Positions 1-64,000 of a stretch of 64,000 bases of DNA are shown here, one piece after another. The notes below the pieces were generated by a model. It saw nothing but the letters and a program-made list of their open reading frames with translations, was not told where the DNA came from and did no database searches. The position numbers and the translations under genes were made by a program. The stretch lies in NCBI GenBank assembly GCA_012862575.1, contig BLSF01000027.1, positions 124,001-188,000 on the forward strand. Direction: 5' to 3'. Origin of the DNA: Parietichytrium sp. I65-24A (lineage: Eukaryota; Sar; Bigyra; Thraustochytrida; Thraustochytriidae). How positions within the stretch are numbered: the stretch's first letter is position 1; each line of letters opens with the position of its first letter.

Positions 1-661
1 AACCACTCCGGCCCACACAGCCGCGAGCACCACGCATAGCTTCCGACCTCCCACCATCATCTCCCTTGCAAGGTCTTTCGCAACAACCTGCCGCACCAAT
101 CACCGCCGCTGTATCTATCCTTGGCTTCGCTTGCCACAATGCCTCGCGCCGCTTGTCACGATCCACAGGATCTTCCCTTATCTTTTGTTCCTCATTCACA
201 GTCGTAGAAGTCGTAGACCTTAAAAGCAGATGGGGTATAGTAGAGCAATGCGAAATGTGAGTGCACCTGACAGTGAGTGCATATGCTCATTTGTGACCTC
301 TTACGAGGCATGCCAGGCCGTTGAAGCTCTGAAAGACTCGGAGGAGAGGTCCAAAGCGCGGAGCAAGACTGCTTTTCGTTCAACGTTGACTATGATCGAG
401 ATTGCGGACGGAAATGAAGAAGTAATAATACAGTTAAATTTATCAACTATAGAGAAGAAAAAGGTCGAGCGAGTCGAGGTTTCGAATTTCTTTTGAGAAT
501 ATTTGAAGACGCTTTCCGTGTTCCCAGTCTTTTCGGATCGGCGGATCAGCACCACCCACAGGACCAGCCTGTTCAGGGGCTCAATTCTTCTTCTCTACCA
601 ACGCATTTTTTACTATCTGCAAAGCCCGCGCAAAAATACAACCATCGAATAATAGTGAAAC
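1..661. other. Left-edge intergenic region
   Basis: No recognisable gene family is visible here. The only frame with protein-like composition is the short plus-strand frame at 230-496, listed separately. The minus strand continues past the stop of the dynein-derived gene without any dynein-like reading frame, so the missing motor half of that protein is not found within this 661-base stretch. Confidence 0.5.
230..496 (+). CDS. Possible small hypothetical protein
   Basis: This is an ATG-started frame of 88 codons ending in TGA. I do not recognise it. The second half has the alternating hydrophobic and charged pattern of a real beta-rich domain (around TLTMIEIADGNEEVIIQLNL), while the first part carries two cysteines. 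The frame converges on the dynein-derived gene with a 165-base gap. It could be a small gene or the last exon of a gene whose start lies outside the window: a CAG lies just before the ATG and could be a splice acceptor. Chance open frames of this length are common, so support is weak. Confidence 0.25.
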   Translation: MGYSRAMRNVSAPDSECICSFVTSYEACQAVEALKDSEERSKARSKTAFRSTLTMIEIADGNEEVIIQLNLSTIEKKKVERVEVSNFF

Positions 662-3600
662 TTATGCTGTAGACTCAGCAGGCCCCGGGGTTTGTATTGA
701 TTCTGCGAAAACATTAGCGACCTCGACAATCACTACGTGTGGGAGCTCTTCGAGTTGGCGGAATAGCTGCTTAACACTGTTTTGGTAGTGTGCTTGCTCA
801 CTTTTTAATGTCGGATTGCTTGCAGACTTCAAGAGCTCGTGAAGGTGCTCCAACTTGCGCGTTTGCTTTTGTATCTGTAGGGAAAGAACGTCGATCCGAT
901 CGGGCAGTGTTTGCTTGACTTTCATCACAAATTCTGCATAGTGATGCGGACGGATGCCGGGCTGAACAACCTTTTCAAGAAAGGCTGTTGCAATAAGAGG
1001 CACAATTGATTCGTCGTCAAAGGCGGTCCTCTTTTCCAGGCCCTCTTGGCTCAGCCACCAAGGATCCAGAATAAAGCGGTTGGCTACACGTTTAAGCCTG
1101 GGGAAGTCGTCCTCAATCGAAAGAAGCTGTGGAGATTGCTCAAAACATATAATGTGAACTGGAAATTTCTTCCCAGTGTCATTTGCCTCCTGCAGGACTT
1201 GAATGTCCGGAACTTCCTCCAAATAATTTACGAGAGGTTTCTGTTCGTCCTTCAAAAGTGTGATCGTGACTTCCTCCACGTCATCCATGAGCTCGAACAC
1301 GTGGCGCTCCTGGAGCGCGAAATCGGTGCTGTGAAAAGCAAACTCCCAATACACATTGCGAAGGACATCCGGGCTTTGTAACCTTGCCATTAGCTCTGCG
1401 CACTCTGGATTCTTTGCCAATTCCTCAGGAGTCCTGCCGTCGTGAATGATGATCTTCGTCGGGTTCCCGATCCAGCTACGTTCTCCAACTCTACGCAAGG
1501 AACGAAGAACTTTCTTTTCCCAATCCCGCCAATCAGAATAACGAGACAGGTAGAGCTCCAATTTGTTGGTCGGCAAGGCAAGGTGATCCAACAGCTCTGG
1601 AGGAATTTCGTCGGTAGAGGATCCCGAAGAATTTGTCGCGGTGACTTTGTTTTCAGATTCTTCTCCAGAGTCGGCCAGCTGCTTGAGCTCGAGCATCTTC
1701 TCTCGAAGCGTGTCCAAATTTACATTGATATGGCAGGGGACGAGACTATTCCTTATTCTGCCGGGCAATTTTTGCTTCCTTGTGGTCATGACCATACCCA
1801 GTGGATTAATATCAGCCTTCTCAAGCTCTGTCCACGTACATTTTTCGTCTATAATTGCCCATGCTTTGCTTCGACTTAAACCGGTTTGTATTCTCTGTAT
1901 TTGCAAAGCAGACTCGCAGGAAATTATAGGGCAGTGCTTGCCGATGGTAGCCGCGAATGAAACCACAGCCGCGGCTCTCTGTTGCGAGATTAGCAGTGAT
2001 TCTTGCGCGTGGTAAAATACCTTACAGATGGTGAGCTGCCATTGGCTTGACGGCAAGAGTAAGAATGTGGGGCAGTTCCCGCTCACCAGTTCAAAGCCAT
2101 ACTGGTAGGTCCCAAGCTCGTCTTTGTAATCCATTATAATATCGATGTTCCCGTTGCTACGTTGCTCGAAATTTAGGCGCGCATCGGACTTTTCAAGATC
2201 CAAGGCGTTCATGGTGACAAGAAGGAGTGTTTCCACGGTTCGGCAGACACGCCGAAGAGCATGAGAGCGAGTGTTTTGACCTGCTAAATTTCCGCGCGGA
2301 CGCTTGGACCCTTTGTAGTTGGCTAGCTCGCCCGCAGCCTTCCGGTAACCTTTCACGAGAGAGTACACATCCGCGCCGAGGGCTCTCCTCCATTCCTCCC
2401 ATCGAGGTTTTGCTAGTTTCCGAGAGGCTTTAGCCATCGAAAACATCGCTTTCTCAGTTACTTTCGCGAGTAGAAGCTTTTGGCGCTGCATGCGTGGCCT
2501 TTGCAACTTTCCGATTTGAGCAGCGTTTGAGGACTCTGTCAGCAGGATTCGCAACGACAATTCGCATATTTGTTTAGGCCATCTTTCGGCCATTTGAAAC
2601 AAAAGATCCTCAGCATCTGGAATACAGCGTAAAGCATTTTCGCCGTCCACCGGGGCGTTCGTTCTTAAAAAGTGAACGCATTCTTGGAATTGATGCCGAA
2701 GAGAATTTTCCACTGCTTCTTCTACCTTCTGGAATGAAGAACTTACACACGGTGTCTTCAGCATCAATTTTTCCCCGATGTCGTTGACCACGCTTCCAAT
2801 GGAGTTGTGTTCCTTGCTTGTGGATCTTCGCAACCCGTCCAAAGCTCCCCCGCCTCCCAAGAGATTCCTTCGTCTTTCTGCGCTCTCAATTCTATGATTT
2901 GGCACACCAAAGTACGGATACAGATGCGGAATCAGAAGCAGGAGATCAAAGTTCTTGACATGCGGGGTCAAGACGTCGTCGGAAACCAGCATTAAAAGAG
3001 GCTCTTTTGCTCGCATAGTCTCTAGTTCAAAGTGTGACCCTTGAGCAAAGTCCTTGTCCTCCTCTGCGCGCGATTTGTCGCGCACCGAAAGAACGTGTTC
3101 AAACCACATATCGATTCTGGGAAGACAGCGTTGCACTCCTGCGCATTTGACCACGGATTCCCGCAAATCTTTCAGCCGCGCGAGCTGATTCTCTGTGACC
3201 ACCTCCACTTCCCAAGGCAAAGATGCGGGTACCTTTGACTCTATTTTGCGCATCTGGCTCTCCATGTCGTCGAGTGAACTTTCTGCTTCGTACTCTATGG
3301 CAGCAGATGAAGCAATCTCCTCCAGCGCCTTAATGTTCAAAATTAAATCAGAGTGATTTTCGATGACGTCCTCAAGAGCAGTTTCGTACGTGGGCTCGAA
3401 GTACTTGGTATGGCTCTTGTCCGAAAACTCCATCCAGTGGCTTCTTTGAAGACCTTGAACAGAGAGAACTCTTACAAGTTGCTCGGTGTTGAGCATTTCA
3501 CTCACAAGCTTTTCATTGTGCAGATACACATGGCCACAAGGCTCGGCTGTCTGTTTATAAAACTTTCCCGCCCTCAGACTCTCAATCTTCTCGAGGACGC

Positions 3601-6553
3601 TGTCGCACTCAAGCTTAAGCAAACTTCCTTTAAACCAGGCAGCATGCAGTTCTGCAAGGTCTGCGGCAGTACTCCAAATTGCAGCGATAGGTTGAATGCG
3701 ATTCATTAGTTCTATAGACAAGGACTGGATCTCCTCAGCATCCTGGGACATGCCAAAAAGCTCTGCTCGCTTGCTCAATTCATCACTCTTCTCAACACAG
3801 GCAGCAATGTTCTCCTCCAGCAACGCCGCACTGACGGCATTCTCCTCGATCCTCTCCAGATCCGTATAGTTAGCGCTTGACTCTAGGAATTTCATGTACT
3901 CCTTCACTTTCTTCACCTGTTTACTGATCTGCTCCTGAAGAACCACTTTCAAATCCATTTTTCTGGATTCAAGATCAGCTCGCACGTGCTGCGCCCGAAG
4001 GTGAAGCTGCCGTGGAAGGGCAAATGTCTCCCAGCGGAGCTTGAGAACGTCCGGTGCAACTTTGCATTGCTGTTCATCGAGCTTGTTGAATCTTGATACC
4101 ACCCACCGATTAATTCGCATTTCTAGTTTTGAAATGCCATGCGACACTTTATCGATCTCTGCCCAAACTTGCTCAAGACTCTCCGTGGTTTGCGAAGAGA
4201 TGGTGAGTTTGGCGCGAGCGGCTTCGTACTCCTTCCTCAAGTTTGCACAAGCTGCCACCGCGCTCTCCGTGATTGACTTTTGCAACCCGTCCTTAATAGC
4301 CTTTGCTCTTTCTATCAGAGCATCTTTTAGCTCCACGAAATCAAGCTGGAACACTCCGTATCCGATCTTATCTGGTATCTTGATATTTTCCTCGAGTAAA
4401 AACTTGCCCCGCTCCTCTAGATCTAGCTCTCCAAAGCGAGAGTCAATCTCGCTGATGAAGCTTCGGCAATAAAGTTGTGGCTTGTGAGATATCCCAAGCA
4501 GCACTGATTTCACCCTGTGGAGCACTTCGGGGCCCTCAACGTTACACCACTCCGTGAGGCGGACTTTGATTGTCTCTGGGATGCTATGGTCGTCAAATAC
4601 CATCGCCCGGATCGATGGGAACGGGTCAAGGCTACCACGAAAGCTCTCAAATATCTCCCCGACCTTTTCAAGGGCTGCCTCAAAGCTAGGAGCAATCCGG
4701 TGAGAAAATGACTCCTGATCGGCAAGGCGTGATGCATGAATAGAATCTCGTGGTGAGGACGCGATGTGGCCAGGCGCCTGCTCTGCGGGATCGCCCATAG
4801 AGTCTTCAATCTCGAGCTCATCCTCACTTCCAAGCGAGTCTGACTCTGAGCTGTCTGTATGGCGGTGATGAGAGTGGTCCTCGGACCCAATACTACTCAT
4901 CCAAGGAATATGGCTCGTATCGCTCAGCAAATCATCGTATCCTGTTGACGGGGATCCAGGGTCCTGCAGTTTTTCTAGCCGCGTTTTGTGCACCAATTTC
5001 ACACTAAAATGGATGAACGGAATGCTCGAGGTGAAGAGCGACTCAAACTCCTCGATGCTTCTCTGCATCACCTCCGACAGCGTTTCTGTCATGAGCAGCT
5101 CAAACAGCCTCAGCAGCCGCTGCAAGCGTTTGGGCCGGCTGAAATCCGATTGCTCAAGCACATGTGCCCTCAGAATGTGGTAAATATCCATCAGCCAAAC
5201 AGACCTAAGCTTCTGCAGCCCGCGCTCTCTAGTCTCCGTTTGCAACCTGCAAAAATCTGACAGTTCCATCGCCGCCACACTCTGATCCAGCGCTCTGAAA
5301 AGCCGAACCGATGCCGCCACATCCTTGCAAAGAACCCACATCTTGCTCACCGCCGCCACGCCGCAGGGAGAGAACCGGCCACTTTTCCTCAATAGCTCCT
5401 CCTTCCTGCGCGCCACTATCTGTGCTGACCACCGGGCCTCATCGTTCCACCGGTGCTCGCGCTCCATCGCAAATTGGTTCCCCAATTTCGCCCGCACGGC
5501 CAGCGCCACTTGCGCACTCTTGTACTGCGCGTGAACCTCCTCCAGAAGATCGCGCCACAGTGCCGGCGAATTGTGCGCCAGCGCGAGCTGCCTCGGCTTT
5601 GGGGGATTGCAGTCCTCCTGTTGGTTGCTACCAGTCTTGAATCGGTGGACGTGCTGCTTGGCTCGCAGCACCAACTTGGAGACCACATCGGTTCCGAGCA
5701 TGTGAATTCGTTCCTCAAGGTGTACGCCGAGCGTTCCCGGAACGGTTGTTCTGGGAAGAGATTCCCCGGCAGGAGGGAGTTCAGTCGTGGCGTTTCTGAA
5801 TTCCACCCGAGGTTCCTGCGGATCAGTCGGGATGGTGGGGTCCATGACTAGTCGGTGAAACCTCTGTTCCGCCAATTCCTCCGCGCGCGCTGCCCTGCGC
5901 TCCCATTCTTGCAGGGTCTCCTCTTCCACCGCCCACACGCGGTCCTGTGCCACCGCACGCCGCGCGCCGTCTCGGTATGTCAGCACGCTCACCCGCCTTC
6001 CGTGGCTGTCGCTCGCCTCATCCTCCTCCATGCGTTCCGCTCGCTCCACATTTTCCACATTTTCCACATTTTCCACGTGTTCCACGTGTTCCACGCGACA
6101 CGGTTCCCAGGTGTAAGATCCGGAGCCGGCGTAGACGCGCACCTTGGCGCGAGTGCCAGGCGGGAGGCGACTGTTATTCGTCGTCGTAGTTGGCTCTACA
6201 GCAGCGGCCAACGCGCGGCGCGCGCGCAGCTGGTCGGCGCTCGCCGGCGTGGGTTCTGCCGCCTGGCCCGGTTCTCGGGCGGGTTCCTGCACACGGCGCT
6301 TGCGAGGGCTGGCTGGCCCGCGCGCGCTCGGGTTCCGCGGGTTCCGCGGGTTCTGCGGGTTCCACGGGTTCCGCGGCGCCCGCGGGCTCAGCGAAGGGTT
6401 CCCCGGGTTCCGCTCCACCGCCGCCGCCCATTCCAGAAGGTCGCGACGAGCGGACTGAACGCCGCGGATCACGGTGGAGGCGCCGCCTCCTTTGTTCCCC
6501 CCCGCGCTGAAACCCGCTCCGCCCGCGCTGAAACCATGCGCGCCGGAGGGCAT
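662..6553 (-). CDS. Dynein heavy chain-derived protein lacking a functional motor
   Basis: The single uninterrupted frame encodes 1963 residues from an ATG. Residues about 330-530 resemble the tail of monomeric inner-arm axonemal dyneins. Residues about 690-1240 resemble the DHC_N2/linker region. Residues about 1475-1590 align with AAA1: YQYGFELVSG stands where dyneins have a YGYEYLG-like sequence, and the spacing to the Walker B region is nearly normal. The P-loop (GPAGTGKT in true dyneins) reads ISQQRAAA, while the Walker B-like pair survives in WAIIDEK. About 220 residues then replace AAA2, AAA3 and most of AAA4. Residues about 1795-1935 resemble the end of AAA4 and the start of the stalk coiled coil, and the protein then stops. 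There is no microtubule-binding domain, AAA5 or AAA6; a normal heavy chain exceeds 4000 residues. The N-terminus carries low-complexity repeats and residues 550-600 are acidic. A long intact frame argues that it is still used, perhaps as a scaffold. Family origin is well supported; present function is unknown. Confidence 0.8.
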   Translation of the reverse strand: MPSGAHGFSAGGAGFSAGGNKGGGASTVIRGVQSARRDLLEWAAAVERNPGNPSLSPRAPRNPWNPQNPRNPRNPSARGPASPRKRRVQEPAREPGQAAEPTPASADQLRARRALAAAVEPTTTTNNSRLPPGTRAKVRVYAGSGSYTWEPCRVEHVEHVENVENVENVERAERMEEDEASDSHGRRVSVLTYRDGARRAVAQDRVWAVEEETLQEWERRAARAEELAEQRFHRLVMDPTIPTDPQEPRVEFRNATTELPPAGESLPRTTVPGTLGVHLEERIHMLGTDVVSKLVLRAKQHVHRFKTGSNQQEDCNPPKPRQLALAHNSPALWRDLLEEVHAQYKSAQVALAVRAKLGNQFAMEREHRWNDEARWSAQIVARRKEELLRKSGRFSPCGVAAVSKMWVLCKDVAASVRLFRALDQSVAAMELSDFCRLQTETRERGLQKLRSVWLMDIYHILRAHVLEQSDFSRPKRLQRLLRLFELLMTETLSEVMQRSIEEFESLFTSSIPFIHFSVKLVHKTRLEKLQDPGSPSTGYDDLLSDTSHIPWMSSIGSEDHSHHRHTDSSESDSLGSEDELEIEDSMGDPAEQAPGHIASSPRDSIHASRLADQESFSHRIAPSFEAALEKVGEIFESFRGSLDPFPSIRAMVFDDHSIPETIKVRLTEWCNVEGPEVLHRVKSVLLGISHKPQLYCRSFISEIDSRFGELDLEERGKFLLEENIKIPDKIGYGVFQLDFVELKDALIERAKAIKDGLQKSITESAVAACANLRKEYEAARAKLTISSQTTESLEQVWAEIDKVSHGISKLEMRINRWVVSRFNKLDEQQCKVAPDVLKLRWETFALPRQLHLRAQHVRADLESRKMDLKVVLQEQISKQVKKVKEYMKFLESSANYTDLERIEENAVSAALLEENIAACVEKSDELSKRAELFGMSQDAEEIQSLSIELMNRIQPIAAIWSTAADLAELHAAWFKGSLLKLECDSVLEKIESLRAGKFYKQTAEPCGHVYLHNEKLVSEMLNTEQLVRVLSVQGLQRSHWMEFSDKSHTKYFEPTYETALEDVIENHSDLILNIKALEEIASSAAIEYEAESSLDDMESQMRKIESKVPASLPWEVEVVTENQLARLKDLRESVVKCAGVQRCLPRIDMWFEHVLSVRDKSRAEEDKDFAQGSHFELETMRAKEPLLMLVSDDVLTPHVKNFDLLLLIPHLYPYFGVPNHRIESAERRRNLLGGGGALDGLRRSTSKEHNSIGSVVNDIGEKLMLKTPCVSSSFQKVEEAVENSLRHQFQECVHFLRTNAPVDGENALRCIPDAEDLLFQMAERWPKQICELSLRILLTESSNAAQIGKLQRPRMQRQKLLLAKVTEKAMFSMAKASRKLAKPRWEEWRRALGADVYSLVKGYRKAAGELANYKGSKRPRGNLAGQNTRSHALRRVCRTVETLLLVTMNALDLEKSDARLNFEQRSNGNIDIIMDYKDELGTYQYGFELVSGNCPTFLLLPSSQWQLTICKVFYHAQESLLISQQRAAAVVSFAATIGKHCPIISCESALQIQRIQTGLSRSKAWAIIDEKCTWTELEKADINPLGMVMTTRKQKLPGRIRNSLVPCHINVNLDTLREKMLELKQLADSGEESENKVTATNSSGSSTDEIPPELLDHLALPTNKLELYLSRYSDWRDWEKKVLRSLRRVGERSWIGNPTKIIIHDGRTPEELAKNPECAELMARLQSPDVLRNVYWEFAFHSTDFALQERHVFELMDDVEEVTITLLKDEQKPLVNYLEEVPDIQVLQEANDTGKKFPVHIICFEQSPQLLSIEDDFPRLKRVANRFILDPWWLSQEGLEKRTAFDDESIVPLIATAFLEKVVQPGIRPHHYAEFVMKVKQTLPDRIDVLSLQIQKQTRKLEHLHELLKSASNPTLKSEQAHYQNSVKQLFRQLEELPHVVIVEVANVFAESIQTPGPAESTA
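6045..6095. repeat. 9-bp tandem repeat in coding sequence
   Basis: Five to six imperfect 9-base units of the type TCCACATTT/TCCACGTGT lie inside the dynein-derived gene. On the minus strand they encode the V-E-[HN] tripeptide repeats at residues about 153-170. The whole-codon unit length keeps the frame open. Confidence 0.85.
6329..6376. repeat. 9-bp tandem repeat in coding sequence
   Basis: About five imperfect copies of CGGGTTCCG encode N-P-[RQ] tripeptides near the N-terminus of the dynein-derived protein (residues about 60-75). The region is GC-rich and probably unstructured. Confidence 0.8.
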
Positions 6554-7828
6554 GGTTAGGGTCGGCGCTGGCTAGCAAGGTAGCTCGCCGGGGACGTACG
6601 CGCTCCCTCACAAGTTTGTTCGACCACCGTACGTATGGGAAGGGAGTTCCGGTGGGGTTGTATATGACCCGATAGAGAATACGGTAGGATGCAGAACACG
6701 TTCCCGCACAATGAATGAAAGAAATGAACGTTTTTCATGGTCTCTACTCTAGTAGCTAGCTAGCATTTGTCTCTGTCAGAACTGCTAGTTCGACCTATGC
6801 GTTTACACTACCGAGACCACATCTCTAGTGGACGATCTATTCAGAACTTTAAATACCGGTACCTCGAGGGGATTACTGTAATGCCTGTGGGGGGCGGTAG
6901 GACTCCGAGAGAATGTTCATTTTATTCCATTTGCTTTTCTCGACGAGGCGTGGTTGCGTGTGAATGTGGTGATGCGTGGTAGGTAGGTCGGTCCTGAGAC
7001 TAGTCGGGATGTTGCTCCAGATTAGGGCATAGGCGGGGAGCGTACGAGACAGTTGATTTCAATAGCCAAAGCCCTTTTAGTTGTATCATTGCAAGCGCCT
7101 GGCCCTCGAAATGAAATGTGATGACTCTGAGAAATTCGGTTCTCGATCGATCTGCCCGGTTCTTCCTTTTATTGATATCCCTAAGCTCGTTGTACATTGC
7201 TGGCGTAAGGAAGAAAAGTTTTACAAGTCCTAGTCTGTCGAGCAGATATCGGTTATTGAACACAAATATCATGACGTCATAGAGGCGTTGAGACATGTTG
7301 AGACCTCGAGAAAGAAATTTCCCGTCAGGGATGACTACTCCATTAATAGTGTTCACTCTCAATAAAAGAGAGTGGCCTAATCTCACGAGGAAACGAATGG
7401 GTACATGAGTGGATGAAAGAAACAGAAAAGTGAGGGAGCAGCGTCTCAAACATAGATGTTCTTTGGCCCCCCGAGAGTTGTCCTGGTTTACGTAGCTTGG
7501 AGTGCCACGACGCCTGAGATGGCCTGAGGCTACAATTCAGACTCCACGCCGCAATTGCGATTGACGGTGATTAGGTGTACCTGTATTACGCGCATGGCAA
7601 TGTGGACAATTGAATTCGGGCTAGTCGTAGCTATGGCGCGTGGCGCGGAGCGAGATTTGCATCGTTCAATTGAAATTCGAGCTTACAAATGAGCTCTCGG
7701 AAAGATGTTCTAGGGTAACTCTTGCGATTCTACTATTGGCTCACTGCCGATTTGGGACGTGAAAACTATCGGAGATTGCAGCTTGACCACGTTCTGTCAG
7801 GCCTGTGGCTCGTGGCGAACAGTCGAGG
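6554..7828. other. Divergent intergenic region between the dynein-derived and WW genes
   Basis: About 1.3 kb separates two divergent starts and should hold both promoters. No gene is certain. A minus-strand frame at 7000-7449 is listed separately. No long repeats were seen. Confidence 0.5.
7000..7296 (-). CDS. Doubtful hypothetical ORF
   Basis: From the ATG at 7296 this frame gives 98 residues, ending at a stop at 7000; the open frame without an ATG extends up to 7449. Parts are protein-like (LYDVMIFVFNNRYLLDRLGL, then a basic stretch), but I recognise no family. It could be a decayed gene, a small gene or chance. It lies in the putative promoter region between two divergent genes, which argues against a functional gene. 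Confidence 0.2.
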   Translation of the reverse strand: MSQRLYDVMIFVFNNRYLLDRLGLVKLFFLTPAMYNELRDINKRKNRADRSRTEFLRVITFHFEGQALAMIQLKGLWLLKSTVSYAPRLCPNLEQHPD

Positions 7829-9157
7829 ATGTCGGCAGCAGGCAATGAGCAGGACGCGAGAATGGCGACGGAAGGAATGGATTGCTGCGTTTCATGCTTT
7901 TCGTTCATGAGCGCCGCGTGGAGAAAAAGGCGCAACAAAGCCCAGCGCGACGCCACCGACGATGTCTTGCCAAGAGAAGAGCTTTCTCCGATACAGCCTT
8001 CGGAAATACAGCTCGCGAGACGGGTTGGTGCGAACTTTGGCGACGAGCCTTTAACATTCAGGAATTTCTCGGTACCTGCAGGCGAGCCAACGAGCCCGAG
8101 GCAGGACCTAGTGGACGTGTCCTTGGACGATAACTCTGAGGACGAAGGCAATCCTGGGCCTGAAGGTCAAAGCAAAGCTGAAACAGAGTCAGCAACCGCT
8201 CCAAAGCTGAGCAACTGGAGCTCCACGGAAGTGGAAGAATTCGAGATCCTCGAGGAAACAGCAGAAGTGGAGGATGAGCGGGTAGTGCCAAGCGAACTAG
8301 TCGAAACGTGGAGGAATGATATTTTGAAGCAGCTTCGCGAAGCATGCAAGGAGAAGGAACGAAATCGCGAGTGTGAACCAGGCAGCATGGGGGGTGACGC
8401 AGTTGCACTCGAAAGCTCGGTCGGGGATCAATCTCAGGACGCTCAAGCCTTCGATGAAGGTTCTGTGAAGGTTAAACTAGAACAACACCAGCACGCCGAG
8501 GACCCTGTGTCTGCCGAGTCTGCTGAGAACGTAGACATTGTCCAGGAAAGCGGAAACGACTCGGCCAGCGGAGAAGTCAATACAATTCTCGAACAAAACA
8601 GCACCTCTTTGTCCGAATCCGGAGAAGTGGAGGAGAAGGTGGAGGACAACGTATTGATAAGCCGCAGTATAGGTAAGGAGGACAGGTCAAGCACAGTAGT
8701 TGAAGCAGACGAATCTCTTGAAGACTTTGAAGAAGAGGAAGAGAAAGTAGTAGAAGAAGAAGAGGAGTCAAAAACCACCAATCTGCCTGGAATTGTAATC
8801 AAATCAGAGAAGAGCGCAGATGAAGACAAAACGGACTGGTCTTCAGTCCAGCTATCGTGGATGGAAGTGATGGACTCGCGAACCGGAAGATTTTACTACT
8901 ACAACTCTGTCACCAAAACCAGCGTCTGGACAAAACCTAAAGGGTTTGACCACATCGCACTCCAAAGAGCCAAGAACGAACGTAAGAGAGGCTCAAGTAT
9001 GGACTGGACCGAAGCCCGTGACGAGCACGGCCGGGTATACTATTTTAACAAGACCACTATGGAGTCCCGCTGGGACCGCCCCTCTTCGCTCCATATGCTC
9101 GATGCTCACAAGCAGGTGACCCAGCAAGCACGATCAGCTTTAGTGAATAATATTTGA
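7829..9157 (+). CDS. Tandem WW-domain protein
   Basis: The product is 442 residues from the first in-frame ATG. Two WW domains sit at the C-terminus: W344...W367 (FYYYN core, then SVWTKP) and W393...W415 (VYYFN core, then SRWDRP). They are separated by a basic linker. Both keep the two signature tryptophans, the aromatic core and the final proline. The preceding 330 residues are acidic, low in complexity and rich in Glu and Ser, and include a run of glutamates near 300. WW pairs bind proline-rich ligands and are common in splicing and transcription factors. There are no FF domains as in PRPF40 and no N-terminal zinc finger as in WBP4, so the exact orthologue is unclear. The gene converges on APC6 with about 100 bases between stops. 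Confidence 0.85.
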   Translation: MSAAGNEQDARMATEGMDCCVSCFSFMSAAWRKRRNKAQRDATDDVLPREELSPIQPSEIQLARRVGANFGDEPLTFRNFSVPAGEPTSPRQDLVDVSLDDNSEDEGNPGPEGQSKAETESATAPKLSNWSSTEVEEFEILEETAEVEDERVVPSELVETWRNDILKQLREACKEKERNRECEPGSMGGDAVALESSVGDQSQDAQAFDEGSVKVKLEQHQHAEDPVSAESAENVDIVQESGNDSASGEVNTILEQNSTSLSESGEVEEKVEDNVLISRSIGKEDRSSTVVEADESLEDFEEEEEKVVEEEEESKTTNLPGIVIKSEKSADEDKTDWSSVQLSWMEVMDSRTGRFYYYNSVTKTSVWTKPKGFDHIALQRAKNERKRGSSMDWTEARDEHGRVYYFNKTTMESRWDRPSSLHMLDAHKQVTQQARSALVNNI

Positions 9158-9259
9158 ATTAAATGAGGCCCAGATTTTGCAACGGTTTTGTAAACTCAGA
9201 GAACTCAGAGCTGGTGACCCATGCTGTCATCGCGGCCAGGGGTTGGCGTCACTCATCAC

Positions 9260-11356
9260 TCACTGCGTTGTCACTTTAAAGCCAAAAGCGAAGGAGCTTG
9301 TCAGCCGCTCGCCAGCCGGAGTCGGCGAGGACTCCATGGAGGCCAAAGACTCATCGTCTAGCATTCTGGAGCAAGACTCTGCGAGAGCCTTGTCAAGCAT
9401 TTCACTCGAGAAGGTGTCCTCTGGCTTGAGCCCGAGAGCATTGTGATAATTTTGAATGGCTTCTTCTATTTTGCCTTGCAAGTGATACGTCAAGCCCAAT
9501 GCTGCGTATGTAGAAGCCTCCTTGGGAGAGTAGCTCAGAGCGAGTTCGTACATCTGTATCGCGTCTTCAAATTGGCGAAGCTTGCGGAAGCAGTGCGCCA
9601 GATTGAAGATTGCAGGCTCCCAAGCATGTCGCAATCGCTCTGGCTGATTGCGGCAAAGGTTCAGGGCCTCCTGGAAGCACTCAACTGCATTCTCGTACCT
9701 TTGCTGGCGGTAAAATACAACGCCAAGTTCATTGAGTACCATGGGGTCTGTGGCGCACATTGACTTGGCCTGGCGGCAGAACTGCTCCGCAAGGGTAACG
9801 TTGTTGGTACGCAAGTACTCGATGGCAGTGCAAAGAACCGGGAGATGCGAGCCGATGAATAATCTAGACGCGGTGCGGTATGCGGCCATAGCCTGATCGG
9901 ATTCGTCCAGCGCCGCGAAAGAATGGCCAAACCCAAGCCACGCAACAGCGAGAGACGAGTCTGTATTAGTCGCCTTGTGGAAGAATCTCCGGGCCGCGTC
10001 AAACTTATTGATACAGTAGTAATAACACCCGACAGCAAACCATGCGATAGCATGGGACGGGTAAAATTCGACGAGATTGTGCGCGGTGTGGAAAAGTTCC
10101 GACTTCTTTCGGAGCTCAACGAGCGAAGCCAACTGAATCGAGATGCACCGAATGTGATAGGGGTCCTTGAGCCGAATCTTTTTCGTGACTTGATACGCGC
10201 CCTGAGCATCGTGTTGTTGGTACATGCATTCAGCCTTATCTGCAGCACAGTCCAAGTCGTTGCCAAGGTTGTGGACTCTTGCTACCACGAGTTTGGAGCC
10301 GTCTCGCTTGGAAGAATTGATCTCATTCGCGTCCTCCGGATCAGCTACAATTTGATTCAAAGATGTGAAGCGGTCGTCGATGCGCTGGCTAAAGTCATGC
10401 TTGCTCAGTCTACTTAAATAAACAGGTTTCAGCCACTTGGCATGTCCCTCAAACAAACCATACTTTTGCATTTCACCAATCAGCTGTCTCTCTTCCGACG
10501 GGCGCAGCTGGTTATCAATGAGTGCGTCGAATGCTTCATAGCAGTACACGTCGCAAAAGAGTGCGGCTTTGAACCAAAACATCGCTCTGGGGCGATTGTC
10601 TAATATCTCGTACACCTTGCCTCGAAGTAAGCAGAGAGCTGCCAGCGGGTTCGTACTTGGGTCTGTGTCGTCCGAATCTTCGCCAAAGGCCTGGTCACTC
10701 GCCTGTCTAGAACGTTCCTCCGTTTCGTTGTCCGAACTGAGTGAGCGCGGGACACTCCGAGACCTCCTTCGAAGAGCCTCGATGTCAGGCTCGCCCAAGA
10801 CCGTCTCCAGGAGAGTTTGGGCTTCCTCATGCTGACCGCTTTCTACTAAGCACTGCGCTGCAAGCAAGACAAACTCAATGTTTTCATTCGCAGATTTTTC
10901 TGCAGCTTGGTCGGCCCCATCCCCTTCAAAGCTGAATCTCGGCTTTCCGCTTCTCTTGGAAAGAGGCGGTTGCTGCTGGCCATTTCCTGACCTGACCAGG
11001 CCCGCTCCATTTTCACTTGCGTTTTTCAAAAAGCCTTGTTCTTGGATCAGGTGCACAGCTCTGCGATACTGCTTCCCCAGGAAATATGCTTGAGCCAGCA
11101 TGTACACATCTTTAGGCTGCCCACCGGAGAGCGTAACCAGTTTGTTCGCAAAGAAGATTGCATTCTCAAACATATTTTTCGCCAAACTCGACCTCACCGT
11201 TCGTCTGACGTGTTTGAGTTGGACGTGCACCATGGGAACTTCGCTGATATCTTGTCCATGCCTGAGCTTTGAGCTCCCTTCAGCCCTCTCATTACTTCCG
11301 TTTCCATCTCCGAGCGACAGCCTCAGTGGCTTGAGGCTCTTCCTTTGCGAAGACAT
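9260..11356 (-). CDS. Anaphase-promoting complex subunit 6 (CDC16/APC6), TPR protein
   Basis: The product is 698 residues from an ATG. The N-terminal region has the CDC16 pattern FENAIFFANKLVTLSG...DVYMLAQAYFLGKQYRRAVHL (residues about 60-105). An acidic Ser-rich insert follows near 195-235. A long TPR superhelix then runs from about 350 to 670, with diagnostic stretches such as AWFAVGCYYYCINKFDAARR and LNELGVVFYRQQRYENAVEC. APC6 is a scaffold subunit of the nuclear/cytoplasmic APC/C ubiquitin ligase that triggers anaphase and mitotic exit. Length and repeat order fit the family (human CDC16 is about 620 residues). No introns are seen. Confidence 0.9.
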   Translation of the reverse strand: MSSQRKSLKPLRLSLGDGNGSNERAEGSSKLRHGQDISEVPMVHVQLKHVRRTVRSSLAKNMFENAIFFANKLVTLSGGQPKDVYMLAQAYFLGKQYRRAVHLIQEQGFLKNASENGAGLVRSGNGQQQPPLSKRSGKPRFSFEGDGADQAAEKSANENIEFVLLAAQCLVESGQHEEAQTLLETVLGEPDIEALRRRSRSVPRSLSSDNETEERSRQASDQAFGEDSDDTDPSTNPLAALCLLRGKVYEILDNRPRAMFWFKAALFCDVYCYEAFDALIDNQLRPSEERQLIGEMQKYGLFEGHAKWLKPVYLSRLSKHDFSQRIDDRFTSLNQIVADPEDANEINSSKRDGSKLVVARVHNLGNDLDCAADKAECMYQQHDAQGAYQVTKKIRLKDPYHIRCISIQLASLVELRKKSELFHTAHNLVEFYPSHAIAWFAVGCYYYCINKFDAARRFFHKATNTDSSLAVAWLGFGHSFAALDESDQAMAAYRTASRLFIGSHLPVLCTAIEYLRTNNVTLAEQFCRQAKSMCATDPMVLNELGVVFYRQQRYENAVECFQEALNLCRNQPERLRHAWEPAIFNLAHCFRKLRQFEDAIQMYELALSYSPKEASTYAALGLTYHLQGKIEEAIQNYHNALGLKPEDTFSSEMLDKALAESCSRMLDDESLASMESSPTPAGERLTSSFAFGFKVTTQ

Positions 11357-11742
11357 TGTATCTCTCTTCTCCCAAATTTACAGTCCCGCCTGTTATTGCT
11401 CTCCTTGCTAATTATCTCTTCCGCACGTAACCTATCGCGCCTCAGCTCCGTCAACCGTCTATCGTCGGCTGCTTCCAAGTCTTCCCAACGTTGCAACGTT
11501 GCAACGTTATTGCAAGAAATACACTCCGCGTCAACAGATCTGGTTCGCACCGACACGTGCGCCAAAGATTCTCCCACTCAGCCCGCAATATCGTGGGCTA
11601 TCTTCGACCTCGCCGTACGCCAAAGTGTCCGCGCTAGCTAGCTAGCTAGTAGTAGACGCCAGTCAGCCAGGATTTTGGATAAGATTATGGGCAGACTGGG
11701 CAGACAGTTGGACTTGTTGGAAAAATCTCTCTAAGTTGAAGT

Positions 11743-11766
11743 TAAGTTGAAGTTAACTTCAACTTA
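11743..11766. repeat. 24-bp perfect palindrome
   Basis: The sequence is self-complementary over 12 bases on each side with no spacer, centred on GTTAAC. The left arm is also repeated directly just upstream (11732-11742). It lies in the region between the divergent APC6 and uL13 genes. It could be a binding site for a dimeric factor or a cruciform-forming scar. Confidence 0.85.
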
Positions 11767-11991
11767 GCGGTACATGTGCTATGTGCTCCCGCGTAGTGAG
11801 ACACTTGACAGAGGTTCGCGTTGCTCTCTATGCTCTCTCACTCAACTAATACTCGCCTGTGTAACGTAGGTAATTGCTACCAAATACGAAAATCTCCACG
11901 CGCAGAATGGAGCGTAAAAGGGATGAGCGAAACATTTCGGGTTCCACTATGTTCCACTGTTCCCCCAGCTTCTTACTCGTACGTAGGTTGT

Positions 11992-12052
11992 CGGTTCTCC
12001 GGTTCTCTGGTTCTCCGGTTCTCTAGATCTCCGGTTCTCTGGTTCTTCAGTT
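11992..12052. repeat. GGTTCTC-type short tandem repeat
   Basis: Seven or eight diverged copies of CGGTTCTC/TGGTTCTC lie in tandem in the APC6-uL13 intergenic region. No coding frame is associated. Confidence 0.8.
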
Positions 12053-12399
12053 CGTTGTTCGCTGGAAGGTGTTTCTTCGCTTGCGGAACGCATCGTTCTC
12101 GAGAGAATCTTACACGCGAGGAGAGAGGGTCGGTCTTGAGAAAATACTTGCCTTTTTCTTTCCAACAGTTTTCTATCTTGCGATTCTTATCTTGTAAAAC
12201 TCGACAACTTGAGTCGCATGCGTATGGTTTGATAATCGTTGGCCCTTCGGAAACTCTGCGCTGACAAGCTTCAAACAAACGCGTCCAATTCAAGAGAGTC
12301 GAAACGTCGAGAAGACGCTTCAGCCTGTTCCAGTTCTCTGCGTGGATCCCATGTTTTCATAATCATTTCTCAGATTTTAAATTAAAATGTTGGTTCTCG

Positions 12400-12432
12400 T
12401 TTCTTTCTTTCTTTCTTTCTTTCTTTCTTTCC
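12400..12432. repeat. (TTTC)n microsatellite
   Basis: About eight uninterrupted TTTC units lie in the uL13 upstream region. The hydrophobic start of the local open frame is produced by this repeat. Confidence 0.95.
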
Positions 12433-12956
12433 TGGGCCGTCTCGCTGCCGTCCCTGTCACGCTAGGGCTAGGTTTTCGAGTTTGTTGCGAACAAATGAAG
12501 AGCTCCCTGTTCAATTCCAGTCGCCTCCCACTCCAAACCGTAGCCCCATCCACTACCTCAGACCTAGAGTCGGCTACCCGAACACGAGCGGCAGCGGCTG
12601 GTGGTGGAGCACGCAAGGAACAAAACGAACCCAGCGAGCCCAACCCACTCCTATTCCTCCGCCTAATCCAGGAGTGGCTCCGTGCTCTTACCCTCTCCTA
12701 TCAACCCCTACCCGTCCTCCCCTTGCTACCTCCCCTTACTCCTCCCCTACCACAACCCTTACCTACAATCATACCAGTGCAGCTACCCTATCCATTCTAT
12801 CTGCCTTCTAACACAATCAGTAGAATCGTGCGTGGCGGAGCCTAATCGTTGTTTCTGTGGTGGTCGACGGAGAGAGGGGAGAGAGGGGAGAGGGCGGCGG
12901 CTACTGTAAGGCGTAGGCAGGCGTAGCGCGGCGAGTGTTGGAGAGAGAAAAAGAAA

Positions 12957-12980
12957 GTGAGTGAGTGAGTGAGTGAGTGA
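12957..12980. repeat. (GTGA)n microsatellite in the uL13 leader
   Basis: Six GTGA units lie 60-85 bases before the uL13 ATG, probably in or near the 5' untranslated region. Confidence 0.9.
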
Positions 12981-13040
12981 AGAGGCGAGGAGCAGCAGCG
13001 CAAGACAGGTATAGATTGTGGGCAGTATCGCGCGTGAAAG

Positions 13041-13823
13041 ATGTTCGAAAGGTTGATCGTTGTGGACTGCCGCGGGCACCTTCTGGGTCGCCTTGCGAGC
13101 ACTATCGCCAAGGAGCTTCTCGGGGGCCAGCGCGTGGTCCTCGTGCGCTGCGAGGAGATGGAGATCTCCGGACCAATTTGGAGGAATCAGATTAAGCTGG
13201 CCAAGAAGAGGGTGAAGAAGACCAACTCTAACCACGAGAAAGGTCCATTCGCGCTCCGTGCGCCTGCTGCACTGTGAGTTGACCGTGGCTTTGCTGTTTT
13301 GCAGGGGGTTTGCGCAGATTTTGGGGCTTTGGGGGTGGTGGTTTATGTTTGGGGGTTGGAAAGTGATGTTGTCGTGGCTGTGAAATGCGTGTTTGACTGA
13401 CTTGTCTTGCGGTTGATTGATTGATTGATTTGATTGATGGCTGGTTGCGACCGCAGCGTGAAGCGCACCATCCGTGGAATGCTTCCATACAAGACCATCC
13501 GCGGAAAGGCTGCAATGAACCGCCTCCGCACATTTGAGGGAGTTCCTCCTGCATACTCGGCCGTCAAGAGGATGGTAATTCCTGAGGCTCTTCGCGTTCT
13601 CCGCCTTCGCCCAGGCCGCAAGTTCACCAACATGGGAGTTCTCGCTGCCAAGAACGGCTGGAAACACGCAGAGGTCGTCAAGACTCTTGAGGACAAGAGG
13701 AAGGCTCGTGGCGCTGTCTTCTACGAGGAAGCAGTTAAGAAGGCAGCTCTTGAGAAGCAGGCTCGCAAAGAGGTCGATCTTCCAGCTGACGTCAAAGAAA
13801 CTCTTGAGAAGTACGGTCATTAA
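13041..13823 (+). CDS. 60S ribosomal protein uL13 (RPL13A), two exons
   Basis: Exon 1 is 13041-13273 and exon 2 is 13457-13823, giving 199 residues. Exon 1 encodes VVDCRGHLLGRLASTIAKE and ends at ...RAPAA plus two bases of a Leu codon. Exon 2 resumes with VKRTIRGMLPYKT. The splice restores exactly the residue spacing of other eukaryotic RPL13A proteins (RAP-6 residues-RGM). The intron is bounded by GTGAGT and CCGCAG. The protein is part of the large ribosomal subunit near the exit-tunnel surface. Length matches the family (about 200). The gene is followed by about 300 bases before a retroelement remnant on the other strand. Confidence 0.95.
13274..13456 (+). other. Spliceosomal intron of uL13
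   Basis: This is a 183-base GT-AG intron with donor GTGAGT and acceptor CGCAG. It is T/G-rich with a GATT repeat at about 13412-13438. It interrupts a Leu codon in phase 2. The first exon alone would end in a TGA formed by the donor, so splicing is required. Confidence 0.93.
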
Positions 13824-14139
13824 GTATTTTCCGGTTTCTATTAGTCTAAACATTTTCAAAAGCTTTCTGCACTGTTTCTTTTGTGCTTTTTTTCCTTGTG
13901 GAGACTTGGCGCTGCTGTGTTTACAATCCAAGCTTCTCTCCTGCACTTTGGCGAAATGGCTTGCTTATTATTCTTATCTGAGCGTTTTGACTCGGTGATG
14001 GAGAGCATTTTTGCATGTGATCTAGGAAGCTAACCAATTTATGCCTCTGCCGTTTGCCGCTGAGAATGTTGTCCGACAGAAGCCCTGCCGGGTGCAACAC
14101 CTTTCCATAGCCCACAACATGTCCCTGATTATTTTTTTA

Positions 14140-14700
14140 CAGCGCAGTAATCTCCGGCGTTAAGGGCAGATCGACTGGACTGCTGTCTGTCACTAGCTCG
14201 AGTCCTCGTACAGGAAGAGATTCTGGGGTGTCGGGCCGCAAACGAGAGAGCAGATCAGCAAGCACATTGTGTTCTCCAGCAATGTGTTCCACAATGCCAT
14301 GGTATTGTGACATGGTCTGAGCCCAACGGCTAAGACGGGATGCCAGAACCCGACTAGTTTTAGGGCCCATAAAGGCGTGCAAAACGCTTTTTGGGATTCT
14401 CGTGGTCAGTCCACAACACAAAAGGTGTTTCAGTATGTAGGCGAATCTCCGCACGTTGAAATGTACGAAGAATTGCCAAAACTTCCTTTTCGGAGACTGA
14501 GTACCGTGTTTCAACGTCCGCGAAAGTGCCGCCAAAAAAGCCAATGGGTCGGAGAACCGAATGTGTGGCCCCATTCTGTTCGAAATCTGTTTAATTGCTG
14601 GCAACCACATATTCCCTCAGTGCTTGTCACTCGCATCACAAAAGATTTCCAACACATCATCCTGTCGAAGTGAGTATCGTAGAGAAGCAGAATTCAGATA
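14140..14700 (-). pseudogene. Decayed LTR-retrotransposon RNase H fragment (Ty3/gypsy type)
   Basis: Reading the minus strand downwards from about 14700, one frame gives an RNase H-like start with the catalytic context FCDASD, then an in-frame stop (TGA) a few residues later. The middle reads on in a different frame with VSEKEVLAIL, a typical E-x-E-L-A-I helix, and VLWTDHENPKK. The end returns to the first frame with LSRWAQTMSQYHGIVEHIAG and ADLLSR, the classic end of gypsy-type RNase H. At least one nonsense change and a frame change make it non-functional. No LTRs, integrase or protease were found nearby, so this is an isolated relic. Confidence 0.8.
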
Positions 14701-15092
14701 AAACAGGAGGCCGTATTTCTGAGCGGACTATTTAGTCTCTTTTTCTGAACAGTACAAGAAAGAACAATCCTTGCTCGCTATAACACATCCTAACCCACGC
14801 TTACTCGAAGCTCTTGCGGAACGCAATCAGCTTCCTGGTTCCAACGCACACGCAACTCCTACCCGTATCCCCCATACCCAGCTAAGAGAGCTCTGGATTT
14901 CCCAATTTCCCGAGCTGGCCAAGCAGCGTAGGACCCAGTAGAACCTGATCAGAATTTACTCTAACTGCTTCGCAAATCACCCATCCGGACTGCGGACTAT
15001 GCGGACTATGCGGACTGGGAAAAATGCGACGAAAACAAACAAACAAACAACCCAACCCAAACAAAGCAAAACACTGTCACACAAGTCACACA

Positions 15093-15130
15093 CGGAAATA
15101 CGGAAATACGGAAATACGGAAATACGGAAA
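15093..15130. repeat. (CGGAAATA)n tandem repeat
   Basis: Four exact 8-base units and a diverged fifth lie in tandem in the region upstream of PEX1. Confidence 0.9.
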
Positions 15131-15328
15131 CACCCAAAAACAACAGCCACTGTCAGTGGCGAATGCGAAAGCAACGAGAGAGCGCTGGGAAACAACGGAG
15201 CAATAGCAACATTGCGCCATTCGGCAAAGGAGAGCTATAATACGCACAAGCACAAGCACAAGCAGCGGAACGGCACGTCCGACGACGGTGGGAGGTCTTG
15301 GAAGGGTGCCGAAAAGTTGATCGAGGGT

Positions 15329-15359
15329 TGGTCTGGGTCTGGGTCTGGGTCTGGGTCTG
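15329..15359. repeat. (GGGTCT)n tandem repeat
   Basis: Five near-exact hexamers lie about 200 bases upstream of the PEX1 start codon. No telomere-like context is seen. Confidence 0.88.
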
Positions 15360-15546
15360 TGGCGCTCTTGGTTAGCCTTTTGAGCACCGATCGATCGGAG
15401 GTTCAGGCCGCGAAAGAGAGGTGGAAAAGGTGCCATTGAAGGTGCCATTGACGCGTGGAGGTGGATTTGAGTGCGACGGCTTTGAATCCTTCGGTTCGTA
15501 GTTGGATTTTATCGTCGGTGGTTGTTGCGGAACGGAGATTCTCGCA

Positions 15547-18500
15547 ATGGCGCAGCGAACACTTCAGAACCAGCTGTTACCTGTGGTGTTGTCGAGCTCG
15601 GCGACGAATTTTGTGAGGATTCCCAAATCGTTTGCGCAGAATGTGAGGAGTTCGCTGCCCGCCAGCTCGCATGGAGTGGTGGCCTTGAGACTGGGATGGC
15701 TGGCTCCGCCGGATCCGTCTTCAGGAGGCCTGGCGCGTCCGATGCAGGCTTTTGTTGGGTGGTCCGACGGAGTGTCTGACGGGCATTATATCCAGATTCC
15801 GAAAGAGCTTGCCCAGGCTATAGATCTGAAGAACGCCGTCGAGTTTGCTCAAAATATGTCTCCTGACTCCCCTTTGCTCTTGTCTGTAAGCCTGGTTCCC
15901 TACGCTCCCGTAGCATCGAGAGTGGATATTGACCCGGTTACCCCGGATGATTGGGAGATTCTACAGCTGCACGCCAACTTTGTCGAGGAAGAGCTGCTCA
16001 GCCAAATTTGTGTGCTGGGGCAGGGGCAGCGATTCCCGGTTTGGATTCACGGGCACACTATGATCAATATGCGTGTGACGAAGATAGATCTTGTTGAGAA
16101 AGGGCAAGCTGTTTGTGTTCGCCTGGCTCGAAACACTGAGGTTGTTGTGGCCCCAAAGCTTCGCGCGAAGGAGGACCAGCTGAGAACGCAGTCCTTGAGA
16201 CAGAAGGAGCAGCACGGCGGGAAAAACTCCCTAGCCTATGAACTACGCGTGCAAAGCATGCCATGCAAGATCAGGGGCCGGGACGGAACTCACTCTCAAG
16301 AAGGGTCCGAAAATGCTCAAGAGAACGGTGCCATCCAAGACGACGCAACCCCGGAGGAGGACGCTCTAAATTGCGTTGCCTTGGTGCACCCGAATACGGT
16401 TTCCAAGCTATATGGAATAGCTAACTGGCCGAAGCTGAAGACGCTGAGTGACGGAAGTATCGTGTTCGCGGAAGAGCCCCTCAAGCCACTTATAGTCATT
16501 TTGTCAAACAAGAAGCGGTTCGGCGTTTTGAGCAAAGTGAGAAAGCAACGGAAGGCACAGCAGAAACAAAGTGCTGCACAACAGTCAGGAACGGCGACCC
16601 AGGCTCCTGGGTCGAACACTGCGAGCCCTAGCCAAGGCTCTGGAGGTTCCCCGGTAAGCGGAAGTCAGTTTCAACTTTGCTCCAACACGAACCAGGCGTT
16701 TTTGCGACTCAAAGTGTCAGAACTAGCTGCGCCTGGTCACATTATCCTCTCGAGATCTACGCAGGCGCATTGCTTATTGGCGCCGCTGGAGAAAGCGGTG
16801 ATCTCCCTTTCCAGGTTTGAGCCAATCCAGTGTCCAGATGCCTTTCCACCTCTTTGCGTGCATCTCACTGCTGTGATGGGCCAGGAGGAGGCAGCTCTAG
16901 CGGAGGCTGCGGCCGATCCTCAGTTTGTCAGTGATGCGACCTTGTCGGCCCAGGCTTGGCAACGCGGACTAGGCAACGGCTTGCGGGGTAGATTTCAGGT
17001 TCCGATTCACGACGGATGTATCTTAGCGTTTCCTGTGCGGCCAGGAAACGGAGTGACCAAACGATCTGCCCGATCTGGAGTTAATCCTACAGTCTATTTT
17101 GTGGCGCGAATCTCTGACGAATCCTCGCCAACCGAAGTCGAGGTGGGCACAGACTCTGGTCTTTCCGGCAAGAAAAATGCTCTTTCCGGATCGAAAAGCG
17201 CCGCCAAAAAGACTGTCGAGCCCGTACACTGGTTGCTCGGGGCGGACTCCAAAGTGGAGTGGAAGGTTGACAAATTTATTGTGGACCCTTCGTTGCAGCA
17301 GATTCAAACCGGGTTGTTTCATATGGAGGGCCTTGTGAGCTCTCTCTCAGGAGCAGCGGCGCAACACTCGGATGAGTCCCAGCGGCAGCCAGGGCAGGGA
17401 TCCAAGCTCCGAAAAAAGAGTATTCTCACTAGCGGGCTTGGCTACATGGAGTCTGGCTTTTTGGGTACAAATCAGCTGAGTGATTTAGGAGCGTTTGAAG
17501 AGTATTCTAAGAGCGTTTTGAGCAAGCTTTCTCCTGTGCTTCATCGCAGGTTCGCCACGCAGCGCCTTGTCCTTGGCGGTCCGCATCCTGGGGGAGTCTA
17601 CATTTGTGGAGGCAGAGGGTATGGCAAGACGACCCTCGCCGACGCCGTTGCACAGAGGCTTCGGACGGACCCTGGCTCCTTGGTCCATACAGTTTGGGTG
17701 TCTTGCTCGAGTCTCCGGGGAGGAAAGCGCAGCGAAATTGAAAGTATCATCTCCTCGGCTTTTCGAGAAGCGTTGTCGAGCGCTCCGTCCCTGATTGTGT
17801 TTGACGATCTGGACATTTTATTGCCTGCACCTGCAGGAGGATCCGACAATGATTCGGGAGGTGGTGGTGGAGAGGACAGCCAGCTGGTTTGGCTGGCCGA
17901 ATGGATTGAAGATCTGATTCATGATTACCAGCGTAAACTTGAGGCCTTTGAAACTGTTGAGCGATGCAACCCGCTTTTGTGTCGAGAGGACGGCAACTTT
18001 TTGCGTCGGTCAGTTTCCTGGATTGCGACCGGCCGAGAGAAAAATTCGTTACGGAAGTCATTATTGCGACCTGGACTTTTCGACCAGACCGTGCACCTGC
18101 AGCCACTCACTGCGCATGAGCGAACTGTCGTCTTGGAGTCTCTCCTGGATAAGAGAAGGCGCCTCGACTTGCGCAGGGGTTCATTCAGTGGCTCTAAGGA
18201 TGAGGTGCTCGATTTGGAGGAAATCGCTGCACGAGCAGAGGGCTACGCTCCGGCCGATCTTGAAGTTTTGACCGAGCGAGCAGTCCACTGCGCCCTCGGA
18301 AGAGTGATTCGCGAGGCAACTCGTTCTTTAGCTAACGGCGACTTGGCCAATCTTCGAAGCAAGTCTGCAAATTCGTTAGGCGGCGAATCTGAAGACCCGA
18401 TTGGCACTTCTGACGTGACGAGTGTACACAGCGACGATGTACAGCAATTCGATATCGATGCGAGTGCGGACCAAGGGGCAGGTTCCAGCAAGTTCTCCTT

Positions 18501-19566
18501 GACACAGGAAGACTTTGTTAACGCGATCGAAGGCTACACACCCGCTGCTCTGCGCGGAGTCTCTCTTGCAAAGAGTGATGTGAAGTGGTCAGATGTTGGT
18601 GGTTTGCATCTCGTTCGGCAAACACTCAAAGAGACCCTCGAATTGCCCATTCAATTTGCTGCTCTTTATGAGCGCTCGCCTCAGCGACTGGCCTCTGGGA
18701 TTCTTCTATACGGTCCTCCTGGGTGCGGAAAGACATTGTTAGCTGGCGCGGTCGCAAAGGAGTGCGGACTGAACTTCATCAGCGTGAAGGGCCCAGAAGT
18801 ACTCAACAAGTATATTGGAGCGAGCGAGCAAGCTGTTCGTGACTTGTTCGCGCGCGGAGCAGCAGCGTCACCATGTATCGTATTTTTTGACGAATTTGAT
18901 GCAATTGCGCCAAGGCGCGGCAATGACTCGTCTGGTGTCACGGATCGTGTAGTTAACCAGCTGTTGACGTTTTTGGACGGCGTGGAGTCGCGTTCGGGTG
19001 TATATGTTATGGCCGCAACCAGTCGCCCTGACCTTGTGGACCCAGCCTTGCTCCGACCTGGGCGTCTTGACAAACAGCTCCTGTGTGGGTTTCCAGATGC
19101 AGAGGAGAGGGAGGACATTCTCAAGACTATCGCTGCAAAAATGGACTTCTCCGACCAGGCCCTCGATGTGCTGCCAAAGGTCGCTCGCACGCCTAAGGTT
19201 GGTCTCTTCACAGGTGCGGATCTGCAAGCGATTTTGTACACGGCACAGCTCGCCGTTGTCCACGAAGGAATCCCATCTTCTAAATCGTTGCTCGACTCTG
19301 AGGATACTGCAGGCGACACTTCCTTGTCTAGTGAAAACCATGCTATCGAGCCGAGTGAAAGCGAGAGCTCTAAACCCGCGCTGGCAAAGCCTCTCGTTCA
19401 GGCGTCTCACATCTGGAAAGCTCTTGAGGAAGCTAGACCCTCCGTCTCCAAGGAGGACCGCGATCGGTTCACGCGCATCTACGAGGCATTCAAAGGCGAT
19501 CGTGGCGCTGACTTTAATGCAGTTAGCGGCTACCCTGATGGAAAACAGCGTACCGCACTCAAATAG
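15547..19566 (+). CDS. PEX1: Peroxisome biogenesis factor 1 (PEX1), AAA+ ATPase
   Basis: The product is 1339 residues from the first in-frame ATG; the open frame starts slightly upstream without an ATG. PEX1 and PEX6 form the hexameric AAA+ motor that extracts ubiquitinated PEX5 from the peroxisomal membrane. The N-terminal 190 residues fit the PEX1 double-psi-barrel region. The D1 AAA domain has Walker A GGRGYGKT near residue 690 and Walker B LIVFDDLD near 750. The D2 domain has Walker A GPPGCGKT near 1057 and Walker B IVFFDEFD near 1112. The stretches SVKGPEVLNKYIGASEQAVR and GVYVMAATSRPDLVDPALL are PEX1-specific D2 signatures, as is the second region of homology RPGRLDK. Ser- and Glu-rich linkers flank D1. 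No introns are seen. The gene converges on a serine protease gene 220 bases downstream. Confidence 0.95.
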   Translation: MAQRTLQNQLLPVVLSSSATNFVRIPKSFAQNVRSSLPASSHGVVALRLGWLAPPDPSSGGLARPMQAFVGWSDGVSDGHYIQIPKELAQAIDLKNAVEFAQNMSPDSPLLLSVSLVPYAPVASRVDIDPVTPDDWEILQLHANFVEEELLSQICVLGQGQRFPVWIHGHTMINMRVTKIDLVEKGQAVCVRLARNTEVVVAPKLRAKEDQLRTQSLRQKEQHGGKNSLAYELRVQSMPCKIRGRDGTHSQEGSENAQENGAIQDDATPEEDALNCVALVHPNTVSKLYGIANWPKLKTLSDGSIVFAEEPLKPLIVILSNKKRFGVLSKVRKQRKAQQKQSAAQQSGTATQAPGSNTASPSQGSGGSPVSGSQFQLCSNTNQAFLRLKVSELAAPGHIILSRSTQAHCLLAPLEKAVISLSRFEPIQCPDAFPPLCVHLTAVMGQEEAALAEAAADPQFVSDATLSAQAWQRGLGNGLRGRFQVPIHDGCILAFPVRPGNGVTKRSARSGVNPTVYFVARISDESSPTEVEVGTDSGLSGKKNALSGSKSAAKKTVEPVHWLLGADSKVEWKVDKFIVDPSLQQIQTGLFHMEGLVSSLSGAAAQHSDESQRQPGQGSKLRKKSILTSGLGYMESGFLGTNQLSDLGAFEEYSKSVLSKLSPVLHRRFATQRLVLGGPHPGGVYICGGRGYGKTTLADAVAQRLRTDPGSLVHTVWVSCSSLRGGKRSEIESIISSAFREALSSAPSLIVFDDLDILLPAPAGGSDNDSGGGGGEDSQLVWLAEWIEDLIHDYQRKLEAFETVERCNPLLCREDGNFLRRSVSWIATGREKNSLRKSLLRPGLFDQTVHLQPLTAHERTVVLESLLDKRRRLDLRRGSFSGSKDEVLDLEEIAARAEGYAPADLEVLTERAVHCALGRVIREATRSLANGDLANLRSKSANSLGGESEDPIGTSDVTSVHSDDVQQFDIDASADQGAGSSKFSLTQEDFVNAIEGYTPAALRGVSLAKSDVKWSDVGGLHLVRQTLKETLELPIQFAALYERSPQRLASGILLYGPPGCGKTLLAGAVAKECGLNFISVKGPEVLNKYIGASEQAVRDLFARGAAASPCIVFFDEFDAIAPRRGNDSSGVTDRVVNQLLTFLDGVESRSGVYVMAATSRPDLVDPALLRPGRLDKQLLCGFPDAEEREDILKTIAAKMDFSDQALDVLPKVARTPKVGLFTGADLQAILYTAQLAVVHEGIPSSKSLLDSEDTAGDTSLSSENHAIEPSESESSKPALAKPLVQASHIWKALEEARPSVSKEDRDRFTRIYEAFKGDRGADFNAVSGYPDGKQRTALK

Positions 19567-19784
19567 TTCGTGCCGTTCGTACACAACCAATTATTTAATT
19601 TTTTATGGTCAGCTGAATCGCAAATTCTACTTTACACAGTCAGTTTTATCAAATTCACGTATTTTCACGTTCCCATGTCCAGGCTCTTCATTTGCTGGCA
19701 TCCGCTGCAAACGTATGTTACAATGTAGAAGTACGGACACTTTTAGTGTGATTTGGTCACAAACAATCACAAGGGATACTTGGA

Positions 19785-20753
19785 TTACACCTGTGTATGG
19801 GTCACAGCTTGCTTCTCCTCCTCCTCCGGGTTTTTGCGCCGAAACTTGCGAACGACTACGAATGCTATCACAAACGCAGCGAGCGCAACGCCAATGCAGA
19901 CGCTAACATATGCCGCTGTGCTCCCCCCAAACGGAGCGCTTCGACTTGAAGTTTCCAATTCTTCAGTTGCGGCATCTTGTTCGGATTCACGGGGAGAATT
20001 ATCGATAGCGCTCGTGACGGTCTCATTGATCCACGCCTCGAAGCTCGATATTCTGGTGTAGACGCCATAGTAGAAAGGCTCCGCGCAACCATATCCCCAA
20101 CTGACGATTCCGACCTGAAAGGCGCCGCCTTCGCTGTCGGTGAAGAAGAGAGGCCCCCCCGAGTCGCCTTGGCAAGCATCCTTCCCGCCTTGCTTATAGC
20201 CTGCACACAACATCTCCTCAGGGTCGAATTCTGAATACACCGCTGAGCAGGATGCGTTTGCAACGATTGGGATGTCTACGGTGCGTATCTGGTCCTCCAC
20301 AACCTCGCTATCTGAAGACGTCACTCCCCAACCTACTGCGGTCATCGCGACACCCGCGTCCGACTCGTAGACTGGGCGACCCATCGACATTGTTGTGACG
20401 TCATAGACCGGAGTCGCCAGCTGTAGGAGAGCAATATCGTTATAAATGTCATCGTACTCTGGCGCGAGAAAGACTTGGCTCACTTCATGAGCGTAGTCCG
20501 AGTCTGCTTCGCTGAGACTCGTCGCTCCAAGCACCACCCGTGAGGGCTTCACCTTGCTCGTCGTCACGCAATGCCCGGCCGTGAGAAGAAACTGCGGGTG
20601 AATGAGCGTTGCGCCACAGTAGTGCGAGTACTTTCCACTCGACCTCTTCATTTGCAGCGAGGCCATCCACGGATAGTTGGACGCAAGCAGCTCCCCGCCC
20701 ACTATCCTGGTGGCACCCTTCGCGATCGCCTCTTCATCTGTGCTGTCCGACAT
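19785..20753 (-). CDS. Membrane-anchored trypsin-like serine protease (family S1A), active type
   Basis: The product is 322 residues from the first in-frame ATG. A short acidic propeptide ends in GATR, followed by the activation site IVGGE at residue 17. The catalytic triad is complete: H61 in LTAGHC, D106 in NDIALL and S198 in GDSGGP. D192, six residues before the serine, predicts cleavage after Arg or Lys. The C-terminus has a Ser/Glu-rich stalk, a transmembrane helix (VCIGVALAAFVIAFVVV) and a basic then acidic tail ending THTQV. No signal peptide is encoded at this ATG and the upstream frame has a stop. CTTTGCAG just before the ATG could be a splice acceptor for an unseen signal exon. It is the only member of the local protease cluster with intact catalytic residues. 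Confidence 0.85.
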   Translation of the reverse strand: MSDSTDEEAIAKGATRIVGGELLASNYPWMASLQMKRSSGKYSHYCGATLIHPQFLLTAGHCVTTSKVKPSRVVLGATSLSEADSDYAHEVSQVFLAPEYDDIYNDIALLQLATPVYDVTTMSMGRPVYESDAGVAMTAVGWGVTSSDSEVVEDQIRTVDIPIVANASCSAVYSEFDPEEMLCAGYKQGGKDACQGDSGGPLFFTDSEGGAFQVGIVSWGYGCAEPFYYGVYTRISSFEAWINETVTSAIDNSPRESEQDAATEELETSSRSAPFGGSTAAYVSVCIGVALAAFVIAFVVVRKFRRKNPEEEEKQAVTHTQV

Positions 20754-21023
20754 TGCGGCGCCTGCAAAGCTCACGTTTCGTGCTTGCTTGCTTGCCTGCC
20801 TGCCTGTCACCGAGACTTCAGACACGTTCACACTCACTCATCTGCTCTTCTCACTTTTGCACTCTTCTTAACTTGCACTTTTCCCACTCACACATCAAAT
20901 CAGCCGTTCCAAAGTGTGTACGCCCCAACGTGTCCACTTTGGAGGTCCTAGTGTTTAGTCTGACCACTATTAAGGACGTCGCACTTTTCGAGCCGTCGCT
21001 GATTATTATTATTATTATTCCTT

Positions 21024-21061
21024 TTGCAAGCAAAATTTGCAAGCAAAATTTGCAAGCAAAA
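21024..21061. repeat. 13-bp direct repeat, three copies
   Basis: Three consecutive copies of GCAAGCAAAATTT (the last one diverging at its end) directly follow an (ATT)n run. Confidence 0.9.
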
Positions 21062-22218
21062 TGGGCTGTGTTGCACGTGAACGCTGCGGTCAGAAGCGCT
21101 GGCAGAGAAGCAAAGGCCGAATAGAAAGGGAGATGGAATCCACGAATCTGCGAACCTATGGCCAGTGTACAGAGATCGTGTTGTTGGTTATGGACGACGT
21201 CTTGCTCAGTTCCCTTTCAGCACCTTTCGGCTCTCTGCATCTATCTACCATCTACTTTATTATATTGATCTCAGGTGCATCAGCTATCCCGAGTCAGCAC
21301 AAACGAGAGCAGAAATGGACTCTTTCGTCCACGCGCAACACAATCAGTCAATTGGTGCTTGCGTAGTCCTTGCAAGCCAAAACTCGCTCAAGCTCGAGCT
21401 CCAAATGCATCACAGCTCGTCACACTTCAGCATCTTCAGCAATACTTTTCGTCGCATTCACATGTGGCCAAAAATGGTGTTTGTCCATTTCGCTCTACTC
21501 AATCCACATAAAGTACCCTATCGTGCATTATCGGAGAGAGTAGGTGAGTGCTACTGCACACTTCCGCGCTGCGAGCCAAGTCGGGCGGTCGTTCTTTCTG
21601 CTCTCGAAGTTCCAGTTGATCACAGTAGCAAATTGATAGTTGGACTATGTTGGACTTGGAACTATTGATAGTTGAGATGATGTTGAGATAGTTGAGATAC
21701 GAGCAACAAAATGAAATAATTTAATCGCATTTTATTGTTTGCAGTTCTATACTTGGGACAAGCAAGCGGAGAGAAAAAGACGAGACGCCGATTGAAGCAT
21801 TCGCGTCATGATCCGTCGCGAATGCAAGCAATCTCTGTCAGCATATCTCGCGAACGAAGCGAAGACGACTTTTGCGCCGGCCGTGACCACGGACCATAAC
21901 CGTGACCACAACCACTGCTGGCCAGTCCGCCTGCCTCGCGGTGCGTGACAATGCGTGACATGCGTCTACTAGCGAGCTAACTGAGCTAACAAATAGCTCG
22001 ACATGGAGAAAGAAAAAACCATCTCCACATTATCCTCAACAATATGCGGGAGACGTTCCACCAGGGTCACCATGCATGATCATCGCCTGCCAGCCCAGCT
22101 CGCTCGGTCTCGCTCGGTCTTGCTGCTAGACCTCAAGCTCAAGTGAGCGAGCGCCAAAGTCGATCTTTCGAACTCATCGAACCGATTGAACTGAAAGAGC
22201 TCAAGAAAAAGTAATAAA

Positions 22219-22248
22219 GAAACGAAAGAAACGAAAGAAACGAAAGAA
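22219..22248. repeat. (AAACGAAAG)n repeat
   Basis: Three tandem 9-base units lie in a purine-rich, apparently non-coding strand. Confidence 0.85.
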
Positions 22249-23575
22249 CAGAAAGTGAAGAAGGGAAACGTTCATCTGTCTGCCACAAGATGCCACAAGT
22301 GCCACAAGTACAACACACAAGAAACACAAGACCCAAGAATTACTCAGTATTGCTCAGTGGTACTAATTACACTGCCCATTCACTCGCTCACCCTTTCCTC
22401 CTTTGCCTTCCACCCTTCCACCCACCCAAACCAAGCCAAACCAAGCCAAGCCTCGGAGCGTAGGGCGACCTACCTACCGCGAGACGTGGGAGAGCGAGGG
22501 TGTGCACGACAGTTCGAAAGAACTGACAACATACTGCGAGCGTAGTCTGTAGTCGCTGCGTGGTGGTCGTAGACGTGGTCTCTCGCTTCCCTCGCCCAGT
22601 CTCAGTGGTTGATTACTCAGCCGGTAAGTCTCTTGAGCCTTGGCTCAAGGACATTCCAGGACGGGCGAATGGCGGGATGGATTATCTATGATAGGATGGA
22701 TGATGATGGATGGAGACTTTTGCAAAGCATCTGAATTCCGAATTCTGAATTCTGAAAGCTGTTTACAAGTGAATGACAAATGAACAAAGCAAAACAAAAG
22801 AAACTGAAATGCGAAGTTGCAATCCCAGAAAATTCCTAGTACGCGCTCCCTTTTCTTCTTTCTTTCTTTCTTTCTCTGCGTGTTTGCCGCGAGCCAGCCT
22901 TCGTTCAATAAACTGCAGTGTATTAATTAAACTGCAGTGTTTCAATTTCATTCGTCACGATTGGCAAAATATTGCCAAAAAGTGGAAAGCAAGGGAAGAA
23001 AGAAGAGCAAAGAAAGAGTAAACCGCTCAGGACGAGCAACAAATTGCGCGAGAGCTGAGAAAGGAAAAGCCAACACAAGACAAAGGCACGACATCAAAGG
23101 AGTGAACGATTCTCCCTCTCCCGATGCTCGCCGTGCAGACAGAGTAGACAAAGTTTTAACAGAGCAGACAAAGTGCGCTCCTTCCAACCTCCAACCACAT
23201 AAGTTTCCCATACCAGGCGAAAGCGCAACTTGCAAGCAAGGCGAGAAGTAAGTTTAGGCTTAGAAACTTGTCCTTCTGTCGTCCTGGTGGTCCCATTGAC
23301 ACCGTTGACCAAGGCGCAGCTAGCAGCTAGGGAGCAGAAAGAGCAGAGAGAGCAGAGAAGAAAAAGTCTTTGCGCGCAAGTGCTCCGGCCGGGCTCGAGA
23401 AAAGCTGGCAGTAACAGGTTGGTGTTGAGGTCGAGGTTGCGGAAGATCTTGTGGGCGTGTGCCCGGTGCCTGGTGTCTGGAGCTTGGTGCCTGCTAGAGT
23501 TTATTGACTGTGGCGTTGATTGGGAGTGAACGCGCGGTGTGCGACCGCCGTGGCCGCGAGTGAGCGCTGGCGACG

Positions 23576-24343
23576 ATGGAATACCATCGAGCTCTTTCGC
23601 TCATGCTCCGGGTGCTGCAGAGCGCCGGGGCTGATTCACAGGCGCAGAGCAGTGAAGGGGAGAATGGCAAGGCGAGGACGTCAAGTTCTGGAGGAGCTCC
23701 TGTATTTGGGATCGTCATGGCCCTCTTTGGGATCTTTGTCTTCGCCGGAATGGCTTATCTGTGGTACGCCACCAAGTCTGATCGATCAAGAAGGCGTTCA
23801 AATCGCACCCTGGGGAAAGGAGGGTCTGAGCATCGATTTGACACGAGTAATAGTGTCACGGTGTTCTCCTCTTCAAATTTGATGCGAGACGAGATACCGA
23901 TGGCGTCACCTGCGCATCCGTCAACGGTGACCGTGGCAATGGTGCAGGCTGTAAATGTTTCGCCTCGATTTGATAGGTTGGCCACCACGCCGCCCGGCTC
24001 TGCGTCGCCTAGGAAGCAGAACTTTGCCTCAACGAGTAACAGTCCGGACATGCCGGCACGGAGAAGGGAGGAACGCAGCAATGCTGCATCACCCAATTTG
24101 CGCGGTGTCGCAAAGTCTCCTGTCCCTCCGCCGTCGTGGGTCGCACTTGGTAAACCCCCACCAAGCCCCACATTTTCAAAACCGGCTGCCCCGCAAAGGC
24201 ATTCACTCACAATGGCGAAAAACCCTTTATTCTCTGGTTCTAAATCGGCAGCAGCTGCTGACCCGCTAGCCAATCGTCCAAGAGGATTTGATGCGGCCGT
24301 TCTTCCCGGGATGGATATCAAGCGCTTGTCTCAGATTATATAG
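23576..24343 (+). CDS. Single-pass membrane protein with protease-cluster-type tail
   Basis: The product is 255 residues from an ATG. Only about 43 residues precede one strong transmembrane helix (FGIVMALFGIFVFAGMAYLW), followed by a basic stop-transfer patch (RSRRRSNR) and a 180-residue Ser/Pro/Ala-rich tail. No enzyme domain is present. The last residues, DIKRLSQII, closely resemble the ends of the neighbouring trypsin-fold membrane proteins (PKRISAII, TKRISHIV, ENISDMI). The tail also has the PLAN element found near the end of the 24850-25947 protein. This looks like a family member that lost, or never had, its ectodomain. Function is unknown; an adaptor or decoy for whatever binds the shared tail is one possibility. 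Confidence 0.7.
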   Translation: MEYHRALSLMLRVLQSAGADSQAQSSEGENGKARTSSSGGAPVFGIVMALFGIFVFAGMAYLWYATKSDRSRRRSNRTLGKGGSEHRFDTSNSVTVFSSSNLMRDEIPMASPAHPSTVTVAMVQAVNVSPRFDRLATTPPGSASPRKQNFASTSNSPDMPARRREERSNAASPNLRGVAKSPVPPPSWVALGKPPPSPTFSKPAAPQRHSLTMAKNPLFSGSKSAAAADPLANRPRGFDAAVLPGMDIKRLSQII

Positions 24344-24849
24344 GTGTGTCTATTGACGTTTGTCGAAAACCCGCTCTGTCTTGTTGGATGGAGTTGCAAC
24401 TGTGTACCTCCTTCCCTGTCTATTATTAGAGTATGAAAATCAACGGTACTGAATGCTTGTCCCTCTTCCTCATTGTCCTCTTGTCAAGGAGCTTCGTCAA
24501 CAGTTCAACCATATTTCTCATGCAATCCACAAACACGCTTTGTAAGACACCCAGAGTTCGGGGCGGGCCGTTAGAACAGTCGACAAGTTGAATGTTGGCT
24601 CATCGCTCTCAGCATACGTGTCGCCTGTTTATCTCTAGTAGCCGTACTTCCCCTTTCTTAGATTCAAAAGTCGAACAAAATCTGTATCACTGCCACACCA
24701 AATATCACCAAATACTCGTTCGTTAATGTTCATTTGAATTGGTCTTCAATCAAGGAATACTTCTTTTAAAATAAAAATGGTCGGCAAATCCAACGACATT
24801 GCCAACACAAGATTGCAAGCCTAGAATATGATGGTACAGGTCTGTGTGT
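24344..24849. other. Convergent 3' region
   Basis: About 500 bases between two converging stops. No gene or notable repeat was seen; it probably holds 3' untranslated regions and poly(A) sites. Confidence 0.5.
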
Positions 24850-25947
24850 TTAAATAATTGCAGAGATGCGCTTTGGTATGAGAGTGCGAGTAAATGATTT
24901 TCCAGGGTTGGCAAGAGGAGTTGGCCCGACGCCAGAGGGAGGGTCCTTTGATTCTGGGAATGATATCCTTGATGTCGGGGCATTGGAGTAAAGTGCCGCC
25001 TCGTTGCGGTGCTTCATCTTGCTAACAAACATCCCCGAGCCGACCACAAGTACAGCAACGCCAAGTCCAATCCCTGCGAGAGCGCCTGCGGGTAGTACTG
25101 AACTTTCTGTTCCATCATCTTGCGCACTATTATCTGTGTCACTTCCACTGCCGGTACCACTTCCGTCGCCGGTTCCGTCATCGCCACCAGTGTCGCCTCC
25201 AGTATCGCCACCCGTGCCGTCACCATCGCCATCGCCATCGCCGTTGTCATTGTCATCACCTGTTCCTTCGCCATTGCCTGGCGCAACATAGTTGTAGACG
25301 TTTACAGAGGTTTCAGACCTCTGCAAAAGGGTGATGAGATCCTCGCCGGACAGCACGGAGGCTCTGTACGACTCGTCTCCACAGGTCGCCCTACTCACAA
25401 TGCCAACCACTGCAGTCACAGTCCCGAGTTTAGCGTCCTGAAACGATGCATAAATTGGAGCTCCCCCATTCTCAATGTCGCAATTGGGCTGGTTGTCGTC
25501 CTCGTTCGCGTACTCAATGCACGGCTGCGAGGTTCCGCTGGGGCATTTATCACCAAATGTCACAGGAAATGATTCGCCTTGTATCTGCAGCGTGGCCTTC
25601 GTGCCGAGTTCCAGAGTCGTGTTCGCGACTAGAGTCCGTACCGCCGTGGCGGGAATGTCTTGAAGGGTAAATGCACCAAAGTCGTCCGATGAGATACTTT
25701 TTGTTCCTTCGGCCCAGGCTTCTGTCCCTGCTCCTGTGATAGAGAACTGGATTGCACGCAGCTGATTTGCGTTGGATGTGAGAAGACTGCATCTGGAAGA
25801 GGTCACAATGAGGGAGTCGTGCAGCGTTCCCAGACACTCACCTCCCTGTGGCCTTGTCCTCAACATATCACATGATCCCACAATGCTCTGCCCGTGCACA
25901 GCACAGCTGAAGCTGGCCAAAACCGTCAAGCACTTCATGAGCTGCAT
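24850..25947 (-). CDS. Membrane-anchored trypsin-fold pseudoprotease, Asp/Gly-rich stalk
   Basis: The product is 365 residues from an ATG. It has a signal peptide (residues 1-20, MKCLTVLASFSCAVHG core) and a divergent chymotrypsin-fold domain to about 230. The position of the catalytic histidine is Arg52 in IVTSSRCS (family LTAAHC), and the serine loop reads ENGGAP instead of GDSGGP. A following VGIVSRATC fits the strand after the active site. Then come an Asp/Gly-rich stalk, a transmembrane helix (GALAGIGLGVAVLVVGSGMF) and a cytoplasmic tail ending PKRISAII. Hydrolysis is not expected. Fold assignment rests on spacing of these landmarks and cysteines. It could bind peptides, glycans or protease partners outside the cell. 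Confidence 0.7.
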   Translation of the reverse strand: MQLMKCLTVLASFSCAVHGQSIVGSCDMLRTRPQGGECLGTLHDSLIVTSSRCSLLTSNANQLRAIQFSITGAGTEAWAEGTKSISSDDFGAFTLQDIPATAVRTLVANTTLELGTKATLQIQGESFPVTFGDKCPSGTSQPCIEYANEDDNQPNCDIENGGAPIYASFQDAKLGTVTAVVGIVSRATCGDESYRASVLSGEDLITLLQRSETSVNVYNYVAPGNGEGTGDDNDNGDGDGDGDGTGGDTGGDTGGDDGTGDGSGTGSGSDTDNSAQDDGTESSVLPAGALAGIGLGVAVLVVGSGMFVSKMKHRNEAALYSNAPTSRISFPESKDPPSGVGPTPLANPGKSFTRTLIPKRISAII

Positions 25948-28929
25948 CTTTTGTCTTCGCTCTCCTTTCAGTCTTGCCCCGACTTCTTGATTCTTCCTCC
26001 GCAGAGCTGGCTGGCTGTTGCTGGATGATGCGTGATATTTGACGAATGGGGCGGCCGATGGATGGAGCGCTTCGCCCTGCTTCGCACACGTGCCAACCGT
26101 TCAGTCCACTCCTCCCCTCGAAGACAGCACAGGGGGCACACGTTTAGCGGCACAATGTGGGTTCACAAAGATTGGGAATTTGCTCTCACGGGTCCGGGCC
26201 AGACAGTGCCAGACAGTGCCAGATAGTGCCAGACAGTGCCAGATAGTGCCAGATAGTGCCAGACTTGCCAGACGACCAACTGCACTGCGTGTCCATGCAC
26301 AGCCGTGAACAGGCACACTGAGCACCAGAGAGCACAGTCAGAGCTACAGTCAGAGCTACGTGCGCTGCAAGAGTCTTTGCTCTCGAAGGATCTCAAAGGG
26401 GTTCAGGTTGGAAGCCCATGACCATGCATCCTGTACTGATCCGGTACTCACTCAGTACCTGTACTCTCAGTCAGCTGCCCTCGTTGGGGTGTTGGCTTGT
26501 AGCTCTCAACTACTCTTCCCTCGCTCCTTCAGCGCTTAGCTGCTCGTTGCACGTGGCAAAGGACCTGTTCAGGTCAAGCTATCTCAACGATAGGCCTAAG
26601 TTATCTCGCAATCCGAGCCTCTCTAAAGCGTGGAAGTCACTGTTGGGATACATTTTTATCGTGGCCGTCAACAGTGCCCGAGCCACTCAAGAGTCTCAGA
26701 GATCTCAGAGTCAAGGAGCTGCACTGCTAGCATTAGCACCTGGGTGCCGCCGAAATCACGAGCGTTTTCCGTCGTGTGGCCGCCTCCGAGTGTGCCACCA
26801 CTCGGCTCTCTCACTGTTGGCTTGCCTGCTGCCGTGAAGCAATTTACAAGATGGGAAGTCTTCAGGGTTGAATTCGAGACTGCCATGCAAAAGACGCGCA
26901 TTGCGGCGACTTTCGCGCCGCTTTGCCTCACTCTTCTCTATCTACGCTTATCCCGCCAGCTGGTCCCAGCACCCATGATGTCTTGGGCATTTGCAGTCAC
27001 GGCTTGGAGTGTGCAAACTTCTCCAAAAAGCATGTTGCAAAATGATGGCAGCAGCAATATTGGCTCCCTACCCACCTCGTTTGGCGCAGCTTCGAGTTCA
27101 ATAAAACCATTGAACAATTGACCCATTGAACCATTGACAGTGCACGTCATTATCTTTACAACAGCCATTCCAAGTTACAAGCTTTCGCAAGACTATGTGT
27201 ATGTGTGTGCGTGCATGTGCACGCAAGATCGACCTGCAGGGAGCTTGCAGGTTTGAATCATTCACATGTAGGATGGTATATTCGCTGTGCGTTCTGAGCC
27301 ATAAAACCCATCTTTTCTGAAGACAAAGCTTGCGATAGCGATAATCCCCAGATTTCAATCAAAGGTTTTTATGAAGGAAGAACAAGTTATAAAATTGAAT
27401 GTGCACAATAATGAATGTGCACAATATTTGGCGTGCGCCACTATTTCTAATATTTCTTTCCCCACCACAGCGATACACGATTCCTTTAACAGCTAGCCTC
27501 AGCCAGACACCCATTAGAAACCGGACCGAGCCGCATGGAGCAAGACTTTCCCCGCGAATTAATTCCAGGAATACACGTTTATTCTTAGCGATTATACGCG
27601 AATTCTTTTGTTCGATATTGTTCGTTCTTTCTTTCTCGCACTGACAAATCAAATTAACTGTAAAGTAACGTTAGTTAGTCACACACACGTCTCACACACA
27701 TCACACACTTCCTTTTGAGCATTTTGAGCGATGGAATAGATGGAATCGATGGAATGAGTGCGAGAAGATGAGCATTGGCGCCTGAACGAACGCAAGCAAA
27801 GCAATAAAAAAAAGCAAGCCCTCCGGCCGCATCTCAAGTGTGGAGTCCGGATGGAAGAGACTGGTTCGCTGTTGTTGTTGGCGTCGCTCGAGCGGTGGTG
27901 CCACATTTGCGCCATTTGCTACGATGACCACAAAAGCGAACTTGTCCATACTTGTCCCCAGCTATCATTGCTCTGATCGCTCTTGTGGACCTCAGTAAGC
28001 ACCAGAAACTGGCGAGGGCGATGCGTTTCGCCACGTTTCGCCCCCCACCATGGTCGCCTCAAGTCTCGCGGTGGACTTTTGACCATAACCTTGTCAAGTC
28101 TCACAGTCAGTCCAACATTTAGCCGCCTTCGACCACTCAGCTCCGCCTGTCGTCAAAGCCGTGCCGCGTCTTGGCCGCAGCGCGCTGCCAATCTCGACTA
28201 CCCTTGCCATGATTCATTGATTCATTGTATTCATATGTATTCATATGTATTCATTGCGCCAATCGTCAAAGTTCACGGCACTTTTTTGTATGGTGGTACA
28301 CAACGCACTCGTAGCGTGGGTTGCAGCGCGTCTACTGTCGACAGTCTATTGTCTGTTGTCTGTTGTCTATTATTGTTGTCTGGAGAATACAGACTACGGC
28401 GTACCTCCCCCCTGGCGTAGCCCTCGGCGTAGAGAACGACGTGTAAACATCGTCAGCTTTTAATCGATTAAACTTAGCCCAGTGCAGCGCAGTGTGCGGC
28501 GGCCCGTACTGTCTACTGTCTACTGTCTGTCACTTCGAACATTCAGAGGAGATGCTCTGACCGCGTTCAGGGCAGTGTATTCATCCGTGCTCGAAGTCAC
28601 TTGCCACGCTCGCCACACTTGCCACGCTTGCTAAGCTTGCCAGGAGTCGCTCTCTCTCTCCGTGTGCCAGTGGCAGTGGAACGTGTACGTGGCAGTGGTG
28701 GCAGTGCAGTTGCGTCTCTTGCGCAGCCTGCCCAGCTTGCCCAATTTGACAAGGCAGCTTGGGCTGCGCTTCGTCCGAGTAGCTCGCAAAGATCGTGTGG
28801 GCCGTGGAGTTAAGGAGAGGTATCTCGCCAAGTTGGAGCTTTGGCCTGGCAGCCGAGCGGCGGCGGTGGCTGCGGTGGTGGTGGTGGGTTGTGGGTTGTG
28901 GGACGTAGCTTCCGCGCGAGACGTCGATC
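25948..28929. other. Gene-poor stretch between two pseudoprotease genes
   Basis: About 3 kb between divergent genes with no recognisable coding sequence. A decamer tandem array (26201) and several short repeats (near 28227 and 28326) are present. Short frames around 26630-27170 on both strands look weakly protein-like but match no family known to me. Confidence 0.45.
26201..26260. repeat. Six-copy decamer tandem repeat
   Basis: Six exact-length copies of AGAYAGTGCC (third pyrimidine C or T) lie back to back. There are no spacers, so it is a minisatellite and not a CRISPR array. Confidence 0.95.
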
Positions 28930-30408
28930 ATGCAATCGCGAGTCAGAAGACGGCCTGGAGAGCAGGCTCGGTGGCTTTCGCTGGCGCTCTTGGTCCTGGC
29001 CGCGCGCGCTGACCGGGATGTGGGTCAGGTTTTAAGGTCAGAATCGCAAGATTTCGAAAGAGATTGGCGGGGGTGTGTGGTACAGGTTGTATCGGAACTC
29101 ACCAGCGAAGTTTTGTGTTCTGGTGTGCGCATCAGCAACGACGTGGTAGTGACAAGAATGGGTTGCGCTGCGCCAGAGGTCTCTTCCGAAGCGGAAAGCG
29201 ACGCGATTGAATTACGAAAGGCGGATCGCATGGCGGATGGTGTCTCCGCGGTCTGCGATGTTGCAGCAGATCTTCACAGCGGACTAGAGGTGGAGGTCAT
29301 TGCGTGGAAAGGCGATTTAGGGAGTCCGTATGTACCTTATTCGCTGTACTCTGCAAACACCTATCACAGCAACGGACTCTTCTCTATATATTTTGACGGC
29401 TTTGGGGAGGAAGTCTCCACTCCTGAGAGAGAAGAGGGCTGTTTGGACCTCTTTGGCGCCCCAGTATTTGCACATCAGGCTGCTAACGCCTCTACTTTGG
29501 TTGGTATAATTCACAAATGGGACTGCACTGCTCGCGTCGCACTCCTGAGGCCGATACACCATGCCTTTCGGGATCTTTCTTCGTTCCGGGACTCTTTGAT
29601 AAATATAACCCTATCTCCATCGCCCTCGGCGTCCCCAACAGAGTTTCCCACTTTTCAGCCAACCAGAATGTGGACACGTACTCCGCGACCGACACCAGCA
29701 CCATCGAATGCACCATCGAATGCACCATCGAGTGCACCATCGAGTGCACCATCGAGTGCACCATCGAATGCGCCATCCAGGGCACCAACAGTTTTACCGA
29801 CAAATGTACGGACAATGGCCCCAACGGCACCACCAACGGCCCGTCCGACGGCACAACCGCAGACCTTGACACCGACACTCCCATCTCCCACAAGGACTCC
29901 AGCACCTACCTCATTCCCGTCGAGATCGCCAATAAGGTCATACTATCCTTCTTTGCCTTCTCAAACCGAAGCTCCCACGGCCTCAACTGAGAGCGTGATG
30001 AGCACCGGCACTTACGCGTTGATTGGGTTGGGCGTCGGCTGCGCTGGCTTGGTATTTCTGGGGTTGGTGATTGTACTCTATGGCAGATCGACGCTCTTTC
30101 CTTCGCAGTCTAAAAGATCTGGTGCGATACCAGTCGCAGTACCTTTCTATGGTGATACGGATAGTGGTGGTGCCTCGCCTGCGGTGTCAAGCAGTCCCAA
30201 ACGGGGCGGGGGTGATGAGTCGCTCCCAGAGGCGATGGTTCTTGAACAAGAATCGGCGCCCGCAAACAGGCAGATTAGGCCACCAGTATCTCTTGCCTCA
30301 CGGGCGGGGAATCCACGGAGGCTCTCGGCGTTGCTCGATAGTGCATCGAGGAACTCTGCAAGGACTGGTCCGCAGATGCTGGACGAAAACATCTCTGACA
30401 TGATCTAA
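28930..30408 (+). CDS. Membrane-anchored trypsin-fold pseudoprotease, Ser/Pro/Thr stalk
   Basis: The product is 492 residues from an ATG. After a basic n-region a signal peptide (WLSLALLVLAARA) leads into a degenerate S1-type domain to about 225. The histidine position is Gly78 in VVTRMGC and the serine loop reads LFGAP where active enzymes have DSGGP. A Ser/Pro/Thr stalk follows, with six APSN/APSS tetrapeptides and PT-x-x-PT units. One transmembrane helix (YALIGLGVGCAGLVFLGLVI) precedes the cytoplasmic tail. The tail contains RQIRPPVSLASRAG, shared with the neighbouring gene at 32448, and ends ENISDMI. The next gene lies on the same strand 2 kb on. A non-catalytic surface receptor or adhesin-like role is inferred, not shown. 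Confidence 0.7.
   Translation: MQSRVRRRPGEQARWLSLALLVLAARADRDVGQVLRSESQDFERDWRGCVVQVVSELTSEVLCSGVRISNDVVVTRMGCAAPEVSSEAESDAIELRKADRMADGVSAVCDVAADLHSGLEVEVIAWKGDLGSPYVPYSLYSANTYHSNGLFSIYFDGFGEEVSTPEREEGCLDLFGAPVFAHQAANASTLVGIIHKWDCTARVALLRPIHHAFRDLSSFRDSLINITLSPSPSASPTEFPTFQPTRMWTRTPRPTPAPSNAPSNAPSSAPSSAPSSAPSNAPSRAPTVLPTNVRTMAPTAPPTARPTAQPQTLTPTLPSPTRTPAPTSFPSRSPIRSYYPSLPSQTEAPTASTESVMSTGTYALIGLGVGCAGLVFLGLVIVLYGRSTLFPSQSKRSGAIPVAVPFYGDTDSGGASPAVSSSPKRGGGDESLPEAMVLEQESAPANRQIRPPVSLASRAGNPRRLSALLDSASRNSARTGPQMLDENISDMI
29701..29772. repeat. 12-bp in-frame repeat coding the stalk
   Basis: Six 12-base units of the type GCACCATCGAAT encode APSN/APSS tetrapeptides in the stalk of the pseudoprotease. 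Copies differ mostly at one position (A/G), suggesting recent expansion. Confidence 0.88.
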
Positions 30409-32447
30409 TTTTGAGTGGGCCTCGAGGAGCGAATACGTTTCTTGCGCATTCACATTTGACAAGCCCCGCCGCTCGCCTCAGGTATTTCGCGCCAGATGTT
30501 TATTTTAAAAATCAGAAAGTAAGAAACGAAAACTGGAATGGAATCGAACATATCCCCGGTCCACTCTTGGATCGCACGTTACGAAGCAAATGAAAGTCGA
30601 GAGAAAAAGAAGAACTACCAAAGAGAGCAACCTTTCAATTTTTCCTTTTGAGTTTCTAAAAGATTTTTGAGCGGAACATTTTTGACAATCAGAAGATTTG
30701 ACTCTGGTGAACCGACACGTGACAATTGGACTGTGCATTCATGTAAGCGAACCTCGTGCGGCTCTGGCCTGGTTCGCTTCGAAAAAAAAGGAGGAGCCAG
30801 AATGCTTGCGTATTAGATGCAAACGGCATCACGGATTTGAAGCAGCTCAAGTAGCCGCCTCGTGAAAATTAATGAGTCAAGCAGGATTCGCCTTTAGAGC
30901 CTCCATAATCGAGAAGCAGAAGTGAAAATGTCTTCTTGTCATCTCAAGTCATTGCCCGCACGACACTGCACTCTCCATCCAACGAATTATTGCGGCATAC
31001 ACGTATATTCATTTATATTCCAGACGAACAGCGCTTGATTCTCTTGATTCGCGATATTCCCACTCGCTGTTCAACAACATTTTCTTGTTCTATCGCGCGG
31101 AGAGATCGGCAGATATGTGAAAACGAAACAGTGTTCACTCTTACCAGCACTTGGAAACGTGTGAGTGGATAATCCGCCAAGCAAGTCGGCAAAGTCTCGT
31201 GGTCGTACATGCAAGCCAGCGCATGGCGTAGAACTCGAGCGAGGGATTGCCGGACGCCTGCGAGGGATGATCAATCTCCTCACAGCGTCTAGACCCTCGC
31301 ACGGCGACAGAAATCTTGGTATCGCGTCTTGAGAGGCACAGCTCTAACTCTCGCCGACTTGTGAATCAAATACAGCGAGGCAGACAGACAGGCAGAAAGC
31401 GAGCGAGCGAGCGAGAGCGAGAAAGGGTAAGAGAAAAGAGAAAGAGGATGAGTAGCCAGTAGGCGTGTGCAAGGCGTAGTCACTGCAAAATGAGAAATCT
31501 CGCTCATTGCCCAGGCCATCGAAGAATCAAAACCTCAGCATCAAGGACAGCACAAAACCGATGTGTGAAAGGGAAGCAGCAGTGGGCAGCAACCTGGTCT
31601 AGCCAGCTCTTCAGGGTATGAATGAACTTTGACTTGTTTTATGTCAACTTTGCGAGATTTTCGAGAGCAAGTCGAGGACTTGACCAAAGCTACTCTGGCC
31701 CATACTAAGGAGCTCTAAAATCTTTCCTAACAATTCGCATGTGTGCACCGCTGTTGTCAGTTTCATTTCGTAGTCTTACTTACTCTTGTGGTCAAGACAT
31801 GTCAAGACTCCATTCACTATCACAAGTAGCAGTACATTTCGTGAGAAGACTCTGACAATGAATGCTTGACAATGAGACAAAAAATGGGTGCGATGCATTC
31901 GATGCTGAGTTTGTGAAAACTTAATTCATGGTGGAAAGCGTTTCACAGTCAATCAAGATGAGTCGACTGGGAGAACGGAGCACAAGTAACCAGCGCCAGC
32001 TGTCCGGGCCCTTACTTTCGACTCCACGCGCTGCAACTCCTGACGAGTGGAATGCAATGCATGTGCAGAGCAGAATCGAGGTCAGATTGACAAGTGCATC
32101 TCAAGAGGAGGGATTGCCAAAGCTCCCCGTCCCTCGGCAAGTTCACAGTCATCCGGGCGGAGGACTATTGCCAGCTATACATTACTGATAAGAGTGTGTG
32201 TGCGCGCCGGGATAAGGTGGACGTGTTGGAGCGGTGCGAAGATTGGGATCAAATTACTTAACAGTAAATACAGTTTGAAAGAGCAAGGTGGGTGAGGTAG
32301 CTGCGGCAAATCTCCATCTTGCGAATGGCAAGAGAGTGAGAGGCGCCAGATCTGATTCAAGCAAGCGAGGCTCGCAGCGTTTGTTGTTGAGTCGGCGAGG
32401 CAGACGTGGAGAGAAGCAGAGAGAGAGAGAGAGAGAGAGAGGAAGCG
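30409..32447. other. Region between two co-directional pseudoprotease genes
   Basis: About 2 kb. No coding frame is convincing. It holds GAGC repeats near 31404 and ends with a GA run in the leader of the next gene. Confidence 0.5.
32418..32442. repeat. (GA)n run in 5' leader
   Basis: An uninterrupted GA run lies 6 bases before the ATG of the downstream pseudoprotease. It is open in the same frame and would encode Arg-Glu repeats, but has no ATG of its own. Confidence 0.92.
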
Positions 32448-34022
32448 ATGCGCTGGGCAGCTGTGTTCGCTGCTGGCGTAGCGAGCGCCGCCGCGAAGAC
32501 ACGGGTAGCTGCTAGCTCAGATCGGGACCTCCTCGCTTATGCCAGCGATGTAAATTCTGATCCAGATTATGTTGTCGGGCTTTACTCGAATAAGCCAAAC
32601 GGCGACTTCTTTTGCTCTGCGACACTCATTTCGCCGACACATGTGCTTGCGAGCGTAGGTTGCGGAGAGATCAATGGCGACCAGCTTTACGCGGACGTTG
32701 GAAGCTCGGGGTCCATCGCTGTGATCTCCAAAGCAATCGATCCAAACAATCAGCTCGCCATTTACACTCTATACCAAGCGGTCGACAACGATGTATTACA
32801 GGTTATGGAAACTTCTCCATGCTCGATCTCGGGTACAGATATATATGCAGTTGGGTGGGCGACCACCGGTACTCCAGCGTGGGGCAGCATGGGGAATCTC
32901 AAGTACCAGAAAATAAGCAGTGATGAATATGAGTGCCTCGACGGGACTTTGAACATTGACGTACCTGCAATTTTGTCCGCCTCGTCGGAATGCGTTGGAG
33001 ATGTGGGAGGCCCCATCATCATGCTTGTGGGTAGCGAGCGAAGGTTGGTGGGCGTTATACCACCAAACACCGAGTGCGGAGGAGTTTACGGATATTCCAT
33101 CGATGCCCCTGCGATGACGAGCTATGCAGACTTTCTGTCTCCTTATTTGCCAACTTCCGCTCCGACTGAATCGCCGACATCCCCTACCAAAAAGCCGACC
33201 GAAAGTCCAACCAAGCAACCCACGAGTAAACCAACGAAAACCCCAACCAAGCAACCCACGAGTAAACCAACGAAAAATCCCACGCAAGAGCCAACGACGG
33301 CGAGCCCAACCCGTTTTCCAACGCGCGCTCCAACGACGGCGAATCCAACCCGCTCTCCGACCTCCTTTCCAACGTGGAAACCCACCAAAACTCCCACCGA
33401 GGAACCAACCCGCATTCCCACCGAGAAACCAACCCGCGCTCCTACATCGGCGATAACCGACAAGCCGACGGCCAATTCGCCGTCATCGTCTCCGACAGCC
33501 ACGCCTACTCGACTCTTCGCCGGCGACTCTTACGCTCCAACCATGAGCCCCACGCCAACCACCCCAGCAGGAGCCGAAATTCCAAGCGCGTCGCCCACGC
33601 TTTCTACCGACAGCCTCGACTCGGATGGTGCCGGTGACAATGACAGCGACAGCGACAATGCCGGCGTTGCATACGGAGTCGGGCTCGGCGTGACTGGCGC
33701 GGTTCTCGCCGCAGCATTCGCCTTTATCGTGCTTCGCTCGAGGCAGAGCACGCGCGGGGCCAATAACTGGACGGCCATGGGTTCCGAGCACGACTCTGAC
33801 GCCAGCGGCGTTGGAGCCCCGCCGTTCGCGGCTTCCAATAGCAACCCGACCTCGGCAGGGCCGGCTCCAGTGGCGCAAGCTATGGGCTCTGGAGCCCGCC
33901 AGATTCGGCCGCCGCAGACACTGGCTGCCCGCGCCGGTCTGCCGCCGTCAGCAACGCCGCCGCCTAGCAACAAGGCCACGCTGCCAATCATGTTTACCAA
34001 ACGAATCTCGCACATTGTGTGA
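32448..34022 (+). CDS. Membrane-anchored trypsin-fold pseudoprotease, Pro/Thr/Lys stalk
   Basis: The product is 524 residues. I chose the ATG at 32448 because a signal peptide starts there (MRWAAVFAAGVASAAA). The S1-type domain is clear but dead: FFCSATLISPTHVLASVGC has Gly71 where the catalytic His should be, NQLAIY replaces NDIALL at the Asp, and GDVGGP has Val186 in place of the nucleophilic Ser. Residues about 235-365 form a stalk of KPT/SPT-type repeats, like PTxxPT stalks of other algal and stramenopile surface proteins. A transmembrane helix (GVGLGVTGAVLAAAFAFIVL) follows. The cytoplasmic tail carries RQIRPPQTLAARAG and ends TKRISHIV. All three catalytic residues are replaced within otherwise well-kept motifs, which argues for purposeful loss. 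The stop lies 446 bases before the lipase start. Confidence 0.82.
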   Translation: MRWAAVFAAGVASAAAKTRVAASSDRDLLAYASDVNSDPDYVVGLYSNKPNGDFFCSATLISPTHVLASVGCGEINGDQLYADVGSSGSIAVISKAIDPNNQLAIYTLYQAVDNDVLQVMETSPCSISGTDIYAVGWATTGTPAWGSMGNLKYQKISSDEYECLDGTLNIDVPAILSASSECVGDVGGPIIMLVGSERRLVGVIPPNTECGGVYGYSIDAPAMTSYADFLSPYLPTSAPTESPTSPTKKPTESPTKQPTSKPTKTPTKQPTSKPTKNPTQEPTTASPTRFPTRAPTTANPTRSPTSFPTWKPTKTPTEEPTRIPTEKPTRAPTSAITDKPTANSPSSSPTATPTRLFAGDSYAPTMSPTPTTPAGAEIPSASPTLSTDSLDSDGAGDNDSDSDNAGVAYGVGLGVTGAVLAAAFAFIVLRSRQSTRGANNWTAMGSEHDSDASGVGAPPFAASNSNPTSAGPAPVAQAMGSGARQIRPPQTLAARAGLPPSATPPPSNKATLPIMFTKRISHIV

Positions 34023-34468
34023 GATTCGTCAACAACCATCCTGTGTCCAGTACGATAGAAGTATCATCCTATGTTTTGCTTTGCCTTTGCCTTTGCCTTC
34101 GTTGTCTCTCTTCGTCTCTGGACCTCTGGACCTCTGGACCTCTGAATATCTATCTCTCCATCCCTTGGCCGTCAAGCCTCCAAGTTCCGCACATCCCACA
34201 TCCCACATCCACATTCGCCTCAACCGCCGAAGAGTCTCTTCCCCACGCGACTGCGTATTGCGCACCGTCCGTAGATCTTTCCGCAGAGCCAAGTCGAGCA
34301 AACAAACAGATGGGCGGATGCATCGAGGTTTGCATTAGTTGCATTCATGCTCCACTTCCAAAAACAACCGTGCCCAGCCAAACCTCCCAACTCCAAACTT
34401 CCAAAACTCCAAACCCTCCAACCACATTCATCATCATCATCATCATCAGTGGCGCAACAACAACCGCA
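34023..34468. other. Lipase upstream region
   Basis: About 450 bases between two co-directional genes. The frame of the lipase is open throughout, with an alternative in-frame ATG at 34310. A CAT run (about 34424-34449) lies just before the preferred start. Confidence 0.5.
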
Positions 34469-34559
34469 ATGTTCCTCTCCATCGCGCGTCCCTCCGCCAT
34501 TCTCTGCGCCACTCTCCTCACATCATCTCTCTCTCTCCTTCTCGCTCTCCTCCTCTCAA

Positions 34560-34591
<32 letters not shown>

Positions 34592-37252
34592 GCAGTCCCC
34601 CTCTCATCCGCGCGCGCTCGCCGCGCCACCGCCGCCCTCGCCGCCGCCCAGTCCGCCCGACTCCTACTCTACTCTCTAACCGCGGCCCTACAACTCCGCG
34701 CATCCCTGCGCGTACGCTCCGCGTATGCCGCGTACGTCGCGTACGTCTCAGGGAATAAGGTTGGGACTGGGATTGGGAGAGCGGGGACGGAGGAGGTGGG
34801 ACTGGCGCGAGGATGGGGGTCCGCGCACGCGATGGTGGGGTGGTGCGCGGTGACGGGAGCGGCGTGTTGGGCGGTGGAGGCGTGGCTGGTGGTGGTGTGG
34901 GCGGGGATACTCGCAGGAGATGGGCTAGGAAACGACTACGACGACATTGACGAGGACGACACGGGAGATGGACGACACGTGGAGAAGAGAATGGCGGTAG
35001 CGGCAGGAGCACTTGAGACCATGGCGCTGGCAGTGCGCGTGGTGGCGTCCAGCTCGCCGCTCAGATGGGACGCGCTGCTGGCCAAGTTGGCGCGGGAGAT
35101 GAATGAAAATAAGCGTGCTGATGATGGAGATGGAGATGGACATGGAGATGGAGATGGAGATGGAGATGGAGATGGAGATGGAGATGGAGATGGAGATGGA
35201 GATGGAGATGGAGATGGAGAAGACAAAGGGCGCGGGCTTGCCAACGTGCGCGAGAATGGAACTGAAGCTAGCTCAGGGAATGTCGACCTGCTTGAAGGTG
35301 GTGAGTGCCAAGGTCTTGAATACAGCGATGTCGATGCCGATGTCAATGTCAACGTGCCTGGGCTCAAAGCTGGCGATGAGGACGGCCAGGGTGGAGGAGG
35401 CGGCGATGTGAATGGCCGAGACTGGGATCTCGCGCTCCATGGCCTGTGGCGAACCCACCATCGCGCAAAACTGGCGGCCATAGTGAGGTATGTGTTGTGC
35501 TGCATGTACCGTAAGACAGGGTACATGACGGGCGAGCTGGCAAAGGAACCGGTGTGCCCGCCGGAATTTGAGCAGGACCAGGTTAGCGCTGCGTGCTCAG
35601 CGATGGCGTATCTGCTCAGCTACAGGGCGCAGCGCGTGGCGACCTACGAGATGCTTGGAATGCTTGGCGCGAGATTGTTCCGGGGCGAAAACGATCCGCA
35701 GAATGGCCACTCGGACACGGCTGCGAATGGCAGTGACAACGGCAATTCTGCAAATGCAAACAACAATTTAGATCGCAACGGCAGCGAGTTGACCCGGTGG
35801 CAGGAAGCGGCGCTGCGAAAGGCGGTGGACATGAATCGGTACGCTATCGCAGTGTACACGGGGTGGCTGCTGGACGTCCAAAGGTACTCACCGCTGTGCT
35901 GTCTTTGCGGCTGGCTGTTCACCAGCGTGTCGGCGCAAGGATCTGGTAGGGCGCTTTCAGGAGACTCGTCTAGCGCGTCGGAGACGTCGCTGAAGGGCGA
36001 CAACCTGTTTGCCACCAACACTCGTCGCATTAGGCGGTATCTGCAGGAGAAGGACACCGTGATACATTCTGGTGAAGTGAATCGCGGCGCTTGTCATGTG
36101 ACTTACTGCCTGCTCTCGCGTCCTCTGCGGGCATCGCTCGAGAGCGACACCCGCGAAGTGATACTTGCTATACGCGGCACGCAAGACATCTTTGATGTGC
36201 TTACGGACCTCTTCTTGTTCCCGACACCGCTGCGTGGAGAAGATCTGGGGATGGAGAGCGCTGACGCCGCGGGCTCGGGCGACTTTGGGCAAGCGCACAT
36301 GGGCGTGCTGCTCTGCGCGCGGTCGCTCTTCGCCGCGGTCCGCGACGAGCTGGATCGAATGATTCAGGCTGTGGAGGGCAGGACCGATTCTGAGAATGCC
36401 ACCAGATTGCAGATCAACGTTGTGGGCCATTCGCTAGGTGGATCCGTCGCGGCACTGGTTTCGCTCATGTTGCAGCCTCTCTCTAGAAAGCGAAACGTAA
36501 ATGTGACCGCCTTCGGGTACCAGCCGCTGCCGATTTTGGACAGACGAGCACTTGCGCTCTCATTGGCCAAGTACCCGCATGCGGTGGTAAGCCTGCCATT
36601 TAACGACGACATTGTCAGCAGATTGTCGCTGTACCGACTCTACCGCCTTCGGCAGGACATTCTCAGATCCGAAGCAAGCCGTCCTAAAAGGTCTCTTTGC
36701 ACCAAGTTCTCGCTCTTGATATCAAGTGCAAAGTTTTGGTGTTACATGACCTACCAATGCCTCTATCACGGCAGGAAGAGCATCAATACCACCGAAGTGG
36801 TGGGGCGAGCGCGGCGTGTCCGGTTCGACCAACTTGCCGGTTCGGACGGTATAGACCAAGACGAAGGAGCCACCAGTGCCCCAAGTCCCACGGACGTTGC
36901 GGAAGAAGACCATGATGAGGACCATCTTGGCCCGGAATTTGGCGGCCAAAGATGCCCCAACCTCTACATCGCTGGAAAGGTCATCCACATCAAGAAGATT
37001 GATGGCGAATACAGTGCTGTGGTGTCTGATAATCAGTCGGCAGCTTTAAGGGATATTGTCCTTTCTAGCGAGATGTTCGTGGACCATATGCCTTGGCGGT
37101 TAGGGGCTGCGCTGGCCAAATTATCCAAAGCAGGGTTCGAGCCGGTCTACACAAGCCCGTTCCAGGCCAACCGGGCGGCCCGTGCTCGGCGTACAAAGGG
37201 TCCTCCGAGTGGTGACGCAAGCCCCTTGAAGCAAACTGTTGCAATCGTGTAA
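34469..37252 (+). CDS. Class 3 lipase, sn-1-specific diacylglycerol lipase-like membrane enzyme
   Basis: The preferred ATG at 34469 gives 927 residues and starts directly with a hydrophobic segment; an ATG at 34310 would add 53 residues. The N-terminal 150 residues contain two or three likely membrane segments, a poly-Ser run and a basic Ala-rich stretch. A long (Asp-Gly)n tract near 219-251 comes from a hexanucleotide repeat. The alpha/beta hydrolase part has EVILAIRGTQDIFDVLTDL, nucleophile Ser655 in VVGHSLGGS, the acid in FNDDIVSRLS (Asp713 or 714) and His873 in VDHMPW, with AGKVIHIKK between the last two. This order matches DAGL/class 3 lipases, which hydrolyse membrane diacylglycerol or related lipids. 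No introns are seen. Confidence 0.85.
34558..34590. repeat. (ATC)n microsatellite coding poly-Ser
   Basis: Roughly ten trinucleotide units read as TCA codons in the lipase frame and encode a serine run just after the first hydrophobic segment. Confidence 0.9.
35123..35220. repeat. (GATGGA)n hexanucleotide repeat in the lipase gene
   Basis: About sixteen GATGGA units, one altered to CATGGA, encode an Asp-Gly repeat in a hydrophilic loop. The long uninterrupted run suggests ongoing slippage; changes stay in frame because the unit is two codons. Confidence 0.95.
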
Positions 37253-37810
37253 TATCTTATGTTTTTTATAGTTATGTGATCTACAGCTTTATTTTTTTAT
37301 TTCCCTTTCTTTTCGGGCTCCTTGAACATTTTTCTCTTTCCTTTCCTCTCAACAAGTATGATTGAAAAGCACACAAAGGAAATCTCCTATGCACTTTTCC
37401 TGTTTTGATAATAAAAGTGTGACGGTTGGCGAAAGCCTTGCCACGCCAACGACCGAGCAGCGGAATGAAGAGAATTCGAGGCGAACAGAGAAAGACATGA
37501 GGATGGGGATGGAATATGTAACGGGGAGAGTCATAAAATGTTGATGACCTGATACAGACAGTTCTCACTTTTATCATGCGCGGAATTTTACTTCCACACA
37601 GGGCTTTCGTTATATAAAAGAAAGAGAGAGGAAAATAGCAAAGGGTTGCCACACGAGAGCAATGGGGTTTGTGACTATCTATCGTCGTGACAAGCTTAGC
37701 CTTCGAAAAGGGAGAGGGGAAAGCGGTTGCCATTCTTTCGCGTGAGCCGAAAGAAATATTGTTGATGTTGTTTGTTCATGAATGAAGAGAGATGAGCAGA
37801 GCAGACGCCA
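37253..37810. other. Convergent 3' region
   Basis: About 560 bases between the stops of the lipase and NDUFA12. No gene or striking repeat was seen. Confidence 0.5.
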
Positions 37811-38443
37811 TTAAGCTTTTCCGCTTTCTCGGTTCATCTTGCGGCGCTGCTCCAAGAACTTCTCCCATGGCTCGCGCTCTTTGTCTAGGTTCACAACAGG
37901 CTTGCGCGCGGTTGGTGCGCCACCCCAGGCCTCAATCTTTGGACCCATTTCTTTCCTCTCAGGGTGTTGCATGTGCCCAGGCTGGACGTAGAACTCGTTC
38001 TTGCCAGCCTTTCCAAAGTGGTGGTCAATGTTGAACCCGCGCTCGCGAGAGAGAGTTGGGTTGGTCCTCCATGGTAGACGGTGCTCCATATTGTAATGGT
38101 GATTCACTGGAGTATCTACACCTTCTGCAATCTTTGTGCCGGTTCTCTCTGGCACCTTTCCTGACACCGGCACCTTATCTGTGGTCTGATGCATCCATCC
38201 ATGCCAAGTTGGGCTGATCCACGAAGAATCTGTCAGACCATGAATGCTCACAAACGCAGGCTCCATCCATCTGTTTTGCCCCGTCGGGTACTCCAAGTTC
38301 TCGTAGTACTTGTTACCAAACTCATCCGAACCCTTGTACGTCCCAAACTTGATATCCTTAAACTGGTACAGTCTCTGCAATGTGCCTCTCCATCCGTACT
38401 CCTTTAACGCGCGCACATACTTCATCTTTGCCAGCATCTCCAT
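37811..38443 (-). CDS. NDUFA12: NADH:ubiquinone oxidoreductase accessory subunit NDUFA12 (B17.2)
   Basis: The product is 210 residues from an ATG. The signature regions are present in order: YGWRGTLQRLYQFKDIKFGT, then GNKYYENLEYPTGQNRWMEP, then SSWISPTWHGWMHQTTDKVP. NDUFA12 is a matrix-side accessory subunit of mitochondrial complex I and is needed late in assembly. The conserved core fills residues 5-115. The C-terminal 95 residues are longer than in animals (about 145 total) and carry a plant/algal-style HxxH-rich tail (PGHMQHPERK). As usual for this subunit, no cleavable presequence is evident. Confidence 0.93.
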   Translation of the reverse strand: MEMLAKMKYVRALKEYGWRGTLQRLYQFKDIKFGTYKGSDEFGNKYYENLEYPTGQNRWMEPAFVSIHGLTDSSWISPTWHGWMHQTTDKVPVSGKVPERTGTKIAEGVDTPVNHHYNMEHRLPWRTNPTLSRERGFNIDHHFGKAGKNEFYVQPGHMQHPERKEMGPKIEAWGGAPTARKPVVNLDKEREPWEKFLEQRRKMNRESGKA

Positions 38444-39304
38444 CTTTCCCCAACCTCCGATCCCTTAGGCCAACTCTATCGATCCCCTGGGACGCTTACA
38501 CTTTGCCTCGCTCTCCCGCCGTAGCACTCGCTGCGCACCTTCTAATCTTCTAACGGTAATGATACCTAATTTCGTGCTACCCGGTATTATTCTGCGATGC
38601 GCGAGGACACTTTTTCTGTGAGTGTGTTTTCTTTTCCTCTTCTCGCTCGCCAAGCAACCTAGGGCAGACGACCTCGATAACCTAACCGAAAGTAACCTTT
38701 TCCCATGTTTTAAGACCTGCTCCTCGCGGCGTTAAGAATAGTTTACTCATTCGCTACCTAGCTCAATGCGAAGGTTTAAGCTGGGTGATGCTATGAGAGC
38801 GACTATTAGGTTGCTTAGGGAGTACGGTAAGATATGAGTGCGGAACGAATTTGCGTGCAGGTGAAGGAGGGGTGCTAGAGAATGCTAGGCATATCTACAG
38901 ATGCTAAGGACGGGAAGAACCGGGACCTCGTAACGGAGGAGACATTTGCGACGTGATTTACTCGACTTATTACGTCACAGTGACGGACTCGTGACGTGGC
39001 AACCTGGGTGGTCCCTGGTTGACACGAGTTGACAGTGAAAGAGATTGTGCAACAATTGGTTTTGCGAGCGAACGCGAAGGATAAGGAAGTCCTTTGAGAA
39101 ATTTCTTCGTTCGAACAAACACAATAAGACAGAAGTTTGGAGACGAGGCGGGCTTTTGACTTGTGCATTTTGAAATTCGAAACTTGGACGTACAAAGACT
39201 TGCTTACCTGGCTGGTACCCGCACTCAAGCGATCGAAACAAGCTCGAGAGAAGTCGTTCTTCTGAATTCTGAAGAATAGTTGTTTGGAAGTGGACTCGGC
39301 GAAA
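38444..39304. other. Divergent region between NDUFA12 and TrmH
   Basis: About 860 bases between divergent starts. No coding frame is supported. It should contain both promoters. Confidence 0.5.
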
Positions 39305-40033
39305 ATGGTCGGAAGAAGTGAGTTGATGAGGGCAATGTTCAGACGGAGGCAGTGGGACTTGACTGTGCTTGCGGACAGAGTGTCAAATTTGCACAATGTG
39401 GGAGCCATCGTGAGAACTGCAGAGGCCGTCGGTTGCGCTGACGTTCACTTTGTCAAAGATGTTGGCGACAAGGCCAAGAATGCTTCGATGAAGAAGTTTC
39501 TCGGGACTTCCAAAGGAAGCAATCGGTGGGTTTCTCTCCATTCCCATGACTCATTCACAGACGCTCTTCCAGGCTTTAAAGAACAAGGGATGCAGCTTTT
39601 GGCAGCAGACCTGAACCCGGACGCAGTCAACTTTCGTGAGATTGATTACACGGTTCCCACCTGCATCGTCGTTGGAAAGGAGACCACGGGTGTGTCGGAC
39701 GTGGTGCTCGAGCATGCGGACAAGGTTGTCTACATTCCAATCCTCGGCATGGTGGAGAGTCTCAACGTGTCCGTCGCAAGTGCTCTCATCCTCTACGAAG
39801 CGCAGCGACAAAGAGAATCTGCAGGCATGTACGATCGCAGTGACCTTGACGACGATGCCGTGGACAGACTCATTCTGTCGAAAATGCACCCGGCAGTATA
39901 CAGCTTCTGTCTCAAGCACGAAATTCCTTTCCCAACAGTAGATGTCGATGGTGCCATTGTTGGTGAAGCATTTTACAACGCTCGTCGTGAGATTCTCGCT
40001 TCAGGTGTTGCTCCGCCACCAGACTCACCCTAA
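39305..40033 (+). CDS. TrmH-type tRNA 2'-O-methyltransferase (SpoU/SPOUT family)
   Basis: The product is 242 residues from the first in-frame ATG. All three SPOUT motifs are present: motif 1 NVGAIVRTAEAVG with N31 and the catalytic R37, motif 2 TCIVVGKETTG with E126, and motif 3 IPILGMVESLNVSVASALIL with N154. The order DLTV-HNVGAIVRTAEAVG-REIDYT-PTCI-SLNVSVASALILYEAQRQR closely follows bacterial TrmH (tRNA Gm18 methyltransferase), including a C-terminal lysine/histidine region. Bacterial TrmH is about 230 residues, so length agrees. There is no clear transit peptide. The likely reaction is AdoMet-dependent ribose methylation of G18 in tRNA. The strong bacterial likeness suggests acquisition from a bacterium or an organelle ancestor. 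Confidence 0.9.
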   Translation: MVGRSELMRAMFRRRQWDLTVLADRVSNLHNVGAIVRTAEAVGCADVHFVKDVGDKAKNASMKKFLGTSKGSNRWVSLHSHDSFTDALPGFKEQGMQLLAADLNPDAVNFREIDYTVPTCIVVGKETTGVSDVVLEHADKVVYIPILGMVESLNVSVASALILYEAQRQRESAGMYDRSDLDDDAVDRLILSKMHPAVYSFCLKHEIPFPTVDVDGAIVGEAFYNARREILASGVAPPPDSP

Positions 40034-40908
40034 AACCCTCAAGCTCAGATCAGGATCCACCAATACAGCGAGCCAGCCATCGCGTTCTCAGCTAAAAAGC
40101 TCCCGAAGCCACGATGGAAAATGATGCTAACGTTCTAAAGAGTGCACACGTCTCGATGCAAATATCGCGGAGAAGCTCGCGCAGGGATCTCTTCGCTAAT
40201 CCCGCACGTCAACCATGAGAATAGACTGACCACTGACCATGCCTCCCCTCCTACTCTAACCTTTGCTACGCCAATAGCTATTCCCTTTGTCAGACAAGCA
40301 AAGCCTCTTGCGGGGGTGTACGCAAGATCTCGAGGACAGCTGCATCGCAAAGCACAGCAAGTTCCATCGCAAAACATTGTGGTACCCCTGCGTACTACAG
40401 CAGTTTGGTGTGCAGTTGTTTTGTATTGGAGGCGGCTTGGACAACTCTTGGTGAATGTGATCTTGTTAAAAAGTCTTGTACTGAGTACCAACAAACTCTC
40501 ACAGGAACAAGCCCATGAAAAGGAACGAATTGGCCTTGTAGGACTTGTAATTTGGTGAAGGTATCTGGAGCAGATACTGAAAGGACTGACACGGGGAGTT
40601 TCTTACAGCTGATTCCAATTTGACGTTTGCCGTTGGTAGAATCCGTCTGGGTGCTAAACACCCTGTGCGACGGGTTTGAAAAAGGGTGTGGTAACTTTGT
40701 TCAATCTCTACGCAAAGCTCGACGGTCTGGAAGCTCTGAGTTATTAGACTTTTGCCAACTTGTTGACCAGATCCTGTGTGTCAACTGGGAGTGCTGATGT
40801 TCTTGAGCACACGCGGCTGTCAATCAGAAAACTAGCTGCTGCTTGTGCCTTCAAGACTCAAACTATTCCCCAAATCCTCTTTAGCAATTCCTAACTCACA
40901 ACTTGAAT
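40034..40908. other. Intergenic region after TrmH
   Basis: About 870 bases between two co-directional genes. No supported coding frame or strong repeat was seen. Confidence 0.5.
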
Positions 40909-42111
40909 ATGAGTGACGGGGTCCGCGAGGTGTTGGAAGCGCTGGTCCGCATGGACGTTGATGCCGCCAGCTGCTTGGCCAAACTCGTGAAAGGTGGTGC
41001 CAATAGCCGCGCAGCTCTACTTGCCATGGACCGTCAGGCCGTGATCTCTGCGCTCGGCCAGCAGCATGGAGCAAAGGTTTGGCGCGGCATTCTCAAAGCC
41101 CGTCGGGACTCAGCCGAGCTTGGCGGCGATGCTCCGGCTCAGAAGAGACAAAAACAGCATCAGGATGACGCAAAAACGTCTGTCGGTTGGGCAGAAAATG
41201 AGGCCGACATTCGCATTCCAAGGCGCGATGCAGCGCAAGACCAGGAGGAATCCTGGGCCGGTGAAAGCGTGTTGGTGAACAGGTCGCCTGTGATGATGCT
41301 GTGGGGCGTGGCCATGGCGACGCGGGCCGGCATGGACGAAGCCTCAGCGTTGTCTGCCAGCAGCATGATGGCTGCGATGAATGCGAGGTCTCACGGCGAG
41401 CATCTCGGCATATACGGCGACGCGGGCGGCGGAGGTTTCGATTTTGAAGGCCAGCAGCAGGATAGCGGCTGGGTCAAAGTGCAATACAACTTGATGGGCA
41501 GGGAAATGTCTTTGTGGCGGGGTCCTAGCGGAGCCATGCGTGGCGTGCAGAACGGTAAGGTAATCACGCCCAAATCTGTCCTTCGGAGATTGCAGGGAGC
41601 GTTCGGAGAGGACCTTCCCGTGGTGTTTGGGTGCTTTACTTTCGTCGCGGAAAAGATTCCCCGCGAGAATCTCCTGCACAACCCAAGAATGGGCTATGAT
41701 ATGTATACAACCTTCAGGCCGAGGGTGGCATCAGGCAGGGCGGGGTGGGGAGCAAAGGGCAGGCTTGAATTCGACAAAGTTTTGGCGGTCGCAAAGGAAC
41801 CCAAATTCATAACCAAAGTTGACGGCGACGCAGATGCAGATGTAGATGCAGATGCAGGCGTTGAAAAGCACAATGAGAGTGCTGCCATCAAGACGGAACC
41901 CGCACCTTCCGCTGATGAACCGGTAATAAAAGAAGAGATAGCCTCCATCGGACCTGACGACGTTCTCGCCATAATCTCCAAAGAAGGCAGAATAAACAAG
42001 CCTGATCTAGAACGCCAGCTCTCGCAGAAAGACCTCACCGCCATTCTAACTGAGCTGCAGTCGGACGCACTCATCTTCCGCGATCGCGAGGGTTTCTACT
42101 GCCCCCTCTGA
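40909..42111 (+). CDS. Conserved protein of unknown function with winged-helix-like C-terminus
   Basis: The product is 400 residues from the ATG at 40909. The N-terminal 85 residues look like a small helical domain. The core (about 120-310) contains VLVNRSPVMMLWGVAMATRAG, then NLMGREMSLWRGPSG and FTFVAEKIPRENL. I associate this pattern with uncharacterised proteins of fungi and protists but cannot name the family. An acidic linker with (DADAD)-type repeats follows. The last 50 residues, DDVLAIISKEGRINKPDLERQ...GFYCPL, look like a winged helix of the kind found at the ends of RPA2 and related nuclear proteins. A nuclear, nucleic-acid or protein-binding role is only inference. The next gene is on the same strand 690 bases on. 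Confidence 0.7.
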   Translation: MSDGVREVLEALVRMDVDAASCLAKLVKGGANSRAALLAMDRQAVISALGQQHGAKVWRGILKARRDSAELGGDAPAQKRQKQHQDDAKTSVGWAENEADIRIPRRDAAQDQEESWAGESVLVNRSPVMMLWGVAMATRAGMDEASALSASSMMAAMNARSHGEHLGIYGDAGGGGFDFEGQQQDSGWVKVQYNLMGREMSLWRGPSGAMRGVQNGKVITPKSVLRRLQGAFGEDLPVVFGCFTFVAEKIPRENLLHNPRMGYDMYTTFRPRVASGRAGWGAKGRLEFDKVLAVAKEPKFITKVDGDADADVDADAGVEKHNESAAIKTEPAPSADEPVIKEEIASIGPDDVLAIISKEGRINKPDLERQLSQKDLTAILTELQSDALIFRDREGFYCPL

Positions 42112-42800
42112 GCAACGCCATATTCCTTCTACACCGCCACACCCATGATATGCATGACCGCCCGCCCGCCTTGACTTTTATTCTAAACCTAACAAACATT
42201 CACTTCGACGCTTCTGACCTAAACCTTTTTCCATCATCTCATCCAATCAACACCGAATCGACCTCAACCAGAACACCGCGTCATACGCAGTTCTCTCATT
42301 AGGTGGGTGCTTGATCTTCATCCATCTTTCCTCCTTCCTCGCGATACTACCTCGAGCATTCTTGAGCACAGTAGACACAGTAGACAGAGTAGCTTTTGGC
42401 CACTCTAGCCGCAAGCCCTTGCACAATGAACCTGCAGGTCCTGTAGGTACTCGAGTAACCTACCTCCCCGCCTTACAAAAAGCTATTGCTTGTGTGCACA
42501 ACACAATACTTGCATCGAGAGGTGTAGTTGTGCGCGCCGCGTGGGTCAACCTGCACGAGCGTGTGCGTGTGCATGTCCATGTACATATATATATATACAT
42601 ATACTTGTGCGAGCTGAAGGAGCTGCGGCAATTGACGGAAGCGAACGAAGAAAAGCTCAGCTTGGAAGAGAATAGCACAGAGGAGCTGAAAGGTGTTGCA
42701 GAGTCTTTGCTGCTTGTACTGCTGCTGCTGCTGGTGGTGGTAGTGGTGTCGCGGGCGCTTGCAGGCTGGTGACAACGCGGTCGTCCGTAGGAAGCTGCCG
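42112..42800. other. Leader/promoter region of the bZIP gene
   Basis: About 690 bases. A TA-rich run (42584-42601) and CTG/GTG repeats just before the start are present. The frame is open from 42759 without an ATG, and TTGCAG at 42759-42764 could be an acceptor for an upstream exon, though none was recognised. Confidence 0.45.
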
Positions 42801-44279
42801 ATGAGCCCATTTGAAGGCCGCGCTATTTCTAGTTGGCAGCACACAGCAGACATGGAAAGTGAGGCGCACGCAGGAGCTTGGACAGAGGAGTGGGACTGGC
42901 TCGGCTCGTCGCAAGAATCGGAGCTGGACTGGATCGACCCCGATCAGCAGAGGCAGCGCAACGATGTGTTCGAATTCGATACGTCTGGGTTTGATGCGAC
43001 GGTCGCCAGCGCCGCGTACCGGGGCATTGGCGTTGGAAATGAGCTTGAGGGGGTCGGAACGGACTGGAATGCAAATGCAACGAGCTTGAAAGGCTCCAGT
43101 AGGTCAAGCAGTGGTGAAGCGGGGGAAATGCGGAGCTGGCCCAAGGACACGCGGAACGCGGAAGCGTGTAAGCGCCACCGGGAAAAGCGGAAGCGTGAGA
43201 TCGAGGAGCTCAAGCAGAGGAACGATGAGCTGGAGGCGGAGCGGAACATCTTCCTGTCCAGGATTGCAGACCTCCAGACGAGCGTAGATTCGTTGAGGAT
43301 GAATAACCAGATAGATCTTGGAAAAGAAAATGCGCTGCTGAGGATGGAGATTCGCAAGCACAAGGCATTCATCTCCACTGTGGTGCAAGCAGCATCCAAG
43401 CCACCAGACATGACTCCAGAAGAGCGATATCGACTGCTCAAGAGCGGGCTTGATTCAGCACGATGCCAGGTGTTAGGAATGGCGTATTCGTCTATTGCGG
43501 ACCCTGGATGGAAAAACTTAGCACCGAAAGAGTATGGGGACGTCACTGTACATATCCGATATCAGCATTTACCCAGAGGTGTTCCGATTTCTCAATGCAA
43601 ACGATTAAATTTCCGGATTGACTATGACAAATTGGCTCTCTCCGCAAGGGAATACCAAGCTCGATCATGGCGTCTGTGCTCGGACGTGGACTACATCAAC
43701 GAACTTTACAAAGACTTTGAGGATGTGGACAAAGTGAAGCGGACGATCACAAACATCACGCCGAGCGGAATGTCGCAGCTTGCAAAGTCGCTCAAGGACG
43801 AGATGTTTGAGTGTTTCAAGTATGAAGAGAGCCTGGATGACGAAAATGGCATACCTGACTCTGCTACGTCCATGTTTGCTTCGGTGGGTTGCACGGCAGA
43901 GATTTTGCCCGCCGCTCTTCGGCTTGGTGTCGACGAATACGAGGGCCCCATCCAGGCGTATTTGTTGTCCAGCACCAGCATCGATGCTCCCTCTATCGTT
44001 GTCCCTGACGCTAGCAAATACGGCAACCACTCCCTCGTGGTCAAGGGCTTTCTACTCTATGATATTCCCGGTGTGGAGAGCAGTTGTTACAAAATATCAC
44101 TTGCCTCCATGCCCTTTGACGAGAGTTTCAAGGGCCTTCAAGCTCGAATGTCAGCGGAGGGTTTTGTCCTAGACGACAAATTTATCGAGGAGCTCATGGA
44201 ATCAGAGGTCCATGCTTCTCTGAAAACGATGAGTCTGGCCTGTGAACGCCCGGACTCTGCAGAAAGTACATCACTCTAG
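42801..44279 (+). CDS. bZIP-like transcription factor with a large C-terminal domain
   Basis: The product is 492 residues from the first ATG. A basic region NAEACKRHREKRKREIEEL starts at N119 with the bZIP spacing N-x7-R. It runs directly into a heptad coiled coil (LKQRNDELEAERNIFLSRIADLQTSV..., to about 200). The C-terminal 290 residues form a folded, unknown domain; stretches such as SLVVKGFLLYDIP and FEDVDKVKRTITNITPSGM are compatible with a START-like or PAS-like ligand-binding fold but are not diagnostic. The N-terminus is acidic and Trp-rich, as in activation domains. A sequence-specific DNA-binding role is likely from the bZIP alone; the ligand role of the C-terminus is speculation. 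Confidence 0.72.
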   Translation: MSPFEGRAISSWQHTADMESEAHAGAWTEEWDWLGSSQESELDWIDPDQQRQRNDVFEFDTSGFDATVASAAYRGIGVGNELEGVGTDWNANATSLKGSSRSSSGEAGEMRSWPKDTRNAEACKRHREKRKREIEELKQRNDELEAERNIFLSRIADLQTSVDSLRMNNQIDLGKENALLRMEIRKHKAFISTVVQAASKPPDMTPEERYRLLKSGLDSARCQVLGMAYSSIADPGWKNLAPKEYGDVTVHIRYQHLPRGVPISQCKRLNFRIDYDKLALSAREYQARSWRLCSDVDYINELYKDFEDVDKVKRTITNITPSGMSQLAKSLKDEMFECFKYEESLDDENGIPDSATSMFASVGCTAEILPAALRLGVDEYEGPIQAYLLSSTSIDAPSIVVPDASKYGNHSLVVKGFLLYDIPGVESSCYKISLASMPFDESFKGLQARMSAEGFVLDDKFIEELMESEVHASLKTMSLACERPDSAESTSL

Positions 44280-44650
44280 GCTCGTTGCTCTTCCTCGTGA
44301 TTCTGAAAAAACGTTTACACCACCCTTGTATCTGACACGCTCTTTCAACGAGCCGAGTGCCTTGCTTGAATTTTCTTGCACAGTATCTCTCGCAATTGCA
44401 AGCAAATGTCGCTGATATATTCGATGCTAATATTTTTTCGAGGGAAAATTCTTCGCAGCTTGGAATGGGGCGTTGCGGGGTCACAGAAGGAGACGATGCA
44501 AGCATGGAGCTGGACGACAGGTCGAGGGAACCCTTTTAGGGAGAGAATCTGTAGTGTAGTTTGTCAAAATAGTGCTCAAATTTTAAATTAATTTGTGCTC
44601 GCCTGTCCTCTTCAAGGAAAGCAATGAGAGACAAATCAATGTCGTTGAAC
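44280..44650. other. Convergent 3' region
   Basis: About 370 bases between the stops of the bZIP and M6 protease genes. No gene or repeat was seen. Confidence 0.5.
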
Positions 44651-46564
44651 TCAATAGTCGTACTTGGGGTTTTGAGAAGAGATTTGTGGGTTTGCCCAGT
44701 TCTGTTGTTGCCCGGCGACCATTTCTTGATTGTAGTTTTGGTTCGTCTTCCTCGATTGCGATCTCTTGTACATTGCGAATCCCAAGACGCCCAGAACCAC
44801 AGCACCTCCAGCGATGAGAGCAGGAACCATGATCGAGGACCCAGAGCTGGCATCACTGTCGTCGGATGCGCTCGACACGGTAATGCCCGTCCCCGTGTAG
44901 GTGAAGGTGAATGTCATTGAGTCCGATGAAGCGGAGAAATTGCTAAGCGATATTAGAGAAGGTTGGCCCATCTTTGCGTAAGTGTTGATGTTTTGGAGAG
45001 GGAGCAAGTTGTCGCCAACGACGACATCGTTGTATGGAAGCCAATCGCCCGCATCAGACGTGAAATAGGTGGAACTCTCTAAATCAAACTTGTTGTCTGG
45101 CTGGACCATGCGCACGCGAGGATGTGTGCTCGCCCAAGTCGCTGGCTCTGCTGACAGAAACTCATTTTCGTTCGTCTCCATAGCAAGATCGACATGGAAG
45201 ATTAGGATTCCACCCTGTAGAAGCGCGTCGTTGTCCTTGCTTTGGCGATTCTCGATCAAGAAGAACTCGGTCTCGCTCAGCGTGATCTTGGCAACCGTAG
45301 GGGTGACGTGCACATCAGGCAAAGTAACCGTTCTACTATTGGCCTTTGACACATCAAGCTCTTCCACATCCACCCAGCCCAAGAGATACTTCGCAGCTGC
45401 ACTCATGCTTGGAGGGTAGTTTTGCGTCTGGTCAATTCCCCAGGAATTGGCCATTAAACAGTATTCTCCGAGGCCCCAGCTGCTTTCGTCAATGTCATAG
45501 TAGTCAATGAGGCCGAGAAAGTGTCCCATCTCGTGCGCAATAACCCCAAAATGGCCAATCTCAATGGAATTTGGGCTTTTGTAATTGTACCAACGACCAG
45601 GGTTGACATTGTAGTCGTAGAATTTGAGTCCAGAGAGCGGGGAGATGTAGTCAGGGCAAACCCAATTGCCTTTTGTCACTTCAACGCATGAATCCGCGGT
45701 GAGAATGTACTTGTGCGACCAGATTTTATCCGTAAATGTTTCTGAATCAAATTCTGCGCTGAATCCAGAATGGACGACAGTAAGCATGTCCACATAGCCG
45801 TCACCATTGAGATCAAACTTGCTCTTAAATTCTTCCGCCCCAATCTCCTTTTCGTAAGCCTCGATACCTTCGATGATCGCGTTGCGAAGCATGGTCTTGT
45901 TATCTGGGTCATACATTCCATAACTGCACTCGTATACGTTTCCTTCGTAATAGCAAGGGCCCGCTGCCTCCGACTCACTATAGCTCACCTTGATCCAATC
46001 GCTGAGCACATTGTTCAGCGTCAACCTGCCCGAGGAGATTTTTGTATAGAACTGCTTGATACTCTGAGTGATCACGACGGTCCCGTCCGGCGAGCCCTCA
46101 CTGTTAAAGAGCAACTCGAAGTCAGACACGGGCTTGACCATGGCATCGGTGTGGTCGGAGAACTGAATCATGATAACCATGTTGTTGATGTTCGAAAGAA
46201 CATCATATGGGACACTGGTCGTGGCCGAGGTTCCGCGCAGTGCTTGGTTGGAGGTCTTTTCAGCCTTGCTAATTCCTGAAGGAACAGACCTCTTCATGCT
46301 GGAGGTCGCAGACCCATCCTTCGGCGCTCTACTCGAGCAAGTGAGCTGCTCCTGAGTACAAACACCATCGACGATGAAATAATAGTCTTCGTCTCTCTTG
46401 CACAATTTTTGCTTTTCTGGGCTAATGTAGGAGACACCAGAAAAGGGATCACCAACTTTTACCAAGGTGTCGTTGCAGGCCCCGGTCACGTAAGAGCGGG
46501 GAAGTGGAATGGCCTCGGTAGTCAGAAGGCCGCCGAGAGCGGCTATTGCAAATGTGACTTTCAT
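44651..46564 (-). CDS. Membrane-anchored M6-family metalloprotease (immune inhibitor A-like)
   Basis: The product is 637 residues from an ATG. It has a signal peptide (residues 1-18), a Cys-containing prodomain and an M6 catalytic domain. The zinc site is HEMGHFLGLID at 344-354, with H344, H348 and D354 as ligands and E345 as the base, followed by a conserved LMANSWG turn. An EF-hand-like calcium loop DLNGDGYVDML lies at 251-261, as in other M6 enzymes. A beta-rich domain follows. A transmembrane helix near 577-598 (VPALIAGGAVVLGVLGFAMY) and a 39-residue Gln/Asn-rich tail end the protein. M6 enzymes are secreted endopeptidases; this one appears tethered at the surface or in the secretory path. 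Confidence 0.88.
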   Translation of the reverse strand: MKVTFAIAALGGLLTTEAIPLPRSYVTGACNDTLVKVGDPFSGVSYISPEKQKLCKRDEDYYFIVDGVCTQEQLTCSSRAPKDGSATSSMKRSVPSGISKAEKTSNQALRGTSATTSVPYDVLSNINNMVIMIQFSDHTDAMVKPVSDFELLFNSEGSPDGTVVITQSIKQFYTKISSGRLTLNNVLSDWIKVSYSESEAAGPCYYEGNVYECSYGMYDPDNKTMLRNAIIEGIEAYEKEIGAEEFKSKFDLNGDGYVDMLTVVHSGFSAEFDSETFTDKIWSHKYILTADSCVEVTKGNWVCPDYISPLSGLKFYDYNVNPGRWYNYKSPNSIEIGHFGVIAHEMGHFLGLIDYYDIDESSWGLGEYCLMANSWGIDQTQNYPPSMSAAAKYLLGWVDVEELDVSKANSRTVTLPDVHVTPTVAKITLSETEFFLIENRQSKDNDALLQGGILIFHVDLAMETNENEFLSAEPATWASTHPRVRMVQPDNKFDLESSTYFTSDAGDWLPYNDVVVGDNLLPLQNINTYAKMGQPSLISLSNFSASSDSMTFTFTYTGTGITVSSASDDSDASSGSSIMVPALIAGGAVVLGVLGFAMYKRSQSRKTNQNYNQEMVAGQQQNWANPQISSQNPKYDY

Positions 46565-49191
46565 GTTTCGCGTTTTCGGATTCGGTTTGAGTGTTTGGGG
46601 TTTGCATCAACTCGCAACAACATGGTGTCTTTTTCCACCAGATCCACCAGCCTCTTCTTGCATAGGTCTGTCTACCCATGTATTCACTTGCCTACTAAAC
46701 CTCACAGGGCTGGTAATAGTACGTTGGGAATGGGCTTCGGCAGTGGCAGGGCACTAAGCTTATCAGGTGTCGGTACTCACTATCAGCACGCATCAGCACT
46801 GCGTTTCAGCTCTCTGGTGCAATGTCTATGTGAGCGTTCTCGGCAAAAGTGGCTTTCGCCTCATTAGTGTGATTCAAATGCATCAACCGCACCGTGGCAT
46901 CAGCTGTCCCTGTATTCGCCCCCGAGGTTAGTCCGCATTGTTCGCGATACCTGTCAACACGCCTAGTCCACGACGGGCTCTTTCTATTTCGTTGATAGCG
47001 CCCCAAACAGAAGCAACCCGTTCGTCGCGTGCAATACAAGGCCATAGTATGCCCAAGCCACTACACACCCATACAGGTGCCCTGTCTCACAAGAGCATCG
47101 CGCGGATCCTATGCAGTGAACCTGTCCCTCAGCGAGAAAACTGCAACTGGTTATTCGCCACGCTGTGAATTCATAGTCTTTTGATGAACCGTCACAGTGC
47201 AAGACTTCACGCGTTCCAGTATGTTCCAATCCTGCTTTCTAACCCTTAACTATTGTTAACTGTGTACAAACTGTATGCCTAATTTTACAGTGTTTTAATC
47301 GCGAGGTTTAAAAAATCACCTCTGTGAAAACAATTTTACACAAAGAGCATTCTGTTCCGGACGGAATCACCAACCTCCAAATTCATAAAACTGTGAAAGA
47401 CTTGCGCCTCTTACTGCTCCACCCACTATTTGCCTTAAGGTACACAAATCCTCCTCAAGGTGTGTACCACCTTTCCCGATACCTGGTGATTAAGGATAAC
47501 TTTAATGGACCCGGCTGTGAGAAGTTCCGGGGAGGTGAGACTAGCGCGTGGATAGCGGGGATTAGGAGGGACAGAAACAGTGCAAATTGAGCGCGTGCGA
47601 AACCTCGTGATCTCAAGCTCGGGGCTGTCTATGCGCAAGTTTAAGCGAAAGTGTGATGGTTGATCTCTCGCAACTCAAGTTCAAGATGGGATCGCGATTC
47701 GAACAGAATGATGTCTGGGTAGGACGCGCGTGGGGATTTCTGGGACGGAATGGACGGGAGGGCTGCAGTATAAGATCGGTTGGTTTGTTGGTTGTAACGA
47801 TGGCCCAAGCGGAAGCGAACAATGGATAGTGAAGAGCGCTAACCTTGGCCAAGGTGGGATGGCTGTGGCCAGAGATTTGAGTCCTGAAAATAGATTGCGT
47901 GACACTTCCACGTGGTCAGCTGCAAATGATATCGCCACATTTGCCATGATCAAGGCCTGTTTTTTTTCCTTGGCGTCTGGAATCGACTGTGAATGGAGCT
48001 TTTCAAGAGATGTTTTTTCTTGTCGCTCGCCTGGAAACGCTTGTTTCTTTGCCTCTTTGACGTGTTCTAAATGAGGCTACAAAGTAGTTGAGCCCGGTCT
48101 TGACAGCATGCTGCTTCTTTTAACTTGATATGCAAAAATTCCCTCTTTTGGATTGAAAATTTTCTATTAATCCCGACTTCCGACTTGGTGAATGCTTCCG
48201 GAACACCCACTGAGTTCTCGGAGGGGGTTTTCGACGTGATGGACTTGAATACGTTTTTGCGGCACAGCATCAACAATTGATATCATCGGCAAGAGCTTCG
48301 AGGGCAGACAAGCCGTGATTTGTCGCAAAGTGGCGAATGCCTCCATCAATCAAGCACATTGTCAAGCTCCACTGAACGTAAGCGTCACCCACGGCATCGC
48401 TGGCAGCCTTCCAATCGCGCCCTTTCGATAGGTCATGGCGAAGGTCTCTGTGAACCAGGCCTCTCCTCCTAGAAACTAATTGAATCGATCACGAACTTGC
48501 AGCAATCAAGCATACCGCACATGAACCTCAAAGTTTCCACCAGACAACTAAAACCTGAGTTTGCAATACGCAGCTGGAGTGACGGTCACAGCAGACTGTC
48601 AGCTATGCGCCACCTGCCGTTTCGTTGAAAAAAAAAAAGAGTGGACTTCAACGTTTTAATAGTAAATTCAGTTCGGAATTTCAAGCGCAACTTCCACAGA
48701 GCGAACGAATTGCGTTCATTCGCCTGAAGGGAGTCCTACAAAAAGCTATAAGCAAGAGAAAGCTGCGCCCAACCTTCCATGCATGCGCTCGTATATGAAC
48801 AGAGTGGCCTCATGAGCGAATGCTGCAGCTGCCTACATCAGAGTAATTGGCCTCGGCATCTTGCAAGTAGAGAGCACCTCTTCTTGGTTTCCACTGGTGT
48901 CCTTATTCTGAGGCGCGGATTGCAGCCACATCTTTACACTTGAACGATTGAGCTTCACTGCAACCTTGCTCACTGTCAGGTCTATTCGCCACAAGTTGCA
49001 AGGTTTCCGTTGCCGGTACTAGTTGACCCTGCCAGTGTATATGCAGGCGAAGCCAACCTTGCATTTGGGTGCATTGAGCAATGGGTTGAGGAAAATAAGA
49101 TAAAAAGCTTATCTTTGATGGAGTCAACGAAAAGCCTGTGCCAGGTGATTGTCCATTGTTCTTCGCAGCGAATAGCTAACCCCGCCAGCAG
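46565..49191. other. Gene-poor 2.6-kb stretch
   Basis: No recognised gene. Two short stretches look weakly coding: a plus-strand frame at about 47730-48074 (no ATG start) and a minus-strand segment around 48283-48480 in which consecutive frames look protein-like with breaks. Both could be relics; neither matches a family known to me. Confidence 0.45.
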
Positions 49192-50619
49192 TCAACGGCT
49201 GTCAAGCTTGAATTCGGTGAGGTCATAGCATGTTGCAAACTCTGCGCCGAGCATGTTACTGATGCCCACTGTCACCACCAGGCAAACCGTGCGAAACTCA
49301 CGCCAAACAAGCTCGCTCATTCTGGCGCTGGGCGGAACGCGATACAAGTACCCTTTTGCCACATCTGAGAAGGTCTCGCAAACAAATGCGAGCGCAAGTC
49401 GCCAGAGAATCTCGTCTACATCCCTATGAACCCCAAATGCAAGTGCTGCCCCAACGTAGAGACCTCTTTTTTCCCCAATCATTTCGCCCAGAACAAGCTG
49501 ATTCCAAATCTCGTCTTGTCTGAGGAAGGTGTCGGCTTTGTTTTTGGTTGGGCTCGCCTGTCCGACGGCAGCATTGTCACCATCGTCAGCATTGTCACCA
49601 TCGTCAGCATTGTCGTCAGACACGTCTAAAATGCTGGACACGGGGGCGACATTGGTGACATCTTTCACGGGGACTGCGACAGATTTCATGCAGCAGTATG
49701 CAGAGGCCCAAAGTGTCTCAATGACACACTGCAGCAAGGTGGTGTAAGTAAAAACCCAGTCGTCTTTCGTCAAAAACAGTATGACAAAGCCAGGAAGAGC
49801 ATAGTTCCCGACGAGGGCTTCATTCACAATTATCATTTTTCTCACCGACCCTTTCGAACCCTTTGTAATTTTCAAATGCCGCTGAGTACGTCGCATGGAA
49901 ATGGCGAACAGTGGATAGAGAAGCCCTACAAGGGCAACCTGCATGAACGCTGAAATAGCTTGGCTTGTTGAGAGAACCATGAAGACTACCAGGAGGCAAA
50001 AATTTAAAATCCAGAGAACCGTGTTGACAAGGGACCGCGGGATGAAGCGAAGCTTGAATTTGGTCTTGTGTTGGACCAACTTCTCCAACAAAATACAAAC
50101 CCAAGAACTCATCCCGAGAATAAGAATGGCCAAAAATGGGTGCATATAACCTTGGGAAGATAAGGCCAAGAACAACCCGATGTGAACCGAGATGCGAACG
50201 ATCAGCAGCGGAAATTTTGAATATACCTTGTCGTGCAGTAGGACGGCCACTTCCGCCGTGGTGGTCGATATGGAAGCGCACAGTGCGACGTCCCAGCCGC
50301 GGAACACGCCTTCGTAGCCGGGATTGGAAAAGCCATCACACGTGTCTTCGAGCGACGTTCCGTTGACGTATTGCCAGAATTGGTTTTCATTGAATGCCCA
50401 GAGCTCCAAAAAGAAGAAATACGCCCCGAATATAATGGTCAAAAGCACGCAAGGTAATATCGGCTTGAACGCGAGCCAGGAAAGATGACTTTGTTGCCCT
50501 AGAATTCGCGTGAGCACGGCTCCTGCGACCCCAATTCGAGACTCCGTCAGAGCACGTCGCAAAGATGCGGGGCGGCTAAGTAGTTGCCGACCGCTCTCGA
50601 CCCCATATTTCCTGGCCAT
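49192..50619 (-). CDS. Polytopic membrane protein of unknown family
   Basis: The product is 475 residues from an ATG. I do not recognise the family. About ten hydrophobic helices are visible, the first at about 48-75 (LPCVLLTIIFGAYFFFLELW) and others around 110-330. After the eighth helix comes an acidic cytosolic-type loop with DDGDNADDGDN repeats from an 18-base in-frame repeat (49570-49618). Two more helices follow near the end. The N-terminus is basic without a cleavable signal, which favours a cytosolic N-terminus. A helix reading WDVALCASISTTTAEVAVLLH has charged residues and could line a pore or site. No transporter signature was found. Confidence 0.75.
   Translation of the reverse strand: MARKYGVESGRQLLSRPASLRRALTESRIGVAGAVLTRILGQQSHLSWLAFKPILPCVLLTIIFGAYFFFLELWAFNENQFWQYVNGTSLEDTCDGFSNPGYEGVFRGWDVALCASISTTTAEVAVLLHDKVYSKFPLLIVRISVHIGLFLALSSQGYMHPFLAILILGMSSWVCILLEKLVQHKTKFKLRFIPRSLVNTVLWILNFCLLVVFMVLSTSQAISAFMQVALVGLLYPLFAISMRRTQRHLKITKGSKGSVRKMIIVNEALVGNYALPGFVILFLTKDDWVFTYTTLLQCVIETLWASAYCCMKSVAVPVKDVTNVAPVSSILDVSDDNADDGDNADDGDNAAVGQASPTKNKADTFLRQDEIWNQLVLGEMIGEKRGLYVGAALAFGVHRDVDEILWRLALAFVCETFSDVAKGYLYRVPPSARMSELVWREFRTVCLVVTVGISNMLGAEFATCYDLTEFKLDSR
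49570..49618. repeat. 18-bp in-frame repeat
   Basis: Nearly three copies of an 18-base unit (built on GTCAGCATTGTCACCATC) encode the acidic D-N-A-D-D-G repeat in a loop of the polytopic membrane protein. Confidence 0.88.
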
Positions 50620-50738
50620 CAGTCATCAGAGACGACTCACGCCTCCTTGCTGCTCTGCCTCTGGTCGACCCAGGTCGTCATAGAATTGAGCCAAGCTCAA
50701 GGCACATACGATCCATGAGACCAAATCCCTCCATGGTT

Positions 50739-50762
50739 TGTACTGTACTGTACTGTACTGTG
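50739..50762. repeat. (GTACT)n pentamer repeat
   Basis: Four to five tandem GTACT units lie about 120 bases upstream of the polytopic membrane protein start on the minus strand. Confidence 0.9.
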
Positions 50763-51446
50763 CAACCGAGGACCTTTTATTCGATGTGAGACTCTCTTGA
50801 GAGAAATCGCCAGCTGACAAACAGTTGCCCTATGCTCATGATGGAGATGCACTCACTCCCCTTTCAATCAATTAACTGTAATCAAGTGTGACAGGACGTC
50901 ATAGCTACCTTCCGTTTACGACGAAATCGCCATTCTTACTTTGTTCATACTCGTTTCACCAGCTGTGGAGGGTAGGAGCTGCGAAACCCACTAGAGTCTG
51001 CCCCGATTGCTGCTCACGGGTCAGCCCCCAGTTTCTCCAGCTAGTAGCTGGCTCAGCAGCTGCACAACTCGGCTCGAATTATCAAGAGCCGTTGACTCTG
51101 GACTCGGTCACTACCGTGACCACTGTGGCACTCGCAGCGAAAGCGGTGGGCGAGTCTCAAGGCGAGAGAGAGTATTGAACGAAGCAACTCGAACCCACCA
51201 TGATGAGTTTCATTCTCTCTCCATTCAATACCGTGCTAATATCACGCCTTCGGCGTTGCGTTGCCAAAGCGCTCAGCAATGCTTCGCTTTCGAGCTGCAG
51301 CTCTAGCATTTTGCGGTTCAACATCTTGCGATGGGCAGAACGCAGACATTGCTGCTGGTCTGATTTGTGCGTCAAGACCATCGCTTTGTTGACAAGTTTC
51401 ACACAGCTAGCTCATCTTATTTTGTGTACGCCAGCGTTTGCTTTTC

Positions 51447-51496
51447 CAACTCTGTCAGATCTGACCATACCAACTCTGTCAGATCTGACCATACCA
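51447..51496. repeat. 24-bp direct tandem duplication
   Basis: Two adjacent exact copies of a 24-base unit beginning CAACTCTGTCAG. Each unit contains the partial palindrome CAGATCTG. Confidence 0.88.
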
Positions 51497-52576
51497 ACAG
51501 TTGAACTTCAACTGGAACTTTTTTAATGTGATGGGACCGTGACAGTGAGTTTGGCTGGCATGATCCGACTCCGAGTCCGAGTCCAAGTCGTAACATATCG
51601 TAACCGTCATAATTGTGACAGCGTAAACAAACCCTATCGGAAGGTGGGGTAATAACACTCCTCGTACTCACGCTGCGGAACGCCTTTGACCAATCTGCAG
51701 AACGCATTTAACTGGCCGCTTTTGTTGTCCGCAACGACCGTTGTGCAGACGTCCCTTTGCGTAAATGGTCATCGTCGGTTGTGGTGTGGGGTTTCTCGAA
51801 CGTCGAGCTTTAGTCGGGAATCTTGTATAGAATTCTTTTTCAGCTTTTTGGGAGCTAAAATCCTTATTCCGATGTAGAGGACTCCTATGGGGACGCCCTT
51901 CCAGCGAGAATTGAGTTCCGCAGAAAAGGTCACTTCAAGCTTCACCACCACCCATAACACCATGTTTGACTCTGTCTATCTGTCTATTCTTTCCTTTTTT
52001 CATTTCTTTTCTTTCTTTCGAATGTTCACGTTGATTGATTGATGTGATTGACTATGAACGAATGACAACAACAATCAACTCGATCAACTCGATCAACTTA
52101 AAATAGATCAATTATTATCAACGAACGAAAGTAACGAAAGAACACATGAGTCTACAACAAAGTGCAAAAGTAAGAAAAAGCCCATCTTTTCATCTTCCCA
52201 TTCATCGCCGCATCACATCTCGCCGAGCGAACTTGAGCTACTTGGGCCCTTGCTCTTCACCCACTTGCACATTCTTGCACAGTCAAACCAACAAAGTCAA
52301 CTAAAGTCAACCAACTTTCAACATCAAGTCAGCAGACAAAGTCAACACCAGTCTTGCTCCCAGAACAAGACCCTCGAGGGCGGCTAAACTTAGAGCCAGA
52401 AAGCTGCCAAAAGCTGTCCACGCGTTTCCGTAGCAAAGAAGGCGGACGCATTTTTTTCTTTCTCACGGCCCGCGAAAAAAGGAGCTGGAAACGCACGCGG
52501 TTTAGAGGGCGTGGCGGGTCGAGATCAGTGGAGGACACTTGTGGCCTTGTTTGCCGAGGACACGCGACTTGGGGCG

Positions 52577-53955
52577 ATGGCGCAGAGCTCTCAGAAGAGT
52601 CAGAGCACCCTGGTGGTGGGCTGCTACGACGGCAGCCTCCACGGCTGGGCGCTGAGTGGCAAAGGTGAGTTGCGAGAGTTGTGAGAGTTGCGACGAGTTT
52701 GGTGTGCGAAATGCGATTTGTTTGCGATGTGTATTGACTGGCGATGTGATTCCGCGCAGATGGGGAACGGGACGAGCCAGCGAGCGTGGAGGCGTCGTTG
52801 GCGTTCGCTTTCAAGGCTCATTTGTCGTGTGTCAAGTGCGTGGCCACGAGCTCGCGCACCGAGGCGAACTTTAGCGCCGGAGCCGGGGCTTTGCTGGCCA
52901 GCGGTGGCACGGACGAAGCGATTCGGGTATTTGATGTCGGTCGCCGCATGGAGCTCGGCGTGTTGCAGGAGCACTCAGACACTGTCGAGGCGTTGTGCTT
53001 TGTGGGAAACCGATTCATGCTGAGCGGCAGCCGGAATGGCGAGCTATGCGTATGGCGATGCAAGGACTGGAGTGTGTTGAGCACCCTCAAAGGCCACAAG
53101 AGCGGGCCCGTGACTGGATTGGCTGCGCACCCCTCGGGCAAAGTGGCAGTCAGCACGTCGAATGATAACTCCGTGAGACTTTGGGATTTGGAGAATGGCC
53201 GACCGGCGTCTCGAACTCGTCTGGATGGCCTCCGGAGCTTGGAAGGAGTGCGCTGGTCTCCTTGCGGTGGGTACTTTGCCATGGTGGGAGACTCGATGCG
53301 ATTATTGGTGTTTTCCGTCAGCAACACATCCGGAAAACCATTGGCCGAGGTCAAGCTTAGGACAAGGATTAATGCAGTACACTTTGTGGGATCCAAGCAC
53401 CTTGTGGTGGGAATGGACGATGGCCGGTTGCTAGTGTACACTTTGAACGCCGACACCGGCCTTGTGAAAGCCGATGGTGAGGGTGAGAGCGAAGGTGAAG
53501 GTGAGGATGTACAGTGGCAGTTCGAAGAGATGGAAGCTGGCGCACGCATTCGTGGCCTGGGATCCATTCCTTTTGAAGCGTGTGGCCTCACTGCACCTAA
53601 GAAAGTCGGCGAGGTGGGGGAGCTCATTGTGTCGGCATTGTCAACTGGTAGTATTATTATTTGGAACGCTTCGACCAAAGAGAAACTTAAGGAGCTAAAT
53701 TGCGGCTCTTCAGCGCATGTGACTTGCATGGCGGTGTCCCTCGCGCCTGAATTTGGTGCAAGTATCTCCAAGCCAGCTCAGAAATCAACCAAGACTCCAG
53801 AAACCAACGCAGCTCCTCCGAAGAAGCGGGCGAGGGAGGCCTCACATGCGAAGAAAGAGAAAACCCCAAGTAAACAAATGAAAAAGCAAGGCAAAGGGGA
53901 AGGAGCTCCGCAAAGTCAGCAGAAGAAGAGCAACAAGAAAAGGGCCAAAAAGTAG
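52577..53955 (+). CDS. WD40 ribosome-biogenesis protein MAK11/PAK1IP1, two exons
   Basis: Exon 1 is 52577-52664 and exon 2 is 52760-53955, giving 427 residues. Exon 1 encodes an ATG start and VVGCYDGSLHGWAL, matching the start of PAK1IP1 (VAGCYEQVLFGFAV-like). Exon 2 continues with the WD40 repeats: LLASGGTDEAIRVFDVGRRM, MLSGSRNGELCVWRCKDW and KVAVSTSNDNSVRLWDLENG. The C-terminus is a Lys-rich nuclear/nucleolar tail (about 340-427). The family acts in 60S subunit assembly with the 5S RNP factors. Without splicing the first beta strand of the propeller would be missing, which supports the gene model. Confidence 0.88.
52665..52759 (+). other. Spliceosomal intron of the MAK11-like gene
   Basis: This is a 95-base intron, donor GTGAGT and acceptor CGCAG, interrupting an Asp codon in phase 1. 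Donor and acceptor are of the same type as in uL13. It contains short GAGAGTTG repeats. Confidence 0.85.
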
Positions 53956-54285
53956 ATCTACTTGGGACAAATTAGATTGTGTGTAAATGGATTGACCGGT
54001 GTGTTTCCTCCTTTTTCTACTCTGTGTTTGAGGGCCTCTTTCTCTTGCGAAAGACAAGAGAGAGAGAGACAGCCTTGATAGGGCGCTTCCCTCCAGAATC
54101 AGCAACAGCATCCTGTGATTGACTGTGAAGATTTGCTCTTCAGAGAAACCGACAAGCAGTACTCGTTTTTGTAGGCAGCAAGGTGAATAGTTGAAAACAC
54201 ATAAAACACAAATTTTCTTTGAAACGATTTATTTTCGGCGCGAAACACTCGAACTGCGTGGTCTTCACCATGCGGTAGAGCCGAT
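53956..54285. other. Convergent 3' region
   Basis: About 330 bases between the stops of the MAK11-like and SLC44 genes. No gene was seen; a short GA run is present near 54057. Confidence 0.5.
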
Positions 54286-56607
54286 TTAGTATATGTTTGT
54301 TTTAGACGCTTGGCGAATGAGCTCTTTGTCCTTGAGCGAATACTTGCCAACGAATTGCTTGAGTGATTCAGGCGAGTGATCATCGTACAGCTCTTTGTAC
54401 CTGCGCAGGCGCTGATCCTGGCAGTAGCTTAGCATGATGGTATCGACCGTGATATCATAGATGGAGAGCACCTCCGCGCTGACAAACCAGCCAATAAACA
54501 TCGATGCCAGTACTGGAAACACAAAGGAGTTGAGCTGAAGTTCGCCTCCAAATTTATATTCCTCAAACATGTCCAGGTAGATCCAGCAAGAGAGACCGGT
54601 GGCAAAGGTGATGAGAATCTGACCAAACCGCTGAATCAAGTCTCCAAGAAATGTCACCAGAGCCACTTGCGCAAGGTTGGAGGTGACTGTGACGAATGCA
54701 TTTTTTGTTGCAGTGCAAAATGGGTCACCGTACATAGCAGTCATGATGTACGAGTTCCTTGTCACAAACTGAATAAATTTCTGAACACAGGCAATCAGAC
54801 ACTGCAAAGCGCAAAACATGATACGAAGCACCTTGTTGTTCTTTTCCAATTTGGACATGCGCTTCTCCGCCGCAGCAGCCAAGTACCGAATGAATTGGAT
54901 AAACGCCAGAATCAAGGACGCAAAAGCAATGGTGCCTAAATGATAGCGCAGCGTGATGTAGAAACTCTTGAGGATCGGAAACGGGGTGTGCATAGCTTGA
55001 CTCTTTGCAACCTCGTCGGACCAGAACCAGCGCAACACGGTGCCTGAGACTGTCATCACCGTCACTCCATTCAGAAAGTTAAGAATCCATAGTAGCCCCA
55101 AAAACATGTACGCAACTATGATGTTCATGTACGACAACGAACCGAACACTTCTACCTCCACCACAGCTTCATCGGCGGCGACTGAAATGGTTTGATTCAG
55201 CTCTTGTACCTCAAAGCTTCCTGCGCTCGCGATGTATGCTGTGCAAAAGCACCACAATCCAATAACGCCAAAGAAGAAGGTCATTGAGATGAACGGTACA
55301 AAGACAAGGAAGACGTTCTTTCGAATCGCTTTGGAGGCCACGGAGAAAATCTCAATAGCGCGAGATATTCTCTCGAGAAGCGTGAAGACCAAGAGCAACA
55401 GTATCGCGGAAAACACTGTCATGCCGTATGCCGCATATGTGAACTCCGTCTGGTAGTCCAAGCTTTCAGTGAACTGAGATGGGAGCTCCGTTGAATTGGT
55501 AGGGTCGGGTAGTTCGACGGCAGTGCTATTTACGGCTTCAACCAAATCTAAAAGCCCGCTCGACTGTTCTTCCAAGGTCGATTTGGCAGTGAGCAAACTC
55601 TCGTAAAAGCTCTGCACCAAGGAGCCATCAACAAGTCCGGCCTTGATGTAGCAAAAGCCCGTGAATGCCACGGAAACCAAGCAGGAGAGAATCACGGTGA
55701 TCCAAACCATCAGCCCGACACAGCACCAAAGCGAGAACACGTACAATAGTCCAACGAAAACAGATACTCCAAGCCCGGAGAGTAAAATGGGTTTGTAAGC
55801 CTTGACCAAGTCACCGAGATAGCTTTGCACGTATACCGAGTAAGTGTTGAATGAGTCGAACAGCACGTTGCCTGCGGTTGGCTGCTCTCTCGTTACCTTA
55901 GTCACCTCGCGATAGACAGTGCATACCTGCTTGAGCGTGCCAAGGATGGTCGTCACGTTCTTGTACTTGATGCACTGACTCTCGGGAAGAACCTCTGACT
56001 CGTAAACATACTCTGGAAGGCAGCGAAAGAACACGCTCTTCGTGCTCATGAGAATTTCAAAGCACTTTGTGTGAATACTTTTGTCCTCGCAGCTGGCGCC
56101 AACAAGCGGGAAAGTGTCGTACCACTGCCTTACGCACCCATCAAGGATAGCGCTGCGACTTTTTCCGGAGGAGTTCATAGCCTGACTCACAAGTGCCTCC
56201 CCTTCCTCGGTACAAACGTAATCTCCGGCACTGGGGCATTCCTCCACGCAGACGCCAAAAAAATTGACGCTCGAAGCTTCCACAAGACCATCGGTGAAGC
56301 CGGACATCAACAAGTCTTCATTCGCCCGCGGATAGCTAATGTACTTTTTCGTTGGGTAATCCGTCCCGCACAACTTCCCCTCGTGATTGGACGCATAAAC
56401 AAGGCGCTCCGGGTTGCCAGATCTGAAACCGACGATGGACACGCCCACCATGCCCGTCAAGTACAGCAAGAAGATGACCAGCCACAGCTTGTTCGTGCAA
56501 TACCTCTCCGAGGAGGGCAGTGGAATTACATCATACTTTTCCTCCTTGGACGTCAGCTTGGGCTCCGGCACATCGTCCACGTTCGACATGAGTGACACGC
56601 GCTCCAT
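54286..56607 (-). CDS. Choline transporter-like protein (SLC44/CTL family)
   Basis: The product is 773 residues from an ATG. The SLC44 start is clear: after a cytosolic N-terminus, TM1 is LVIFLLYLTGMVGVSIVGF, followed by a large extracellular Cys-rich loop with KLCGTDY and FFGVCVEECPSAGDYVC. About nine further helices follow from residue 300. Family-typical segments are GLLWILNFLNGVTVMTVSGTVLRWFW, MYGDPFCTATKNAFVTVTSNLA and FPVLASMFIGWFVSAEVLSIYDITVDTIMLSYCQD. SLC44 proteins move choline or ethanolamine across plasma or mitochondrial membranes for phospholipid synthesis. Length is close to animal CTLs (about 650-710). Confidence 0.93.
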   Translation of the reverse strand: MERVSLMSNVDDVPEPKLTSKEEKYDVIPLPSSERYCTNKLWLVIFLLYLTGMVGVSIVGFRSGNPERLVYASNHEGKLCGTDYPTKKYISYPRANEDLLMSGFTDGLVEASSVNFFGVCVEECPSAGDYVCTEEGEALVSQAMNSSGKSRSAILDGCVRQWYDTFPLVGASCEDKSIHTKCFEILMSTKSVFFRCLPEYVYESEVLPESQCIKYKNVTTILGTLKQVCTVYREVTKVTREQPTAGNVLFDSFNTYSVYVQSYLGDLVKAYKPILLSGLGVSVFVGLLYVFSLWCCVGLMVWITVILSCLVSVAFTGFCYIKAGLVDGSLVQSFYESLLTAKSTLEEQSSGLLDLVEAVNSTAVELPDPTNSTELPSQFTESLDYQTEFTYAAYGMTVFSAILLLLVFTLLERISRAIEIFSVASKAIRKNVFLVFVPFISMTFFFGVIGLWCFCTAYIASAGSFEVQELNQTISVAADEAVVEVEVFGSLSYMNIIVAYMFLGLLWILNFLNGVTVMTVSGTVLRWFWSDEVAKSQAMHTPFPILKSFYITLRYHLGTIAFASLILAFIQFIRYLAAAAEKRMSKLEKNNKVLRIMFCALQCLIACVQKFIQFVTRNSYIMTAMYGDPFCTATKNAFVTVTSNLAQVALVTFLGDLIQRFGQILITFATGLSCWIYLDMFEEYKFGGELQLNSFVFPVLASMFIGWFVSAEVLSIYDITVDTIMLSYCQDQRLRRYKELYDDHSPESLKQFVGKYSLKDKELIRQASKTNIY

Positions 56608-56990
56608 CTTTCACAGGTTTCCGCGGAGGGGGTTGACCTGCTGCCACTCCGTTGCCGTTCTACGATCTCTGTCTCTATCTCTTTCCGTTCTCTCTCACTC
56701 TCTTCTGCCCATGGACTGCGCCTTCACTCGACGTTCACTCGACTGTCGATGGCGAGTTGCGTGGAGTTGCGTCCTGCGAAGAAGCAAGGCGCAGGCTAGC
56801 TCCAAGCTTTCAAAAGGCTCTTTTCCACCGTGACCTCACCTGGTTTGCTGGCTTTCACTTTGATGCCAACCACCCTGCTGTGAGCGAGCGGTGGGCGACT
56901 TTATGACTGGGTGATGACTACGAATTCGAACGTTGTAGAGGAAGGCAACAGCAGCTGCAAGCTTCCACTCGTGTACTTTCCACCCAGTGA

Positions 56991-57008
56991 CTCTCTCTCT
57001 CTCTCTCT
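56991..57008. repeat. (CT)n microsatellite
   Basis: Nine CT units lie about 390 bases upstream of the SLC44 start. Confidence 0.92.
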
Positions 57009-57669
57009 GTATGTGTGTCTCCTTGCCTGTGGCTTGGTAGTCTAGCTCACTGGCTGGCAAGAGAAGGATGGCAGGTTAGACGATGGCCCGATGGACCAAC
57101 TGCAGTGAATGATCGTTCGCGGTAAGCGGTGTAAGCGGAGTAGCGGGCAGCTCGTAGATAGAGCTTGTAGCGAGTTTAGAGAGTGCCGTCCACTAACACT
57201 GGTACAAAAAGCGTCCTGTGCATGTACTGACGGTGTGTGCATGTAGTGCATGTGCAGACAGTTTAGACAAACAAACCTCAGTCCTGCTGACAAGTGTCAA
57301 TCATCAATCGTTCATCTGTCCGTGCTCCCTCCATCTCTCCCTCCCCGCTGCGAAGACTGGAAAGATTGCACTTGTCTCCCTCGCGACGCGCTCTTTCGTT
57401 TGACTCTTTCTTTCTTAGCCCATAGTTCTTCTTTTTGACCACCCCCGCCCAGTCTATAAGCCACCGCAGTCACCGCAGTAGCGCGTCGGTGTCTACGTGT
57501 GTTCATGTGTGTTTGTAGCGAAGCTTGCAAGTGCTCGCGAGCTCCACAGATGTAGCGGCGACTAGCGGCTGTGTGACTGGAAGAGAGCTCTGTCGAATGA
57601 AATATGTGACTTGTTTGCGAACAGGTTGTTTGGTCGGTGCGTTCGTGTAGTTGAAAGTTTGACGACAAA

Positions 57670-57900
57670 ATGAGCAGCCGGAGAGCCCAAGAGCCCGAGA
57701 GATCCCGAGAGCGCGGTTCAAGAAAACGGGGCTCTTTCCGGCGCAAGAGCGAGTCTGCAGTGCGTGCAAAGCTTAGAACCAAAAGCTCACAGGGCTCAGC
57801 AGACAAAGAACAGAGGCAAAATCCGGCCCGCTTACGACCCATCTATGGCGGCGCCCTGCCTCGTTGGTTCAGAATTCGATGTAACTTTACAGTTAGTTAA
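57670..57900 (+). CDS. Doubtful small basic Arg/Ser-rich ORF
   Basis: This ATG-started frame (AAAATGA context) encodes 76 residues rich in Arg, Ser and Glu, resembling the low-complexity ends of SR-type proteins. No family is recognisable and no downstream exon was found. It could be a small gene, a first exon or chance. Confidence 0.2.
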   Translation: MSSRRAQEPERSRERGSRKRGSFRRKSESAVRAKLRTKSSQGSADKEQRQNPARLRPIYGGALPRWFRIRCNFTVS

Positions 57901-58687
57901 TTTAAACCAACTCTAGTTTCGCTTCCACTTTCACTTCCACTTGCACTTCGCCCACGTCTGCTGTCTCTCAGAGGCTCTTCTGAAAACCAACGGGTCTAAA
58001 AATTGGCCAACCAGAAGGCCTACTGGTATTCCTAAGGGCTCTGGTAGGAAATAGAATTCGCCAGTAAGATACTGTTAGCTAGCGAGCTAGTAGAGAGCAA
58101 CGCACACATCGAACTGGACGAGAAAAGTGTGCACCATGGCGTCTCTTCTAAGTATCTTCTATCTTCCGTCTTGTTTCTTTGTGTTTATTTTGACTCATTT
58201 TGACTCATTCGTTTGTTTTTTGATCAAGAAAAATAACATGTTGAAATGTTCATGAATTGACAGTAGCGAACTCTTTCGACTGGCAATCAGATTGATTGAT
58301 TGCCTGGATTGCGAGAGGAAAGTCAAGTCAAATGTTTTCTAAGTCTGATTCCGTTATACTAGTTCGTGGAAGTGGATGAACGTCGACGATTGTCGTTATT
58401 GCAGTCGCGCGGAAAGTTTAACGACTAGTCGAGGGTTCGGTCGAGATCAGGTTGACGAGCTGGAGGTGCGAACACTCTCGCTCTTTGTTTTTTGCACTCA
58501 ACTTACTCTTGGACGATAAAAGCACATCGGTACGTACTCTAGAAGTTTGGGTACTTTGGGTACACCACGATTACGAATTCTGTGGATTGCAACGCATAAG
58601 CTGATGCAACGCGTGCACGGAGAGAGGCAGGAAGTATGAAAAGGTGGAAAAGATACCAATTTTCTCAAAATTGAAGGAAATGTACAT

Positions 58688-61600
58688 CTAAACGGAGGTC
58701 TCCATGTTGGTGAACACCTGATCGCAGAAGACGCACTTCTTATGGAACAATTCGTCACAGCTGCTGCCATACGTGGTGGTGGTAAAATCAGCGGTCTGGG
58801 CTTCGTACAATGTGACTCCAAAGGACTCGGAAAAGTCCATCTCGCCACCCTGAGCTTGAAAGCAGCTTGAAACCTCGTCCGAAGAGAGTGGAAAGAAAAC
58901 GTCTCCTTCCAGCCGTTTCACCAAGCCCGCGTCAACTTGCGGCTGAATGGAACCAAAAGCGCCGCACTTGGCACATCCTCGATCGTACTCGGCAACCATT
59001 TTCGCGATTGCAGCCTTGATGCGAGGGCTGCCTTGCTCAAAAACGAAGACCCAGCCCCCCTCGCTACTGGAGGAGACAGCTTCGCCCCAGGACAGAGGCA
59101 AAGGTTTCTGGATGTGAGTGTCGAGACGCATGCTGACACCTCCATACTCGTACAAGGCGACCATTGCTCCAAGCATTTCTGATTCCTGTGTCCAAGATTC
59201 GCTGCTTGTGTCGATACGAGCAAAAAGCGTGTCCACTTTGCTGGCATTGACGACTGACGTGAGTCTGTTAAGCTGCGACTCAAGATCGAGTGATTTAAGC
59301 CGCAAGTCGTAACCGACCTCGTTGAAGATGTCGAGCTCCCCAAGGCTCTCGTCACCTTGCGTACTGTGCAAGTATACCACGGCATGCGAATGGGAATAAA
59401 AGACTTGCTCAATGGCTCTCTTGGCGCGCCAAGACAGATCCTCTAGCCTATCGTTGACGATAAAGTGAAACGTTGATTGAACGGAGCGATCCTGTGTAGT
59501 GTGAAGTTTGCTGAATGGAACCATCCCGTAGAGTCTTGCACTTTCGCGGTACAACGGGTTCATTCTTGAAATTATGTTCCAAAACGAAGCTCTCAAGCGA
59601 TCTGCGAATTCAGCCCCTGGATTTGGAGCTGGGTTGTCTAGGTCCACTGGGAAGGCCTCCAATGAGTTGGGCATCCACTTGTGGAACAGCCCAGAATTTG
59701 ACGAGTCGTCTGCCAAGTTCTCCTCGGTAATCATCAAAACTACCGGGATGCCTTGTCCGAGGGCAGGAAGTGCGATGTCCATTTGTGACGTTACGACAAG
59801 CTTTGCGTCCAACGAGATCTTGCGGATCAACTCAAAAGCCACCTCAAAAGCACGGGCATTGTTTGTGGCGCCATTCTTGGTAACAGTCAAGCTCGTACTC
59901 AATGTGGTGAACACCCCGATCTCTTGAAGCTTCTGCGGAAGAACACTCATGTCCACTCCAGCATCAACCACATAAACCTTTGTCTTCTGATTGTTGAACT
60001 CCGCGCCACGATAGCCGAAATCAATCATGCTCGTCAAGCAGCCAGAATAGAACGACTTGACTCCGAGTGCTTGCAAGGTAGACAGCGTCAGGTAGTCTCT
60101 GGCACCTACAGCTCCGACGTTAGAATTGTAGAATTCCTTGAGGTAATCGGGGTTGTTCCTCACAGTTGCCATTCCGGCTCGCTTAAACTGCACGGAGGTC
60201 ATTGTGGCGGACAGCTCTTTGTTCGGTGGCCACTTGAACTTTTGATGCCACATGGCGTTGGCAATGATATTGCCTTTCGCACTTGGAAGCTCCTCGTCCC
60301 TGTCGATCAATGTGCTAATGTATGGCGCAAATTGCGTGCTGGCGAAGTCCTGGATGTGCTCAGCGGTGTTGAACATCTTGGAGAAGAGCCTCGCGCTTTG
60401 TGTGTAAAATTTAAACGCCAAAAACTTCTCGGGAAACTCCGGCCGTCGAAAGGTAAGAAGCGGCAGAGGGAACTCAGGTTCACGTTGGGTTGGATCGTAT
60501 TTGTCCGCTCCCGCAACGCCTTCAAGACTGCAATGCAGAGTCGAATCTCCAAGCTCCCGGACGCAGCTGTCTGAATGCTTTTCTAAGACCATGAGCATGG
60601 TTGCTGCCTGCAGGTGACGGATGTATTCCCCCTTATGAACTATCTTGTAATACATGTGAGACCTCACGAATTCCTCAAACCTGGTTCCTTTGGCCACTGC
60701 TTTCAGGTTGATCATCTCCACCGCCGCTGTCTCAATGGAGTTGTAACACGACGAATAAGCGCATAAAACCTGTTCGTTTCCGCATAATTTTGCATTTTTG
60801 AGTGGGAAGGGAGACATCCAGATGACGTACGTTGTCTTGCTGGAACTTGCTGAGCAGTCAAGAATCTCGTCTGACAGGGTAGAGACTGTCCCGCCAGAAA
60901 AGTCATTTGAATCATTGGCGCTGTCACCCTTGTTTCCCTTTCCTGGCTTGCGCCTCTGCCTCCTTCGCCGACGTTGGCCAGAGCCAGATCCCTTATTTCC
61001 ACTTTCGGTCGAAACCTCCTCTGGAATGGGGTCTTGAACGATATCGGAGGGCACCTCCTCTTCCACTTGCGTTTGAAAGTTGTCACCGTAGTCTTGAGCG
61101 GTATCAGAGGACGAGTCGTCGAGAGCGTCCTGCTCATCATTGAGCTCGGCGGACGAAGCATCGTCCACGTCAGACTCGATGTCCTTTTCGATGGACTCAC
61201 TGTCTAAGTCCTGAGGCGAAGTGCTTTCGTTATCAGAACCAACGTCCCCAGTTACAACGCTGAATTCGTGTCCATACTCGTCTGAAGGTGCGTTGCCACT
61301 AAAATCTTCTTCGCTGATCGGCGTCGTAGGAGAGTTGAACTTCTCAGCGTAGCTCGAGATCACTTTCATCGCCTTTTCTTTGTGTGGAGCAGCAGTGAAA
61401 ACCAAATGCATGACCAAAAGAAACATGGCTAGGAATCGAACAACACGGGTGTGCCGCCCATGTACGTTCACGGCAACTCCGATAGTTCCAACAATTGCAA
61501 AGACCATAAGGATTTGAGCGAGAACAACCATCGTTTCACTCAGAAAAATGGCCGCAGAGACGGTTGCGACGGCAAGGTATTTCTGAAGTTTCAGAGTGTT

Positions 61601-62491
61601 GAATGTCTCAAAGCTGACGGAGCCAAGCAGGAACATGACAAGCATGTTCGAGACACCAAAGAACGTCGTCGCAAAGAAGAGGTTGCGACTAATGCTGAGA
61701 GCAGAGAAATCGAGAATGTGAGGGTAGAAAGGAGCAGCGACGAGTTGAAAAAACCCACCCAATATGCTCGCTGCCGTGGTGCTTGCAACGAAAATTGGGA
61801 ATAGCCCAGCGTTTTCTCCGAGCTCTTCCCGCTTTCGGAACACCTCGATTTCAACAATCATGGAACCAGCTGCAATCGCAGAACTCGCAGCGGCCATTAT
61901 GGCCCCGGAACCACCCCCCATCAGGAGTCCTGCACAAAAAGCAGTAATGCCAACCAAAAGTATGGCCGGAGAGAGGATGTTCTGGCCAATCAGAAAGAAT
62001 ACCCCAACAGCCGCCAGGAGAGGCTCCATCGCACCAATCGATGCGGTCATGGACACGGTGCTCAGCGCCAAGGAAGCGTTAAACAGAAGCAACGAGAAGA
62101 ATTGAGCGACGCCGATGTGCCAAATCCTTCTCGACTTGAGCAACCGAATGGTTGTGGTCTGGCCGTAGCCAAAAAATCGGCTCATGTGCGCATCATAGGA
62201 GAGAGGACTGGATCCGTTCACGAAAATGACGACTCTGACAAACAATACTACGCAACTCAGCTCTCCAAGCGTCAGAAGGGCCACTGCAGCCAGTGTATTA
62301 TCGCTCCTTTTCAAAGCAAGTTCGCTCTGCGATGCATAGACCCCTTCGGCTGTCCACCATAGCAGCACCAGCAGCGCCAGAGACTTGTTCACGCCACTTA
62401 TCTCATCATCGCCCTCATCTTTCAGGTCATCCGCCACACGCACGAATTCTTCTAGGTCGCGCGTATCGACGCGCTTGTATTTACCTGCCAT
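58688..62491 (-). CDS. Fusion: DMT-type transporter + polysaccharide pyruvyltransferase-like + GT32-like glycosyltransferase
   Basis: From the first in-frame ATG the single frame encodes 1267 residues. Module 1 (about 30-370) has about ten membrane helices with the TPT/nucleotide-sugar-transporter pattern MTASIGAMEPLLAAVGVFFL. A 160-residue acidic linker follows, with a short basic patch (RRRRRQRRKPGKGNKG). Module 2 (about 640-1000) matches polysaccharide pyruvyltransferases: NIIANAMWHQKFKWPPN, GARDYLTLSTLQALGVKSFY then SGCLTSM, and the late LVVTSQMDIALPALGQGIPV. Module 3 (about 1045-1200) resembles GT32/Gly_transf_sug domains: LGAMVALYEYGGVSMRLDTH and IQKPLPL. The first Asp of the usual DXD is Arg. 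The chain would join Golgi import of a donor with pyruvylation and glycosyl transfer in cell-wall or exopolysaccharide synthesis. Which modules are active is unknown. Confidence 0.82.
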   Translation of the reverse strand: MAGKYKRVDTRDLEEFVRVADDLKDEGDDEISGVNKSLALLVLLWWTAEGVYASQSELALKRSDNTLAAVALLTLGELSCVVLFVRVVIFVNGSSPLSYDAHMSRFFGYGQTTTIRLLKSRRIWHIGVAQFFSLLLFNASLALSTVSMTASIGAMEPLLAAVGVFFLIGQNILSPAILLVGITAFCAGLLMGGGSGAIMAAASSAIAAGSMIVEIEVFRKREELGENAGLFPIFVASTTAASILGGFFQLVAAPFYPHILDFSALSISRNLFFATTFFGVSNMLVMFLLGSVSFETFNTLKLQKYLAVATVSAAIFLSETMVVLAQILMVFAIVGTIGVAVNVHGRHTRVVRFLAMFLLVMHLVFTAAPHKEKAMKVISSYAEKFNSPTTPISEEDFSGNAPSDEYGHEFSVVTGDVGSDNESTSPQDLDSESIEKDIESDVDDASSAELNDEQDALDDSSSDTAQDYGDNFQTQVEEEVPSDIVQDPIPEEVSTESGNKGSGSGQRRRRRQRRKPGKGNKGDSANDSNDFSGGTVSTLSDEILDCSASSSKTTYVIWMSPFPLKNAKLCGNEQVLCAYSSCYNSIETAAVEMINLKAVAKGTRFEEFVRSHMYYKIVHKGEYIRHLQAATMLMVLEKHSDSCVRELGDSTLHCSLEGVAGADKYDPTQREPEFPLPLLTFRRPEFPEKFLAFKFYTQSARLFSKMFNTAEHIQDFASTQFAPYISTLIDRDEELPSAKGNIIANAMWHQKFKWPPNKELSATMTSVQFKRAGMATVRNNPDYLKEFYNSNVGAVGARDYLTLSTLQALGVKSFYSGCLTSMIDFGYRGAEFNNQKTKVYVVDAGVDMSVLPQKLQEIGVFTTLSTSLTVTKNGATNNARAFEVAFELIRKISLDAKLVVTSQMDIALPALGQGIPVVLMITEENLADDSSNSGLFHKWMPNSLEAFPVDLDNPAPNPGAEFADRLRASFWNIISRMNPLYRESARLYGMVPFSKLHTTQDRSVQSTFHFIVNDRLEDLSWRAKRAIEQVFYSHSHAVVYLHSTQGDESLGELDIFNEVGYDLRLKSLDLESQLNRLTSVVNASKVDTLFARIDTSSESWTQESEMLGAMVALYEYGGVSMRLDTHIQKPLPLSWGEAVSSSSEGGWVFVFEQGSPRIKAAIAKMVAEYDRGCAKCGAFGSIQPQVDAGLVKRLEGDVFFPLSSDEVSSCFQAQGGEMDFSESFGVTLYEAQTADFTTTTYGSSCDELFHKKCVFCDQVFTNMETSV

Positions 62492-63817
62492 CGCGACGGC
62501 ACACGGGTGGTACTCCGAGGCGCAGAGGCAACGTGACGCGCAGATCAGCAAGCTTTGAAATATCGAATCAAGGCTGCGCCAATCGACGTCGTGTCGGGCG
62601 ATGAAGGTTTGCTGCAAGCAACAGATATACGGCACGCAGCAACGAGAAGTCTCTCTACCAGATAGACTATTTCAATGTTGTTCAATCATCGAATCGAAAG
62701 CCTTCCTTCCTTCCTTCCTTACCTTGAGCGTGCTACTAGAGTACCGGTACAGACAGCAGAAACGTTGAACGAAACCCCACGTTCTTCGGTGAGTGAGCGC
62801 ATCACTGCATGTAACCCCTTGGAGAAATATCCTCTAGGACTCTCAGCCCATCCACTCAAACAAACTCTACATCAAAATGGGATCAACGCTCGCTCCGAAC
62901 ACACAGCAAACGAGACAAGTCAAAGCTTTCGTTCATCATCGACACATTCGACACCATCAAATCTTCGGCGGCCAGTGCACTCACTCACTCTCAGAAACTT
63001 TTGCAGCCAACAGACCCAACCAAGCTGACAGTTCGGTTGTGCCTCCTCTCCATACGCTTCATGTGCTGCTCGAAAGCTACTGTCTCCGCTGGCCAAGGGC
63101 TGGTAGCCGCTACGCCAGAGTCGTCACCCGTTCGTCCCAAGTAGGATAGTGACAGACCGTGACCGCGGAGAGTCGGCGTGGCAAGTACAGTCAGTGAGTG
63201 AATTTTAGATATTCGATAGTTGCTGGTTTTGACTCCCACATTGGGTTAGTTGGGATGCATTTCTTGCTGTGACTTGAACACACTAGCTGGAAACGTAAAG
63301 AGATGAGGAGGCCGAGACACTTTCGGTCCTTTTAGATGAACAAACAAGTCAACCTTGCAGCCAATTAGCACAGTCCAATCCAGCCTTGAATTCCGAATTC
63401 TGAATTCTGAGATGTGCGCTCTCTTTTAGAAGCAGAGATCGAGGTTGGAGTACAAGGTCCATGATAACAATAATAAGTATCGCTTTCTGGTTGATTGGTT
63501 GGCTGGTTGATACTGAAATCAGAATTCCAAATTCCAAATAAGATCCAAAATGTCGAATTGGAAACTGATCGTGAATTGCAAATTTTGATCTAACAGTAAG
63601 GTAGCATCGTTTCCGTCCCATTCGTAGCGTCCCTTCCTACTGAAAGATTTAGATGATTATTAACTGTGACTCTCAAATTTTTGCAGGGTTTTAGATCGAG
63701 TGGGACAGCGTTTGTCTAATGACGTCAGATTGGGGAACTAAACTTGATATCTCTGTCTTGTAGACAATGCAAAATAATGCAAATGAATGCAAATACAATG
63801 CAGATCAATGCAGATAG
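62492..63817. other. Right-hand intergenic region or intron
   Basis: About 1.3 kb with no recognised exon. It holds a CTTC run near 62700 and an ATGCAAAT-type array at the end. If the carnitine acyltransferase gene at the edge is intact, its first ~200 codons should be here or further off as exons, but none was recognised. T-rich AG sites occur near 63686 and 63763. Confidence 0.45.
63766..63814. repeat. ATGCAAAT-type repeat adjoining a truncated coding sequence
   Basis: About five diverged copies of ATGCAAAT/ATGCAGAT lie in tandem and stop directly at the start of the carnitine acyltransferase-like frame. Confidence 0.8.
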
Positions 63818-64000
63818 CGTAACCTCATTCCCCTCGAGGTGCTGCATGCGGCCATCCGGAAGATTAAAGAAAATTCGCCTGGCCCGTACCCAGTCCCGGC
63901 ACTGACCGCCTCCAGCCGGCCGATCTGGGCAGATGCACGGGAAATGCTCCTATCAGACCCCCAGAATGCGGCAGCTTTGAACACCGTCGAAAGTGCAATC
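63818..64000 (+). CDS. Carnitine O-acyltransferase fragment, runs off the window
   Basis: Sixty-one codons are open to the window end, directly after an in-frame TAG. The stretch LEVLHAAIRKIKENS, then PALTASSRPIWADAREMLL and NAAALNTVESAI, fits the region of carnitine/choline acyltransferases before the catalytic half (L.ALT..R..WA..R...., N..SL..IE.A). These enzymes transfer acyl groups between CoA and carnitine in mitochondria or peroxisomes. The N-terminal third of the family is not found upstream. Either an AG at 63816-63817 is a splice acceptor with a poor pyrimidine tract, or the gene is truncated. Catalytic residues would lie beyond the window. Confidence 0.7.

Follow-up and report, generated by a model that had tools for sequence, protein, structure and literature searches.

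Transporter-like, pyruvyltransferase-like and GT32-like modules in one chain: three tandem copies in Parietichytrium, one of them a probable pseudoenzyme

In S. pombe, the Golgi-membrane protein Pvg1p obtains its phosphoenolpyruvate through separate transporters, Pet1p and Pet2p, according to the accessible portions of the reports (PMC4872226, PMC6801904). In PBCV-1 A064R, a multidomain viral glycosyltransferase, domain 2 was missed by prediction and turned out to be a rhamnosyltransferase, as far as the available text describes it (PMC9614988). Bacterial proteins that fuse Caps_synth with PS_pyruv_trans come from Sphingobium, Methylocystis, Parvibaculum and Tildeniella. To our knowledge, Golgi carriers and transferases are normally separate proteins, and a coupling between them is hard to demonstrate.

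One layout in three tandem copies

Within the window, the 64,000-nucleotide stretch of Parietichytrium sp. I65-24A DNA analysed here, a preliminary description had read a transporter, a pyruvyltransferase-like domain and a GT32-like domain, in that order, from a single continuous frame. The uninterrupted ORF, its coding signal and two full-length paralogues just beyond the window uphold this reading, and no counterpart of such a chain is named in the literature searched, as the description had also claimed. The features are as follows (PPT, polysaccharide pyruvyltransferase).

58688..62491, minus strand: whole ORF of the window copy, P0001, reading from the first in-frame ATG (62491) through 1267 aa to the stop
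61469..62383, minus strand: DMT/TPT-like part in the membrane, comprising helices 1-10 of an 11-helix partition, approximately residues 37-341 (hhalign, hydrophobic segments)
61388..61444, minus strand: extra hydrophobic helix, residues 350-368, a candidate 11th that would place the enzymes across the membrane
60839..61387, minus strand: low-complexity linker, acidic then basic, residues 369-551, far longer than the P0003 linker
60398..60838, minus strand: conserved stretch preceding the PPT-like part, family unassigned (three-paralogue alignment)
59705..60397, minus strand: PPT-like core, residues 699-929 (aligned to both paralogues and to bacterial proteins)
60359..60370, minus strand: altered NxGD motif, N-T-A-E, residues 708-711 (comparison with 29 sequences)
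59777..59788, minus strand: altered RxH motif, S-Q-M-D, residues 902-905 (comparison with 29 sequences)
58691..59494, minus strand: C-terminal GT32-like part (Gly_transf_sug), approximately residues 1000-1267 (Pfam, three-copy profile)
59120..59128, minus strand: DXD-equivalent, R-L-D, residues 1122-1124 (three-paralogue alignment)
C27:188443-192150, minus strand: P0002, full-length paralogue, 1236 aa
C27:194245-197709, plus strand: P0003, full-length paralogue, 1155 aa

The frame of P0001 is open from 58688 to 62491, stop included; its upstream extension to 62635 starts with GTG and holds no earlier ATG. Under a codon-preference model trained on nine other genes of the window, all 21 overlapping blocks score positive, linker included, the coding frame outscores both alternatives in every block, and the signal likewise runs across the linkers of P0002 and P0003. 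The three proteins share one layout at an overall identity to P0001 of 32% (P0002) and 29% (P0003); a shared layout in such divergent neighbouring ORFs is not expected by chance. The joining of a transporter with PPT-like and GT32-like parts in a single chain is thus real, and there are three instances of it. The likeness between the membrane halves of P0001 and its paralogues suggests that the fusion is older than the duplications. Five cysteines in the stretch before the PPT-like part (residues 570, 577, 582, 643 and 654 of P0001) are invariant in all three.

Membrane part and catalytic modules

Profile scans with Pfam and NCBIfam found no TPT/EamA or other DMT family on the membrane part of P0001, and that of P0002 gave weak RhaT and Sugar_transport matches, under the cut-off. 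In hhalign comparisons against a set of nine TPT proteins encoded by the genome itself, the three-paralogue profile reached 95% (E 4e-8, 270 columns) and the P0001 part alone 86% (E 5e-6, only 54 columns), these E-values being those of single comparisons and not database-scale. Singly, P0002 and P0003 match weakly (6% and 19%); a further two membrane proteins encoded in the window served as controls and gave 0.1-0.5%. By profile-profile comparison, then, the P0001 membrane part is homologous to DMT carriers. The transporter type given in the preliminary description is thereby retained; its helix number is more likely 11 than ten, against the roughly ten helices, arranged 5+5, of the DMT superfamily. 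The best hydrophobic helix count is 11 in P0002 and P0003, whose last helix lies at the equivalent place (371-388 and 354-371). P0001, in which 11 to 12 hydrophobic segments are counted if the additional last one is included, scores slightly higher with 12 (235.1 vs 233.4), as does P0004 (216.1 vs 212.2). In the 11-helix partition all four proteins carry more K+R on their N-terminal side (P0001 13:7, P0002 10:6, P0003 16:5, P0004 17:3), and the P0001 ratio is steeper with 12 helices (16:4), a number that would leave the enzyme modules cytosolic. Both predicted structures were unusable, at pLDDT 42 (P0001) and 36.

Elsewhere in the genome, outside the cluster, the profile search found four EamA matches and no TPT match in frames of at least 600 aa. 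We inspected the four as candidate enzyme fusions of the same kind and rejected them, none being alike; one presumably resembles a cation-efflux fusion and three NIPA-type carriers. A reading of the second half of P0004 as a further PPT was unsupported (1.6% by profile comparison).

No PS_pyruv_trans (PF04230) match was found in P0001 with Pfam, even at E up to 1; among the ORFs of the 42.5-Mb genome, in which weak or split matches may escape the Pfam searches, only P0002 and P0003 exceed the cut-off. The P0001 core nevertheless shares 25% identity with the Sphingobium protein (E 7e-10, single comparison) and groups with P0002/P0003 with support 1.000; on this alignment and grouping it is homologous to PS_pyruv_trans over its length. 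The signature motifs are another matter. The G of NxGD is invariant across 29 other sequences, P0002 and P0003 included, and its D occurs in 27, with E in one of the remaining two; the H of RxH is likewise invariant in the 29 and its R occurs in 18. P0001 has A for the G and D for the H, while P0002 and P0003 keep NTGD and RIH. Five columns are shared by 28 or more of the 29; P0001 loses two of them and each paralogue, when held out, none. A loop Lys/Arg column was excluded, being misaligned in the reference sequences.

As for the GT32-like part, P0001 falls below the Gly_transf_sug (PF04488) cut-off in Pfam (13 bits vs 23, E 0.17), whereas both paralogues exceed it in the genome search (29.1 and 26 bits); hmmscan gave 24.8 bits for P0003 and 21.8 for P0002. 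The three-paralogue C-terminal profile reached 49% against the genome GT32 set and 69% against Caps_synth (control 0.1%), with P0001 alone at 6% and 3% and single copies all below 10%. The DXD-equivalent is E-Q-D in P0002 and E-L-D in P0003; P0001 has R at the first acid position, and DXD is absent.

In single-sequence scans of Pfam, NCBIfam and PHROGs, P0001 has nothing over cut-off. The preliminary description had named profile failure on two of the three modules as counter-evidence, and P0001 by itself fails all three; only the paralogues, which pass PS_pyruv_trans and Gly_transf_sug, avert that outcome. PDB sequence searches with P0003, P0004 and the PPT profile gave no match, and no relative was found in viral contigs or phages. 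The organism had been described as an alga, a view that finds no support here: light-harvesting (PF00504) and phycobilisome (PF00502) families have no match in the assembly, an absence that is not proof. PfaD likewise has no match over cut-off there.

Proposed function and competing readings

Contrary to the working enzyme first described, P0001 is probably a pseudoenzyme, because it lacks the signature residues of the PPT part and the first GT32 acid, while the frame, the membrane part and most other conserved residues persist; P0002 and P0003, which retain the PPT motifs together with an acidic GT32 motif, would be the likely working enzymes. We give about an even chance to the view that the three tandem paralogues are eukaryotic, membrane-embedded polysaccharide-modifying proteins with carrier-fed lumenal enzymes, P0001 being the pseudoenzyme among them; frame, layout, paralogy and motif loss are observed, whereas donor, topology, compartment, fold classes and partnership are here inferred. 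The N-terminal DMT/TPT-like carrier would move a donor, either phosphoenolpyruvate or a nucleotide sugar, from the cytosol to the endomembrane lumen; the 11th helix would pass the chain to the lumenal side, where the PPT-like module (GT-B) and the GT32-like module (GT-A) would act on a growing glycan, and P0001 would most likely serve the active paralogues as carrier or partner subunit. That both catalytic families are joined, in reverse order, in bacterial relatives suggests that they work in sequence. A bolder version, in which one polypeptide imports phosphoenolpyruvate through an endomembrane and spends it directly on the glycan that the same chain extends, acting as a transporter-enzyme channel for pyruvylated polysaccharide, with a dead P0001 regulating or completing the assembly of its two active paralogues, is rather improbable. 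Three natural copies with carrier and transferases in one chain, one of them apparently dead, would make donor import and use testable together, and would offer candidates for the genes behind pyruvylation or the assembly of capsule-like glycans in a protist.

Could P0001 instead still work as an enzyme, with changed motifs and on another donor? Its intact frame and normal codon preference would fit, and of 20 columns that at least 22 of 23 family members share it retains 14 (held-out P0002 20/23, P0003 18/23). As the resulting loss (6/20) is not far above that of P0003 (5/23; P0002, 3/23), the pseudoenzyme case depends on which residues went, and among these are the G, D and H of both signature motifs along with the leading acid of the GT32 motif; we consider activity unlikely. 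Loss of the histidine is not fatal in every case: in the accessible part of the CsaB study, H308A and H308R are inactive and H308S and H308K retain activity (PMC10435577), CsaB R306/H308 being placed in the RxH columns by spacing and aligned annotated bacterial proteins, not by CsaB's own sequence.

A somewhat stronger contender, though still on the doubtful side, is that the PPT-like module is a glycosyltransferase, the protein importing a nucleotide sugar and making two sugar transfers. All five bacterial Caps_synth-fusion relatives have L for the R of RxH, one adjoins dTDP-rhamnose genes, two of seven ORFs scanned from a cyanobacterial-phylum subfamily (of twenty matches) are GT8 fusions, and the fold of Pvg1p itself is GT-B-like in the available description (PMC4872226). 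Set against this, P0002 and P0003 keep RxH, as do all six annotated pyruvyltransferases. Five annotated references were taken from the 20 plasmid records matching WcaK. Of comparable, limited likelihood is a membrane part that is a mere anchor, a degenerate DMT fold without transport. The membrane halves are more diverged than the enzyme halves: 25% (P0002) and 19% (P0003) identical to P0001 when aligned, and 27% vs 46% in the PPT region between P0002 and P0003; a full-length P0001 query reaches the paralogues only at residues 523-1263 (38%, P0002) and 544-1263 (36%, P0003). Yet a DMT-like register is kept across 270 columns with a full helix count, and one helix suffices for an anchor. The low-complexity linker of P0001 might also point to two genes read as one, through a missed intron or misassembly; given the same open fusion at three separate loci, one with a short linker, and a coding signal spanning all three linkers, we regard this as very improbable indeed.

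Comparison with known systems

The proposed arrangement resembles the fission-yeast Pvg1p system, a Golgi pyruvyltransferase whose donor is delivered by dedicated transporters; in the accessible accounts those are separate proteins (PMC4872226, PMC6801904), whereas here carrier, PPT-like and GT32-like parts form one chain, and P0001 lacks the RxH histidine. The bacterial Caps_synth (GT32-like) proteins also hold both catalytic families in one polypeptide, with a related PPT core, but in the four complete ones the glycosyltransferase precedes the PPT, no transporter family was found in them, and they carry L-x-H for R-x-H. The cyanobacterial-phylum PS_pyruv_trans subfamily, with matches in 18 of 386 genomes, shares the related core and NIGD-type and mostly R/K-x-H motifs; it differs in that, among its twenty matches, the seven ORFs scanned showed no DMT family. 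By profile, the P0001 membrane part matches TPT/DMT transporters of this genome, though the nine that were aligned, at 328-425 aa, are single frames lacking enzyme modules. PBCV-1 A064R, too, combines several glycan-building activities in one chain, but the available text mentions no transporter for it (PMC9614988).

Tandem copies of the three-module chain

A whole-protein search of the genome (42.5 Mb in 172 contigs, in which the window is G000:C27:124001-188000) returned the window copy itself and two others, both adjoining the window: P0002, matched at C27:188443-190680 on the minus strand (38% identity, residues 523-1263), and P0003, at C27:195505-197700 on the plus strand (36% identity, residues 544-1263). 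These three and a fourth neighbour, P0004, all lie within ~18 kb:

Window 58688-62491, minus strand: window copy
C27:188443-192150, minus strand: P0002, full ORF, 1236 aa
C27:194245-197709, plus strand: P0003, full ORF, 1155 aa
C27:198283-200832 (L005:3284-5833), minus strand: P0004, 850 aa, TPT-type membrane part and soluble part

The preliminary description had joined three modules in one chain, and the same layout recurs in P0002 and P0003: a membrane part, a linker, a polysaccharide pyruvyltransferase-like (PPT-like) module and a C-terminal GT32-like module. The architecture is thus genuine, and present in three tandem copies. The membrane part of P0004 lies above the TPT cut-off together with its in-frame neighbours (hhalign 98%), and for its soluble part a search of the genome up to E 0.1 finds no second match.

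The window copy is also one uninterrupted frame across its linker, as had been supposed: 1267 codons are open, counted from the first ATG, and a codon-preference score, for which nine other window genes were the training set, comes out positive in 21/21 overlapping blocks, those of the linker among them, and above both other frames. Likewise, P0002 and P0003 score positive in frame, and highest of the three frames, in every block, the weakest being at residue 421 of P0003 (0.02 vs 0.00). The architecture had been thought undescribed, and our literature search, which covered titles and abstract openings and few subscription journals, found no description of a carrier, PPT-like and GT32-like chain among the entries listed.

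Identity and topology of the modules

The proposed TPT/DMT-type transporter drew no Pfam family match in the window copy, and it is profile comparison with nine TPT proteins taken from this genome that supports it: the window-copy membrane part scored 86% (E 5e-6, 54 columns), P0002 and P0003 singly 6% and 19%, and the three combined 95% (E 4e-8, 270 columns). Two presumably unrelated membrane proteins of the window, one choline-transporter-like and one without a Pfam family, served as controls and reached 0.1-0.2% against the TPT set, the second also 0.5% against the three-paralogue profile. Moreover, the membrane halves of P0002 and P0003 match that of the window copy (86% across 147 columns starting at the N-terminus), which suggests that the fusion is older than the duplications.

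At the family cut-offs, the assignments of both enzyme modules held for the paralogues and failed for the window copy, which taken by itself falls below those of PS_pyruv_trans and Gly_transf_sug. In genome searches, PS_pyruv_trans matched two places, P0002 and P0003, both above cut-off (as this search misses the window copy, other divergent copies could escape it too), whilst Gly_transf_sug matched ten, again with both paralogues above cut-off; by hmmscan, P0003 passes (24.8 vs a cut-off of 23) and P0002 lies just under (21.8). Taken one by one, the C-terminal parts scored <10% against the genome's GT32 set; as one profile they reached 49%, and 69% against bacterial Caps_synth, a GT32-like family (PPT part as a control, 0.1%; GT32 set against Caps_synth, 97%).

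On which side of the membrane would these enzymes lie? By a simple hydrophobicity partition made for this analysis, the best helix count is 11 for P0002 and P0003, and 12 for P0004 and the window copy (barely above 11 in the latter); the nine TPT relatives have 9 to 12 helices, and 10 in 5/9. With 11 helices imposed, K+R counts favour a cytosolic N-terminal side in all four proteins (13:7, 10:6, 16:5, 17:3); with 12, the window copy keeps this orientation (16:4) and P0004 takes the opposite one (5:15). The enzymes would therefore face the lumen if the model of 11 helices holds, and would not if there are 12. An oxidising lumen would be compatible with the cysteines shared at the same positions by all three soluble parts, among them residues 570, 577, 582, 643, 654, 1173, 1176, 1210, 1245, 1253 and 1256.

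Elsewhere in the genome, a separate DMT-type frame (L016:1908-4604) is fused to an apparent histidine-rich cation-efflux transporter, presumably resembling ZnT5/Msc2 layouts. Other proteins noted within the window itself:

Window 19788-34019: four proteins, putatively secreted or membrane-bound; the trypsin model is passed by two, and two carry stalks rich in proline and threonine
Window 44654-46564, minus strand: Peptidase M6 protein, immune inhibitor A-like, with a stretch of hydrophobic residues at its C-terminal end
Window 49195-50619, minus strand: 475-aa hydrophobic protein, matched by no Pfam family up to E 0.001

Catalytic residues and the state of the window copy

We aligned 30 PPT cores: the window copy, P0002, P0003, six annotated bacterial pyruvyltransferases (E. 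coli WcaK included), five Caps_synth-fusion loci and 16 others, drawn from the 20 matches of the 386-genome scan described below.

Signature residues of the PPT-like core
Residue; other sequences; window copy
G of NxGD; 29/29; A
D of NxGD; 27/29; E (also in one other)
R of RxH; 18/29; Q
H of RxH; 29/29; D
R of RD; 29/29; retained

Of the five columns conserved in at least 28/29 sequences, the window copy loses two, and P0002 and P0003, each held out, none. With the annotated six excluded, it retains 14/20 columns conserved in at least 22/23, against 20/23 in P0002 and 18/23 in P0003 (each held out), both with NxGD and RxH intact. Overall decay thus appears modest; it is the identity of the lost residues that matters. 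The histidine of RxH would correspond to H308 of CsaB, which is reported to be important for using PEP: H308A and H308R abolish activity, and H308K and H308S lower it without abolishing it (PMC10435577). The GT32-like motif reads R-L-D in the window copy, E-Q-D in P0002 and E-L-D in P0003. With the PPT signature residues and the first acid of the GT32-like motif altered, the working enzyme envisaged in the preliminary description finds no support here, and the window copy is less likely than either of its two paralogues to be active. As its reading frame is uninterrupted and it retains most of the other conserved positions, a pseudoenzyme would fit better than a pseudogene.

Bacterial relatives and the putative donor

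A tblastn search with the PPT region of P0003 matched one plasmid record, from Sphingobium (26%, E 1e-5), whose protein carries Caps_synth then PS_pyruv_trans and whose gene adjoins rfbA, rfbD and rfbB. One scan of genome contigs gave four further loci, three of them complete and in the same order, and the fourth ending at a contig edge. Scanning 386 genomes of the phylum of one such locus, from Tildeniella, gave 20 matches in 18 genomes; PS_pyruv_trans passed in all seven ORFs put through a Pfam scan, preceded by a GT8 domain in two. With both Caps_synth and GT8 fusions found, the joining of a PPT-like module to a glycosyltransferase is recurrent in bacteria. RxH is retained in P0002 and P0003, as in the annotated pyruvyltransferases, and replaced by LxH in 5/5 Caps_synth-fusion loci (L022, L024-L027), so that PEP may not be the donor of their PPT-like part, whatever the family name suggests. 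One of these, a cyanobacterial chain (L027:1742-4006), joins Caps_synth to a PPT-like part and a methyltransferase-like one, the latter slightly under cut-off, in a layout that recalls viral A064R.

The fold of Pvg1p, the fission-yeast pyruvyltransferase, is described as resembling GT-B enzymes (PMC4872226), and a sugar is therefore also a possible donor for the PPT-like part. The chain had been ascribed to a polysaccharide-secreting alga, a premise left unsupported, as the assembly has no match to chlorophyll-binding or phycobilisome families (absence there is not proof). It also has no PfaD match above cut-off.

In the simplest reading, a carrier and a PPT-like transferase would be fused in one chain, to which a GT32-like enzyme has been added. 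In fission yeast, Pvg1p is reported to work at the Golgi membrane with PEP supplied via Pet1p and Pet2p (PMC4872226, PMC6801904); carrier and transferase are separate there, whereas here they are fused, with the GT32-like enzyme in addition. Bacterial Caps_synth fusions, in turn, place the glycosyltransferase before the PPT-like part, whilst this family has the reverse order and a carrier, both found only here among the sequences examined.
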